64,000 nt of DNA from Ischnura elegans (taxonomy: Eukaryota; Arthropoda; Insecta; Odonata; Coenagrionidae), in contig NW_025791658.1 in assembly GCF_921293095.1 (NCBI RefSeq), positions 6,510,001 to 6,574,000 of the forward strand. Direction: 5' to 3'. The notes beneath the pieces were generated by a model that worked only from the letters and a program-made list of their open reading frames with translations, did not search any database and had not been told where the DNA came from. A program made the position numbers and the translations under genes. This document shows positions 1 through 64,000 of this stretch, in pieces (within the stretch, counting starts at the first letter, position 1; each line of letters begins with the position of its first letter).

Positions 1-646
1 GTCCCACTTCACCACATTGGAAGCATGTTCGCTCTTGCCTATTTCTATCCGCCGCGAATGCGTTGCTTTTCCTAGCCGAAGTCTCGCATCTTTGATTTTT
101 CAACTCGGCCATTTGAATTTTATTCCTCACATAGTCAGCTGTTTGATCCTCTACTTTTAACGTGTCAATTAAATCACCAATGTAACTGTACGAGTCAGGC
201 AACGTGTTCAACATATAATTTAATTTTTCCTTCTCTGAAACACTCGCGCCAGCGGTTTTCAACTCATTTACCAATTTTTCAAAGTCACTGAAAAATTTCG
301 CCGAGTCACTGTAATCTCTAAGTCTCAGTCTTTCCAATTTATTTCTACACACAATCTGCAGTGCTGTTGACTCTTTCAGATATAAACTATCGAACTTCTT
401 AATTATATCGTACGCCGTCGTTTTATCACATACAAATTCCAATTGCTTATTTGAAATAGCGCCGTATATATAGTTCATTGCCTTTAAATCATTTTCATCC
501 CAATCCTCTTTGTCCGATGAAACTTTTCCTCTCATTATGACATTGTCACACTTTTTAAGTTTCAAAAATAATGTCACACGTTTCTTCCACATACCGTATT
601 CTTCTCCGTCAAACACCGGTATAACCAAATCACCGTACTTCGCCAT
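1..646 (-). CDS. Ty1/copia retrotransposon gag, 5' part, runs off window
   Basis: An open frame runs on the minus strand from an ATG at 646 to the window edge (215 codons, no stop). It starts MAKYGDLVIPVFDG and then EYGMWKKRV, the usual start of copia-type gag (DUF4219/UBN2 type). The middle is alpha-helical and contains YMLNTLPDSY. The last visible residues, CFQCGEVG, open a CCHC zinc knuckle that packages RNA in virus-like particles. A primer site and LTR lie immediately upstream in the correct order (698-707 and 708-991). The intact frame suggests a young element; protease, integrase and RT would lie outside the window. Family assignment is from motif recognition, without a search. Confidence 0.85.
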   Translation of the reverse strand, partial: MAKYGDLVIPVFDGEEYGMWKKRVTLFLKLKKCDNVIMRGKVSSDKEDWDENDLKAMNYIYGAISNKQLEFVCDKTTAYDIIKKFDSLYLKESTALQIVCRNKLERLRLRDYSDSAKFFSDFEKLVNELKTAGASVSEKEKLNYMLNTLPDSYSYIGDLIDTLKVEDQTADYVRNKIQMAELKNQRCETSARKSNAFAADRNRQERTCFQCGEVG

Positions 647-697
647 TTTACCGTCACTCGTACAACAACCAAGAAACCACCACGTGAACCACGGACT

Positions 698-707
698 TCT
701 GCTACCA
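698..707 (-). promoter_or_regulatory. Retrotransposon primer-binding site (initiator-Met tRNA type)
   Basis: The minus strand reads TGGTAGCAGA directly after the LTR end. This is the complement of the 3' end of eukaryotic initiator tRNA-Met, the common primer of Ty1/copia elements. It abuts the LTR and precedes gag by about 50 bases. Confidence 0.7.
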
Positions 708-991
708 TGTTCAGGTTTCTCGGGTTAACAGATTTGAGTAAAACTTAATTGATTAAGTAATTGGGCTTTATTGCCAACAAAGAAAATACATTCCCTTGCT
801 ACACACCATGGCCCCCTGGGCCCATGGTAACACACCAGGCTCACATACCAACACATACAGAGTGACTGCGAGAGACTGACTGAGTCTGGCTCTCCCGCCA
901 ACTAACGTGCGTAACCAACGTGCGCACACCAACGTGCGCATGCGCATCAACAGTTTTGCGCAATATAGATGTACCACACATATATCCAACA
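708..991 (-). mobile_element. 5' LTR of the Ty1/copia element (284 bp)
   Basis: On the minus strand the segment begins TGTTGGATATATG and ends CCTGAACA, giving TG...CA ends with TGTT/AACA terminal inversion. Its end abuts the primer site. A poly(A) signal AATAAA lies at 772-767, placing R/U5 near the 3' end. The centre has several repeats of CGCACGTTGG. The 5-bp target duplicate would start at 992 (GATAT on the plus strand); the partner LTR is outside the window. Confidence 0.75.
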
Positions 992-995
992 GATA

Positions 996-1500
996 TGTTT
1001 GTCAAAGTACTAAAATAAAAATTACAGGTCCATAACAATAATCCAATAGCAATATGTGGCGTACGGCTTGGTATTTCTTGGTGATAAATATATGGGAATG
1101 AGTGGGGCTAGTGAAAGATTGCGTGAAAAAGAAAGGAATTTGCACATTTCGTACGTAGTTTATAGTAGATACTGTTTGAGTTTTCCTTGGAAGTTGAGAA
1201 ATGCAAATTGATGCAGTCAATACAGCTCGTGTGGGTAAAAAAAGTAAGAATGACTGATTTGCTCACAAGATGGTTTGACATATTAATTATAAATGAACTC
1301 GTTTGGCAAATGAGCATTTAGAGTGTGGAAGTTTACTAATTATTGTAATTTTTGTGACTAAGTAATGACCTCTCATCCTTTTGATGAACCTTAAGCAAAA
1401 GAAGTCTTCCCTTCTATGCAAATTTTCTGTTCCAATGCATTGCCTTCAACGGAAAAATAGTAAATTCATAACCTAAGTGTTGTTCGTAGCCAAACACAGG
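996..1500. other. No gene seen
   Basis: AT-rich flank of the copia insertion. Short open frames on both strands have no recognisable domain. Confidence 0.5.
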
Positions 1501-3418
1501 TTATGTACTACTGTTAAAATCTCCTAGCAAATTATCTACCATGAAAAGTAGCTTCCGAGTCATAGAATCAGTGGTGCCTATCTAGATACCTCAGATTAAT
1601 ACATAAGAGTGCCAGTTTGGTTACCAATACTTAGTTATCTTATTTCAGGTTTGAATATTTTAATATAGTGAAAGTAAACAAAATGATACTTTATCCTGAA
1701 AAAGTTTGATTTTATTCCACATAATTGAGCCTTAATTCAAGGAGAGAATGTGGACCCTTACACCTGAAGAATCATAGAACATCAAAGCCAGATTAATCAA
1801 AGAAATACTATATTAAGTTTCTCAATCCTCGTCTGCTAATGGAATGTTTGAAACAATCAGAGTCAGTTGTATTTCTTATAATATTGAGCCAGCTGGAAAA
1901 TTGGGTGAAGCTGTTGTCCGTATACCTATGTATTTGCTAATGAGGCTGAATTTACAGGAAATGACTGCATTCACCACCCATTATTTTCCATGCTCATCAG
2001 TGACCACTGAAAATTTTTCATCGATAAGCTCTTTCAAAGTATGTTGTATGGCGTTGGGCAAGATATGGTGGAAGTTCTTCATATTAGTAAAATTAGAGTT
2101 TGCAATATTTCTTCTGAGTTTTAGCATAATAAACTCATTGTCAGTGGAAATATTGCAATTTCTAATTTCACTAATAACTCTTTCAAAGTCTTGAATGGAA
2201 TTCTTGGCGTGGTTTTTTCCTAAAATATTAACCTTTACTACTACTTGTCGACATTTTACTAATTAATATGTTTAATAAGTTTCAAAAGGATAAGTGAAGA
2301 CATATTCCTATAAGTCATTTTACATCACATATCTGGTACACATGTTAGTTTCTTGGGATTTCAATCCCATACATAGCTTTTATTAATTTTTTTCATTTTC
2401 CATCCATTGGACTATCACTAATGAGAGCAAAATTTCAAAAATCCATTAGGTATAATATCTTCAACACTTATAACAATGTATGACAAGATATCTCATTCCA
2501 TTACATACTGTTAGAAGTGATCTACTCATTAAGGTTGACATAGTTCTTTGTAACATACATAGTTCTTCCATTAATTCCAGAACTATTGTCTCCCTGCCCT
2601 TGCTTGTTACTCAAAATCCTTACCTTAATCACTTTTGTCTGCATTTCAAGCTTGATGCACACTTCATCTACATAATTTATATCTAATTTATCTCCTGCAA
2701 TTATTCCCTTTCCTCACTTATCAGGTTTTCTACTATCACTTTCTTCTTTCTTTTCCTATGTCAATGTTATCTATACATTCCTGTATACCTCTATTCTTAT
2801 CCTTCTTCTGGGTCAAAAGTACCAGTTTCATACTAAACCGTACTCCATATCTCTTAATCAACTTCTTTTTGCACTTTGGTGCTGTTATTTTCCCTGTGAT
2901 TCTCCTCTTTTTATTTATTCCCTATCTGTCTCGCTCTGATCTGCATTGCTAGAGATATATTTTAACATGCATAGCTGCAATGCATGTAATGAGAATCAGT
3001 CTATGATCATGTCACATAAAAGGCAAATTTTCTTAATAGATTTATGAAAGTGGAGTGGATGTGAGGGAAATTGCTTCTATAATCACTTCATAAATAGAAC
3101 ATGTTGCGATAAAATTGTTTGAGGAATTCATATTATCGCATTTATGATAATGGAGGCACATACATTAATTATAAGTGAGTGATGTCAATGTGATGCATTC
3201 AGAGATTACTTGGTGCAGCATTTGAAAGAATGACCCCAGAAGGGAAGGGTAGTAAAAAAAATTATTTACTGTAACACCAGGTAACAACATAATTCCTTTG
3301 AAAACCCACATCCCAAAAGGACAGGTGCAATGAAGGAGTCATCATGATGGAATCCTTATGCTTTACATTTGATACGAATAAATTCTTCAAATGCTATATA
3401 AATAACTGTATCTTTGTA

Positions 3419-3580
3419 CAGAGGCGGATCTATGGGGGGAGGGGGGGCTATCCAATTTACTCCACTTGGGTATCCAATTTGCACTAGAGGGAATGGTGAT
3501 TTTTTCTGACCCCCGCTACAGCTGGATTTTAACCTCACCTAGACCCTCCCCCTGTTGTCCCTATCCTGGATCCACTACTG
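3419..3580. mobile_element. 162-bp hAT-type MITE
   Basis: It begins CAGAGGCGGATC and ends GGATCCACTACTG, hAT-like termini. It is flanked by perfect 8-bp duplications TCTTTGTA at 3,411-3,418 and 3,581-3,588. The corresponding place in copy B (near 59,850) lacks it, so the empty site is visible in the same window. Confidence 0.85.
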
Positions 3581-3798
3581 TCTTTGTATAATTTAGTACT
3601 CAGCTAAATATTTCAAACATGCTCAATGAAAGCTTCATATATTTGGGCTGAGAATAAAAGAAAATATGGATCACATGTATAGTATAGTATCCATAAACAC
3701 CACTGAGAATTGAAATTTCATGCTTTCATTCTGATTAGATATGTTTTTCAACAGATTTTTTAATAAATTGAACCCAGCAACTTTAATATCTTATAGTA

Positions 3799-3980
3799 TA
3801 AATTAAATAACTTTGTTTTATTCCACACTTTATTTTAAATAGCACCACCCGGGTTCCAGCATCTCATGCTATCATCAGATGAAAGCAGGTACTTTCACCT
3901 GATGATAACATTAGATGCTGGAACCGGGGTCATGCTATTTAAAATAAAGTGTGGAATAAAACAAAGTTATTTAATTTATT
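3799..3980. repeat. Foldback with two opposed hammerhead-ribozyme-like motifs (Penelope-type end)
   Basis: A near-perfect inverted repeat with arms of about 88 bp and a loop of a few bases. Each arm, read outward, gives CTGATGA, a stem-loop (AGCAT-GAG-ATGCT on the minus arm), GGAA, a GC-rich stem, then TATTTAAAATAAAGTGTGG. The order matches the minimal hammerhead ribozymes known from Penelope-like elements, but the essential GAAA is GGAA in both arms. The right-arm motif is 3,899-3,931 (+); the left-arm motif is 3,878-3,846 (-). Probably decayed and inactive. Confidence 0.55.
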
Positions 3981-4599
3981 CTGCAATGAAGCAATTCCAC
4001 AAAATAACACCAGAGACCGTGTCTTATATTTAATATCTTTGCACCCCATCTCTTTTCCTTAAATCTTTAATAGAATACAAGCCTTTGCTGTTGATAAGAT
4101 ATGAAGTCTAGTTACGATAGCACTTAAAACATATTCTAACACAAGGTTTGCAAAAATAGTCTTTACATAAACAATAGATCCCCCATCCCAAGCTATGAGC
4201 CAAAAAGAGTAGCAATATTTTGTTACAGAAGCATATTGTTGTAACAACATGCAGCCTACTTGTAAAGTATGAAAGGTTTGCTGCAAAATTTACATTTATT
4301 TAATAATTGGATGGCAAGTTTACTAGGCCATGAGCCCTTGAAGTAACTGCTGTAGGGTTATGCATAAGTATTCAAACTATATTCAATCTTCTCTAATTTT
4401 AATTTTAGACAGTGAAGTTATGTTCATAATAAGTGATTTCTGAACATTAATTCAATTTTATGATGTCAATGAATACATTCTCAACGGCATTACCTTTAAG
4501 ACTCAGTCCTCCCTATTACAATATCAACTACACTATTGATAGCCAGTATCACAATATGTTTCACCTTATATTTCGATGGTAAGGGCTAATTGGTGTCAT

Positions 4600-5715
4600 G
4601 CAATAGGTTTTTGTATCTCTAATGAATAAATTTAAACTTAGTTCTGTCCCTTATTGAAATTTTATTTGCCAGAGATTATGGATTTCATGAAACATATTGC
4701 TTCTCAACAGTATATCAACAGTAATAAATAAGATGAGATAATTTAAAGTTATGAAATATCTGCTGCTAGCTGACAATTATATGGCTCAATTCTTTTTGTG
4801 TCTGTTACATGAGTGGCATATGCCTGAAGATACCTCCTTATTGTGAACATTTTAATAAAACTGAAAATGCTTCTATAAAAACACAAAAATAATCAAAGGA
4901 ATTACAATGAATTATTTATGAATTAATTATTCATAACAATGACATCTTCAGTGTGACAGAAGTCATTCTGCACGTTATCATTTATAATGAACACAGATTA
5001 ATTTGTCTATTAGACGGTGGTTGGTTATAAATTCTGTTATTGAAATTATGGCCATGGTGAGTACTTTGAAAACAGGAAAGGCTTTGATTATTCACAACTT
5101 GCAAGGTGTTCTTAATTCCGTAAGGAACGCAGAGATGATGATATGATAGCGTAGGGGCCAAACTAACGCTAAGAAGATATATCTTACTGCAAAAGTATGA
5201 TTAAAATTTATCGTCATTGATTACATTGTAGCCACAAAATGTTCCTAAAATCGCTCTGGTGGTCTACTCAATAGAAAGCCATTTCAATTGGTTTCACAAT
5301 ACAAATGAGAATCTTCGTTCCCGTGTAATAAGCACAAACAGGGTTAATTTACCACTATTTCTTGCAAAGGAACTCCAATTTCATTCGATCCACAAATAGT
5401 CATTCATTATCTCCGTGTAATTTATGGTTTACTCGTATCGCAGCACTCATAAAATTAACACTTTTACTTACTAAATATTCACAAATCGACGCGAGTACTT
5501 TTATTTAACGACACACAGATGATTGACCATATTAATCGTCAACGATTAAAACCGAAAATATTGGCTTCATCTTCATTTTTAAGGCTAACCATCACTTCAT
5601 AACAAACGTAAACAAACCTTTCACCATACTCCACACTCGATTTTCCAATTCCGACTTTCGTTTGTTTCACTTTTCGCGTTCAATTGTTGGTATGAGAATT
5701 ATCGACGCATGCCTT
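4600..5715. other. No gene seen
   Basis: AT-rich sequence with only short open frames. I see no splice-supported exons, RNA genes or repeats shared with the rest of the window. Confidence 0.5.
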
Positions 5716-6762
5716 GTCTACACTATACACTTAACTTAAGTGACTTCACTTCAATATAATCTTAAATGTGGTGCGGTAGCTACACTTGAGCTTTAAGTTG
5801 ACTTCAGCACCGTGATTGTCTATATCGGGAAACAGTTATGTTGACAGATGAAGGTCTAGGAGAGCAATTAGTGATTCTTTGATCCAAAGCGACTGTTATT
5901 TGAAATAAACTTCCAAACTCCGTGAATTAACCATTTTGGATTCAGAAGGTTAAAAGGAAAGACCGATTTCAGTTCCTGAGGGAACGCTATATGGCGAGAG
6001 GTGATGGAGCCAGAGGAATTTAGAATTACTAAGCGTGGTTTCGTGGAATGACATATTCATAACGTAAACAAAAGCACTTATTGCTAGTCAAATTCCACTG
6101 CTTTATTAAAACCATTGATGTTAAATTTCAACCATTAATTCCTCCCACGTCCAATGAAATCGCCACATCTTATCTCCCTCGGCATCCCTAGGACTAACAT
6201 TAAAGCCCTATGCAATAGTTTCAATAACAGTGTGTGGAAAGTTACTGAGTGCATTCGTTTACGTTATTTTCGATTATGACACCATGGAATATAAACTGTT
6301 TTACCGGATCCTCTGCCGTCGTCTCATTGTCAGTCTTAAAATTCCTTAAAACGTTTCTAAGTTTTATGAATCGAGTTTCACCGTGAGCAACAGGCATAGC
6401 AATTAGTTTTCACGGAAATAAAACCAACAATAAGATGAGAAACACTACAAAATAAATTCGTCGAATTAATATCCCCAACACTAGAAATTAACTAACGAAA
6501 TAGAACGCATAATAACCACATCATACAATACTGCACAACTTAGAACATAATCAACGGGATTATGTGAGATGGGTATTATGTGCCCTATGTGCCATTTACA
6601 ACACATGAAGAGCTTCAACCGTGCGGAAACAGTTGCCTACGCAATTTAAGTTGGGTTCTAAGATGACTTAAGTGGAGGTGTACTTATGAAGCTGGTGACA
6701 CCTACACTACCAACTTAAATACAGAGCCAACTTAAGTAGTCACTTAAGTTACTAGTGTAGAC
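5716..6762. mobile_element. About 1.05-kb TIR MITE
   Basis: The left end reads GTCTACACTATACACTTAA and the right end, reverse-complemented, reads GTCTACACTAGTAACTTAA. Internal AACTTAAG-type motifs recur near both ends. No transposase is coded. The target duplication is not clear. Confidence 0.55.
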
Positions 6763-6954
6763 CCGGCATTAGGATGACTTAGACCGGCATTAGGGTATTC
6801 TTTATTACCTACGTCACAGTATTTCGCTAAGAGAACGAAGTTACCCGAACTGTAGCGATAGGAGGAGCGAAAAGAACGAGAATAATCGCGGAGAAAATTT
6901 TAGCTACGCTTCGAGTTGCCGTAGCGAAGCGAGGACCCGAGCGAAGGGAGAACG

Positions 6955-7016
6955 AGAATCACCGCCCTGGTGAAGGCGAATGATTTTTTCTCTGTGGATC
7001 TTTCGCACAATTGTAA
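6955..7016 (+). repeat. Tail fragment of the tRNA-like element
   Basis: The stretch around GATTTTTTCTCTGTGGATC followed by CGCACAATTGT matches the sequence that follows the tRNA-like modules at 62.1-62.6 kb. Only the 3' flank is kept; the tRNA-like part is missing. Confidence 0.55.
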
Positions 7017-7029
7017 ATACTTTGAGCAG

Positions 7030-7165
7030 ACGGAGGCACCCCCATGGGATTAAGTCTGAATGTCTCTGGTGCCATGGCACAATTTTTGACCATTAGAGTG
7101 AGGGACCATTTTCATACATTTTGCACGCCGACTGAAGCATTTACGCAAAACTTTTGTGGCAACCT
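7030..7165 (+). pseudogene. Penelope-like RT fragment
   Basis: The plus strand reads GVPMGLSLNVSGAMAQF, a decayed form of the RT motif G-x-x-M-GSPLSP-xxAN-F. The DNA matches the Penelope copy at 40,020-40,140 base for base over long stretches. It is a relic with no open frame of useful length. Confidence 0.6.
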
Positions 7166-7350
7166 GAATATCTTGCACTTGGGCACTTTCCCTCACCATA
7201 AGGACTACTAAGGTTCACAATTCTACCAGACCGGCCCTCGTAACAGGAGTTACCTCTGGCACTGGTGGCCTCTTTTGCACTGGCTGGCGGCTGAAATCGT
7301 GCAATCCCAATGCCCAAGGGTTAATGGAGGATTTTGAGGAGACTAACCAG

Positions 7351-9890
7351 TAGGGTGGTGCGAAAAAACTCAAGTTCCAAATTTCGTGTCGTAATAGTGC
7401 GGAAAAGTTGCGATACGTTAGTACAAGAAAAACAAAAAAGAATTATTAAAATCGGACGTCATCTTCCGATCCCGCAAAGCACCTGAAAAAATGACAAAAA
7501 TGAAAAATATTGTTTTTTTTTAGTTGTAAAAAATTAAATTAAATTAATATCTTTTAACGCTGTAGCAAAAAATGATTACAAATTGCATAGGTTATTATTT
7601 ATATATGCATATTTATGGTTTTTAACTGTTACTACCGATCGCACAAGATCATTAAAAATGTATAAATTTTGCAATTTAGCCGGTTTTTCAGAGTTGTGTC
7701 ATAATAACTTAAGGTAATATTTTAGTCTAAAATACATGTTTGATTATGCATAGCTCTTCCTTTGTTTATATATGATTTAATAATATTTAAACAACCCAGA
7801 ACTCAACGCTGAGAGGTGGCTGCAATTTGAGTTCTACCCACACCCTCCATCCATCCAACCAATGAAGGTTACTGCTTCTACAATATTTACATTTTTTGTC
7901 CTACTTTTAAATTTTAACTTTTGAAAACTACTTTGTACTGCGATTTAGTGGTAAGGTCTGGCATAATGGACCTTGATTTGAATTAGCCCTAAAAATCCAT
8001 CTCTATATCGATAGCCACAAAGCTTAAGGGATACCTCCGTTACCAATTTCACACACGGCTCCATTGCTTGCGGGTGATATGGGAAGTTATAATATCCCAA
8101 TCTTGTTTATCGCCAGATTCAATGAAGGAAGCTATTTCTTCATTAGTAATTATTCTCATAAGAAGAGGTGGAGTAGATAGCTTGACTACATTCATGTCAA
8201 TCAATTCTATATGGTCAGTTAATCCGAAGTTCATGGTAGGAATAATGAAGTTTACGATAGGTTTGCCCTTTGGTTAAGTCTGTCTGGCTTTAAATACTCT
8301 TTTTAGCCCTAGCTCTCTAATGTGCCTTCTGTAATCAAAAACCATCGCCATCAATACATTCTCTTCGTGATCAAAGTTAGAGTTCCGTTCAATAACAGAG
8401 AAAACTACTTTTTTTTAATATCCAGGTATGTATCGAGAGGTTTCCTTTGCTCTGTTCACACGAGCCATCTAGCATGTGAAAATGGTCCAGTATCCCGGTT
8501 TGCTAAGTCATTTGGAAAGTCGCCACTTGCGATTGCTTGACTAATGTCTATAAGGTATCTTTGGTCCTTGCTCAAAATTTATCTATCAACTTGTAGAATT
8601 TCACATTCAATTGTTTGGAAATGCAGTTTGGAAGCTTTCCATAACCATTCATATTAGTCCAATTGGCCCACTAAATGATTTTTGGCCACTTGTTTCACCA
8701 GATAAATACTGAAAAATATGACGAAAGTAATTCAATGAAATGAAGTAACCCAACTGCCCACTGCAGCGGGTATCATTGGCGTTTTACGAGCTTTCTAATA
8801 GTGCAACCTTTCCATCTAATGTTGATGTTCATGCCATCACAGCAAACTAACTCTCAGAACTCTAATGATACTCCTTGATCAGAGAGATAAGATAGTATGG
8901 AGACCACTATATCTTTAGCAGACCCGGAGCTTGGAGAAACATAACTCAAATACACAAAAGCCGGTTCTTTTAGTAGAGAATGGTGTTCCGCTATAACTGT
9001 CCGACAGTACTCCTTCGATTCAATAATTTCTATTACTATGGCATTGTCTAACCTTCCGTCAAAGTATAACCGTGTAGCTCACCTAAATCAAGATGGATTT
9101 GCTGTAAATCGCTTATAATATTTTTCTTTTCCCTTTCAATTCCACATCGGTCAATGAACTTAGAAGTATATTCTTCAGTTGTAACACCAATGTCTACTAG
9201 TACACTTGATGCTATAGCAGCAGCTGTACGGTGAGACACCCCGTATTGATTACAATGAAAAGCTGTACTTTGGAATTTTACCCTCATTTGCCATGGCGAT
9301 TTATGTATTTTTGGATGTACTAGGCATATAATCTTCCTAGTCAACAAATTTCTCCTTGATTGTTGAACTTTGCGTTGCGTCATTTAAAACCTCAACATCT
9401 TCACTTTCGGTTTCAATAGGGTTAACATGCTGCCTTTTTAAAGTGCAATTTTGCCTTTCAATTCTAGTGGTCAGTTTTATTGTCATTTTTTATCTAAAGA
9501 GCTAATTAAAACTTCTCAAAAATCATCCTCAAGTAATTATTACACAACTCTGAAAAATAGGCGAAATTGCAAACTTTATACATTTTTAAAGATCTTGTGT
9601 GATCGGTAATAACAGTTAAAAGCCATAAATATGCATATATAAATAATAACCTATGCTATTTGTAATCATTTTTTGCTCCAGCGTTAAAAGGTATTAATTT
9701 AATTTAATTTTTTACAACGAAAAAAAAACATTTTTTTCATTTTTGCCATTTTTTCAGGTGCTTTGCGGGATCGGAAGATGATGTCTGATTTTAATAATTC
9801 TTTTTTTGTTTTTCTTGTAATAACGTATCGCAACTTTTCCGCACTATTACGAAACGAAATTTGGAACTTGAGTTTTTTCGCACCACCCTA
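7351..9890. mobile_element. 2.54-kb DNA transposon with about 360-bp TIRs and 8-bp TSD
   Basis: The ends read TAGGGTGGTGCGAAAAAACTC-like on both sides. Left TIR 7,351-7,712 and right TIR 9,530-9,890 are inverted copies along their length. Perfect 8-bp target duplications CTAACCAG flank the element at 7,343-7,350 and 9,891-9,898. The first bases fit the hAT end rule, but TIRs this long are unusual for hAT. A decayed transposase lies inside on the minus strand. Confidence 0.9.
7940..9487 (-). pseudogene. Transposase relic of an unclassified DNA-transposon family
   Basis: Reading the minus strand with several frame changes gives an ordered series of blocks: MTIKLTTRIERQNCTLK at the start (9,487); YGVSHRTAAAIASSVL (about 9,250); PAFVYLSYVSPSSGSAKDIV then CCDGMNIN (8,960-8,820); PLQWAVGLLHFIEL (about 8,750); SKDQRYLIDISQAIASGDF and GPFSHARWL (8,560-8,460); and a C-terminus with the VKLVTE and RDGF motifs (8,080-8,000). 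I recognise this order from uncharacterised insect and cnidarian transposase-like proteins, but not a named superfamily. Multiple frameshifts and stops show it is dead. Confidence 0.7.
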
Positions 9891-9899
9891 CTAACCAGT

Positions 9900-10590
9900 G
9901 CCCACTAAAACCTAAATGCTGAAACTGCTACATTAATGACACATTAATCGTTTGGTAAGATATGGATTGATTGATTTTCAAATTGCAGTCTGAGTGGTCA
10001 CTTTTCAGGAGGGAGGCTGGTGGGGTAGATGAGATGGTCCTGCATGTGTTAGCTCGTCGAGTATAGGGTCCTGGATTAGCGAAACTTTGGAGAGTGTACC
10101 AAACCTATTATCTAAGCACCTGCTCCATGGGCCCACGTAACGCATTTTAACCTTTTCGCCGCATGTGAGGAGAAGGTTTTCGGAGATTGAACAGCAGCGA
10201 AAGGGTTAAATCCGCTCTTTATTTTTAAGTCAATAAATTTTATAGGGTGCTCTTCTATATAAAAATGAACCAATGGCTTAGTACACTAAACGGTATTTCC
10301 TTCTTGGTCTGAACTTCTGGGTCACCATAAGCACTTAAAATTATTTCCGTGCTTAATCTCTTGTATCCTTTGCCTTGTTATTTGTTATCACAGTTACTTT
10401 AATAAATAGCTATTATAATACGAAATATAACCACTCGAATAACTCAACCATACCGTAGTTTTTAGCTTAAATTTAGGGAAGGTGAACGGAGGTCCATCCG
10501 TATTAACATCACACAACGTCAACAGCTGAGAGGCCGATCCACCGGACCCCAGGCGATGTGCAGAGTAGACCCCTGACGTCACGTTTTTGC
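9900..10590. other. No gene seen
   Basis: Sequence to the right of the transposon. It may be decayed Penelope sequence linking the fragments at 7.0 and 10.6 kb, but I cannot align it. Confidence 0.3.
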
Positions 10591-10900
10591 TATTTTTTTT
10601 GTGAAATTTGGTGGAGGCTCTCGAGGAATTCCCCCACCACATGAGTGGCGAAAACCACAAAATCAAGTTTACGATGGAGCAGAAGAGAAATGGATATCTG
10701 CCGTTCCTTGACATTCGAGAAGAAGGCTGATCTTTGAGACACTGGGTGTGCCATAAGCCCACTCATAAAGATCTCTATTTGAATGGTCGGGGTCACCACC
10801 AAACCACCCAACGAAGAGTTTAACTGGTACATTTAGTACAGCACGCCTTAACACGTTGTGCACCGGGGTATTTAAATTCCTAGGAATTCTAGGTGGTGTT
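10590..10900 (+). pseudogene. Penelope-like RT C-terminal fragment
   Basis: The plus strand reads IKFTMEQKRNGYLPFLDI, then a stop, then HKPTHKDLYLNG and HHQTTQRRV. These are the conserved Penelope RT thumb blocks (IKFTxE-LPFLD, [11 protein letters not shown], SHHPxxxKR). The DNA matches 40,189-40,290. One in-frame stop is visible. Confidence 0.75.
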
Positions 10901-11427
10901 GAGATAGGAAATATGTGCCGATTAGGGCGTAATGCCTATGGTTTAAACATGGTTAAAAAGCTAATGTTTAGTATATAAAACTACCCATTCAAATGTTGTG
11001 ATGAATCAATTGATTATGAATAACGAACAACTGAAAACGTACTAACGAATACGTATTGTACTCTTTAAAATTGTTTTGATTGACGCGCCTAAATGACGAG
11101 AATCTTCGTCATCCGTCCAGAGCGTTCGTGGAAAAAATGACGAGAATTCTGGTCATCCGTACACAGGGTGTTAACCATAGCCAATGAAGACAGGCTCCTA
11201 CTAGGTGGTACAATGTATAGGGTACAATGCCTTTATGCATTGATAATTGGTGAAATTGTTAGCTATGGCTGATTTGGAAAAACATACTCGCACCAGAAGA
11301 CTGAAGAACAAAATTCCTTCAGTCGACTCCAATGAAACCCCAACTGCCAGTTTTTTCCAGCACCTTGCAATGGACTCACGGATTGTGAAACAGATCAATT
11401 GATGGTTTGAGGTGTGACTAAATTGAA

Positions 11428-11588
11428 TTTCTTCATTTTAAATAAAAAAAACTTTGTAAAATTCCACATGTGACTTTACCAACCGGAAACCGGTAACTAG
11501 AGGATTGGGTAATGTCGCAAAGCGACGAAACTGGTCGTTAGTAATGTCATAAGTAGAATTTCACAAAGGTTTTATTTAAAATAAAATG
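11428..11588. repeat. Second foldback with Penelope-type end and ribozyme-like stem
   Basis: The arms at about 11,428-11,474 and 11,548-11,588 are inverted copies, and both carry the ATTTAAAAT(AAA) tail also seen at the 3.8-kb foldback. Between them GTCGC-AAA-GCGAC is followed directly by GAAAC and TGGTC (11,514-11,536). This is the stem II, core GAAA and cleavage-side order of a hammerhead ribozyme. The expected CTGATGA before it is not recognisable, so activity is unlikely. Confidence 0.45.
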
Positions 11589-11933
11589 GAAACTGTTCGC
11601 TGGAAATTGGACTTGTTTCACTTTTTCGTCGACCATGTGTGACGGCCTTTCAAATCCCCTAATGCTGTAGGCTAAAAAAAGGGTTATTAACTTTTATCTC
11701 TAATCGCTGCAAATCTAAGTGCTGTTTTAAATATTTGATTTGCTAGTTTTACGCAGTCATGGTTCAAAATATTTCTCCACCTGCAACATCAAGCGATTGA
11801 TGAATTACAATACTGAGTTATTCACTTCAACACTTTGCACTTACTAGTTGAGGCCACATATAATAACCTTTCTCCCCCGGAACTTATCATGCTCCAACTC
11901 TCAAATACGAAAAAATAAAAAGTAGGTACTCAC

Positions 11934-12004
11934 ATTGAAATAATATCTCGACGAACATTTTCTCAATTCTGCATCCGATTCAAAACAAATCCTTTTGAAA
12001 TCAC
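11934..12004 (-). pseudogene. Broken paralogous ZAD exon
   Basis: The minus strand reads [19 protein letters not shown], nearly identical to the second half of ZAD exon 2 at 48,764-48,901, and still ends at a GTGAGT donor. The 5' half of the exon, with the CPLC metal-binding pair, is missing. Similarity stops at 12,004, where an unrelated insertion begins (CAGGGCTATTCTGTAAC). No first ZAD exon was found further upstream, so this is a remnant of a duplicated gene. Confidence 0.75.
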
Positions 12005-12230
12005 TTACAGGGCTATTCTGTAACAGATAGCGGCTCCGCTATCACGACGAAGATGCTATTTCTGGCGCAATATTACGCCCTCCCGATTCACTATCTCAAA
12101 GTAGCGGCCCCTAAGCGGAATTTGGGGTCGCTTTATAGCATCGACAATAACGCCAGCATTTGGCTCGCGTTATTCCGATAGCGGCCCCTACCAGGGGCGG
12201 AGTTTTGTACACGTCCAATCATATTTCTCG
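12005..12230. mobile_element. Unidentified GC-richer insertion
   Basis: A block rich in ATAGCGGC and GCCGCTAT-like inverted words that interrupts the ZAD exon copy. It behaves like a short nonautonomous element, but I could not define its ends. Confidence 0.35.
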
Positions 12231-13190
12231 ATTCTTTGCAATAAACAAATGAGACACTCCGAAAACGCAGCAGGATACTCGGGAGCCCGGGAAGAAGTTA
12301 AAAATACGATGTGGCTTGTGCTTGGAGATTTTGCTCTTTTTCTATCGGATATTTTCTAGCCTAACTAATAAGCGTCTATATTCAAGGGTTCAACAGTCGA
12401 CGACGGAAGAATATCGCCAATTTTTGAGCTTAATATATCGGAATTTACAAGTATAATTGTCTTGAAGAGGACTTCGTCCGCTACGCACTATTCGTTCACC
12501 TACGCCTGTAATGATTATACTCTTATGATTACTGGTGACGAAATTATTTTTACTAGTACGTTCATCTTCAGCCACGGCTTGTTTACATCGTTTGTCTCAT
12601 TGCTCACCGTAATTCTACGATGTCCACAGTTAATCCACAGTTGTCCACATGGGTAATTATTTAATTATAAAACATTTTTGTCACTTGAAATCACATTTTA
12701 GGCCATTTTAAATACATCTGTTTACAGATGTTTTCTAGATTACGCGGATGTCATGGAAGGAATCATCGCGAGTGTTGTGATTGTGAACTCGTGTGACATA
12801 CTTTACGGTTTCTAATACCAATTCCTCGAGCAATGATTATGGAAGTGTTATCATGTTTGCATTTGGATACCATTTCCATGTTACTTCAAACAACTATTAG
12901 CTAAACTACTATTCAAACAACTCGGACTAAATATACTAGTACAGTGTAAATTTGTGATATGCCGCAAGAGGAATGATGTTGAAATGAAGTATATGCAGTT
13001 TTATGATGAATAATTCATTAAATGTTTCCTTGTTTCGAGCAATCATTCTGTTTATTTGCCCCTTTCTTCCGTTGGAAATCACGGTACGTACTTATTAGTT
13101 AATATTAGTATGCATTTTCAATTGCAGCGGTGCTGTCTGATACAATGCTCGCAAGGGCATTTATTAAGGTAGGAGAGATATTTTCATGTT
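12230..13190. other. No gene seen
   Basis: Only short unsupported open frames. No ZAD exon 1 equivalent is present. Confidence 0.45.
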
Positions 13191-13521
13191 AATCCTTTAA
13201 GTAAGCGTTAATACTTATGTAAGCGAAGCGCTACCAGCTAGCATGGTACTCTGCTATCTGCTAGCATCCTGGGTCGTATCAGCGCTCAGAGCCTCGCCCC
13301 AAGGTCGCCTCACTTGCGGCAGCGAGAACCAGAAATAAGTCACACGGGAGTTTTCCCGGCATTCATACTTACCATCGCGTTTTCGCGCGCTTGAAATTTT
13401 CACTTTTCATAAAATTGCGAAAAATAGATATCGTCATTTAAAAATCTAAAAGTGTGAAATACGTATTCCAGGAGTAATAATCTATCGATTTAGGCAATAA
13501 AAAAATAATAGGAAACTACTC
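13190..13521 (-). mobile_element. TA-flanked MITE, half copy (f)
   Basis: Reverse-oriented partial copy of the 660-bp MITE described at 42,537. It keeps the end GGAAACTACTC and the core with CGCGTTTTCGCGCGCTTGAA; the other terminal half is missing. Confidence 0.8.
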
Positions 13522-13653
13522 TATTGTCTTACTGTAATAAATAAGAATTAAACTTACCTTAATGTTTACTGTGAAAAAAGGTTTATATATACTAATACTA
13601 CCAAACACGAATATACTAATTGTTTTGTAATAAAGGTCAATAATATGAAAGTT

Positions 13654-16600
13654 CCTTTCCCTTGGGCTACAACCTTGTCGCGGTGGAAAGGCTTGCGCGC
13701 TCCTATGACCCCTAGAGCTGCACTGGCGGGATTAATTCTAAATTATTCCCGGTAGGGCCACCCATGCCAGATAGGTCGAAGGGTAGGAGCCAGACGAAAG
13801 GTAGTCCACGTGATGGTGTCACGTGAAAAACACTGTTGGAATGGAAGTGGGAAACCCTACCAACTATCTCTTCCCTGTAAACATGGAGTACAACCAAATG
13901 AGCCTCGGAATCTCATCGCCCGGGACCCGTCCGCAAAGGGCGGGTGTCGGGCACGTTAGCGAGGTCGGCAAGGTCCTCGGGGTCGTCAACATGCGAAATC
14001 CTTGCAGAGACTTATCATCATCATCATCATCATCAACAGCAGCAATGAAGAAGGAAGAAAAGAAGACCAAGAAGATGGAGAAGAAGAAGTCGGCTTTAAA
14101 TGTAGGGACGTGGAATGTGAGGACTATGATGAGGGCGGGGAAATTAGAAAATATCAAAAGGGAAATGGATAAAGGGAAGATAGACGTCTTAGGATTATGC
14201 GAGGTGAGGTGGAGGGATGGGGGGGACTATTGGAGTGATGGGTATAGGGTTATATATAGTGGAGGGGAAGAAAGCCAGCGAGGGGTAGCTTTAGTATTAA
14301 ACGGGAAGATGGGTAAGCGTGTGGTAGGTATAGACCAGGTAAGCGATAGGATTCTGGTGGTAGAAATTGAGGCGCGGCCCACCAACCTTGTGGTGGTCCA
14401 GGTTTACATGCCCACTAGCAATCATAGGGAGGAAGAAGTAGACGAGGTGTATGAACAGCTCGAGGAAATAATTAGAGACACACCGGGTAAGAATTCTGGT
14501 AGTGATGGGGGACTGGAACGCCTCAGTCGGGGAAGGGAGGGATGGAAACGAAATAGGAGATTTTGGTCTAGGAATACGGAACGACAGGGGAGAGAAAGCA
14601 GCAGAATTTTGTAGGAGAAACAAATTATTCATCACAAACACGTGGTTCAATCATCATAAAGGGCGAAGGTATACGTGGAAAAGTCCAGGGGATGCGGGGA
14701 GATATCAAATAGACTACATTATGGTAAGACAGAGGTTTAGGAACAGTGTGAAAAACTCGCGCAGCTTCCCTGCAGCGGATGCGGATTCGGACCACAATCT
14801 AGTGCTCATGAAATGCAACGTAAGATTCAAAAGACTTATGAAAGTTAGGAAGGCGAAGAAATGGAACGTAGAAGCCCTGAAAGGGAGTATGAGGAGAGAA
14901 TATCAGGAGCTAGTGGACATTAGTATACGGGAGATTGAAAGTACCAAGACGGTAGAGGAAAGATGGGATAATATAAAAACGGGAATAGTCAAAGCGGCGG
15001 AGAAGTCAATTGGTTACGTTGACAGTAGAAGGATAAAGAAGCCGTGGATAACGGAGGCAATGGTAAATGAAATGGAGGAGAGGAGGAAGTGGAAGAACGT
15101 GGACACAGAACAGGGCAAAAGAATGTATAGGGAATTGAATAATCGATTACGACGTGAAACTAAGAGGGCAAGGGAGGCTTGGTGGAAAAGACAGTGCGAG
15201 GAAATGGAAAAGTTCCAGAAGGATGGAGAAGTAGGCGCGTTGTACGCCAAAGTTAAGTCGCTATCGGGCGGCAAAAGAGGACAAGACCTGTCTAAAATTA
15301 AGGCTAAAGATGGGAGGATGCTAACCGAGCGAGAAGAGGTACAGGGTAGGTGGAAGGAATACGTGGAGGACCTGTATGACGGAACGAACAGACCAGAGAG
15401 ATTGACTCTAGAGGAGGAAAGTGCAGTGGAGGAGGATAATCTTGGGCCGGAGATATAAGATTCAGAAATAGAGAGAGCACTCCGTGATATGAAGGCTAGG
15501 AAAGCCGTAGGCGTGGACAACATCCCGTGTGAGCTTCTGAAGAATCTAGGGAAGGAAGGTAAGAAAAGGTTTTTCGATGTAGTGCGCAAGATCTATGAGG
15601 AGGGATGTTGGCCGGAGGATTTCGTGAAGACGGTTTTAATTCCGCTTCCGAAAAAGAAGAAAGCTGTGGAATGCGGAGATTATAGGACTATCAGCCTAAT
15701 ATCCCATGCGGCTAAATTAGTGCTGAGGATATTGAACAGACGAATGGAGGCGAGGGCAAACGAGTATCAGTTTGGTTTCAGAAAAGGGAAGTCAACTCGT
15801 GATGCAATAGCAATAATGAGGGCCCTCGTGGAGAGGAACCTAGAATGTGAGCAGGACGTATATGTGTGTTTCGTGGATTTTGAAAAAGCGTTTGATAGGG
15901 TGAACTGGGTAAAGTTAATGGATATTCTCAAGAGAATAGGTGTAGACTGGAGGGATAGACGACTGATTTGTAATCTGTATATGGCCCAGACTGCGCAAGT
16001 GAGGATAGCGGACGGAGAATCTGGGTGGGCAACCATTGGCAGAGGTGTGAGGCAAGGATGTCCTCTATCGCCACTGCTCTTTAACGTGTATGCTGAAGAG
16101 ATGGTAAGGGAAGCGTGGGATTCGTTAGAAGCTGGGATAAAAGTGGGAGGAATGATGTTCAAATCAGTGAGATTCGCGGATGACCAGGCGTTGATCAGTC
16201 AGTCAGCAAGGGGGCTTCAGGCCCTAGTGGATGCGTTATACGAACGTTGCGAGGAGTTTGGGATGAGGATTAATCACAAGAAAACTAAGGTAATGCGGTT
16301 TTGTAAAGCATCACGAGCCAGGAATGTGAGACTCAAGATAAAGGTGGGTGGTGAAAAACTTGAGCAGGTTCAGCAATTCAACTATTTAGGCAGTACGTTA
16401 GAGGAAAACGGATACAGTAGTAAGGACATCAGGAAGAGAATAGCATTAGCGAAGGAGGCGTTCATAAGCAGGAAGGAGCTTCTGAGAGGATCGTTGTGTA
16501 AGAGTTTAAAGAAAAGGTTAGTGAAGAGTTTGGTTTGGAGTGTAGCTCTCTACGGTGCAGAAACGTGGACACTGAGGAAAGAAGACGAGAGAAGATTGGA

Positions 16601-16966
16601 GGCGTTCGAGATGTGGGTATGGAGAAGAATGGAGAGGGTGAAATGGACAGAGAGGAAAAGGAACGGCGAAGTGCTGGATATGGTTGGCGAGGAGAGAAAG
16701 CTTTTAGATGAGATACGCAGGAGACAGAAGGTTTGGATGGAGTTAGTGCTTAGCGGTGAGGGGATGTTGAAAATGGTGTTGGAGGGTAGAATGTTGGGGA
16801 AACGAAGGAGGGGAAGGAAAAGAATAGGGTTTTTAGATAGATTGAAAGAGAGTAGGCATTACAGTGAATTAAGGAAGGCAGTGCTGGAAGGAAAGGGAGG
16901 CTCCCAGATCACCTCTTTAGTACTCCATGGAAACCTACCTTAATCGGTAGAATACTATAATAATAA
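13654..16966 (+). mobile_element. Full-length RTE-clade LINE, about 3.3 kb
   Basis: The element is bounded by a perfect 12-bp direct repeat AATATGAAAGTT (13,642-13,653 and 16,966-16,977). It ends with a short ATA/TAA tail, as is usual for RTE elements, which lack a long poly(A). The 5' leader (13,654-13,822) precedes one large reading frame for endonuclease plus reverse transcriptase. The paralogous locus near 49,840 is the empty site. Only one frameshift and one stop were found, so the insertion is fairly recent. Confidence 0.9.
13823..16943 (+). pseudogene. RTE LINE polyprotein (APE endonuclease + RT), one frameshift and one stop
   Basis: Domain order: lysine-rich leader with a serine run (14,010-14,035), APE-type endonuclease, then RT. 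Endonuclease motifs are NVGTWNVRTM, LCEVRW, MGDWNAS, YQIDYIMV and DSDHNLVL, so the catalytic set looks complete. RT motifs are YQFGFRKGKST, FVDFEKAFDRVNW (motif A), RQGCPLSPLLFNVY (motif B) and FADDQALIS (motif C; FADD instead of YADD). The tail has LYGAETWTLRKED. The frame shifts by one near 14,480-14,492, and an in-frame TAA sits at 15,456-15,458 just before the RT part. It resembles the RTE-derived part of CFDP2-like predictions. It nicks target DNA and copies its RNA there; this copy is not competent as read. Confidence 0.9.
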
Positions 16967-16977
16967 ATATGAAAGTT

Positions 16978-18010
16978 ATCGTCGCGAATGTAAAAATTTG
17001 TCAATTTTCCTTCCGCGCACACGACGAAATAGATGTTAGTAAATAGCTATCTGTGGAGCCCATAATTTGAATTTACTTCACTGGAATTGACTTGTTGAAC
17101 TGCAATAGCAAAAGGTGGTAAAACTGAACTTGCAAAAAATCTCAAGTGAAGTGGCGAAATTGGAAGGATTGCATAAATTATAAAACACACATACCTACGC
17201 AGGCGAAAATACAAATGCAAACAAGTAATAGCATTATTTGATGAACGAAAAATTCTGGAGTAAAATGGTGCAATGATGATGGCATGTTTGAAAAACGAAA
17301 ACGCATTTATTATGAATAAAAAAAACTACAATAGACCTCTGGACAAAATTTTAATTTGCCTTCAAATATGCTCAAAAAAATCAACAAGGATAAATATATA
17401 CGTAAAACGTTTATCATATGTAATAATTTTCCATGGAATGTTTTTTAATCGCAATAAAAGGAAGCTTTTCTCATCAGCAGACACTCCCACCTCAATACGT
17501 ATTTCCATTGGCTGACGGAAATATGACGTCAGCTCACAGCCATTCACACTTGGTGATCAAAAATTCTGAAGATATCGTAACAAAGGTTGCCAGCACAAAT
17601 AATGGAAGTAGAAATCTTATTTGTTCATGTAGAATATTATTGGTAAAAATTAAGGGTATGAAATTTTCAATATTCTTTAGTAATATTCCATTTAAATCTG
17701 TAATATCAGCTTAGGGAAACGCGTATGCTATGAAATCTATTTGGAACTGTCATCTACTCAAAGCCTAGGCCATGGCCACCTTTAATACAGGCCAGTACAT
17801 GTGAGGCACCATGGTGCCTTCACAGCTCGGCGTTGCGTACTTGGGGCGGAGCTATCGAGCTATTGGGAGCATCGCAGCATGTTAAGGTGTGACGTCACGG
17901 AAAACGTCACGTTTCCCGCATCGCTCCGGACGCTCCCGTGAAAACTAGGGTCTGCCCGCTTCGAAACTAAGTTAGCGTTCAATGGACCGCACCCTAGGAT
18001 GCGAGTTGTC
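16978..18010. other. Duplicated flank without a gene
   Basis: Parts of 17,260-17,640 match 49,960-50,100, extending the direct duplication. The rest holds no recognisable gene. A CpG-rich patch at 17,800-17,990 has no assignable feature. Confidence 0.5.
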
Positions 18011-18398
18011 AGGAGTTTTGCATCGTCTGAGATTACCAATTCATGCATGAGGCACAGAGCTCAGGGAAACATGTCTTAATAATCACCTATTAAAATTGCC
18101 TATGGTCCGAAAGTTTCCTTTCTTAGATAGGGCATTTATAATCCTTATTTAGCCAAGCACTACCTCCTAGCAGGGTACTCTACGCTACCGTCAAGCTCGG
18201 CAGCAAGAACCAGAATGATGTCACAAGGGCTTTTCCTAGCATTCATACTAAACCGTCGCGGTTTCGCCCGCTTGAAAATTTTCACTTTTCATTGAAACGC
18301 GAAAAATAAATGTGGTTATTTAAAATCTAAAATCGTGAAATACGTACTCCACGAATAATAATCTTTCGATCTAGGCAATAAAAAATATGAAACCACTC
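18010..18398 (-). mobile_element. TA-flanked MITE, partial copy (g)
   Basis: Reverse-oriented, truncated at its left side; ends AAACCACTC then TA. The core matches the other copies with several small deletions. Confidence 0.75.
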
Positions 18399-18399
18399 T

Positions 18400-19212
18400 A
18401 TTAAAAATATACTGAAATATTGTTACAAGTGAATTACGTTTGGTAAGTGAGCTAAATATTGTGCTACAGTTAACAAAAATAGATGTTTTTCAGGCTTTTT
18501 CCTACCTGATAAATATTTTGTTACATTTTGTCAAATCATTTGTCGGATTCCGTGATATTAGTTTATCATCTCTGGGAAAAATAATTGCTTTCCAACTGCT
18601 CTGGAACTCTTTTGAAACACAAAAATCTGTCATAGAACTAGTATGGGACTTATTTCCACTCATTTGTTCTAAAAATTGGAAATATGAAGAAATTTGTAAC
18701 ACATTTGTAATCCCCTTACGAACTCCTTCGTACCGAGTGTGTTCGTGCAGAACTTTTTACACATTTGGACTTCCTTTTGAACGATTCAACAGGATTTCCA
18801 GACGTCATTATTCGTACTGTAACTGCTGTGTACTAAGAAGATTGATTTTTAACTGCTTTCCATACGTTTGCAATTCTTTGTGAACAATTCCAATGCGATT
18901 TATAGACATCATCATTTGTTTTGGAGCTGTCTCCTACGCGACGACATACCACGGCCAAGTGATTTTTTTGCTCGAGAAAACGAAAATTCTCTAATATGTA
19001 TTTGCAAAGAAATCCATCATCGATTGACGAAATAATCGTAAGTAAGTTAAGGAAACGGATCTTCAAAATGTTCACTCGAATGAGTTTAAATAATAATAAT
19101 AATTCTATTTTCTTTGTAGCTTAAATCGTATTTTTGGGGCCGTTTTGGAATGCGACAAAATATCTTCACTACGTGCCGAGAATATTGATTGCGATAAATT
19201 TGGTATTCAGTA
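18400..19212. other. Open frames without recognised product
   Basis: A 147-codon plus-strand frame (18,440-18,883) and opposing minus-strand frames are present. Neither shows a domain I recognise, and no splice-supported exon could be built. Possibly a decayed transposon interior. Confidence 0.35.
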
Positions 19213-19873
19213 GGGTGGTTTCCTATAATTTTTTTATTGCCTAAATCAAAAGATTATTACTCCTGGAGTGCGTATTTCACGCTTTTAGATTCTTAAATGA
19301 CGATATCTATTTTTCGCGATTAAATGAAAAGTGAATATTTTTAAGCAAGCGAAAACGCGACGCGTAAGTAGGAATGATGGGAAAAAGTCCGTGTGACGCA
19401 TTTCTGGCTCCCCCCCCCCGCCTACTGAGGTGACCTTGGGCGAGGCTCTGAGCGCTGATACGACGCAGGATGCTAGCGGATAGCTGAGTACCATGCTATC
19501 TAGTAGCGCTTGGCTTAAAAAAGGTTTATTAATACCTTATCAAACGAAGAAAACTTTCCGACCTTAGCCAGTTTTAATAGGTGATCATTATGACATGTTT
19601 CCCTGAGCTCTGCGCCTCATGCATGCATTGGTAATCTCAGACGAAGTAGAACTCCTATCTACTCGTATAGAAACTAGGTCCCTGTGACGTCACGTAGAGT
19701 GGCATCGCATGGGCGCTAATCTGGCCTTTTCCAAATGAGGATAAAATTTGACCCTTGCCATTCGTCTAAAACGGTATTTCAAAAACCAAATAATTTGTGT
19801 ATTATGAATACACTAATGGTGGGTAAGGAATCGCAATCAATGCCTTTCGTTTTTTTTATGAAGGAAACTACCC
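19213..19873 (+). mobile_element. TA-flanked MITE, full copy (d)
   Basis: Begins GGGTGGTTTCCTATAAT after TA (19,211-19,212) and ends GGAAACTACCC. The right flanking TA is mutated to TC. Length 661 bp, matching copies a and b. Confidence 0.85.
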
Positions 19874-19879
19874 TCTTCC

Positions 19880-21095
19880 AAATCTAAAAATTTGTTCCAT
19901 TGCAGTTTGCAATGAAAATCAAAAGCAGTGCAAAATATGTTACACATGATTTAGAAAGGTGTACAAATGAGCGAATGACATGGTGGGACGCTATGATGCC
20001 ATGAAATGCTGTGTACCTCGTTTCAATTCCACAGTAGTATCTGGTAAATATTATATTATGTTTTGTCAAAAATATGTCGGTTTCTGTGATATTACTGTAT
20101 CATACATATAATCATGTTGTAAGTGCTAGTAGATGCCGTCCCCTCTTATCCCAAGCTTGGTACGAAGTGCACACCTCCTCTGCAGCTTTTCATTTATCCC
20201 AAATGCAGGAGCTCTCTCAGGAAATATATTTCGGTAAGTCATGGCACTAAATTGTTTAATGAGTGTCCAAAATGCCTGTTCAATACCAAAATGTCCGTAA
20301 GTCGTTGAAATTTTTAAAAATATTACCTCGACTAGCTGCAGGCGAAATAACAAGAGGGCCAATTTTTCAACGCGTTATCCCTGAAAACAACGCAATGCCT
20401 TCTAAATAACATCATACACCACATTTTATTTTATTTTCGTTCCATTAAGCACGAATACAATAACAGGCCCTTGATATCCACCACACCGATTAATTTATTC
20501 TACTCACAAAAAAACTTGCGAGATGTAAGAGGCCGGATGCTGGCTCGTCATGTTCCAAAGTACCTACCTAAGTATCCCACGCTCTCTCCGTTCTTTTCCT
20601 CTGCTTGCACCTTACCTGCACATCCCTCTGGTTTCCGGTCGCTCCTTTCCCACCAATAGGTACTGCAACATCAGCCTCACACGCCACGGCAATGGCAACG
20701 AATCGGAGAGGTGAATGCCGGTCACGTGGGGACGCCTAAGGTAGAGCAAGCAGCTTGGCAGCGGGCAGTCGACAGCGGGATGTAGACTGCAACATTTAAT
20801 TGGGATAAATAAAAGAATGGTCTTTCCCTTGGTCCCTTTACTTCCTCTGACGGACCAGAAGCGGTCGTAATTCTTACAGAGTATCTTATTTGTCTTTAAA
20901 TACTATTCCCATTGCGCCGTTGTGGAATATGGACGTCATGGATAAAATTTTTATTTGAAAACAAAAAGTCCCAGATTGATGTTAGCATATTTCGTACCAA
21001 TGCAGTTTCTTCTCATTTACATATTTTGGGACATCCTTTCGGATCAACATCAACGTCTCAACAGTCTTGTATTTACATTTCTTAAGTCTTGAAAG
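19880..21095. other. No gene seen
   Basis: A stretch at 19,890-20,040 weakly resembles the reverse complement of 50,630-50,800 (a diverged dispersed repeat). No coding exon is supported. Confidence 0.4.
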
Positions 21096-21103
21096 AGCAG
21101 GAG

Positions 21104-21506
21104 AACAGCGAGGGGGTGGTTTTGTGGGATATCCCCCCCAGAGCTGAGAGAAATTTTTAAGTTTAATCTCTTTTATGTAAAAAATATTAGTGCGTCAATG
21201 AAACTTATGGAAGAATTGTAGATTTTTTTAGGTTAAACTTCAATCTTTATACTATAAAGCCCCTTAATGACCACTCATTCATTCATTCACTCATACAAAT
21301 GTTTGGGGTGAGCGAGACGAGATACTTAATTGGATTAATACTATTTACAGAACATTTTAAGTATCATTAAAAATTCTCTAAGAAAGCCGTTAAACTCATC
21401 ATTTATCTTGAAAAAAAGTACTGGGGGTGGGTCCCAAAAACTCCCGCTTACCATGCCCCCAGACCCCCCAGTATTAGTTGCGCCTTGATTCCTAGCTTCG
21501 CCCCTG
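21104..21506. mobile_element. 403-bp hAT-like nonautonomous element
   Basis: The right end reads TAGCTTCGCCCCTG, the complement of a hAT-type CAGGGGCGAAGCTA terminus. The 8-bp repeat AGCAGGAG flanks it at 21,096-21,103 and 21,507-21,514. The left end is worn, with CAGCGAGGGG starting two bases inside the repeat. No coding. Confidence 0.7.
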
Positions 21507-21821
21507 AGCAGGAGAACTATAAACGTTGAACATTACAACAAGGCGCCATTGATATATTGATTGATAGATGTTTCGGCCGTATTGGGTCAATTTCAGAGCG
21601 ATCTTTCATATAATTCTCTCCATCAATTCCCGAACTTACGATTTCGACTCCTCACTTGTTAGTAATTCTCCAGTATTTTGTTGTAAATTGGAAATTGCAA
21701 TATTTTTATACTTGTTGAAGCCATTGCACGGAACTCCAATTGTAAAAATATGCACGCACAGGAAGTACACCCGACCACAATTACAACAAACTCCCTGAAA
21801 GAACACCACACAGCATGAATA

Positions 21822-22380
21822 GGGTAGTTTCCTTCATCAAAGAAAACGAAATGCATTGATTGCTATTCGTTACCCACCATTAGGGTTTTCACATTTTATA
21901 AATTATTTGGTTTTAGAAATCCCAGTTTAAACGAATGACAATGGTAAATTTTAACCTCATTTGAGAAAAGCCAGGTTGGCGCCCACGCGATTCCACTCCA
22001 CATGACATCACAGGGACCTGGTTTCTACACGAGTAGATAGGAGTTTTACATCGTCTGAGATTATCAATGCATGCATGAGGCACAGAGCTCAGGGAAACGT
22101 GTATTAATAATCACCTATTAAAATTGTCTAAGGTCGGAATGTTTCCTTCGTTTGATAAGTAAGTAATAATGCATATTTGAGCCAAGCGCTACCTGCTAGC
22201 AGCCTGCGTCGTATCAGCGCTCAAGCCTCCCCCCAAGGTCACCTCACTTTGCGGCAGCAGGAACCAGAAATAAGTCACAGGGGCTTTTCCCATAATTCCT
22301 ACTTAGCCGTCGCGTTTTCGCGCGCTTGAAAATTATCACTTTTCGTTTAATCGCGAAAAATAGATATCGTCATTTAAAAT
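21822..22380 (-). mobile_element. TA-flanked MITE, truncated copy (e)
   Basis: Reverse-oriented copy starting GGGTAGTTTCCTTC after TA. It is colinear with the others until ATCGTCATTTAAAAT at 22,380, where the last 100 or so bases are missing. Confidence 0.8.
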
Positions 22381-22450
22381 GGCATAAAAGAGCAAGCACT
22401 CATCCTAGTGACTACCCTTGACAACTTCAGACATGATCACTTTTATAGAC

Positions 22451-23010
22451 CAGTGGTTCCAAAAGTGGTCGCTACCGCCCCCTGGGGGCGTTGCTGTAGT
22501 CTATGGGGGCGAAAAGTACCAAGGGGGCGACAGGAGGGCGCCGGAGGGTCCTGATAATGTGAAAAATCCGAAGGTACCGCAACCTATCTTTTGTCTTCGC
22601 TTCTAAAGTTTACTTTGTTTCCCGCATATGGAAGTCATTTAAACCATGTGTTTTCTTACATTTTAAATTAAGAAGGGTTGAAAATATTTCCAAGCCTTTC
22701 TTCAAGGTGGGGTATTAAAGGAAGAATTAATTGGACAAAAAAATGACATTGAATTGAAACCAAAGTTAAAGATAAATTATCAAGAGTTTTGGCTACGGAA
22801 GGAGATTTTCAATCGTTATCCTGCATTATGGATGGTGGTTAAAACACTCCTTGCATTTCCGACTTCGTATTTGGTGGAACGTGGTTTTAGTGCAGTCACT
22901 CACCTTATTCCAAGCAGAGAAACAGACTTGAGGTTTGCGAACGCGGTGATTTAAGACTTCTGCCAAGTGGCATTAAACTGGACGTTGGAAAACTTGTATC
23001 ATGTCGTCAA
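22451..23010 (+). pseudogene. hAT element remnant with transposase C-terminus
   Basis: A hAT-like terminus CAGTGGTTCCAAAAGTGG starts at 22,451. Downstream, 22,754-22,954 encodes the hAT dimerisation region with LLAFPTSYLVERGFSAVTH. After a frameshift near 22,940 the family's next block, GDLRLLPSGIKLDVGKLVSC, can be read. This is the ZBED5/SCAND3-like hAT lineage. The DNA-binding and catalytic parts are missing, so the element is internally deleted. The right terminus was not found. Confidence 0.8.
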
Positions 23011-23985
23011 GCTCATCCTTCTGATTAAAATTTTATTTGATGGATATATGTAATCAATTTTAGCAATGGAGTCTTCTTAAATGACTTCTAGACCATGAAA
23101 AATTATAATAAAAATTCACTTAATTGTTGAAATAATTTTAACAAAAATGATTTGTCGTTCTATTACTATAATTTGAAAATTTTCATGCTATATAATTGCT
23201 TAAATTATGATTCGGGATTCCCTATGACGGTTTTATGTCCCTAAAGGATCAAATTCACCTCGCCTGCGGTCAGAAAATGGGTTTATTTGTGGTATTTCGA
23301 TTGAAATTTTGGCCTAACTTGCCGCGAAATCAAAGGGGATCTGACGACGCAATCACTGGCGTTAATGCCGCGTGCATGTTTAGCCGCTTCGGAGACTAGG
23401 TTCACTTTCCGTTCCACTGCCACTGCTTGGCATACGGCGAATTACTGTTTTGGCGAAGAATTCTCAGGAAGAGACAGTTATCAACAATTTATTCATTTGA
23501 TGTATTCCTCACATTTATTAGCACGATAATAGAAACATCGGTGCTTTACCAATGAATCTTTCCTGCATTATCCATGGCTTAAAAATTCAAATGGGGAACA
23601 ATTTTGCATCTAAAATATTCTTCCCGCAGTGACAAGTGATCGTCGACTGAGTGTCGGACAGGAGGCACTAATTTTAATTCTTAAGAGCTATAGAACACGA
23701 AGCAGATAATTTAATTCACCGCACCAGATGTAGTTTATTTTTGGCGCCAAATTCGTCAACTCGCCGGTATAAAACGGAATTTAATCGAAGCATTACCAAA
23801 AACTTGAAGAAATGAAATCACAACGAATATTTTATGGGAAATAAAACCATTCCTTCAAAATGTTTGCATGAAGAACATCAGTTAGAGTACTGGGTATGCA
23901 TCACAGCGTTGAAGGATCAAATGGTGAGTCCTTCTGTATGTGTAGCATTTTATTGAAAAAAATACAAGTACAAACAGACCTGCAA
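23010..23985. other. No gene seen
   Basis: Some of this may belong to the hAT remnant; no right TIR or coding exon could be identified. Confidence 0.4.
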
Positions 23986-23987
23986 TA

Positions 23988-25008
23988 GGGTAGTTTCCTT
24001 CATCAAAGAAAACGAAAGGCATTGATTGCGATTTGTTACCCACCATTAGTGTATTCATAATACACAAATTATTTGGTTTTAGAAATACCGTTTTACACGA
24101 ATGGCAAGGGTCAAATTTTATCCTCATTTGAAAAAAGGCCAGATTGGCGCCCATGCGATGCCACTCCACGTGACGTCACAGGAACCTAGTTTCTATGCGA
24201 TAGGATATGAGTTTTACATCGTCTAAAGTTACCAATGCATGCATGAGGCACAGAGCTCAGGGAATAATGTCATAATGATCACCTATTAAAACTGGTGTTC
24301 GAATATCACTGCGCAACTGTTCGAGGCACGTCACATGCTGCTCGACGACTGACTGACTGAGCAGCTCTCACTTGCTTACGATCGCTCCGTGGATAAGGTT
24401 GTGTGGAGCGAGAGACTTACCTGTGGCCTCGACTACTCCAAGGAGAAGGCGTCGATCCGGCCACATGTGAAAAAGCTCTTTGTTGTAATGCTTTGTCAAT
24501 TTGTATCTTTATACCACGAATATACTTAGTTGTTTTATAATTAAGTGAAATTATTTCGATTATCTCAACCACAGAATACTAATCCTTAAAATATTCGAGC
24601 GTATTCCGAGATACTGGTTCCATTTGCAAAACTGCAGAATCGGCGCGCACAACTGGCTAAGGTCGCAAAGTTTTCTTCGTTTGATAATGTAATAATAAAC
24701 CTTTTTCAAGCCAAGTGCTACCAGATAGCATGGTACTCTGCTACCCGCTAGCATCCTGCGTCGTATCAGCGCTCAGAGTCTCACCCAAGGTCACCTCAGC
24801 AGGCGGGGGGGAACCAGAAATGCGTCACACGGACTTTTTCCCATCATTCCTACTTACGCGTCGCGTTTTCGCGCGCTTAAAAATGTTCACTTTTCATTTA
24901 ATCGCGAAAAATAGATATCGTCATTTAAGAATCTAAAAGCGTGAAATACGCACTCCATGAGTAATAATCTTTCGATTTAGGCAATAAAAAAATAATAGGA
25001 AACCACCC
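23988..25008 (-). mobile_element. TA-flanked MITE, full copy (c), interrupted by a solo LTR
   Basis: Reverse-oriented copy from GGGTAGTTTCCTTC to GGAAACCACCC, flanked by TA on both sides (23,986-23,987 and 25,009-25,010). Removing the insertion at 24,296-24,651 and one copy of its 5-bp duplication restores a length of about 660 bp. Confidence 0.9.
24296..24651. mobile_element. 356-bp solo LTR nested in MITE copy (c)
   Basis: The segment begins TGTTCGAATATCAC and ends GGCGCGCACA (TG...CA). It is flanked by the perfect 5-bp repeat ACTGG at 24,291-24,295 and 24,652-24,656. A single LTR with intact target repeats shows recombination between two LTRs deleted the internal part. The 5-bp repeat fits Gypsy, BEL or Copia; I cannot choose. 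Confidence 0.85.
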
Positions 25009-25097
25009 TATTTCCAGCCATGAGTGGTCATCCTTATAAAACGCAACACACTTATATTCGTAGGCAATGCTTGTCTGCATAGCATTCAGGATACGCT

Positions 25098-25567
25098 TTG
25101 TAGATTCCGGTTAATTGGGACGTATCGGGACTTACGCACTTCGCCCCAATTAGGCGAACTCTCTCGTATGGACATATATGGGCATAAAAAAACTTTGAAA
25201 TGGATGAAAGAAGACAGAAGAATGTTTATAATGCCACCTAAGTTTAGTAAATTATTAGTTTGATTAATTGAGCGAGTTTAGTTAACTTATTTTCATTTTT
25301 AAGAATTATAACAATTTAGCTGAAAATATTTTTCAGAGGCTCTGGCGACAAAAATAAAACGTTAAAAAAAACGTAGGAATTTTTTTTTAATTCGTCGCGA
25401 GTATAGAGTCTATGTCGCCGACTCATGGCCCAATAAAGCGGCATGCTGTCCCAATTAAGCGGAAAGTACTTTGGGATATTCCTCTATCGGGTTCTGTTCT
25501 TCAAGATCTGCCCAAATTAAGCGGCTGACCCTTGTAACAGGTAGACCCATTAAACGGAATCTACTGT
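25098..25567. mobile_element. pogo/Tigger-like MITE
   Basis: Left end TAGATTCCGGTTAATTGGG, right end reverse-complemented CAGTAGATTCCGTTTAATGG. Internal AATTAAGCGG words recur, as is usual for pogo-type nonautonomous elements. No transposase. Confidence 0.65.
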
Positions 25568-25569
25568 AT

Positions 25570-27243
25570 TTCATCAGGTTTTTTTTAATATGCAGCAAAT
25601 CAGTGGTTTATTTTTTACAGTCATAACGAGAAAAATGTAAGTTCAGTCGAACACCTCTGGAAATGAGAGATCAAGGGACTGGTATTATTTACTCGCTTAT
25701 AGACATTTCTTAATAACAAAAATTCCCACTTAAAATGGTTCCAAAGATACCACTCTTATTTACAGAGGCACAAATAAGGAAGAAGGGGAGGAGAGCACAG
25801 GGAATCCTGAATTAATAACTTATTATACACATTTTAATCTATACTCTTTAAATTATCTGCAATGTATATTCAAAGGATTCTATTAATGTCTTTTAGATTG
25901 TCGTATGGCATTATTAATATGCTTTCCGATCAAAAAATATTGTTTCCTTTTTGAAACAACTCTCCACAACATATCTCTATACAACAAACACCTCTATCAC
26001 ACATATCTCGATTCACTGTATTCGACGATGCAACAATTTTATCTTCTGAAATTTTTTCCTCGTCCCAGAGGCGCCATAGTTATTTTCTTAAGATCAAAAC
26101 CTTGTAACTCCCTTCAGAATTGTTATAGTTAATGATTGTTTCACTAAAAATAAATTTGCATTTTATCAAATACGATACGCAGCATAAAGAAACCTATGAC
26201 GTAAAGAAACGTAAGTTAGTAACCGACTGCTTTTTACCTTGCGAACATCCAAATTTTCTTGTCCTTGAGGGAGGTACGTCGTAATAACAACATTTTAACA
26301 TAATTCTTGTAAAAATGGCGAAGACCTTCAAAGAGAAAAGAGTATGAAGAATATTTCGTAGAAGATTCAATCATAAACAATGGTTAGGCGACAATTACGA
26401 GAAGAAGATAAAGTAAAAAAAAAACACAACTTGGTAACAGAAATTTAAGAAAATGTTTTTATTCGCCCAATGCTATAATTTTTATCGAAACAGTGCATAG
26501 CGCAAAAATAGTTTTCATGCTGCTGTAGACAACACTGCGTTCCCGGCCTTATGGGGATTAACATAGAATGGCTGTTAGACAGATGGAGAGAGGGAAACGA
26601 ATCTCCATAAGAGCCCACACTGTCAACAGGATGTGGAACGCAGTGTACCCTTCTCGAAAAAACGAAAGGGGAGCAGACACGATGCCTTTTTTTCTGAGAA
26701 ATGACATTCGTAGTTGGTCCTGTTGTTATTATGCTGGAATGGCTACGGAAGATTTTGGGAAGTGGCAAGCCCACCTTTATTGGTTTCATGCAACCATTAA
26801 ATAGTCAGGGACTATTAATCACTCAAAGCTTTGATCTATTTACCAGTGGTCACGTAAAGTACTGCTGTTGTTGGTACAATCAAATGAAGTACAAGATGAG
26901 CCTGTTGAATATAAATCTATAATTAGGCACGACTAATTTTCGATGGATTCAGCCATCAGCTGCATCACTTGGTTCTCTGGACATGCAAACAAACACAACT
27001 GGAGTCGAATTAATCGTTCATCATGAATGATTTTCTTCATATTGAACAATTGCATCTCGGACTGATAATACCAATCATTGGGTGCATAGATTAATTGATC
27101 ATGATATGATGACCATTCGGTGAGAGCATACCAAATGCAACAAAACCAACCCATTCAAAAAAATCTATCTGTGACTGCACTAAATCTGTGCTGTAACTGG
27201 ACTAAACTGCGTTTTTGTGTGATTGTGTTTAAACTCTGTGGTG
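25570..27243. other. No gene seen
   Basis: AT-rich sequence with short open frames on both strands that overlap at 26,445-26,922. No domain or splice support. The 3' untranslated end of the zinc-finger gene may reach into this area; TTTATT (AATAAA on the minus strand) occurs near 26,780 and 26,457. Confidence 0.4.
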
Positions 27244-27548
27244 CATTGGGGGTGGATTGCATTACGACCGACGATATCTCGTAAACGCTTAGAGATAGGT
27301 GAAAAAAACAGAAAATCGGGCCCAGAAGAATTGACTTTTACGTTTTACATTAGGATAGCACTTTTTTGACCCCAAAAAACCCAACTGAGGGTCCTCAGTA
27401 CTTAGGGCCCTTGGGGCACGCGTTCCCTTCATTTTAAAGTAACCAAATTTTAGCACGTGAATATAAACCTCATTTGGATCATTTTGAGACCAGGAAAACA
27501 AAACTTTTCTGAATTATGAAAAATAAGGTCCGGCCTAGTGTGCATGAC
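27243..27548 (+). repeat. About 300-bp dispersed repeat, copy 1
   Basis: Matches 55,110-55,425 in the same orientation, with the shared core ATATCTCGTAAACGCTTAGA and the block AATTTTA-CACGTGAATA. It lies 45 bases beyond the stop codon of the zinc-finger gene, so it may be transcribed in its 3' UTR. Class unknown. Confidence 0.7.
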
Positions 27549-27593
27549 AGTGTATGGACTCCTGGTAGAGGGAGAGATATCTGATCATATTAA

Positions 27594-29239
27594 TTAAGAA
27601 TAAGGTTTCTCTTCTGCATGTGTGCGTACGTGTTTGGTAAGGATGTTCTTTCTAGAGAAAGACTTATCACAGATATTACAAGAAAATGGCTTCTCTCCGG
27701 TGTGTACAGGCAAGTGTTGGATGAGTGTGTCCTTTCTAGTGAAAGAATTTGCGCAATAATCGCACGAAAAAGGCTTCTCTCCCGTGTGTGAGCGCAAGTG
27801 TACAGTGAGTCTGCTTTTAGTAGGGAAAGATTTTGCGCAATAACTGCAAGAATAAGGTTTCTCCTTTTTGTGCAAACGCTGGTGCACCATGAGTGTGCTT
27901 TTAGTGGAGAAAGACTTGGCGCAATCACTGCACGAAAAGGGGCTTTCTCCCGAGTGTGTTTGCAAGTGGGAGGCGAGATGCGCACTCTGAATGAAACATT
28001 TGCGACATGTCTTGCACGAGAAACGTTTCTCTCCAGTGTGCGTGCGCAAGTGCCGGATCAGTATGCTTTTTCTAGTGAAAGACTTGTTGCAATCATTACA
28101 CGTAAACGGTTTCTCTCCGGAGTGAGAGCGTATGTGGTCGGTGAGATGTGATCTTTGACGGAAAGGTTTACTACATATCCTGCATGAGTAAGGTTTCTCT
28201 CCCGTGTGCGTAGGCATATGCTGAGTGAGGTGAGCTTTTGTGGCAAAAGACTTGCTGCATATTCCACACGGATGTTTTTTCCCCGTGTGCGTATACATGT
28301 GATTGGCAAAACTACCTCTCAGTGTGAACGACTTATTGCACAAACGGCAATTGAAAGGCCATCCTTTTGTGCCTCCTACTTCGTGATTTTGGAGGTTACT
28401 AGCACAAGAGGTGGACTTTGAGGACTTATTTTTTGTGTGTTGTTTCCCATCTCCACCAGAACTTCTCATTCGTTCCACAGTTTTCTTCTCTCCCATTCCA
28501 CCAGAGATTCTTGTGACAGGCGTTTTTACTTTTTGCATCGGCCCTTCTCTTTTCCTTTTCAATCCTATTAATGTCTCAGAGGTGGTTGATGACTCACAAG
28601 AATTACTACTTTCTTCTCTTGATGCAGGGACTGTTAAAGACTCATCTTTTCCAATAAATGATTCATCATTAAGATTTAAATTGCTGGCACCAAAATGAAT
28701 TTCCATGTGTTTGATCAGATCATCATTGGTGTTGAATCTATATCTGCAGTGGGAGCAATGATATAACTTTTCGTTTGATTTGAAACTACTACTAGGATTT
28801 TTGATCTGGCAATTACTTATCTCTTCTTTGTCTTCCATGACTGCCTCAATGCCACTTCTTCTGCTTTCACCTATTCTGATTAACCTCAGGCTATCTGTGA
28901 TATTTGGTGCGTCACCTATACCCCCAACAACAGTCATTGTGGCTCCACTGTTTCCACTGTTTTTAGATGCTGGAATGTGATTCTTATAACTTTGTGCATA
29001 GTCAGGAATTGAGTTATATGTTATCTCATCAGCATGAAGAGTATTCCTTTCTTCAAAATCTCTATCTATCACATTCCTTCCATTCTCCACATGGAATCCT
29101 ACAGCCTTTGATTGAAATTGCTTCACTGAGATGGATGGAGCAATGCAGTCATTGCTAACATCAATTCTTACATTTCTTCCCTTCAGCATACATGAAGTTG
29201 GTGTTGTTTCCATCAGCACTTTGTCAGGAGTTGACAGCC
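27594..29239 (-). CDS. Terminal exon: ten C2H2 zinc fingers
   Basis: The exon starts after TTTTCCAG at 29,240 and joins the phase-1 donor at 34,667 to give [11 protein letters not shown]. It encodes about 210 residues of linker with serine-rich and lysine-rich patches, then an isolated finger (CSHC...HMEIH, about 28,765-28,695). A basic spacer follows, then nine tandem fingers from 28,355 to 27,600. Eight or more have the C-x2-C-x12-H-x3-H spacing. Links are TGEKP in most cases, with KKEKP and SGESP as variants. The protein stops just after a final AEEKPYS link, as if a further finger had been lost. An acceptor at about 29,258 could also be used but breaks the phase. Confidence 0.95.
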
Positions 29240-32200
29240 CTGGAAAAGAAATTCCTATTACGAATTTCTGAGTCAAAAAGGAAATCTAGGACTCATTTAC
29301 CTAATTAAAAAAAACATTTGATACATAAAGACTTAGACCTTTCAAAAAACCTTTAAGCTGACTACTATGCAAGCAGAAAAGGAGTCAGTCTTTTCTGGTC
29401 ATTTAAATATTGTTACAATTTTGTCTAACATGAAATGCAGTCATCAATAATTATCACACATCTAGCTTAAAGTTGCTGAAGAAAAACCAAATCAGGCCCT
29501 TTAAAAGATTTGCTCATTTAAAAGACAAAAAATGTTTGTTTAGTGATTTTGTATTACACATACTGTTATGTTCCTTAAGTTGATATTTAAAAATGGCAAA
29601 TAATTTTTCACTTACAGAATACTCTAGGATAGACCAATGTTTTTGATGGTAAATACATTAGTATCCATTTAAATGATAAGCTTTAGTAGAAGTAGAAGTA
29701 TTCAGGTGTGCATCAATAAAAATATTGAGTTTTTTCATCCTCCTACACAAGAGCACAACAGTAAATTTAAATTGTAACGGGTATTTAGATTGGAGAATGA
29801 CTCCTGGAAGTTTGGAGATGAGAGCAGGAGGGAGGTAATAGGGCTAATAAAAACTCAACAATTTTTATTGTTTGTAATAATAATAAGATCCTTTTAGTAA
29901 GTAAATCATGAAGTAATGTGAATTTTTTTGTTGCCATTTATAGTGTTGCTATTTTTGGGGTATTCTTGGAGCGTATTTTTGAATGATGAATGTATAAATC
30001 CGTAATCCAATCCACAAAAGGTTCTAAAAATCCCATATTCTTTTTTATACCTTTGTTCGTTGTCCCCACAATTGGGGAGATAAGTATTGATAGCCACGTA
30101 CATCGAGTGTATGAATGTAATCTTGCGTTTTGTTTCTTTATTATGGAGTGAATGTGTAGAGACTTTTGAACACAAAGGATCGATTGGTGAACCGCAGGTC
30201 TGCATTAGAGGGGCTGGTCATCCCTGGCCGTGGGCTAGAAGGAACCTGCCTTTGCATCCAATGTCTGACCACATAGGAAATAAAGGATGGGTGTTTGTGT
30301 GATGTGCAGACTGCCAGCCTGACCGATTTGGATTCCCGCCGGAGAGCAGTACTCCCTTGTTGCAGCCGGAATGCGTCGTCTGCTAGTATAACGTTGCTGC
30401 TGCCATCTGGGAAAACTGCAGGAGGGAAGAGCTTGGTAAGCCGTTGCTCTCTTTGCCTTTGAAGTTCCAAGGAACAACATCTCTCCTTAAAATGTGCTCT
30501 GATACTGAAAGTCATTGTGTGGTGGTTTGTGTGTGCCGATACAAGTGTGATTTGGTTTGAGGTATGTGGCTAGAGGCTATTGTGAATTCATTCTTGAATT
30601 TTCCTATTCGCAATTTCTTTTGGAGTACCCGAATGTGGGATATTCAATTCTTTGCACATTTTTGTCTGAATTGCTTCCAATTCATTGGCATTTGTGCAAG
30701 GTCCGTAGGGCCACGTGTCTTTTATGCAAGAGCTATTTCTTTTGCCTGTGGGTTGGATTATTAATGGTCTGATGTGGAAAAAATGCATTATTGTGGTGTT
30801 TTTTGTTCTGCATCACATTAAAGATAAATAAATTTCCTCAATTTTGTTACTGCGTATCACCAAAATTGTGTATTTTATTGATGGACAGGAGGAAGTCTGG
30901 AGAACAGTTTTTTTCTTTCATCCTTATCTTAATTTCTCCACTGTTGGCTATCTGTGAGCCCAAGTGGTGGATGGGACTCTGGTCGAATAAGACTAGTAAG
31001 TATTGCCAGACGAGAGGCCCCATTACAAAATCTGTAAGTATTATTAATCCTTGAATGATGAAATTGCTACAGAATTTCAGTATGATTTTGCTTTGGTGGG
31101 TACTAATTGTGACACCAATAAGGAAATAATTTTTAATTAGTTACGTAGCAACTGATATCACATATTCCATGGAAGAGGTGACAATTCTTGCATTTTTATC
31201 TCCAAATTCACAACATATTTTCAGTGAAAAAGAAGGAATAAAACCACCATGAATCAAGTCTGAGATGATTCAAGTATGATTAAAAAGTAAATTTCTTAAA
31301 AAATCTAAATTATTCCCTTATATTGTCCATTTGGGACCACCATTGTAAAAGAATGTTATAAGGGTAACATTAACATTTTTCCAGGTTGACTTATCACTAT
31401 CACCTAAGTGTCGAGTAACGTCCCACTAACATACTTTTCCGTTCAAAAATTAAAACAATAAATTCTCAACGAACTACTGGTACACGGGCTGAGAGCAAAG
31501 GGTTGAAGTGTAAAGCCACAAGATTATTCTTATGGAAAATAAATTACTTACAGCCATACCATATTAACCCAATATTAACCCAGCCATAACCCAATTTATT
31601 CAAACTTATAATTTCTGCACTCAATTTGGGTTGAGCGGCAAAATACTTACAATCATGGAAAAAAATAATGGCAAGGTTTCACCACTCATGAAGCGGTGCA
31701 TAAAACTACAGGCCTGAAACCTTCAATAATTAGAAAAACTAGCGTGGCCTGGATGCCCACTATCATAATTCTTTAGAACTACAACATCAAACTGTCCCAC
31801 ATAACATGTTAAAATTGAGTTGTGCTGTATCTTAGCTGTATTTATTTCTTTTATAGAGTTTAATTCTGTATTCCATATTACATCCTATTCGTTTCTAATT
31901 CCTAAATATTTTCTGACATGATTCACTCTTCAACCTAGCCAAGTACAGTTGTTAAGCCCGAAAAAATAAATGAATGAACAAAATTATGGAATCGCATATG
32001 AATCCTTCACAGCCATGAATACTGTATGTCACTAAATCATAAATGAAATTTTACTAGTCAATGGCCAAACAAGTTAAATAGCAATAGACTTCAAAAGAAA
32101 ATATTTTACTTTAAAAGAACTTATACTTTAGACAAATGTAAAAAGATATTATAATAGCACAGTTCTGCAAAAAAATTGTTCAAAAAATGCCTGGCTACAA

Positions 32201-35200
32201 TTTAGGGTGTTTCTGGCTAATTTTGTGTTGCTGAATTCGAAAATGACCTCCGATTTTTTCTATCACCCTCCATTCTTTCGAGCAACCCCTAAATTGGGGA
32301 AAACAACCCCTTATCTAAACTTATCGCTTTTCAAGGGATGTTCACTAATGTTATCTGCTTCTGATTGAAAAAAAACTGACGTTTTAAGGCTATCAGGGTC
32401 AGGAAAGAGATAAACTTGAAAGGGTTTGGGGTTGAAAAGATATAGGGGGTGAAAATTGAAAAAAAAAACCTTAACAAAACATAAAAATAACCATTTATCT
32501 TCGCTTTTTATGACATATGATATGGTAGCTATTAGAAAAGTTTTTAAGAGATGAATACACCCCATTTTGTAAAGGATTAATACAGCATAAAATATAAGAG
32601 GGGAAGGGGGGTATACGAGTGGCATAGAAAGTGGTATAAAGAGCTGCCAAAAAAATCTGAATACAAATCAGATTTGTCAACATATTATTGTAACAGCGTT
32701 TGGGGGTTCATGATTTGACTTCGTTGTCCTCCTTACTTTTGAAGTAAGAGCTGACACCTTTCCATTAAATACATTGAAAAATGCTCGGAAATACCATGGG
32801 AAAAATTGGGAAATACACAGTAAAAGTTACTCACCACATGTTTTGACACGCTTTGACACGTTTTAACATGTTTTCATGTGTCTTGGCAGTCGCACTTGCT
32901 GATGTTCATCTATTAAATAAACCAGTGGTCTAATCAGTACGTCACACTTTTTCCTGCATGTCAGATTATAATGTTCCAAGTTCTTTCTTTATTTTTCTTG
33001 CGTGTGTTTGATTTAGCATGTTATTTTGCAAGCGATAAAGTGTTTTCTCACGATCATTCCACGATCTTGCAAAAATCACCCCAATTATTTTGTAACACCT
33101 GTAGAGATTTAGTGTTTAAAGACGAAAGGAAAGCGATAACTGCAACTGTGTAGAAATCTAATGACCTTTATTTCGGGTGTAAAATTGGTGACCTCGACAA
33201 ATCGTGGGCCCCTAAATTCTGTTTGAAGTGGTTGTCATAGAAGTATTTGTGAATGGCTTAACTGGGGAAATCGTTCCCTAAATCTTGGAGTGCCAATGGT
33301 TTGAGTTGAACCCACTTACCGTTTAACGGATTGCTATTTTTGCCAAACTGACACCATGGGTTTAAAAAAAAACAATCCTGAAATGATTTATCTGAATTTG
33401 CCGTCAGCAATTCGCCTGCTGAAGCATAGTGATGATATTCCTATCCCTAAAGCTCCAGCAACAAGCACCCTCGATGATTCTGATGCCTTAGTGAACGAAG
33501 CTACACTGGAAGTGGAAGCAGGTGTTAGCCACCGAGATGAATATTACAGCCCTGATGTAGAAGAACCCCAAACTAGTCAAAAAGGGCACCTCATCCCATA
33601 ACACGAGGACCTAAGTGATCTAATACAAGATTCAAACTTAACAAAGAGTAAAGCACAACTTCTTGGCTTGCATTTGCAGCAGTGGAATCTTTTAGCCGAT
33701 AGGGTGAATGTTTCTTACTACAGAGGCAGACAGTCAAATCTTACTCAATTTTTTTCAACAGATGATGAAAATGAAGATCTGATTTTCTACACTGATATTG
33801 AAGGACTGATGAGGGAATAAGCGATTACGAATGATCCAGACCAATGGAAGCTATTCATCGACTCGTCGAAGACAAGTTTAATGGTTGTTTTACTGAACAA
33901 CGGCCACGATTTACCTTTGGTTCCTGTTGGATATGCCACTGTTTAAAAGGAAACCCATATTCTAGATTTTTGTGGCAGCTCTTTATACCACCTCCTAAAC
34001 CCCCTCCTATACCACTCGTAAACCCCTCTTATATTTTATGTTACATTAATCCTTTACAAAATGGGGGGATGAAGAGTGTATTTGTCCCTTAAAATCTTTT
34101 CTAATAGCTACTATATCATATGCAATAAAAAGCGAAGAAAAATGGTTATTTCAATGTTTTTAAAGCTTTTTTTTTCAATTTTCACCCTCTAAATCTTTTC
34201 AACTCCAGTCAAGTTCATCTCTCTCATGACCCTTAAAACATTAATATATATATTAAAATATAAATATAAAATTTGTAAAAGTCCCTTGAAAAGCGATAAG
34301 TTTAGATAAGGGGTTGTTTTCCCCAATTTAGGGGTTGCCCGTAAAAATGGAGGGTGACAGAAAAAGCGGAGGTCATTTTCGGATTCAGCGACCCAAAATT
34401 AACCAGAAACACCTTAAATTGTAGCCAGGCATTTTTTGAACTATTTATTTTCAGAACAGTGTAATTATAAACAATGCATTAAATTTTACATTATTAGAAA
34501 TCAATAATTACCCAGAAGTGAAGAAAAATATTCTCTTTTATTTAAAACCAAGTTAACTAAAGTAAACAAAAATTACACATGGATGACTAACTTAGGTCCT
34601 TAATCCTTCAAAAAAGTTCCGACAACTTCTCCACACATTTAATTGTAATCCTTTAAATGCACTCACCTGTAGCCTCGGCCGTGGAGTCATTGGTCATTTT
34701 CCAATCATCAATCAGATTTTCATCCTTGGTAAACGTAGGCTGAAATTAAGAATCAGCATATTTATCATGATGGCACAGGATTTTTAACATTATTAAAGGA
34801 AATTATCAACTGCTACTGAATTTAAAACCATATAATATTAAAATTAGAATTTTTCCACAGAAATATTTTGTTTTACAAAATAGAACTATCTTCCACACAT
34901 TCAAGAACAAGGTGATCCTTCCTTAAAACTTTTGCGGGTGCTTGTCATTATGAATAAAAACTATTGGGCTATATCGCCACGTCAATTCTTGGGTGGCCCC
35001 ACATTTCCCGACCGATGCTAGTCGCTTTTTCAAGGGATTCTGAAAAGTTGGGACTTTAAATTCTTTTATACAGGTAACTGTGTTAGGTGGTGGGGGAAAG
35101 GGCGAGGGAGGTTGGAGGAGTGCGTTGTTGATTATGTTTTCTCACTACAGGTTGCCAAATACGGCTAATTCTAATGCTGATGTCACTGTCGAAATTGTTC

Positions 35201-38200
35201 TTTTCTTCTTTGGGATATTTCCATGGCTTCTCTGATGAGTCTCAGTTTAAAACCTTTTAGTCTTCCGACTAGTCTAGAAGTTTTCCGTCTTCCTCTACCT
35301 CCATTGTAAAAATGTTGTCTTTAATCCTGCTTAAATAAGTTAAAATTATTGAAGCTTTTCCTTTCCCTGTGTCCAAATTATAAGTGTCGTCGATATATCT
35401 GACCCAAATCTTAGGCTTGTGGATTACTGTTTCTTCTACGTGTTCCATAAATATGTTTGCAATTGCTGGGGAGAGAGGGGAACCTATCGCTCCTTCAGAC
35501 ACCTGTAGATAAAAATTATTCCTCCACCAGAAGAAATTGCTCTCAAGGCAAATCTCTGCCAGTTTTGCGATTTTTTCTCCAAATCTGTCTTTGATGACAT
35601 TTACCGCCTCCTCACAAGGAATATTTGTGAAGAGCGATGCCATGTCAAAACTGACTAGGAGGTCTTCTTTTTTGACCTTGATGCCACTACTATTCCAAAG
35701 AAAATGTTGCAAGTTTTTCACGTGTGACTTTGCCTCTTCTACTGCAGGCCGTAAAATCGGTGCCAGGTACTTTTGCTAATTTATATGTTGGTGAGTCAAT
35801 GGCGCTGACAATTGGCCTAAGGGGCACTCCTTCCTTATGAATTTTTGGCAGGCCGTAGATGCAAGGAGTTTTCGGATCCTGTGGGTTGATTCTTCATCTT
35901 TCGGCGGGATTCCATACATAAGTCTTTATTATTTCTGTCACCATCCTTTTGTACTAACCTCAAGGAAGCCAAAATCCTTGCCAAAGTTAAAGGTTTTAAA
36001 CAGAGACTCGTCAGAGAAGCCATTGAAATATCCAAAGAAGAAAAGAAAAATTTCAACACGGACACCGGCATTAAAATTAGCCGTACTTGGCAACCCATAG
36101 TGAGGAAAAACAATCAGCAACCCACTCCTCAAACCTCCCGCTCCTCTTCCCCCGCTACATGACATGGATACCTATATACAAGAATTTAAATTCCCAACTC
36201 TTCAGAATCCCTTGAGAAAGCGACCAACATCAGTCAGCAAACGTTGGGGCCACCCAAGAAGGGACACAGTGACATGTCCCAAAAGTTTTTATTCATAATA
36301 ACAAGGTAATCTTTTAATAAAGTAACACATCACAGCCAACAAATTAAATCTCAGAGTAAAAAAAAAGCAACAACTCTTACAATTTGGCCCTCGATACAAC
36401 TGGAAAAAGCTATCATTATAAATAAAATCATTCATTTACAAGTCAATGGCCTAACAAGTTAAATAGCAACATCTTCAAAAGAAAATATTTTACTTTAAAA
36501 GAATTTATACTTTAGACAAATGTAAAAAGATTAAGAAGAAATAATTATATACATTGCAGTAAATTTTACATTATTAAAAATCAATAACCACCCAAAAGTA
36601 GAGAAAAATATTATCTTTTATTTAAAACCAAGTTAACTTAAGTAAACGTAAATTACACATGGATGACTAATTTAGGTCCTTCATTCATCAAAAAAGTTGT
36701 AACTACCTCATGATTCATTAATTGTTCACCCAAACTCAGACCTAATCAAGATCAGTAACACATTAGCCCTACACCATCAGCTGAACAAGAATTGATTACC
36801 TATACATATAACAGTAGTTAGTAATGCTACCACCAAATTACGGTAGGCACTTTTGGTGAGGATATGATTAGATGGAGTGTGAAGAACAGAATAAAATGAT
36901 CATTTTGCAACAATGAGAGTGATAATGCACACCATAGAAGCTTCTGCATATATAAGAGGAGATTTTCCAGCAAGATAAGTTAAGTTATTGACAAAGTTAT
37001 GCAATTTCCTCTTGGGCTTCATTTGTCAGTAGATTGCGACTGCAGCTTCAGAACTCTATTTCAGTCGCATCTATCCTCGTCAGCTCTTGGTGCTCTAAAG
37101 GCAAAGGATAATTGGACAACACATGATATAAATGCACCGCCAGGCATTTGCCCAGATTAAGTTCCACCTTTCTCCTCACATGAAAGTTGTTTAAATCTAA
37201 TGATAGAACCTAAACGTCAGAGCGAAAACTATTTTGATATCTATGATATCTTCATTAGCAAATAAGTGTATTTTACTGCTAAATCCAGAGCAAAGGTCAG
37301 AGATGTATACAATGAACAAAAAGGAGCTGATTGCACTACCCTGCAGGACAAAAGATGCATGTTTCTGATGAATGATGTTTGGAAAGTTCCAGGGAGGACT
37401 GAATTTTTTGTGATAGCAAACCTGCACATAACATGGAAAAAGCTCACTTACCAAGTCATGAGTTGCCAGAGGGTCTGAAGCCTCACTTGAAATTCCAACT
37501 GTATTCGGCGAGTTAAATGCAGGATAATTCCCTTCACTGAGGAGCTGTTCGTTTTCCTCTTTCACAGTGCACTAAAAGAGAATGTTGAGTGTCAATCAAT
37601 AAAAGCAATATAATAATCAAGAGAATTTAAATTTAAGCAATAAAAGTTAAATTATTGATAAAGTTATGCAATTTTCTCTTGAGCTTCATTTGTCACAAGA
37701 GTGCAACTATAGCTTCAGACCTCTATTTCAGTCTCATCTGTCCTCGTTAGCTCCTGGTGCTCTGAAGGCAAAGGATGCAGGTTGATAATGTGCCAACCTT
37801 GCAAGCTTTCACTGACCCAGCTCAATCAGTTACGTGGGATTTGCTCAGATTAAGTTCTATGCCCCACTCTTATCTCCTTAAATGAAAGTATTTTAATTCC
37901 AACGACTTAGTTTAAAAGTTAGAGTGAGCATTATTTTGCAATTTATGACATCTCCATCATCAAATAAATGTATTTTACTGCTGATTCCGGACCAGAGGTC
38001 ATACATGAATGTAATGAAGAAAATGGAGCAGATTACACTAACTTGTGGGACAACAGATATGAGCTTCTGCTAAATAATGTTAGCAATGTTCCATCAAGGA
38101 TAGGTTTGTATCAGAGTACAACTGAATCACTTAACAATGCAAAAGTACACTTACCAAGTCATGAGTTGCCAGAGGGTCTGAAGCCTCACTTGAAATGCCA

Positions 38201-41200
38201 GCTGTATTCGGTGAGTTAAATGCAGGATAATTCCCTTCACTGAAGAGCTGTTCGTTTTCCTCTTTCACATTACTCTAAAAAAGAATGTTGAGTGTCAATC
38301 AATAACAGCAATATTATAAATAATTATAACCTTTTTAATGATAAAAAACAAAACCCTGTCTTTCAATGGAGACCACACAACCCAGTCGAAACGTATGCCT
38401 GAGATTTTTATGGCTTCTTTAATACACTTGTTTATTTGATAGGTGCTTTTTGTCTAATTTGGATTGGAATGGCTCAGTATTTGCTTGACTCAGTAACAAC
38501 TAGCAAACATCCTCACCTGGAACTCAGAGGTGGTAGATTTTGCTCTTCAATTGTTTCATCAATTTAGATGTCTCAACATCACAAGGTATGCAAAAGATGC
38601 TGGAGGTTTTGACTCTAATTCTCTTTATGCTCTTCCATTTATTTCCACCGTTTCTGGGAAGTTGTCATGCATTCTACAAAAATTACAACATTGAGACAAT
38701 ACACAAAAATGAAAATCTCCTGAGGAAATCTGAAAATCTACGGAGGAAACGTGTGACGTTTAAGGACTCAAGACCTCTGGTGACTATCATATGCCTCATG
38801 AGTGTGGAGACATATATATATAGGAGTAGCTGGAAGACCTATTGAAGCCAAGATCACAGAGCACAAACGTTGCATTAGACTTAGATACCCTGGGAGATGT
38901 AACGAAGCCAACAATTGTGAGGCATACGATCAGGCCACTCAGTTTAATGAATCAATATTCGTGTGCTAGGCAAATGGATATTGGGATCGTCTTAACAAAG
39001 AGGTGATTGAAATAGGACTCTCAAAAAATAAAATTAATAGAGATGCAGGCTTCAACCTGAGCAAAACATGGACTCCCATTATTTGAGGAATGGGATAAAC
39101 GACCTTTCTGTGAGAAGATTAGCAGGATTGTACAGCGAGGATCGAATTACATGAAAAAATACTCGTTGTTTAGGCTTTCTAGCCTAGCAAAGACTATTAC
39201 TTAGACAGTAGACAAAATCAAGTTAACCACAGGCCTACTCAATTGAATGAATGACATATCTGTCAGAAGAATAGTGATGTCATACAAAAGAAATTGACTT
39301 ACACGCAAACAAATAAAGATATCAAGGGTTTTGCTATATATTGTACCACTGGAAAAGTTGTGCAACTGGTCTTCGTACATTTGAGGGTGACTTCCCTTAC
39401 CAATGCATAAGTATACTCTAGGAAAACCCACTTCTGTAGTGCAACCCATAATTTTGTTCAACTGAAGGCAATTACATTACCGTATAATTGCAGATGAGAA
39501 TAAAACTTACCAACATGTTGGCTTGGGGTAATTGGCAGTTTTCCAAAGGAATGAATATTTCAGTCCTTTGAACTGAGCATGCAAACTGTGAAGTTCCTTC
39601 AATCGTATCTTGAATGCATTCTTTTGTCTCAGCAGATGACCCCATATTGTCATCAGCTGTCCTCTCTTCTTTGATACTCTGTGCAGAAAGTAAAAGTTAT
39701 TAACAAGTCTCCTTCTTCAAAATAAACAAATAAGTCATTCCAACCAGATGAACCGTTCAGTCGGAGCCCACATTTCAACAGCTGGCTCTGCCATCATCCT
39801 CAGAGCATTGACTGATGGACCAAACAATTGTCCGCACGGTCATCAAAAGAGGGACATCACGATGAGCTTTGACGTTGTGTACCTCTTCAAACCATTCCCC
39901 CTTAATGACATGGTTCAGCTCCTGAGAGTGACTTTTTACCACAATATCGTAGAATTATTACATCATGTACTGACAACATCATACTTTACGAGCGATAGAA
40001 AATTATTTGTGCAGAAGGAAGGAATCCCCTTGGAATAAAGTCTAAACATCTATGGTGCCATAGCACATTTTTTAACTCATAGAGTGCGGGAACATTTTTG
40101 TACATTTTGTACGCTGACTGCAGCATTCACCCAAAACTTTCCCACCCAAAGAAAACATTCTACACACATCAACAAGGCTGATAATACCATAAACCCACTC
40201 ATACAGATCTCTATTTGAATGGGCGGACTCATTACCATCCAGCCGAAAAAAAAGGGATCCTGAAAAACTTAGTACAGCATGCCTAAGCCAATGAAGAAAG
40301 CCTGCCCAGTGTATTGAAACACCTGCATAAATCATTTTGGCAGAATGGGTGATGTGAAAGAGACATCCACCGTGCTCTTAAGAAACCCTATCACGAAAAC
40401 ATGGCCGTCCTTAGTTGGACAGTGGATAAAAAAGGAAACCAGTCGTGAGGGCTTGCCTCCCATTCATCTACACTATATGTATCAAGGAACATATCGAGGA
40501 TTCTGGGAAAGAAATCAAATTGAGACAATAAGATACCTTTGAAACTAATCAGTACATTAATTAGAGTCAAGGACAATCTTGGACTGAAGACTCCAGGAGT
40601 ACAACTAAACCCCTGCGAGTGTGGTGAAGTCTGTATTGGGGAGACTATTGGTCGGACCATGAAAGCCTGCATTAAGGAGCACAAGAATTGCATTAGACTG
40701 ACTCACCCCCAGGAGTCAGCGGTCAAAAAATATTGTTTTTGACGATGCAAAACTCCTTTGAAGATTGAGAGGATACGGGGACCAGTTGAGGAAGAAGGCT
40801 ATTGCGTGAAGGCAGACAGACAAAATTTTCAACTGCGACACGGGATACTCAATATGCCATGCATCGAAACTGGCTCTGAAAATTATTAAGACGGCACGAA
40901 AAAAGAAACAATGACAAGATAGATGAAATGACCCAATGCAGAGCCAAAAGATATATAAATCCCTGGACAAATTTTTACAAAGAGCTTCTAGGAGAGGCCC
41001 AAGGAACTCAAGGCTGCTGTTCTAAATTAGGGGTGTAATAAATATTGGATGCTATTCTGCAAGTCATAATTACACCAACCCTGAGTTCTGAATGATGGGG
41101 TATAATAATTTTCTTCTGAATTGCACCGTGCTTTTTCTTGAATTTTGAAGCTCAGCCTTTTCCCGTATGAAAAAATTTCTGAACAGTTTTCTCAACCAAT

Positions 41201-44200
41201 TAGGGATAGGAAATTTTATACATTTATCTGTTTTCTATGGAACAGTGACTTGCAAATATAAGATATGGTTTTATTTACGATTAAATTTTTTATTCATAAC
41301 CTTGGACACATATTATATGCTTTACAAATTTCATTCAGGATATCGGCTTTTTGTTGTTGGTTTGGACATATTTCACAATACATACAGTTATGGGTTATGT
41401 CATTGTTTCATAGTAATAATAATGATTTATTGGGAATAAATAATGAACATCTTACCCAAATCAGTTTGTCTGATGTAAGGTGTATACTATGCCAAGTAAT
41501 CATTGGAAGCTATATATGCTTGAAGCTCTTTGTGATTGTGTTAGCTTTCTAAGTCTTGTTTATTTTTGCATGTCAAAATAAATATATGTCAACTTTTCTT
41601 GTGTTGCTCCTGAGGATATAGCTTACTGGATGAACTAGCTTTCCTTTCTTATGAAAGCTTTATATTTTATGACTCGCTAAATTTCAGTATTTATTTTTGT
41701 TTAGGAAATTTAGTAGGTTACGACGTTACAGCCATGCTTTCTTGTATTGTGATGGAATAATATTTATGTTTCAGTCGTAGATGAGGAAAAAGCAGGAGCA
41801 GGTGATGATTAATTTACTGTCTGTAAAAAAAAGCAAGATACTCGAGTTTGAGGAGCTCTAGCATCTAGACGAAGCAATCGATTTCAGTGCAATAAAAAGC
41901 ATACCAAAGAGAATTTAGTTCTATGTTATATCATGTACTTTAAAAATTCTTCCGCTAAATAGTATTTCCTGTACTTAATTTTTTCTCAAAAAAGTACCCG
42001 TTTTTTGCGCGTAAAATCAAGGTGCCCAACTTTGAGCGCTTGGATTTCCGCAGTTTTTGTTCCTATAACTTACAATTTTGATGTAAAGAAGCCACATCTA
42101 TTACTAGCAGTTTGTTGAAAACAAATTTTTTATACCACAAAAATTAACTAAGTTGTTGTAAACAACGCAAACCTCTGCTAACTTAAGTTAAGTCTCGAAA
42201 AATCAATTTAATTGACTCACTGGTTTCGAAGTTTTATAAACCACCAGATCGGGGAATCCCGCATAACCTTCCACAGTTTTATATGCCGGGAAAGCCTACG
42301 ATCATTCTTCAGGTTAACACAAGCTTAAAAAAATTCAAGAATTGGCGGGAATTGACCACATAGAGGATGTTTTCCTCGCACACAAAGTGTTGAAATAAAT
42401 GGTTGATATGAATGCACCGCTGAAAGTTTAAACTATTTGTAGTAATCCTTTGCAATAATTGTTATTCTTTATGTACTGTTGATGAACCAAGCTTGTGCTC
42501 CACATATTAAGCTTGAATGTTAACGTCTACACAATAGGGTGGTTTCCCATTATTTTTTATTGCCTAAATCGAAAGATTATTACTCCTGGAGTACGTATGT
42601 CATGCTTTTAGATTTTTAAATGACGATATCTATTTTTCGCGATTAAATGAAAAGTGAAAAATTTCAAGCGCGCGAAAACGCGACACATAAGGAGGAATGA
42701 TGGGAAAAAGTCGTACGACGCATTCCTGGTTCCCCCTCCCGCCTTGTGAGGTGACCTTGATCGAGACTCTGAGCGCTGATAGGACGCAGGATGCTAGCGG
42801 GTAGCTGAGTACCTTGCTGGCTGGTAGCGCTTGGCTTAAATAAAGATTATTAATACCTTATCAAACGAAGGAATATTTCCGACCATAGGCAGTTTTAATA
42901 GGTGATTATTAAGACATGTTTCCCTGAGCTCTGTGCCTCATGCATGAATTTGTAACCTCAGACGATGTATAACTCCTATCCTCTCGTGTAGAAACTAGGT
43001 CCCTGTGACGTCACGTGGAGTGGCATCGCATGGGCGCCAATCTGGCCTTTTTCAAATGAGGATAAAATTTGACCCTTGCCATTCGTCTAAACCGGTATTT
43101 CAAAAACCAAATAATTTGTGTATTATGAATGCACTAATGGTGGGTAACAAATCATAATCAATGCCTTTCGTTTTCTTTGATGAAGGAAACTACCCTATTC
43201 TCTAAACTAATTAAATATTCATCACGCAGGCTGCAATTGTTTAATTAAAATAAAGCAGATTTCATTTTATTCTTAGATATTATTCCATGTTTTTAACGTG
43301 TGATTAGGTTACTTCAATCTCAGAAAAAACAATTCGACAACACAATGTGCACGTTATACAGGGTGTAATACGGAATAGCCTGCTTCGGGGAACAGTGTAA
43401 CATCATTTCACCCCTACTGCATGCAATTTACCGTTCAGAACACTGAATTGCACCAGTGCAGTAGATATTTTTATACATATATATATATACTTATAATTAC
43501 ACCTTCCGATGCAATTGAAACACAGATTACACCCAATTAGAATATTGTATTGCAACAGGGGAGCAATATGCTATATTGCGCTACCCAATATGCTAACAAC
43601 TGAAGAGTATGTTAGTCATTTACCAGCCAAACTTGAAGATGTGGAGCAGAAGAATGATGCAAAACTGTGTAAGGAAGCCAACAAAGAGAAATTATCATTA
43701 CTGGAAGAAAATAAAACTTGGAAACTATGTGAAATGCCTGAAGTAAGACTACCTATTGATGCAAAATGGTTCTTGAAAATGAAAAAAGATAAAAATTAAA
43801 AAAAAATCAAGATACAAAGCACGATCAGTCATCATGGGATGTGCTAATGACAAGGACTTGATTATGATGAAACATATGCCCCTTTTCCTTGACTTTCAAC
43901 ATCTACAGTTTTTATGTAACTGTCTGTAATTACTCTTTTAGCTGCAGTAGTACATGATTTTAACTAACACCCTATGCAGTAGAGAACCGATAAATATCCT
44001 TCCCTCTAGCCTGCCCGAGTGTCTCGCGAGGAATGAACTCTTAAAATTCAGGCAAACCCTTCTTTCTTTCTTACCTAAGAATGGGCCTTCATTAAGGCAC
44101 TTGTCATAGGCGTATTAACAGCATGGAACAGGAAGGAAACGATACGAAATGGGCAGTAAGATAGGAAATGCTTGGAGGCATTCTGCACCTTTGGGGATGG

Positions 44201-47200
44201 CTGGGGAGAGTTAAGTGGCATTAGCGAACCCTAGGGTGAGGAAAAGTGCATTTCCGCTCCACCTAGGCAGCAATAAAATTTTTGGGAAATTGCCATAGGC
44301 AGTCGAGCAATGGTCAAACCTTAAAAAACGTTTTCCCAGAGGTCAGCATATGACACAATTACAAATGATCCTGCAGACTAAAGGTTAACCACACATCATT
44401 GGTTTCACGTCAAATGGATATCAAGAATGCATTTTTGCAAAGGAATTCAAAGAATGAAATATTCATGAAACCGCCAGCAGGAGTTTCTGTCAAAGGAAAC
44501 TTGGTGTGCTAACTCCATGAACCATTGTAAGGACAAAAGCCAGCCCCCAAGGCATGGAATAGCTGCATTGATAACTAAGTACAAAGCCTTGGTTTGGTTC
44601 ACTCAAAGCATGATAAATGTCTTCTTGTCTACACTGAGGTAGCTACGTATTGTGATTTATATTCTACTTCATGCTGATGATTTGCTTATCGGCTGAAAGA
44701 GTGATGAAGAGTTTAGTCTTGCGAAAAGGAAACTACTGGAATATTTAAGATGACTGATCTGTAGAATTTAAAATTCTACCTAGGAATTAAGATAGACATG
44801 AATAAACCTAGTGCGTACTTATCTTAATAGAAGTGCCTGGGAGATATGCTGAGTAGATTTAATATGTCTGATGGCAAATCGCCAATTGAAGAAAAATTTT
44901 GTGCTACTGATTTTGAGAATGAGCCTACAATAACTGACAAACCACAAAATGACCTCATTGGATGTTATACGTACTTGATGTCTATTTCTAGAAGTTAATT
45001 GTCTCTGGGTGTTGCTTCATTTAGAAAGTATCAGAAAAGACCCAGTGTAGGACTATGGAGAGATCTTAACACATTCACGTTCTTTTTTTTGTCTCTTCGG
45101 TTTACGCCAAGTAGTACCAGGGATCTCTGGGAACAACACCAGCGTGACACCAATCGGCATCAGCCCTAGTGAATGTGTTCAAAGAGCACTTTGGTATATT
45201 AAAGGTGCACTTGATTGCAAGTTTTTTCCAAGGAATGATTCAGCCCTGAGTTTTTGCTGATACCGAATGGGCTGAATACAGTTTCATAAGATGAAAAGTC
45301 TACATTGGGTTTTGAAGTGGAAGCATTTCACTGCACTGTGTCACGGAGTACAAGAAAACAGTCAATTGCATCAATATCCTCAACAGAAGTGAAACTTATC
45401 AGCGAAGGTTTTTGTGAGATACAGTGGACAATTCCAGTTTTAGAAGACTTGTGTATAGATATAAAAAAGCTAACAACCATATACGAGGATAACAGTCCTG
45501 TTTTCACAAATTGTTGAAACATAAGCACTGTAGAATGAAAAATATATGTAGTGGTGAAGTAATATTTTCTCTTGGATCTATTTCAGAAAATGACTTTTAG
45601 AAGACTTGTGTATAGATATAAAAAAGCTAACAACCATATACGAGGATAACAGTCCTGTTTTCACAAATTGTTGAAACATAAGCACTGTAGAATGAAAAAT
45701 ATATGTAGTGGTGAAGTAATATTTTCTCTTGGATCTATTTCAGAAAATGACTTTTAATGCAAAATATGTGAAACTGATACAACAAAAGGCTGATATGTTT
45801 ACTCCCTAAATTAGTCACAAGAATTGCCAAGTTGGGAGGATGTCAATATAGCAATTTGCAATTAGTTGGTTGTCACACAATAGGGTGGTTTCCTATTATT
45901 TTTTTACTGCCTAAATCGAAAGATTATCACTCCTGGAGTACGTATTTCACGCTTTTAGATTTTTAAATGACGATATCTATTTTTCGCGATTAAATGAAAA
46001 GTGAAAATTTTTTAGCGTGCGAAAACGTGACTCGTAAGTATGAATGCCGGGAAATCTCTCCATGTGACGTATTTCTGGTTCCCGCTGCCGCCCTGTGAGG
46101 TGACCTTGAGGCGAGTTGAGCGCTGATACAACGCAGGCTGCTAGTGGGTAGCTGAGTACCCTGCTGGCTGGTAGCGCTTGGCTTAAATAAGGATTATTAA
46201 TACCTTATCAAATGAAGAAAACTTTCCGACCATAGCCAGTTTTAATAAGTGATTATTAAGACATGTTTCCCTGAGCTCTGCGCCTCATGCATGCATTGGT
46301 AACCTCAGACGACGTATAACTCCTATCTTCTTGTGTAGAAACTAGGTCCCTGTGACGTCACGTGGAGTGGCATTGCATGGGCGCCAATCTGGCCCTTTTC
46401 AAATGAGGATAAAAATGGACCATTGCCATTCGTCTAAACTGGTATTTCTAAAACGAAATAATTTGTATATTATGAATACAGTAATGGTGGGTAACGAATC
46501 GCAATCAATGACTTTCGTTTTCTTTGATGAAGGAAACTACCCTATTGGTCATTTATGATTTTTTTCCTAACCAGTTGGATTTAAATTTAGTTGGAATTGA
46601 ATATAAAAAGTGTAAGCTCTATTGTACATGCATCCTCTCATTAAACTGTTTGAAAAAGGTAACTTCACAATTGGGACCCTTATTGATGCTCACAATACAT
46701 ATTTCATCAACAAACATCTCAATACCTAACAAAAGAAATTCACCACACAAATCCTCTTTAAATAATAACATATATTTCGGTGTTTTTTTTGCTATGACAG
46801 TATTAAAAACCAAACTTCCCAAATAATAACACCAAAACTTAAGAAACAGAATATAAATCATAAAAAAATTTATAAATGGTTTTTATGTGTGAAAAAAAAC
46901 TAAAAATTATAATTCAAGAAGTGATATAGATGGTGTTAGCAAAATGTATAGCAATTTGATCAAAAATGATGCAAATTTATTATCCTAATGTGGCAAATAA
47001 CAAATAAACGAAACAGCTGCAAAAATAATACACCACATAAATTTAAAAAATGTTTTCTTATCAATGTATCTTTTGATTTTACAGGATATATTTTGCATTA
47101 TAAAAATTATTTTTAATACTGGGCCACTTTTCCATTTCATGCACCAATCTTCCATTTATAGAATAACCCTTCAGAAGGCAAAATGTTTTTTTTAAATATG

Positions 47201-49194
47201 TAATTCAAATTTATATGCAAAGGAGCTAGATAAAAAGCAAATGAAATGTTATAGGTTTTTGCATACTACTCAAAAACATCAAAAACTTTACAGGTCTCTT
47301 CACTTAATAATTTAGGAGTAAGGGATTTGTTTATTCATTTTAGCATTCTCTGACTTTCTTTCATTTCCTGTAGCATCTCACGGATATCCAAGATATTTGT
47401 ACTGAAACGTAGAGGTAATGGCAGTTGTGACGAAACAGAAATATAAAAGTGTGTCATGTAATGGAAAAAGAGGCGTTTAGTTGTACACGTCGTGGCTCCA
47501 CATGCATTCATTAGAGAGCCAAAGTTAGTAGCTCACACAAAAAATGTATGCTCTATTAACCTCGCCTCTTTCATTTGAGTGTGTTTTAGTTAATATTGGA
47601 ATGCAAATAAAAAAATTAAGTTTCACATTCTAACAAAAAGCTAAATACATATTTACATTAATGATATGAAAAATAAATTTGTATTTCTTTTAAAAGCTAC
47701 TAGATCGAATGTTTCCTAGGATATTTTTTGCACTGCAACTTCATGTAAATATTTGGTTACCTTCGAAATTATTGTTCCTCTCACCTTCTCATATAATAAG
47801 CCTTGAAAATGGAAAATAAACATAAGAAGCATCAGCAATATACGTTTATTAATAAATGACCTACATCCCCGCAGTCCATAATTACAAATAAAAAAAGGGG
47901 GTCCAGAAAAAAATACGTTTTCGTGTACATTCTCGGCAGCCAATAAACGAATAATCAACAACTCCACTACTTAATTATTTAGCAGCAAATGATAATGAAT
48001 TTTTGCGTTCATTTTAAAATGCTCCACCTTACAAAGCGAATACTTTAGCATGGTGCTATAATTTGGGTAATGGATTGGCTTTACGAATAGATCATTGGTT
48101 TAATTATTAGCCATCATTGATTTGGAAATACATTACTGTACCAAAAGGCGAAATTCCTTCATTTGACGCGACTGAAACGAAAACTGCGAGATTACAAAGC
48201 ACCTCGTCGAGGACTCACAGAGAGGGAAACACATCGTTGGAAATTGGACTTGTTTCTCTATTTCGTCGACCTAGTCCGAGAGCCTTTCAGGCCGGAGAAT
48301 ATTCATATTGTAATGCTGCTTTAGGAAGGCCTTAATTACAAAGGTAAGTTATTGACACCAAGGCGTTGTGTTAAAAAAAATGTGATCGAAGTGCGATTGA
48401 CCGATTCTTTCTGCAGAATAGGAAGTGAATTCGGGGTTTTTGAGTCACAAGCAGGCAGATTGTGTTGGAAATTCGCAAAATTGTAGACAAACAAAGGGCT
48501 ATTAACTTTTATCTGTAATCGCTGTCAATCTCAGTGCTGTTTCTTAAATGTCGGATTTACTAGTTTCACGCAATCATAACTCACTGTATTTCTCTTCTCG
48601 TGGCATCAAGCGATTGATCAATCACACTATTGAGTTATTTTCATAAAAATTTTCCCATGTCTAGTAGAGGCAACCCATAATTAACTTCTTAATCACTATT
48701 ATATCATTCTCCGGAACTAATCATGCCCCAGATGTCAAATGCGATAAAATTAAAAGTGCTTACCTTGAAGCAATTTCTCGACGGACATTTCCTCAGTTCT
48801 GCATCCGATTCAAAACAAATCCTTTTGAAATCACGGAATTCCATGAGCTTTTTCAAACATAATGGACATATAACGCCAGGCAGGCCATCTCCCAAAGCAA
48901 CCTGAGATGTTAATGAACACACTATGCCTCAACATATTTCGCAATAATATTGGAAACTATGTCCATAACACGGAATATATTGAAAATATGCTTTCAGAAG
49001 ATCGATAAATGGAACTTGCCACTTACTTGTAAACCGACTAAATCCTGTAGAACATCTTTCACTGGCATTTCGCATGTTACATTTGAAGTGAATATGCTGA
49101 AACAACTTTCATTATTCTTGATACAAAGTCTACAAAGAGTACTCTCTGAATTCATTTCTAAAGAATCCGAGACAATCACGGTGGTTCGACTCAT
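27594..49194 (-). CDS. ZAD and C2H2 zinc-finger transcription factor, seven exons
   Basis: Exons in transcript order: 49,194-49,027; 48,901-48,764; 39,678-39,511; 38,274-38,155; 37,571-37,452; 34,739-34,667; 29,239-27,594. Every junction has GT donor and AG acceptor and the phases join without a break, giving about 810 residues. The N-terminus is a ZAD (four-cysteine dimerisation domain), followed by an acidic linker of small exons with VKEE-type motifs, one isolated C2H2 finger and nine tandem C2H2 fingers with TGEKP-like links. Such proteins are nuclear, DNA-binding and numerous in insects; the target is unknown. The introns are 125 bp to 9.1 kb and full of transposons. Additional small exons or alternative splicing are possible. 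Confidence 0.88.
29240..32150. other. Intron 6, 3' part
   Basis: Intron between exons 6 and 7. Mostly AT-rich. A CpG-containing block at 30,150-30,790 has broken minus-strand open frames that look like an old transposon, but I could not assign it. No extra exon with a VKEE motif was seen. Confidence 0.5.
32155..34463. mobile_element. 2.3-kb DNA transposon with about 500-bp TIRs
   Basis: Left arm 32,155-32,670 and right arm 33,960-34,463 are inverted copies. The ends read TAGCACAGTTCTG and, reverse-complemented, TACACTGTTCTG. ATTATAA flanks both sides (32,148-32,154 and 34,464-34,470), a candidate 7-bp target repeat. The segment 36,425-36,700 is an uninterrupted copy of the two flanks, so it shows the empty site. 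It sits inside intron 6 of the zinc-finger gene. Confidence 0.85.
33080..33940 (+). pseudogene. Relic protein of the long-TIR element
   Basis: From 33,356 one frame continues to 33,943 with only three stops (at about 33,599, 33,819 and 33,941). Blocks: [24 protein letters not shown]; an acidic region; [19 protein letters not shown]; and [20 protein letters not shown] with NGHDLPLVP. Upstream, in other frames, lie FCNTCRDL and [15 protein letters not shown] (33,090-33,215). I recognise this order from a family of uncharacterised arthropod proteins often predicted as genes. Its catalytic chemistry is unknown to me. The C-terminal two thirds are gone, replaced by the right TIR. Confidence 0.75.
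34667..34739 (-). CDS. Zinc-finger gene exon 6 (linker)
   Basis: 73-base exon between acceptor TTAATTTCAG and donor GTGAGT. It reads [18 protein letters not shown] and ends with a split glycine codon that joins the terminal exon. Acidic, no domain. Confidence 0.8.
35269..35890 (-). pseudogene. Penelope-like reverse transcriptase
   Basis: The minus strand reads [19 protein letters not shown] and SPTYKLAK, then a frameshift near 35,780, then a 150-codon open part (35,721-35,269). RT motifs: [17 protein letters not shown] (motif A), [18 protein letters not shown] (motif B) and [10 protein letters not shown] (motif C with the catalytic DD). The C-terminal RT blocks are deleted. It lies in intron 5 of the zinc-finger gene, on the gene's own strand. 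Confidence 0.85.
35941..36170 (+). pseudogene. Penelope-like GIY-YIG C-terminal end, inverted relative to the RT
   Basis: The plus strand reads [20 protein letters not shown] and then [16 protein letters not shown], the last conserved block of the Penelope endonuclease. The frame stops soon after, at the native end. Confidence 0.75.
36305..36975. repeat. Duplicate of intron-6 segment (empty site of the long-TIR element)
   Basis: 36,425-36,700 matches 32,047-32,150 joined to 34,464-34,620, including AGAAAATATTTTACTTTAAA and TTACACATGGATGACTAA. This shows local duplication inside the intron before the transposon inserted. The exon 6 sequence itself is not recognisably duplicated. Confidence 0.75.
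37200..37480 (-). pseudogene. LINE reverse-transcriptase fragment (CR1/Jockey-like)
   Basis: The minus strand reads [18 protein letters not shown] and then [17 protein letters not shown], degraded forms of the RT motifs VPQGSVLSPLLF and LFADDC. A more decayed copy occurs in the second duplication unit at about 37,940-38,080, so the LINE piece was present before the duplication. Confidence 0.6.
37452..37571 (-). CDS. Zinc-finger gene exon 5 (duplicated 40-codon linker exon, copy 2)
   Basis: 120-base, phase 0-0 exon between CTCTTTTAG and GTAAGT. It reads [19 protein letters not shown] onward and ends ATHDL. It differs from exon 4 at only about five residues. Both copies keep clean splice sites and open frame. 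Confidence 0.82.
38155..38274 (-). CDS. Zinc-finger gene exon 4 (duplicated linker exon, copy 1)
   Basis: 120-base, phase 0-0 exon between TTCTTTTTTAG and GTAAGT. It reads [19 protein letters not shown] onward. Either both copies are spliced in series or they are alternatives; phase permits both. Confidence 0.82.
38580..39090 (+). pseudogene. Penelope-like C-terminus with GIY-YIG domain
   Basis: Decayed blocks [44 protein letters not shown] and [11 protein letters not shown] follow each other on the plus strand with frameshifts. The IYIG motif is the endonuclease signature. It lies in intron 3 of the zinc-finger gene, antisense to it. Confidence 0.75.
39511..39678 (-). CDS. Zinc-finger gene exon 3 (linker)
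   Basis: 168-base, phase 0-0 exon between CTTTCTGCACAG and GTAAGT. It begins [15 protein letters not shown] and ends CQLPQANML. The IKEE start resembles the VKEE start of exons 4 and 5, suggesting older shared ancestry. Confidence 0.8.
39750..41020 (+). pseudogene. Penelope-like element remnant, RT to GIY-YIG
   Basis: Blocks in order on the plus strand: [19 protein letters not shown] (RT motif A), [20 protein letters not shown], decayed motif [12 protein letters not shown]-like sequence (40,185-40,215), [20 protein letters not shown] (GIY-YIG with CxC) and [10 protein letters not shown]. Many frameshifts. It matches the two fragments at 7.0 and 10.6 kb. Confidence 0.8.
41020..42535. other. 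Intron 2, no exon seen
   Basis: AT-rich with two overlapping short open frames (41,167-41,552) that show no domain. Confidence 0.45.
42537..43195 (+). mobile_element. TA-flanked MITE, full copy (a), family reference
   Basis: 659 bp between TA dinucleotides (42,535-42,536 and 43,196-43,197). Ends GGGTGGTTTCCC and GGAAACTACCC form an imperfect TIR of 11-13 bp. The interior is noncoding and includes a CG-rich patch with CAAGCGCGCGAAAACGCGAC and the word CTGTGACGTCACGTGGAGT. TA flanks and short TIRs fit a Tc1/mariner-powered family; the autonomous partner is not in the window. Confidence 0.88.
43590..45740 (+). pseudogene. Decayed Ty1/copia pol remnant
   Basis: Scattered blocks in correct order: [19 protein letters not shown] and [10 protein letters not shown] (start of copia RT), then QMDIKNAF-like sequence near 44,410, a [11 protein letters not shown]-like line near 44,670, and near 45,300-45,500 the RNase H end with [20 protein letters not shown]. 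Stops and frameshifts throughout; an unrelated 350-400-bp insertion interrupts it around 43,960-44,350. It sits in intron 2 of the zinc-finger gene and is antisense to it. It is not the same copy as the young copia at 1-991. Confidence 0.7.
45438..45751. repeat. Perfect 157-bp tandem duplication
   Basis: 45,438-45,594 and 45,595-45,751 appear identical by eye. The unit begins TTTTAGAAGACTTGTG and lies in the copia RNase H relic. Identity in otherwise decayed sequence means a very recent duplication or an assembly artefact. Confidence 0.9.
45883..46542 (+). mobile_element. TA-flanked MITE, full copy (b)
   Basis: 660 bp from GGGTGGTTTCCTATT to GGAAACTACCC, with TA at 45,881-45,882 and 46,543-46,544. 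Closest in length and order to copy a. Confidence 0.88.
46545..48100. other. Intron 2, no exon seen
   Basis: Very AT-rich, with only short open frames. No transposon signature recognised. Confidence 0.45.
48109..48763 (+). repeat. Direct duplicate partner of 11.25-11.93 kb
   Basis: Intron 2 sequence next to ZAD exon 2 that is shared with the left-hand copy. A short plus-strand open frame here (48,117-48,335) is mirrored by one at 11,266-11,401, but the frames differ, so conservation as protein is not supported. Confidence 0.65.
48764..48901 (-). CDS. Zinc-finger gene exon 2 (second half of ZAD)
   Basis: 138-base exon from ATCTCAG to GTAAGC. It reads [19 protein letters not shown], then [22 protein letters not shown] is the second metal-binding cysteine pair of the ZAD, after the usual LP-x-x-IC; the following helix mediates dimerisation. 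Confidence 0.9.
49027..49194 (-). CDS. Zinc-finger gene exon 1 (start and first half of ZAD)
   Basis: From the ATG at 49,194 to a perfect GTAAGT donor at 49,026-49,021. It begins [18 protein letters not shown] and then has [10 protein letters not shown] (first ZAD cysteine pair) and CFSIF, ending VLQDLVGLQ. Splitting the ZAD by a phase-0 intron here is compatible with exon 2. Confidence 0.88.
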
Positions 49195-51141
49195 TCTTTA
49201 ATTTCAAGAATTCTATTTATCTTCAAACCAATTCAATCGACAACGAAAACATCAACACTGCACTAACAAAGATCGCAGCAAACAACTAGAAAACTGCATT
49301 CACTTAAATGATTTACGAGAAAGAAATAAACTTGCAATGCTCACTGTAAAAGTGAAAAATATCAGCAATTAACAATCCCTTCGAAGATAAATCACACTAC
49401 GCTGAATGAACAGACACAGCAATCAATAACATTCGTCCACATTGTATTTATATAAGATACGGCAAGCAGGGATTGGTTTGGATTAACGGTTTGCTAGTGG
49501 CGAGTCTCACCGCTAGAGGCACACGTATATAGCAGGCCTAACATCCGAATTTTCATACTAACATTTGAAACCCCTTTCACCCGATGAAGTACAAAAAAAT
49601 TATTATAAATAAATTATTTTTGCGCCAACTACTGTCATTAAAACTATTTTTTTATAATGACTCAACCACGCGGTCAAATACATAATTTTAGCCCATATTT
49701 GGTTGCCGAGCGGTTGTTAAGCATTAACGGCCTTTGCTGCGACTAAATAAGAATTAAGCTTTCTGTAATCTATGCTGCGAACACTAAGGTTTAAAAAAAT
49801 ATCTTTACTACGTTTTTTTGTAATAAAAGTCAATAATATTATAGTTAGCGTTGGAAATATCTCTTTTCCCACATTTTGCAAAGTAGGCATGAAATTTGGA
49901 AAAATTTTTAGGCAGGAAAAACCATCATACAAAAAGAAATCTGGAGGAAAAGTGGTATCCTGACGATGACATGATTGGAAAATGAAAACGCTTTGATTAT
50001 GAATAAGAAGTAGATAAAAATAAAATTTACATGCATTCACACATGGTAAAAAATACTGAAGATTTGCTCTAGAAAAATTTGCCCTTACATTTGATAAAAC
50101 AAATAATGCACTGTTAAAAAACCTTTGGGACTACAAACCTCCGCTGAAACCAAAACACCGCCTCCCCAAATGTGCCCTCAACCCTTCCCATATCCCTATC
50201 CCCTAATTCCCTGTCCAGTATTATTATGCCATGACTCTTTTAATCTGTAAAACGTGATCAACTAATCTGCCTGCAACATTACTAAACGAAACGCCCAGGA
50301 GACAGCTGGGAACTGCGGAAAACAACAACAAGAAATATACATGGACTTGGAATACTGAAGATAATATTATAATACCAATAAGAAAATCACAGTTGCTATA
50401 GCAAAGTAATGAATGTAGAAACCTTATGCTGCCATGCAGATTAGTTATTAATAACATTGAAAGAAAGAATTTTTCATTATTCCTCAATTTTTTTTAATTA
50501 TAGTATTTATAAATTATAATAGCGGCTGCTATTAAATATTATAATTAAACGTTACCCTAAGCAAGCTTAGGTGAACGTTTTTGCCGTGAAACCCATTTAG
50601 CACTGTCATTTACCTGTTTTGTAGCCATTGATTTGTGGGTACTTTCGAACTTTTGTGAAATTGAAACAAAATATACACAGCTGGTTTGTGACATCATACC
50701 ACGCTGCCACGTCATCAAATCATGTGTTGGTATCTTTATTCTAACTCAATTTAACACATTTTGGACTGCTGTAGTTTTGCCATGTAAACTGTTCTGGTAC
50801 AAAATTTCCTTACGTCTTCCACCTTAAAACCTCTTTTGGACCACGGCTTTACGTCCCATGTGACGAATGGAGAGCTGCAATTGAAACGCTTAATGCTATT
50901 TAATGCATATTTAATCCATGCTTAAAGCTATTTAATGCATTGGAAATATGAACTGCATTCTTTGATTTGCCCACGCAAGAATAGTATGAACATCCTGATT
51001 ACAAGAACGATTTGCAAATTATTCGGGGTCATCAAGTGCACATGCAAGTTGGTAGATGATTGCTCAGAGAGAGGGATGAAACTAATTCAAGATTTTAAGT
51101 CAGTCACGTGGAAGGAAGAGAGCTTTCAAAATTAATTACTA
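49195..51141. other. Upstream region of the zinc-finger gene
   Basis: Contains the candidate TATA box and the part at 49,750-50,100 shared with 13.56-13.65 and 17.26-17.64 kb. No further gene is recognisable. Confidence 0.5.
49448..49455 (-). promoter_or_regulatory. Candidate TATA box of the zinc-finger gene
   Basis: TTATATAA lies about 250 bases upstream of the start codon, which would leave a 5' UTR of some 220 bases. Chance occurrence is possible in AT-rich DNA. Confidence 0.3.
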
Positions 51142-53459
51142 CAGGGTTCCCACTCTACCTGAACAATGAAATTCACGGCTTTTTCCAGGTTTTCACGGTT
51201 ATTTTTCACGTTTTCACGGTTTTTTAAAAAGGTTTTCACGGTCTCAATTTTGCTAAATTCACGGTCCGTTAATAAGCCAACAATAAGAAAATCACTGGCC
51301 GTATATCAACAGAAAATTAACGTACGCGAAAAACGCCGTGAATGTTAACGCCGCAATGAAAAGTGATATCTGTTACGACGTGATCTATCGTTTGCAAAAT
51401 TCAGGGCCGACTAAAGGACCAGCCCAACTGCGCTCTTGCCCGGACGCCGAATACCCTTCGGACCTTCTTCCGTCCGGACACTCGAGGTCCTTTTTTAATT
51501 CCTCGCTGAGAGATTGTTTTTTGCGCACGTTGTTATTACTGCACAGCAACCGAATTTCCCCCACCCCAATATTTCTTATTTAACGGAAAATATTTTATTT
51601 AAATTGTTTATAGAATATAATAAATTGATTCTTTCTTACTCAGCGGAAAATATTTTATGAAAATTGTTAATAGAACATAATAAATCGAAAAACAATTTCA
51701 TACAACGTATTAGCACGAATCTAAGACGATCACGATACTAAGACTACCCTCCTTTTTTGGAACTCCTCTAGGGGACAATTTTTCTTTATTAATAACGATA
51801 CGATTATAAAATGAATGCGGAAAAACGATCAATGCTTAATTTTTTTTGCTAGATTTCCTATGTCCCAGGAAACGCAGGATTTTGGCGAGTAATTAAGAAA
51901 TTCATTAAAGGTTTCAAAACAATATTTTAGATAATAACAGGAATGGTAGTACTTTATCAAGACACATACGTCATATTGTTGATTCGACCCATATCTCTTT
52001 AAAAATTCTGAACGTTTGCTCTCCACTCGGCATTTACACTGCTATTATGGATTTCAGTCAGATGTAAAAATTCTTATCCATCAAACACCATTTCCAGTAC
52101 ACGTATTCACGAGAGCAATGTGCATGTTGTGCCTAAAACAACCGCATTCGCCGGTGCAGTGACTGGTTGTGAGATGGATCACGAAGGCCAAAAATAGTCA
52201 ATTACTTGAATTGTTCTTGTCTAATGAATATATTTTTAATACAATTGAGGTAGTGTGTAAAGTGTGAACAATGTTGCGTTAATCGTCAGCGGCACGCCCA
52301 CCTGGATCTTCGCCTTCATATCTCTACTTGTTTTCTCCAGGTAGCTCACTCTACCCCCACCCCTAACGTCATGTGCTAGCGGACAACCCAAGGCGCTCTG
52401 CAATATTCACGCGCATCTAGCCCGGATTCTTTTCTTCATGTTCAATTATTTTCAGTCCATCTCTTAAAGTTCTCAATAGTTTCTTCGGAGGGGCCATGGT
52501 CGGAAGACGACTAAAATTAAACTAGTGAAAATGACTTTATTAAACCCACATGGAAAACACTCGGTGGTTCGAAGTCCAGCCACCCCGGAAAGTAGGGAAC
52601 CACTCGTACGAGGTGAAGTTCGGAACTGATGCTATCGCGTACGGGGGTACGCAGAGCACACTGCAGAGGGCGAAGCGTGACCATATGACTGCGCCATGAA
52701 ATTTTTTACCCTAAAGATGCCCATTCTTTTCTAATTAGCGTAGCGCCAGATGATCAGATGAATTCGGATTGTTAGTAGGGAGAAACAAAAATCCTGAGAA
52801 GATATCCCTTCGTCAGTAACTCTGACAAGTGAGACTACTAGTAGTAGTATAGCTCGTAAGTTGATAACTGATAACAACCTGGTATCATGTTTTCGGAACA
52901 AAATGCCGAATTAACTGCCGTAAGCTCAGCTACGAGGATATCGCGTTTCGCCAAAAATCACCATCGTATTTTTCCATCTATTTCCTTGCTTAAAATACGT
53001 CATGTGTGGTCTCGTTTTTTTTAACGTGCAAATTACTAACATTTCAATCTAATAAAAGCATAATAGCAATTACTGAATATCATTGTTAGATACCTTTTGG
53101 GCTAATAGGTGATTCATGCAGCAGTTGACCTCCATAAACTGGGAACTTCGAAGCAGTTAGGCTGAAAAAGGCCAGTTGGTGAGAAGAGGGGGGAGCGCGA
53201 AACACGTTTCTATTGTTCTCGTGTAACTCGATATTTTTTTCGAAGCTAAGTTCGTAATAAGATCCCTGCGCGAGCTGGGACCTGTTTTTATTTTGAAGAA
53301 GAGGAAAGCGTCAGAAGGGGGGAGGAGAATGGTGAATGGAGGGGGATAAAGGTTCTTGGGAAATGCGCTAATGTTACTTTCCCACGGCACTGAGCTTCTC
53401 CCAATGGTAGTTCCATCTCTTGGGGAGGATTCCAACTACGTGCTTGTCGTTATTAGCCA

Positions 53460-53680
53460 TAAATGACACATTGTATTTATTTCGTCTCATTTTCGTCAAA
53501 CGATGGATGCGGGAAAATTCTGCGTCGGAACCGCGATCTTCAAACGATCAATGCGAGAAACGATACTTCGGGGAACGATAGATGCGGGAAAAAATTAAAT
53601 TGTCTATAAGGAGCTTTATTTGGGACCAGAAACGGCGAACGATCAATGCGGGAACGATAGATCGAGGTTCCACCGTATAA
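53460..53680. mobile_element. pogo-like remnant inside the 3.6-kb element
   Basis: Reverse-complemented, the right end reads CGGTGGAACCTCGATCTATC, a pogo/Tigger-type terminus, followed inward by repeated CGATCAATGCGGGAA-like words. The opposite end was not found. Confidence 0.5.
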
Positions 53681-53870
53681 CTTACTTTTGAAAGCGGCAG
53701 TGTAATGACTTCTTTTCTCTGCTATCGTAATACTCTGAAACCAAAACTGAATCGATCTCTCTAATCAGAGGCAAATCATGTTCCCTTCTTACCGTTGCTC
53801 TGGGAAAAATGGAACGACTATGTAGCATAATTAATCGTAGAGGGCGTAACTTGGTGGAAATCCATAATAT

Positions 53871-53922
53871 CACGAATACAAGGATCAAGGAAATAGCAAA
53901 GTTCTTGATCCTTGTATTTGTG
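53871..53922. repeat. Hairpin, 19-20 bp arms
   Basis: ACAAGGATCAAGG and its complement CTTGATCCTTGT flank a 13-base loop. It lies within the 3.6-kb element; function unknown. Confidence 0.6.
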
Positions 53923-54759
53923 AGACTATGTAGCAGTTTATATCGCGATGGCATTGAGGCTTTAACGACACAAACAAACAGCATTACCTTAGATAGCACA
54001 AAGAGGAGGAACTGGATCACCACCGACAGTAAATAACTCCACACAAACTTTCCGGTTGCGACGTAAAACTGGCAAGTTCCAGGTCGACGCATGCGACAAT
54101 CGTGTAATGCTGTGTTGCCATAAGCGGAAATCTTCTCTCGTTTTCAGGGCCGCAATGCGCGAGAATTAGTAACGTCACGCCGAAAGCTCGCTGTCACCCG
54201 GTTCAAACGCAGGGAGCGTAGTGTCCACAGCGCATGGCAGGTTGTCAAGGCTAGCGGTCTTCCAGTCATAGGATTGAGGGTGTTGAATAAACGTTCAAAT
54301 TTTTCGACACAATGGCTATCTAGATTTAGTTTCGAAAGTGGTCGCTGCAGCCAGTGGGAAGGCTAATTGGGTGGAAGGGGGACTAAGCAGTGACCGAGGG
54401 AGGGGAAACCAAGCCTTTTGAGGAAAGTAAACAAGCTGATGAGAAGTGGTGTCATATTTCAGGAGGGGGAGAGAAAAGGCCTGCGCTGGGGAAATATGTT
54501 TTTTTCTTCAGGCAACATTCGTTCCCACGCTTTTCTGACCCATGCGACCGCATGCGACGATGCTCGCCACAATGAATAGAAGTGCGCTAGCTACGAACGA
54601 AGATGAAAATTTCTGGGAAGGTATTATTATCAAGATTGAGAGATTTTTAAGGTTTTAAGACGAAATTCACGGCTATTTCCCGGTTTTTTCACGGTAGAGG
54701 AAATTCACGGCTAATTCACGGTTTTAAGGTTTTCACGGTTGAGTGGGAACCCTGTTACT

Positions 54760-55108
54760 AACAATCAGTGTGAATTTTCATCGTAGTACAACCCCTAAGG
54801 AGCGCAATTACACTTTAAATGCCGAACATAGGGTGTCAGTGAAAGACTAGAAATACGAGAATGTATGTCGTTTTGGTAAATATGTACTAAAATTCATGGA
54901 CAAGTGAAAATACGAGTAAATTGATCACTTTGATTGGAAGTATTGTCACGGCAATTAAATTCTTTCGAACGTAAGGACATTTCTTCAAAGACTACATCTT
55001 GCCATCAGGAGCAAAGTCTTTGCCGAGGGAGGGGATGGTGTGGAGGGGAAGTCTCTAGTAAGTGGTGCGGGCCGTACCTCAGCGGCGCCGCGGTGCGGGG
55101 TAGCGCCC
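54760..55108. other. No gene seen
   Basis: Short stretch with a GC-richer end. No domain or repeat assigned. Confidence 0.4.
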
Positions 55109-55109
55109 T

Positions 55110-55425
55110 GGGGTGTGGATTGCATTACAACGGACGATATCTCGTAAACGCTTAGAGATAGGTCAAAAGAAACAGAAAATCGGTCCTAATGAACTTTACT
55201 TTTACGTTTTACACAGAAATAGCACTTTTAGCTCTTAAGGGCCCTAAGTACTGAGGACCCTCCATGCAACCCGTGCCCCAATTGGGGCACGGGTTGCCAT
55301 AATTTTAAAGTAACCAAATTTTAACACGTGAATACGAACCTCATTTGGATCATTTTGAGGCTAGGAAATCATAACTTTTCTCAATTCTGAAAAGTAAGGG
55401 CCGGCCTACTGCACAGTGAAGGTAT
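55110..55425 (+). repeat. About 300-bp dispersed repeat, copy 2
   Basis: Same orientation as 27,243-27,548. It has a small extra inverted repeat around 55,266-55,299 (CAACCCGTGCCCC with GGGGCACGGGTTG). Confidence 0.7.
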
Positions 55426-56711
55426 GTACTTATCACAAGGACCCTATTCCTTTGCTTGGCTACGGCAAGCATTGGATGGAACCCTGTTACAACCCCATAA
55501 CAGTAAAATTCCTATGAAAATTTTCATCTCCTCTATACTGATACTTGAAGATGAAAAAAACAATAAGCGTAGTATAATTATCTGATTATTCCGTGAGGAA
55601 AAAAAAATGTGATCCAAAAAAACCATTTCAAAAATTTCTACACATGATTTTTCCCTCAATGCAGGAAGATCTGTTTCGGGGAATAACCTATATCTTACAG
55701 AAAGACTTTCCCGTCGTCAATTGGCTGCTTCTATTTTTACTTTTTTCTATTGGAGGAGTGATGTAAGCTTCGTTAACTTCAAATCCTTTTCCTTACGTGT
55801 AACTGGTACCGAAATTCTTCAGAACTTCTCTTGAAATTATTTAGCATTACCATTATCAAGCCGCAAAACAAGCTTCACTCTTGCCCGAAGTTGTCTTCCC
55901 GTTCAATTTTCCACATGTCCATGAGCCTGGTTATATGCAATGTCCTCATCAGTGACAACTTCTGCTTCTGATGGGTCAAGGTACGTTGATTATACTTCGC
56001 CAATGTCTCCCTTTTCCCGAAGTTCTTTGGCTTCACGCAGTGTAATGTCTCTGAGCTATCGATGCCACTAATAATAAAAATTTTAATTCAAAAGTAATTG
56101 TCGGAATAAAAGCTAATAAATGCAAATTTATCGTATCATTAATAAATAATAAATCATTTGGCGAGAATACGAAGGAAAAAACGTTGAAATTACAATAAAT
56201 CCTAACTAGAGCTCAAAAATCACAACTTTGAAGATTTGCATAGGGATCCGCTCATGGTGACATTTATGTCACCGTACCATTTATCAGAGAATATTACAGA
56301 AATGGGAAGCAATACCACACATATTAATGCATTATTAATAATTTTGTATTATTAGGTTGATATATACCAAAAATTGTCGCTGTAGCGCATAAAGTTAACG
56401 AAAAAAATAAATATTTACACAAGGCGAACGTCAATTTTTAGTGTCTAGGGAAGGCACCTAAGTACCAGGGGTGCTTAAAGGATAGGTCTTCACTCTCACT
56501 TGGCAATTCTTACCCTGTATTGAAGCACTAAGCTTCCTCTTTCTAGTAAAGTATGAAATACAACAATATACCGTGCCCGAGCGATGCAAGAGCCATTACA
56601 GTGGAGCAATACAGGGTGTGACATTTTTGTTACATTGGGCAGATGCAGGTTAATATTATTCCTTATCTCATATTTGCATAAAATTAGTCTTCATAACTCT
56701 TTAACATAACT

Positions 56712-56770
56712 CTAAAGTTTAAAATTTTGAAAAAAATCAGCCTGATTTTTTTCAAAATTTTAAACTTTAG
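56712..56770. repeat. Perfect 29-bp palindrome with 1-base spacer
   Basis: The arm CTAAAGTTTAAAATTTTG continues AAAAAAATCAG, then one C, then the exact complement. Cruciform or hairpin capable. No transposon ends recognised around it. Confidence 0.85.
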
Positions 56771-56834
56771 GGCTCGGGTGGTACAGGTTAATATCATCCG
56801 ATTTGAAAAAAAATTTAATTGTGAGATCCTGCCC

Positions 56835-57120
56835 TGGCGAAAATAAAGCATAAGGGGAGTGTCTACGAAGAGTCGACTGGAATGTGAATGAAGCGTTCTT
56901 CAAGCGCCAAAGGAGAGCAAACGAAGAGTCAGGGAAGCGTAAAGTGGAACATCGAAGAGTAAGCGAAGCTTACGCCTGGAGGGTTAGCGGAGCGTCAATG
57001 GAGCGTTAGTTTGACTTCCGCGCGGGAGTAGATGGAAAGTATAGCCTGTGTAAATGGGAAGTGAGCGGGGAGTCCTGGGGAAGTAGAGGGAACAATTGAA
57101 GAAGCGTAGGCGGAGGTTTT
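56835..57120. repeat. Purine-rich degenerate short-word repeat
   Basis: Words such as GAAGCG, CGAAGAGT and GGAGCG recur at irregular spacing. A similar texture occurs at 6,840-6,960. Probably part of a diverged repeat; not coding. Confidence 0.4.
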
Positions 57121-58116
57121 GTCATGCACTCACATGCATGGCAGTCTTTGTCAAAAACAAATCAAAACACAATGAAACAAATATTCAAGTTTAATTGGGT
57201 CTAAAATGAACACATGCAAAACAAAAACATTACTGCTTAAAGAGAAGGCATACTATCCAAATATAAAAGGAAGTATAAAGGAAAATCGTTCATTCATCAA
57301 TAATATACACTTTTCTGTCAAACTGATACGTTAACTTATTTTGTTTTTAACATGAAATATTGGTCGCATTAATATAAATAAAATTACTAGCACATACTTA
57401 ATGATCAACCTTTTATCCCTTATTCCTCTATCTTCACTTACAGGTAGGGTACTATGGAAATAGATAATTTTAAGGCAAATATGAGTTTCATTCTATTCTA
57501 TTTTAATGAAATATTTTAAAAATCCTGTTCTCATAGCGAATGAAAATGTACAGTAAAACTGAATTACCAGTGAAAGCAAGATTTTTGCAGTTCAAATCTT
57601 CCATAAACTCAAGACAATGGTTATAATATCAAACAAGTCCAATAAAGGAAATGATGGTGCCCCAGCACAACAAAAATATAACTTCATACCTGGACAACTG
57701 TATTGGGAAAATAAGGAAAAGGAATGGATAAAATGTACTCTGTAAATATCTAATCCTAATACAAATGCCTTTACCTGTATCGTGCAATAAATAACCTACT
57801 AATATCACATCTGCAGACGGCAAGATTCAATGGAAAAATACTGGCCTGATTAAATGAGTTTTTCTCTTCATATTGAAGTAACATATGAAAAATTGGATGC
57901 AAATCTGGACCGTAAGTTTGTTTAAGTTTGGCCTTAAATAAAATGCATATGCCAATACAATAGGAGCATTAAATTATTCCCAATGCAAAAATATCCATTT
58001 GGTTCATCAAAACAGAGAATTGTATTTATTAGAACATTACATTTTACTTACATTATTGCAATACATCACATGTTTTCTATGTACACCACCGAAGAATATA
58101 TTTACAACGTTTAAAT

Positions 58117-58856
58117 TCATATGGAAACAAACTGAACATAGGGTTCTATCATAGGGTTTTCAGGAATTTCCATTACATTCTCAAATGCCTCCTCATTGAC
58201 TACATCGAAGTCGCTGGCTCCATTAGGGTCTCCACTGCTAATTTAAAAAAGAAGAAGCTATTTAGAAGATTGAAATAAGATAGAATATTATAGCTACAGG
58301 GCTGGACTCCCATAATGCAACAGAAAGAGGAAACAATTAATAATTTACCTCTGTTTAGACTCATTGCCAAATCCTTGGTCCTGCTGTCTTATCGCAGAAG
58401 ACATTGCTATACCTCTTGGACCATTGAGGTCAAGCGAACGATCAGCCAAATAACTCGGCAACTTCTTCACCTTCTGCTCCAGAGCTACGTCGTTCGCAGC
58501 AAATTTGCCCATCTTTATCATTCTCTCTCTGTACATCGCTGGGAATTTAAATTTTATCACACGTATTACATTAGCAGTTTCACATGACAGGAGAACATTG
58601 AGAACTTAGTGAACACAATATCATACGTTGAAGTCGAGGTTAATTTCACTGATACTTAAATACCTTTGGCAACTGTCAAAAAAGTCAGAGAGAATGGAAT
58701 CAATCCCTTTTTCCTGGGGTACACCCTCATCTTTTTCGCATCTTCCTCTCCGAAGACACCAACTAGTAGGGAAATGGCCCAATTTCGGTCCTCCTCCGCT
58801 GTTTGCATGCTGTTGTATGCCGATTCGGAGCAGAATATTCCACCGCCAAGGTGCAC
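58117..58856 (-). CDS. BEN-domain protein, last three exons
   Basis: Exons 58,856-58,664, 58,538-58,349 and 58,234-58,117 join with matching phases (0/1, 1/2, 2/stop) through GT-AG junctions, giving a 166-residue C-terminus. The first exon carries VHLGGGIFCSESAYNSMQ, NWAISLLVGVFG and a basic stretch YPRKKG, the pattern of a BEN domain (chromatin and DNA binding, transcriptional repression). The second continues the helical end with MYRERMIKMGKF. The last is acidic, ends EPYVQFVSI and stops at 58,117. The 5' exons are not found; a start beyond 58,860 is needed because the first exon begins at an acceptor. Assignment of BEN is from pattern, without a profile search. Confidence 0.75.
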
Positions 58857-58859
58857 CTG

Positions 58860-59100
58860 CAATCATGCGGTTAATGAATATGGCGAATCTCGGCAAAGGA
58901 AAGATTTCTTGGGAATACGTGCTACTTCTACGGCATGTCTTCATTCATTGGTTAAACCTTAATTCCTCAGTTATGATAAAATAAGTGCAAGAATAAATTT
59001 TTAATACCTTGCTTTGACATACGGTTATTGAAACTGCCTCTAAGGGCCGGTTTTATAAAGCCTGGATTAACTCCGCGTTAACTAATGCATGATAGCAAGC
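58860..59100. other. Intron of the BEN gene with a possible MITE end
   Basis: Near 59,044 GGGCCGGTTTTATAAAGCC looks like the terminus of a nonautonomous element. Its other end was not located. Confidence 0.35.
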
Positions 59101-59907
59101 AGCCCTTCCAATTGAAGTGTAAGATGAAACATGTTATGACACAGGCTGACAAGTGTAGCTGATATTATGTATAACAGAGGGGACTGTGAGTCTTGATGGT
59201 AAAGCCATATTGAGAATGAATTCATTGCCATCATAAAATTGAATTGATGATCAGAAATCACAGATTATGAATACGATTTCATCGTCTAAAATTAAAACTA
59301 GCAATGAATGATTATAGTTCGATTTACTTACAGCAATATTACATAACCCTACCATAGTTATTTAGAGGGTTCCTGGCATTATGAACTTGCCATTCTGTAA
59401 TTAAATAAATTTACACTTTGCAGCAAGCCTTTCATACTTGACAAGTAGGCTGCATGCTCTTACAATGTGAACACATGCATCTGAAACAAAATATAGCAAC
59501 TCTTTTCAGCTCATACCTTGGGAACAGGATCTATTCTTCAAGTAAAGACTATTCATGCAAACCTTGGGTTAGAATGAGTTCTAAGTGCTATCGCAGGAGC
59601 AACTGGCCTTTATTTGTAATCAAAGCAACAGGCAAAATTCAGAAAAGATTAAAATAAAATATGTAGATGGGATGCATAGTATAGATTTTATTAAAAATGA
59701 AATACCAGCTATAACACCAGATAACTAATTCATTTGAATACCCATGTCCCGAAAAGACAGGTGCAATGCAGGAGTTGTCATGATGGAATTGTTATGTTTT
59801 ACATTTAATACAAATAAGGTATTTACATGCTTTATAAATTACTGTATCTTTGTATAGTTTAGTACTTTGCTAAAACTTCAAACATGTACAATGAAAGCAT
59901 CAACATC

Positions 59908-60469
59908 CGGGAGCAGGTACCCCTCGTCTTTTATTGCCCCTCTTAGCGGTAAGGGACCGAGGTCATGCAATTGTTTATCCAGTCAGTTTCTGAAATAAAT
60001 ATTTTTTCTTTTCTCAAACCCAACAATCTGAAAACATTTTAAGATTGTTGGGTTTCCATTTCTAAAAACAATCTTCTGAAAAACATATCTAATCAGAATG
60101 AAAGCATTATATTTAACCTCTCAGTGGTGATAATGGATACTACACTATGCATGTGGTACATGCTTTCCTTTCTTCTCAGCCCATTAACTATTTCCCAACT
60201 AAAGACGTAAATATATGTGTAGACGTTTCTTGACCCGGGAGACAAAAGCCGTATACATATGTTTTCTAGCTCTCCCTCTTTTATGATGTTCACAGGTGTG
60301 TGACGTCTTTGTTTCGGGACCCAACACTGCGGGGTTTAGGATTTACCCTCGGAATCCGGGAGCAGGTACCCTGACCCCTCGTCTTTTACTACCCCTCTTA
60401 GCGATAAGGGACAGTGGTCATACAATTGTTTATCCAGTCAGTTTCTGAAATAAATATTTGTTCTTTTCT
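59908..60469. repeat. Pair of about 110-bp direct repeats
   Basis: 59,908-60,016 and 60,353-60,469 share ATCCGGGAGCAGGTACC at the start and TTTATCCAGTCAGTTTCTGA near the end. Not found in copy A, so they are an insertion product in copy B, perhaps the ends of a small LTR-like or unknown element. Confidence 0.65.
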
Positions 60470-62071
60470 CAAGAAATATAAACTAAGAATTGAATTATTT
60501 GTGTTTCAAGCAGCATTTAAAATTTTTAAATGAAATTCTATGATAAATATTAACTAATATATCGAGTTCTTATAAACATCAACATGGAAATTGTTGCTAC
60601 ATTAAATGTGTTAATAGTGACCTTTTAATTTTGACAATGTTCAGGAAAATTGAGGAATTCAATTCAAAGTTAGCAATTTACGTGCAAGCAACAATTATCC
60701 AAGTGCTAAATACATATAAGCAATATATAAGTTGACCGCGAACCAATGCCGCAGGCATGGTCGTAAACCCGGAAAGGAGGGAGCACAACTACTCTCAGAG
60801 TCCGAGATAATGCGGAGTCCCAGTGGGGAGGGGTCGAAAAATGTTCCACGAGACCCTTCTCAACGAATGCCCTCCAAACATGCTCCGTATCACGAGAAAG
60901 AAGAGTCTCTTGGGGCTCAGTACAGCAGTCATGCTAAGACGGAAACTCCGCCGCCTCGAAAGGGTTAAATATGATGCTTTCGTTGTACATGTTTGAAGTT
61001 TTAGCAAAGTACAAAGCTATACAAAGATACAGTAATTTATATAGCATGTAAATACCTTATTTTTATTAAATGCAAAGCATAACAATTCCATCATGACAAC
61101 TCCTGCATTGCACCTGTCTTCTCGGGATATGGGTATTCAAATGTATTAGTTATCTGGTGTTATAGCTTGTATTTCTTCCTGGGGTAATTCTTTTGAATGA
61201 TTTACCAAATAATCTCTGAATGGGCCACAATGACATCACTAACTTAAAATTAATGCAAGTGCTTTAATAATCATAAATGTGATAATATCACCTCCTCACT
61301 AAATTTTATTGTGCCATGTTCTATTTATGAATTGATTGTTCAAGCAATTTCTTTCACAAATCTATTAAGAAAATTTGGACATGATCGTAGCCTATTTCTC
61401 ATTACATACATTGTAGCTATGCATGTTGAAATATATCTTGAGGGATACATATCGGAGTGAGTAAGATAAGGAAAAGAGGAGAATTACAAGGAAAATCACT
61501 GTACCAAAGTGCATATGAGATGAAAAATGACTGCTATAGGAATATGACTTATATCCTTTTAAAACTTATCAAAAATAGTAGAAACTTCAAAAAGTAGAAG
61601 TTAAGGGCAATATTTTAAGAAGAAACTATTCCAAGAACCTCATTTAAGACTTTGAAAGAGCTTGTAGATGAAGAATTTTCACTGGTCGCTGATGGACATA
61701 GAAAATAATGGGTGGCGCACGCAGTCATTTCCTACAACTTCAACCTCATGAGCAAACACATATGTACATAGACAACAGCTTCCCCAATACCAGGAGTAGC
61801 CCAGCTTGCTGAATATTATAAGAAATACAACTGACTCTGATTGTTTCAAACATTCCCTGAGCAGCTAACCCTTGAGAGCCTTAATATAATATTTCTTTGA
61901 TTAATCTGGCTGTGATGTTCCATGAGTCTTCAGGTGCAAGGGTCTCAATTCTCTCTTTGAATCAAATGTGTTTAAGTAAATCTATTTTTTTCGGAATAAA
62001 GCATCAATTTGTTTACTTTCACTAAATTAAAATATTTCAAATCTGGAAAAAGATAAACTAGAATTGTTTAA

Positions 62072-62346
62072 AGTATACCGGGACTAGCCGTGGAAATAAC
62101 TTACACGGGAGTCACCCGCAATGCACAATCGTGCAAAAGATCCACAGAGAAAAAAATCATCCGCCTTGACCGGGATTCGAACTCGGATCCCCCGATTTCC
62201 GGTCGAGTGCTTTAGCCAGTTAAGCTACCATGGCTTTTTCATTCTTCCCTGTGGATATTTGTGGATATTTGTGGACACTACCTGACAAGGAGTTGCTGGA
62301 CTGCTGAGCATATGATAAGTTATCACCTCAGCTAGTCCCAGTATAC
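62072..62346. mobile_element. TTAA-flanked TIR element carrying a tRNA-like sequence
   Basis: The left end reads AAGTATACCGGGACTAGC-like and the right end, reverse-complemented, AGTATACTGGGACTAGC; similarity of the arms reaches about 35 bp including AATAACTTA-like ends. TTAA is present at 62,068-62,071 and 62,347-62,350. The interior contains the tRNA-like module at 62,161-62,234. TTAA target use fits piggyBac-type mobilisation, but the TIR is not the classical CCCT type. Confidence 0.55.
62161..62234 (-). repeat. tRNA-like module 1 (SINE-type, not a functional tRNA)
   Basis: 74 bases with A-box-like TAGCTTAACTGGC and B-box GAGTTCGAATCCC, the Pol III promoter parts. The anticodon arm CTCGA-CCGGAAA-TCGGG lacks the U before the anticodon position (GGA), and the acceptor stem has mismatches. 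This points to a tRNA-derived repeat. Confidence 0.65.
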
Positions 62347-62509
62347 TTAACACTAGTCAAAAGCGAACACCTCTATGTGTTCTATGTCCGGGCCTGCTCT
62401 CCGGCTGTGGTGCTGTGCACACAATTGGACTGCTTGTGGCATCATATGCTCAGCAGTCCAGCAATTCCTTGTCCGGTAGTGTCCACAAATATCCACAGGG
62501 AAGAATGTC

Positions 62510-62583
62510 GCCTCGGTAGCTTAACTGGCTAAAGCACTCCACCGGAAACCGGAGGATCTGGGTTCAAACCCCGGTCAAGGCGG
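62510..62583 (+). repeat. tRNA-like module 2, opposite orientation
   Basis: A close relative of module 1 with GGTAGCTTAACTGGC and GGGTTCAAACCCC. Its flanks (62,437-62,609) mirror those of module 1, including TCAGCAGTCCAGCAA and GTCCACAAATATCCACAGG, so the two form a palindrome around 62,375. Confidence 0.65.
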
Positions 62584-62849
62584 ATGATTTTTTCTCCGTG
62601 GATCTTTCGAACCTAGTATTGATAACAAGATTGGCACTATTTTGTATTAACCTGAGGTATGTAGATAGGCACCACTAATTCTATGGCTCTGGACCTACTT
62701 TTGATGGTTGATAGTTTGGTCAGAGATTATAACAGGCAATGGAGGCATAAATGGATGGCCAAAAAGCAAAAAACTCTACCAACATTCAGGCTAACCCCAG
62801 CATTGAGCAAAACCGATATGCCTCCAACAGTGAAATTAATAACAGTAGA

Positions 62850-63640
62850 TTAGGAAACAGTGACGGATTTGAAAAATATTCTGGTTAATATGGGTAGGGT
62901 AATGGGTAGATATCAACTGAAAATAAGCACGAAGAAAACCAAGATCTTACTATGCAGCAGAAGAGAAGAAGTCAAGACTAACATTAAAATAGGGAAGCAA
63001 AAACTGATAGAGGTGGATGAATTCTGTTATTTGGGAAGCAAGATAACTAGTGACGGGAGAAGTAAGAAAGAAATTATCAGCAGAATAGCCCATTCAGCAG
63101 CAGGAATAGACCATCAATAGGCGAAGAGAGCATTCCACCAAAAGAGAGACCTGCTTACAGCGGGAAACTTAAATATGGAAGTAAAGAAACAATTTATAAG
63201 AACCTACATCTGGAGTATGATCCTCTACGGAAGTGAGGCACGGACAATGACCGCAGCGGAGAAAGCAAGGATAGAGGCCTTTGAAATGTGGTGCTACAGA
63301 AGAATGATGAAAATCAAATGGGTCGACCGAGTTAGTAACGAGGAACTTCTAAGAAGAGTAGGAGAGAAGAGAAGCCTCATGAAAACCTTAATAAGAAGAC
63401 GGAACAACCTTGTAGGCCACATCCTGAGACATGATGGCCTGATGAAGACAATCATCGAAGGACAAGTGGAAGGCAAGAACGGAAAAGGAAGACCTCTAAC
63501 AAAATATATGGAACAAGTAAAGAGAGATGTGAAAGAGAAGAAATATGTAGGTGTGAAAAGATTAGCTGAAGGAGAATTGAGTGGAGAGCTGTGTCAAACC
63601 AATCCTAGGATTGTTGACCAGTGATGATGATGAGATTAGG
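62850..63640 (+). pseudogene. 5'-truncated RTE-like LINE, RT C-terminal part
   Basis: Two consecutive open parts (62,860-63,120 and 63,175-63,624) separated by a stop. They contain KISTKKTKILLCSRREE, EFCYLGSKITSDGRSKKEI, then MILYGSEARTMTAAEKARI, FEMWCYRRMMKIKWVDRV and LVGHILRHDGL. These are the thumb and C-terminal blocks of an RTE-type RT, clearly different in sequence from the element at 13.7-17.0 kb. A GATGATGATGAG run follows the stop, a typical 3' end. Endonuclease and RT motifs A to C are missing. Confidence 0.8.
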
Positions 63641-63649
63641 AAAGGTCTT

Positions 63650-64000
63650 TTGCCAAATTTTACCTACATAACCTTAAAAACATAAATAGCCTCCTGAAAC
63701 GCTATAAATAACATACAATCTATATGCATTCCCTCTGTTTTGGTGCTGGCTAACAGCTATGAAATGATGGAAGAAACTGAGAGCAGAAATCAATGGATGT
63801 TGAAATTAATCAAGGGTATTATCTAAGCTTTGCATGATTGCTAAACACTATGAGGATTTATGAGGGCCAGTATGGTAATGGATATAGTTTTCATGGTGTT
63901 TTATTGTCCATTAATGAAGCAAAAACATCGAAGGAGCACTGAAATGCGAATAATTATAACCAAAGGTGTTCATGGTCTGGTAGTTCAAGTTTACGTTAGT
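63650..64000. other. No gene seen
   Basis: AT-rich end of the window without recognisable features. Confidence 0.5.

Follow-up and report, generated by a model that had tools for sequence, protein, structure and literature searches.

The element and its boundaries

The window, that is, the whole stretch of 64,000 nucleotides analysed here (Ischnura elegans, contig NW_025791658.1), carries an element of 2,304 bp in which inverted ends of about 505 bp (TIRs) flank the broken relic of a protein gene (Table 1). A preliminary description of this DNA had reported TIRs of about 500 bp around such a relic, and the alignment of 32149-32663 with 34470-33958 (81.5% over 530 columns) bears this out. It had drawn the element from 32148 to 34470. 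The element is real, but its proper limits are 32158-34461: the leading TAG (32155-32157) is a decayed target duplication. Together with the trailing TAA (34462-34464) it represents the 3-bp duplication of a TWA target, one base having decayed, and it borders termini of the form CAC...GTG. The end of the element reads CACAGTTCTG in the window copy versus CACTGTTCTG in most of the printed family copies.

Table 1. Features of the element and of the related empty site (positions in the window)
Feature	Position	Strand	Remarks
Left target-site duplication	32155..32157	.	TAG, decayed from TWA; TWA family-wide
Left TIR	32158..32663	+	Starts CACAGTTCTGC; CACTGTTCTGC in most copies printed
Putative transposase relic, truncated and frame-broken	33056..33958	+	Residues 1-291 of the intact protein of about 560 residues; stops where the right TIR begins
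WAP block of the relic	within 33088..33222		Frame +1, different from that of the other blocks
NLPSAIR block	33305..33601	+
FIDSSK block	33821..33946	+	Presumed first catalytic Asp in a putative RNase H-like hairpin
Right TIR	33958..34461	-	Finishes ...CAGAACAGTG
Right target-site duplication	34462..34464	.	TAA
Paralogous empty site	36415..36709	+	Single target TAA at 36542-36544

A duplicated empty site had been proposed at 36.43-36.70 kb. The segment listed in Table 1 indeed matches both flanks of the element joined together, with the element absent and with small indels adjoining the junction in the alignment.

Two other readings of the junctions were discarded. A 7-bp duplication, ATTATAA, seen by eye around the window copy, is absent from other copies. 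Elements of the Spy type are not known to leave a target-site duplication (TSD) and insert between AAA and TTT; insertion of this kind was dropped because a 3-bp TSD is observed.

The relic matches its intact relatives with E = 7e-45 (tblastn, residues 3-291 of relative L064). The NLPSAIR, KWAP-like and LFIDSSK blocks named in the preliminary description could all be located, the WAP block in a frame of its own. The C(2)C, LH and H(4)H motifs discussed below are absent from the relic, which stops upstream of them. A Pfam search with three pieces of the relic and a PADLOC search with one piece returned nothing.

A repeat family with a common truncation point

When the 1.72-Gb genome was searched for other copies, as had been suggested, all 40 scored places matched (40 of 762 first-look candidates), and 16 of these, the window copy included, match over about 2,300 bp. 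Both element ends were examined in 24 distinct copies. In the fetched loci (60, which represent 51 distinct places by coordinates) the protein match halts at about the same residue, at 281-293 in 55/60 and at 303-339 in 5/60. The fetched copies occupy independent sites and share a truncation; their frames are broken already in the majority sequence. Coding constraint is not detected in the relic, as pairwise differences by codon position are 0.073/0.066/0.076 (40 copies). Because all 40 scored places match, 24 copies have both ends and the truncation point is common, the window element is not a product of chance.

The target repeat, the length of which was to be determined, is 3 bp with the consensus TWA. 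It was spotted by inspection of the ends and then recounted by script in the 24 distinct copies. The central W is equal on both sides in 21/24 (binomial P at 0.5 = 1.4e-4) and an exact TWA is found on both sides in 17/24; the base before is A in 20/24 and the base after is T in 19/24. The exact TWA duplication fails in seven of the 24 copies, with a differing W in three of them (L010, L015, L019). An automatic duplication scan (lengths 2-12, offsets 0-13) was anchored one base inside the 3-bp duplication, which makes TWA unscorable; its top score among 2,156 combinations, z 3.8 for 12 bp matching at offsets 2 and 10, is taken as noise.

These data bear on whether the protein belongs to a host gene family that merely happens to be bordered by inverted repeats. 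The preliminary description mentioned host-gene predictions for this family in arthropods, and some copies of the protein gene retain long open frames. The many copies, their common boundaries, the target duplications and two empty sites (that in the window and one for the L063 family described below) speak against such a gene family, an explanation to which we attach next to no weight. The same observations uphold the earlier view that this is a mobile element and that the relic is part of it.

Intact relatives of the protein

The protein is abundant in the genome: a single 198-residue query gave 2,399 first-look candidates, of which 150 were scored, yielding 151 matches. Intact proteins of about 560 residues are encoded at three loci, L063, L064 and L065 (558-568 residues as aligned). 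CAC...GTG ends flank each of these, and either TTA or TAA is repeated identically on the two sides; the L063 element measures 2.6 kb and that of L064 2.8 kb. The search for these ends required CAC/GTG, an adjoining TWA at either end and no more than 3/13 TIR mismatches, so that its independent part is the agreement in W and the TIR match. At further protein-coding loci, a TWA-CACWG end was found downstream of the gene in five of seven, with 0.35 hits expected in all. The L063 family shows an exact 3-bp TSD in all nine copies read (8 TWA, 1 ATA), followed by T in 9/9 and preceded by A in 8/9, and an empty site confirms the duplication.

Comparison with 13 fetched protein-coding loci showed no match between the TIR bodies of the window family, about 505 bp long, and the intact elements. 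Resemblance to some relatives is confined to the terminal 18-23 bp or so (L067, L065 and, by eye, L071), and none of the intact elements and loci fetched proved to be an autonomous partner sharing the full TIR. Had an element of another class picked up part of the protein gene, it too would present a fragmentary relic between TIR bodies unlike those of the fetched intact elements. We consider such a capture very improbable, since the intact protein itself occurs between ends of the same kind, at the same kind of target site, in elements whose multi-copy families are 96-100% alike.

Motifs were counted at 13 loci, three of which are from one subfamily. C(2)C is present at 12/13, LH at 13/13 and H(4)H at 11/13 loci. 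The presumed first catalytic Asp is D at 11/13 loci; the presumed second is D at 10/13 and Glu at the remaining three, all from the L064 subfamily. Several positions are candidates for the final Glu, namely E508 in 9, E511 in 10 and E521 in 12 of the 12 loci with data. An N-terminal Cys/His array (C15, C18, H56, C59, C62, H91, C95, C98) is invariant in the three intact proteins and is a candidate for the complex zinc finger of the Chapa type described at the N-terminus of Chapaev transposases.

In domain searches with these three proteins, Pfam-A models all stayed below their cut-offs and NCBIfam returned nothing at E up to 1. Below threshold, Pfam returned an RNase H-like match for L064 (E 0.17) and zf-AD matches for L065 (E 0.0032) and L063 (E 1.3), along with unrelated weak matches. 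No Pfam transposase domain was matched at E up to 10; in particular, Pfam-A gave neither a Harbinger-type domain, which a distant relative could escape, nor a CACTA (Tnp2-type) domain, which distant members can likewise escape. Among PDB sequences nothing convincing was found (E up to 10), and no relatives of the protein were found in viral contigs, genome contigs, plasmids or phages. A single pattern match in the genome contigs (Arthrobacter, L066; best E 0.002 over 28 residues) is taken as chance.

Classification and proposed history

A 3-bp TWA duplication is also typical of PIF/Harbinger elements, and the protein could in principle be the transposase or the second ORF of such an element. 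The CAC ends, the combination of C(2)C with H(4)H and the lack of the matching Pfam transposase domain in the three intact proteins (E up to 10) render this highly improbable.

Chapaev transposases carry a C(2)C, LH, H(4)H signature, and Chapaev3 elements have 5'-CAC...GTG-3' termini and the target A|TWA|T (PMC4079192). One of them, Garfield_BM, is a 2.3 kb element with a 556-residue transposase (PMC4079192). In the wider EnSpm/Mirage/Chapaev/Transib/RAG1 group, C(2)C and H(3-4)H lie between the second D and the E, and the termini of the CMCT group are 5'-CA..TG-3' (PMC12730594). The CAC...GTG ends, the TWA duplication of 3 bp and the intact proteins' motifs make a Chapaev/Chapaev3-type (CMC) transposase, encoded by the element's own gene and truncated in the window family, the best reading of the 'cryptic arthropod protein'. 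In all likelihood, then, the puzzling protein is the enzyme by which such elements are moved, and not a host gene. We consider the window copy, with a probability of roughly 0.88, a non-autonomous deletion derivative of a cut-and-paste DNA transposon of this type, placed there by ends, TSD and motifs rather than by alignment to a named Chapaev sequence. The element had been left in an 'uncertain class'; its mobility stands, and the class now points to the Chapaev branch of CMC.

With Garfield, Merrow and Conan (Chapaev3; PMC4079192), which were compared by description, the relatives share the CAC...GTG ends, TWA between A and T, a transposase of about 560 residues and C(2)C/LH/H(4)H; the window copy differs in its TIRs of about 505 bp and in having the N-terminal half of the transposase only. 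EnSpm/CACTA, Mirage, Transib and RAG1 (PMC12730594) have in common with it the C(2)C and the H(3-4)H between second D and E as well as 5'-CA..TG-3' ends, but the TWA target and the LH motif fit the printed Chapaev3 description, and a Pfam CACTA match is lacking.

Non-autonomous derivatives of cut-and-paste transposons may consist of long inverted ends that are moved in trans. The window copy would be of this sort, except that half of its transposase gene is still recognisable.

The family might instead form a distinct lineage within the CMC/Transib group, not yet described and Chapaev3-like in ends, target site and motifs only. This would agree with the absence of Pfam-A and NCBIfam matches for the three intact proteins, with a Chapaev comparison made by description and with the Glu that replaces the second catalytic Asp in one subfamily. 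It is unlikely, since CAC...GTG, A|TWA|T, C(2)C/LH/H(4)H and the length (558-568 versus 556 residues in Garfield_BM) all fit Chapaev3. Slightly less likely still is the fuller proposal that the proteins make up a CMC/Transib-like transposase lineage of their own, in which the second catalytic residue is relaxed to D or E and which curated libraries have missed and annotation systematically mistakes for host genes.

For the favoured Chapaev-type element, the following history is suggested. The autonomous transposase would use its Cys/His-rich N-terminal region to bind the TIRs, and a DDE catalytic site within a putative RNase H-like domain to cut at each end, C(2)C and H(4)H presumably serving as zinc ligands as in RAG1/Transib. 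Insertion would then follow at TWA, the cuts there being staggered by 3 bp. The 2.3-kb family probably lost most of the RNase H-like domain, may have been mobilised by enzyme supplied in trans and would have decayed neutrally afterwards.

With this assignment a cryptic protein becomes a transposase of a named kind whose ends and target site have been measured, and gene predictions that contain its blocks become recognisable as transposons. Because the three intact proteins match no Pfam-A model at cut-off, Pfam-based annotation is likely to go on calling such proteins genes. The L063 family and others as well preserved offer useful material for comparison with the Transib/RAG1 group, because the zinc-ligand motifs are common to the relatives and to that group.

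The window element and its copies

The window element (32158-34461) consists of two long inverted arms, which pair with 81.5% identity over 530 columns, around a transposase relic (33056-33958). The relic is broken by stops and distributed over two frames, in which the NLPSAIR, WAP, and FIDSSK protein blocks could be read; three pieces of it gave no match to Pfam-A. This confirms a preliminary description, made from the DNA alone, in which inverted ends of about 500 bp enclose such a relic. The empty site which had been claimed at 36.43-36.70 kb was also recovered, and its left flank carries small indels near the junction.

Table. Positions of the arms, target-site duplication (TSD), and empty site of the window element
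Feature	Position	Length	Remark
Left inverted arm	32149-32663	~505 bp	pairs with 33958-34470
Right inverted arm	33958-34470	~505 bp	pairs with 32149-32663
Left TSD	32155-32157		TAG
Right TSD	34462-34464		TAA
Empty paralogous site	36415-36709		single TAA at 36542-36544

A search for further copies, as had been proposed, showed that the element matches all 40 places scored from 762 first-look candidates in the genome (1.72 Gb, 110 contigs), so that the copy number is a lower bound. Of these 40 matches, 16, including the window copy, are near full length (about 2,300 of 2,323 bases, 83-100% identity). When the query was extended at either end by over 100 bp of flanking DNA, the near-complete matches outside the window still started and stopped within ~15 bases of the element ends, which are thus the boundaries of a mobile unit. 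A 41-residue piece with the FIDSSK block matched at 150 of 150 places scored (702 candidates). Two copies 18.6 kb apart (G000:C19:87383339-87385630 and C19:87401910-87404201) have equal query range and score and probably reflect a segmental duplication rather than two insertions.

Most of the window-family copies displayed carry the terminal sequence CACTGTTCTGCAAAAAA, preceded by TTA or TAA (TWA). This pattern was spotted by inspection, after an automatic scan which could not score TWA. Among 25 loci with both ends, one that repeats another locus was dropped for its short flanks. In the remaining 24 copies, the central W agrees on both sides in 21 (P = 1.4e-4 at 0.5) and disagrees in three (L010, L015, and L019); TWA is exact on both sides in 17 and fails in seven. 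An A precedes TWA in 20/24 and a T follows it in 19/24. From these counts, the duplication at the window copy, and the single TAA at the empty site, the target repeat, the length of which had been left for determination, is 3 bp, TWA.

Intact relatives reside in transposons

Two loci found via the FIDSSK piece yielded longer parts of the protein. With a 198-residue piece from one of them, scoring of 150 among 2,399 candidates gave at least 151 matches; many of these lie in open frames of 382-609 codons with no stop within the match. Three intact copies, L063, L064, and L065, were aligned as 568, 558, and 563 residues, respectively, L063 and L065 being 52% and 46% identical to L064. Each lies between CAC...GTG ends with an identical TTA or TAA on both sides. 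Because the end search itself required TWA beside both ends (with at most 3 mismatches in 13), the independent evidence consists of the agreement in W and the match of the terminal inverted repeats (TIRs). The TIRs of L064 (315 bp, 95%) were found without the TWA requirement.

For L063, nine further matches (98-100% identity) were obtained, of which eight include both boundaries; the ninth starts inside the element. An exact 3-bp duplication is present in all nine elements with both boundaries, L063 included (eight TWA, one ATA); a T follows it in 9/9 and an A precedes it in 8/9, the exception being L063 itself. An empty site for this family, GTACGG-TAA-TCAGTC, lies ~8 kb away. L064 has eighteen further full-length matches (96-97%) with boundaries in common. 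In five of seven further loci (L067-L072 and L074; L073 was excluded as an L064-subfamily copy), the protein match is followed, 211-342 bp downstream, by a TWA-CACWG end, which is absent in the other two; base shuffles predict 0.35 hits in total across the seven, the pattern having been noticed before this count. The intact genes thus reside in transposons. In L061, the transposase gene appears by eye to be interrupted or flanked by reverse transcriptase- or RNase H-like frames of other elements (3453-4229 + and 1479-1892 -).

Probable assignment to the Chapaev/Chapaev3 type

The published account gives CAC and GTG as Chapaev termini, duplication of TWA between A and T for Chapaev3, the transposase motifs C(2)C, LH, and H(4)H, and, for Garfield_BM, a 556-residue transposase in a 2,289-bp element (PMC4079192). 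An N-terminal Chapa zinc finger is described in another paper (PMC4411706). The CAC...GTG ends, the A|TWA|T target, and the motifs found here match the printed Chapaev3 description. C(2)C is retained in 12, LH in 13, and H(4)H in 11 of 13 family loci, of which L061, L064, and L073 represent one subfamily. The N-terminal Cys/His array is invariant in the three intact proteins, two of which score below threshold for zf-AD in Pfam (18.1 and 9.8 bits, cut-off 28). On the basis of ends, target, and motifs, the family is filed as Chapaev/Chapaev3-type, an assignment made by comparison with published descriptions. Of the earlier reading as a mobile element of uncertain class, mobility is borne out by the repeat family, its common boundaries, and its TWA duplications, whereas the uncertainty of class is removed by ends, TSD, and motifs.

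All three L064-subfamily loci that were read (L061, L064, and L073 on contigs C3, C12, and C11 of G000) have Glu in place of the presumed second catalytic Asp, despite the eighteen full-length copies that are 96-97% identical to L064; either the enzyme may be dead and the copies mobilized in trans, or the substitution may be tolerated. The first Asp is missing in some decayed loci (R in L071, E in L074), and one zinc ligand is lost in the decayed loci L062, L067, and L071.

The window family as a deletion derivative

The relic aligns to residues 1-291 of the intact protein (tblastn E-value 7e-45 with L064, 34% identity), the match stopping at the start of the right TIR. For 60 fetched window-family loci (51 distinct places by coordinates), the protein match stops between residues 281 and 293 in 55; in the other five it runs on to 303-339, which is taken as chance extension into the TIR. 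As the relic and the fetched copies stop near the same residue, the window family is a deletion derivative whose copies share a breakpoint. Missing from it are the second catalytic acid, the motifs C(2)C, LH, and H(4)H, and the final Glu.

Decay was assessed in 40 distinct relic copies, 20 of the 60 loci being left out as they repeat another locus or fail to span the relic. In their majority sequence, the longest stretch without a stop spans 129 codons, and the frame in which it lies contains 10 stops; 13 of the 40 copies have no stop within this stretch. Differences at the three codon positions are nearly equal (0.073, 0.066, and 0.076), and thus the copies show no sign of coding constraint. 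The gene was therefore already broken when the family inserted itself, with duplication of TWA, at independent sites. The members of the family are non-autonomous and belong to a known kind of DNA transposon, and we see the chief interest of the finding in the annotation gap. The transposase would have come in trans from a full-length relative. None of the fetched intact elements proved to be the autonomous partner: their TIR bodies are unlike those of the window family, and resemblance to the window TIRs is confined to the outer ~18-23 bp of some of them.

Other features of the window

A minus-strand reverse transcriptase frame (RVT_1, E-value 7e-11, 35269-35775) lies at 34941-36305, flanked by inverted arms of ~318 bp (83%); this looks like a Penelope-like element. 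An element-like stretch at 7349-9892 has inverted ends of ~367 bp (94%), with GTAGGGTGGTGCGAAAAAAC within the arms, and is perhaps the first long-TIR element of the preliminary description. LINE-like frames on the plus strand (13814-16940) encode an Exo_endo_phos endonuclease (below cut-off) followed by RVT_1 (E-value 5e-37). On the minus strand are an open frame of 563 codons with many C2H2 zinc fingers (27597-29285) and a Copia-type gag fragment (2-724; Retrotran_gag_2, E-value 3e-19). A dispersed repeat occurs several times in the window in both orientations (13208-13527, 17999-19887, 21817-25012, and 42529-46547), its copies matching one another over as much as ~680 bp (72-94% identity).
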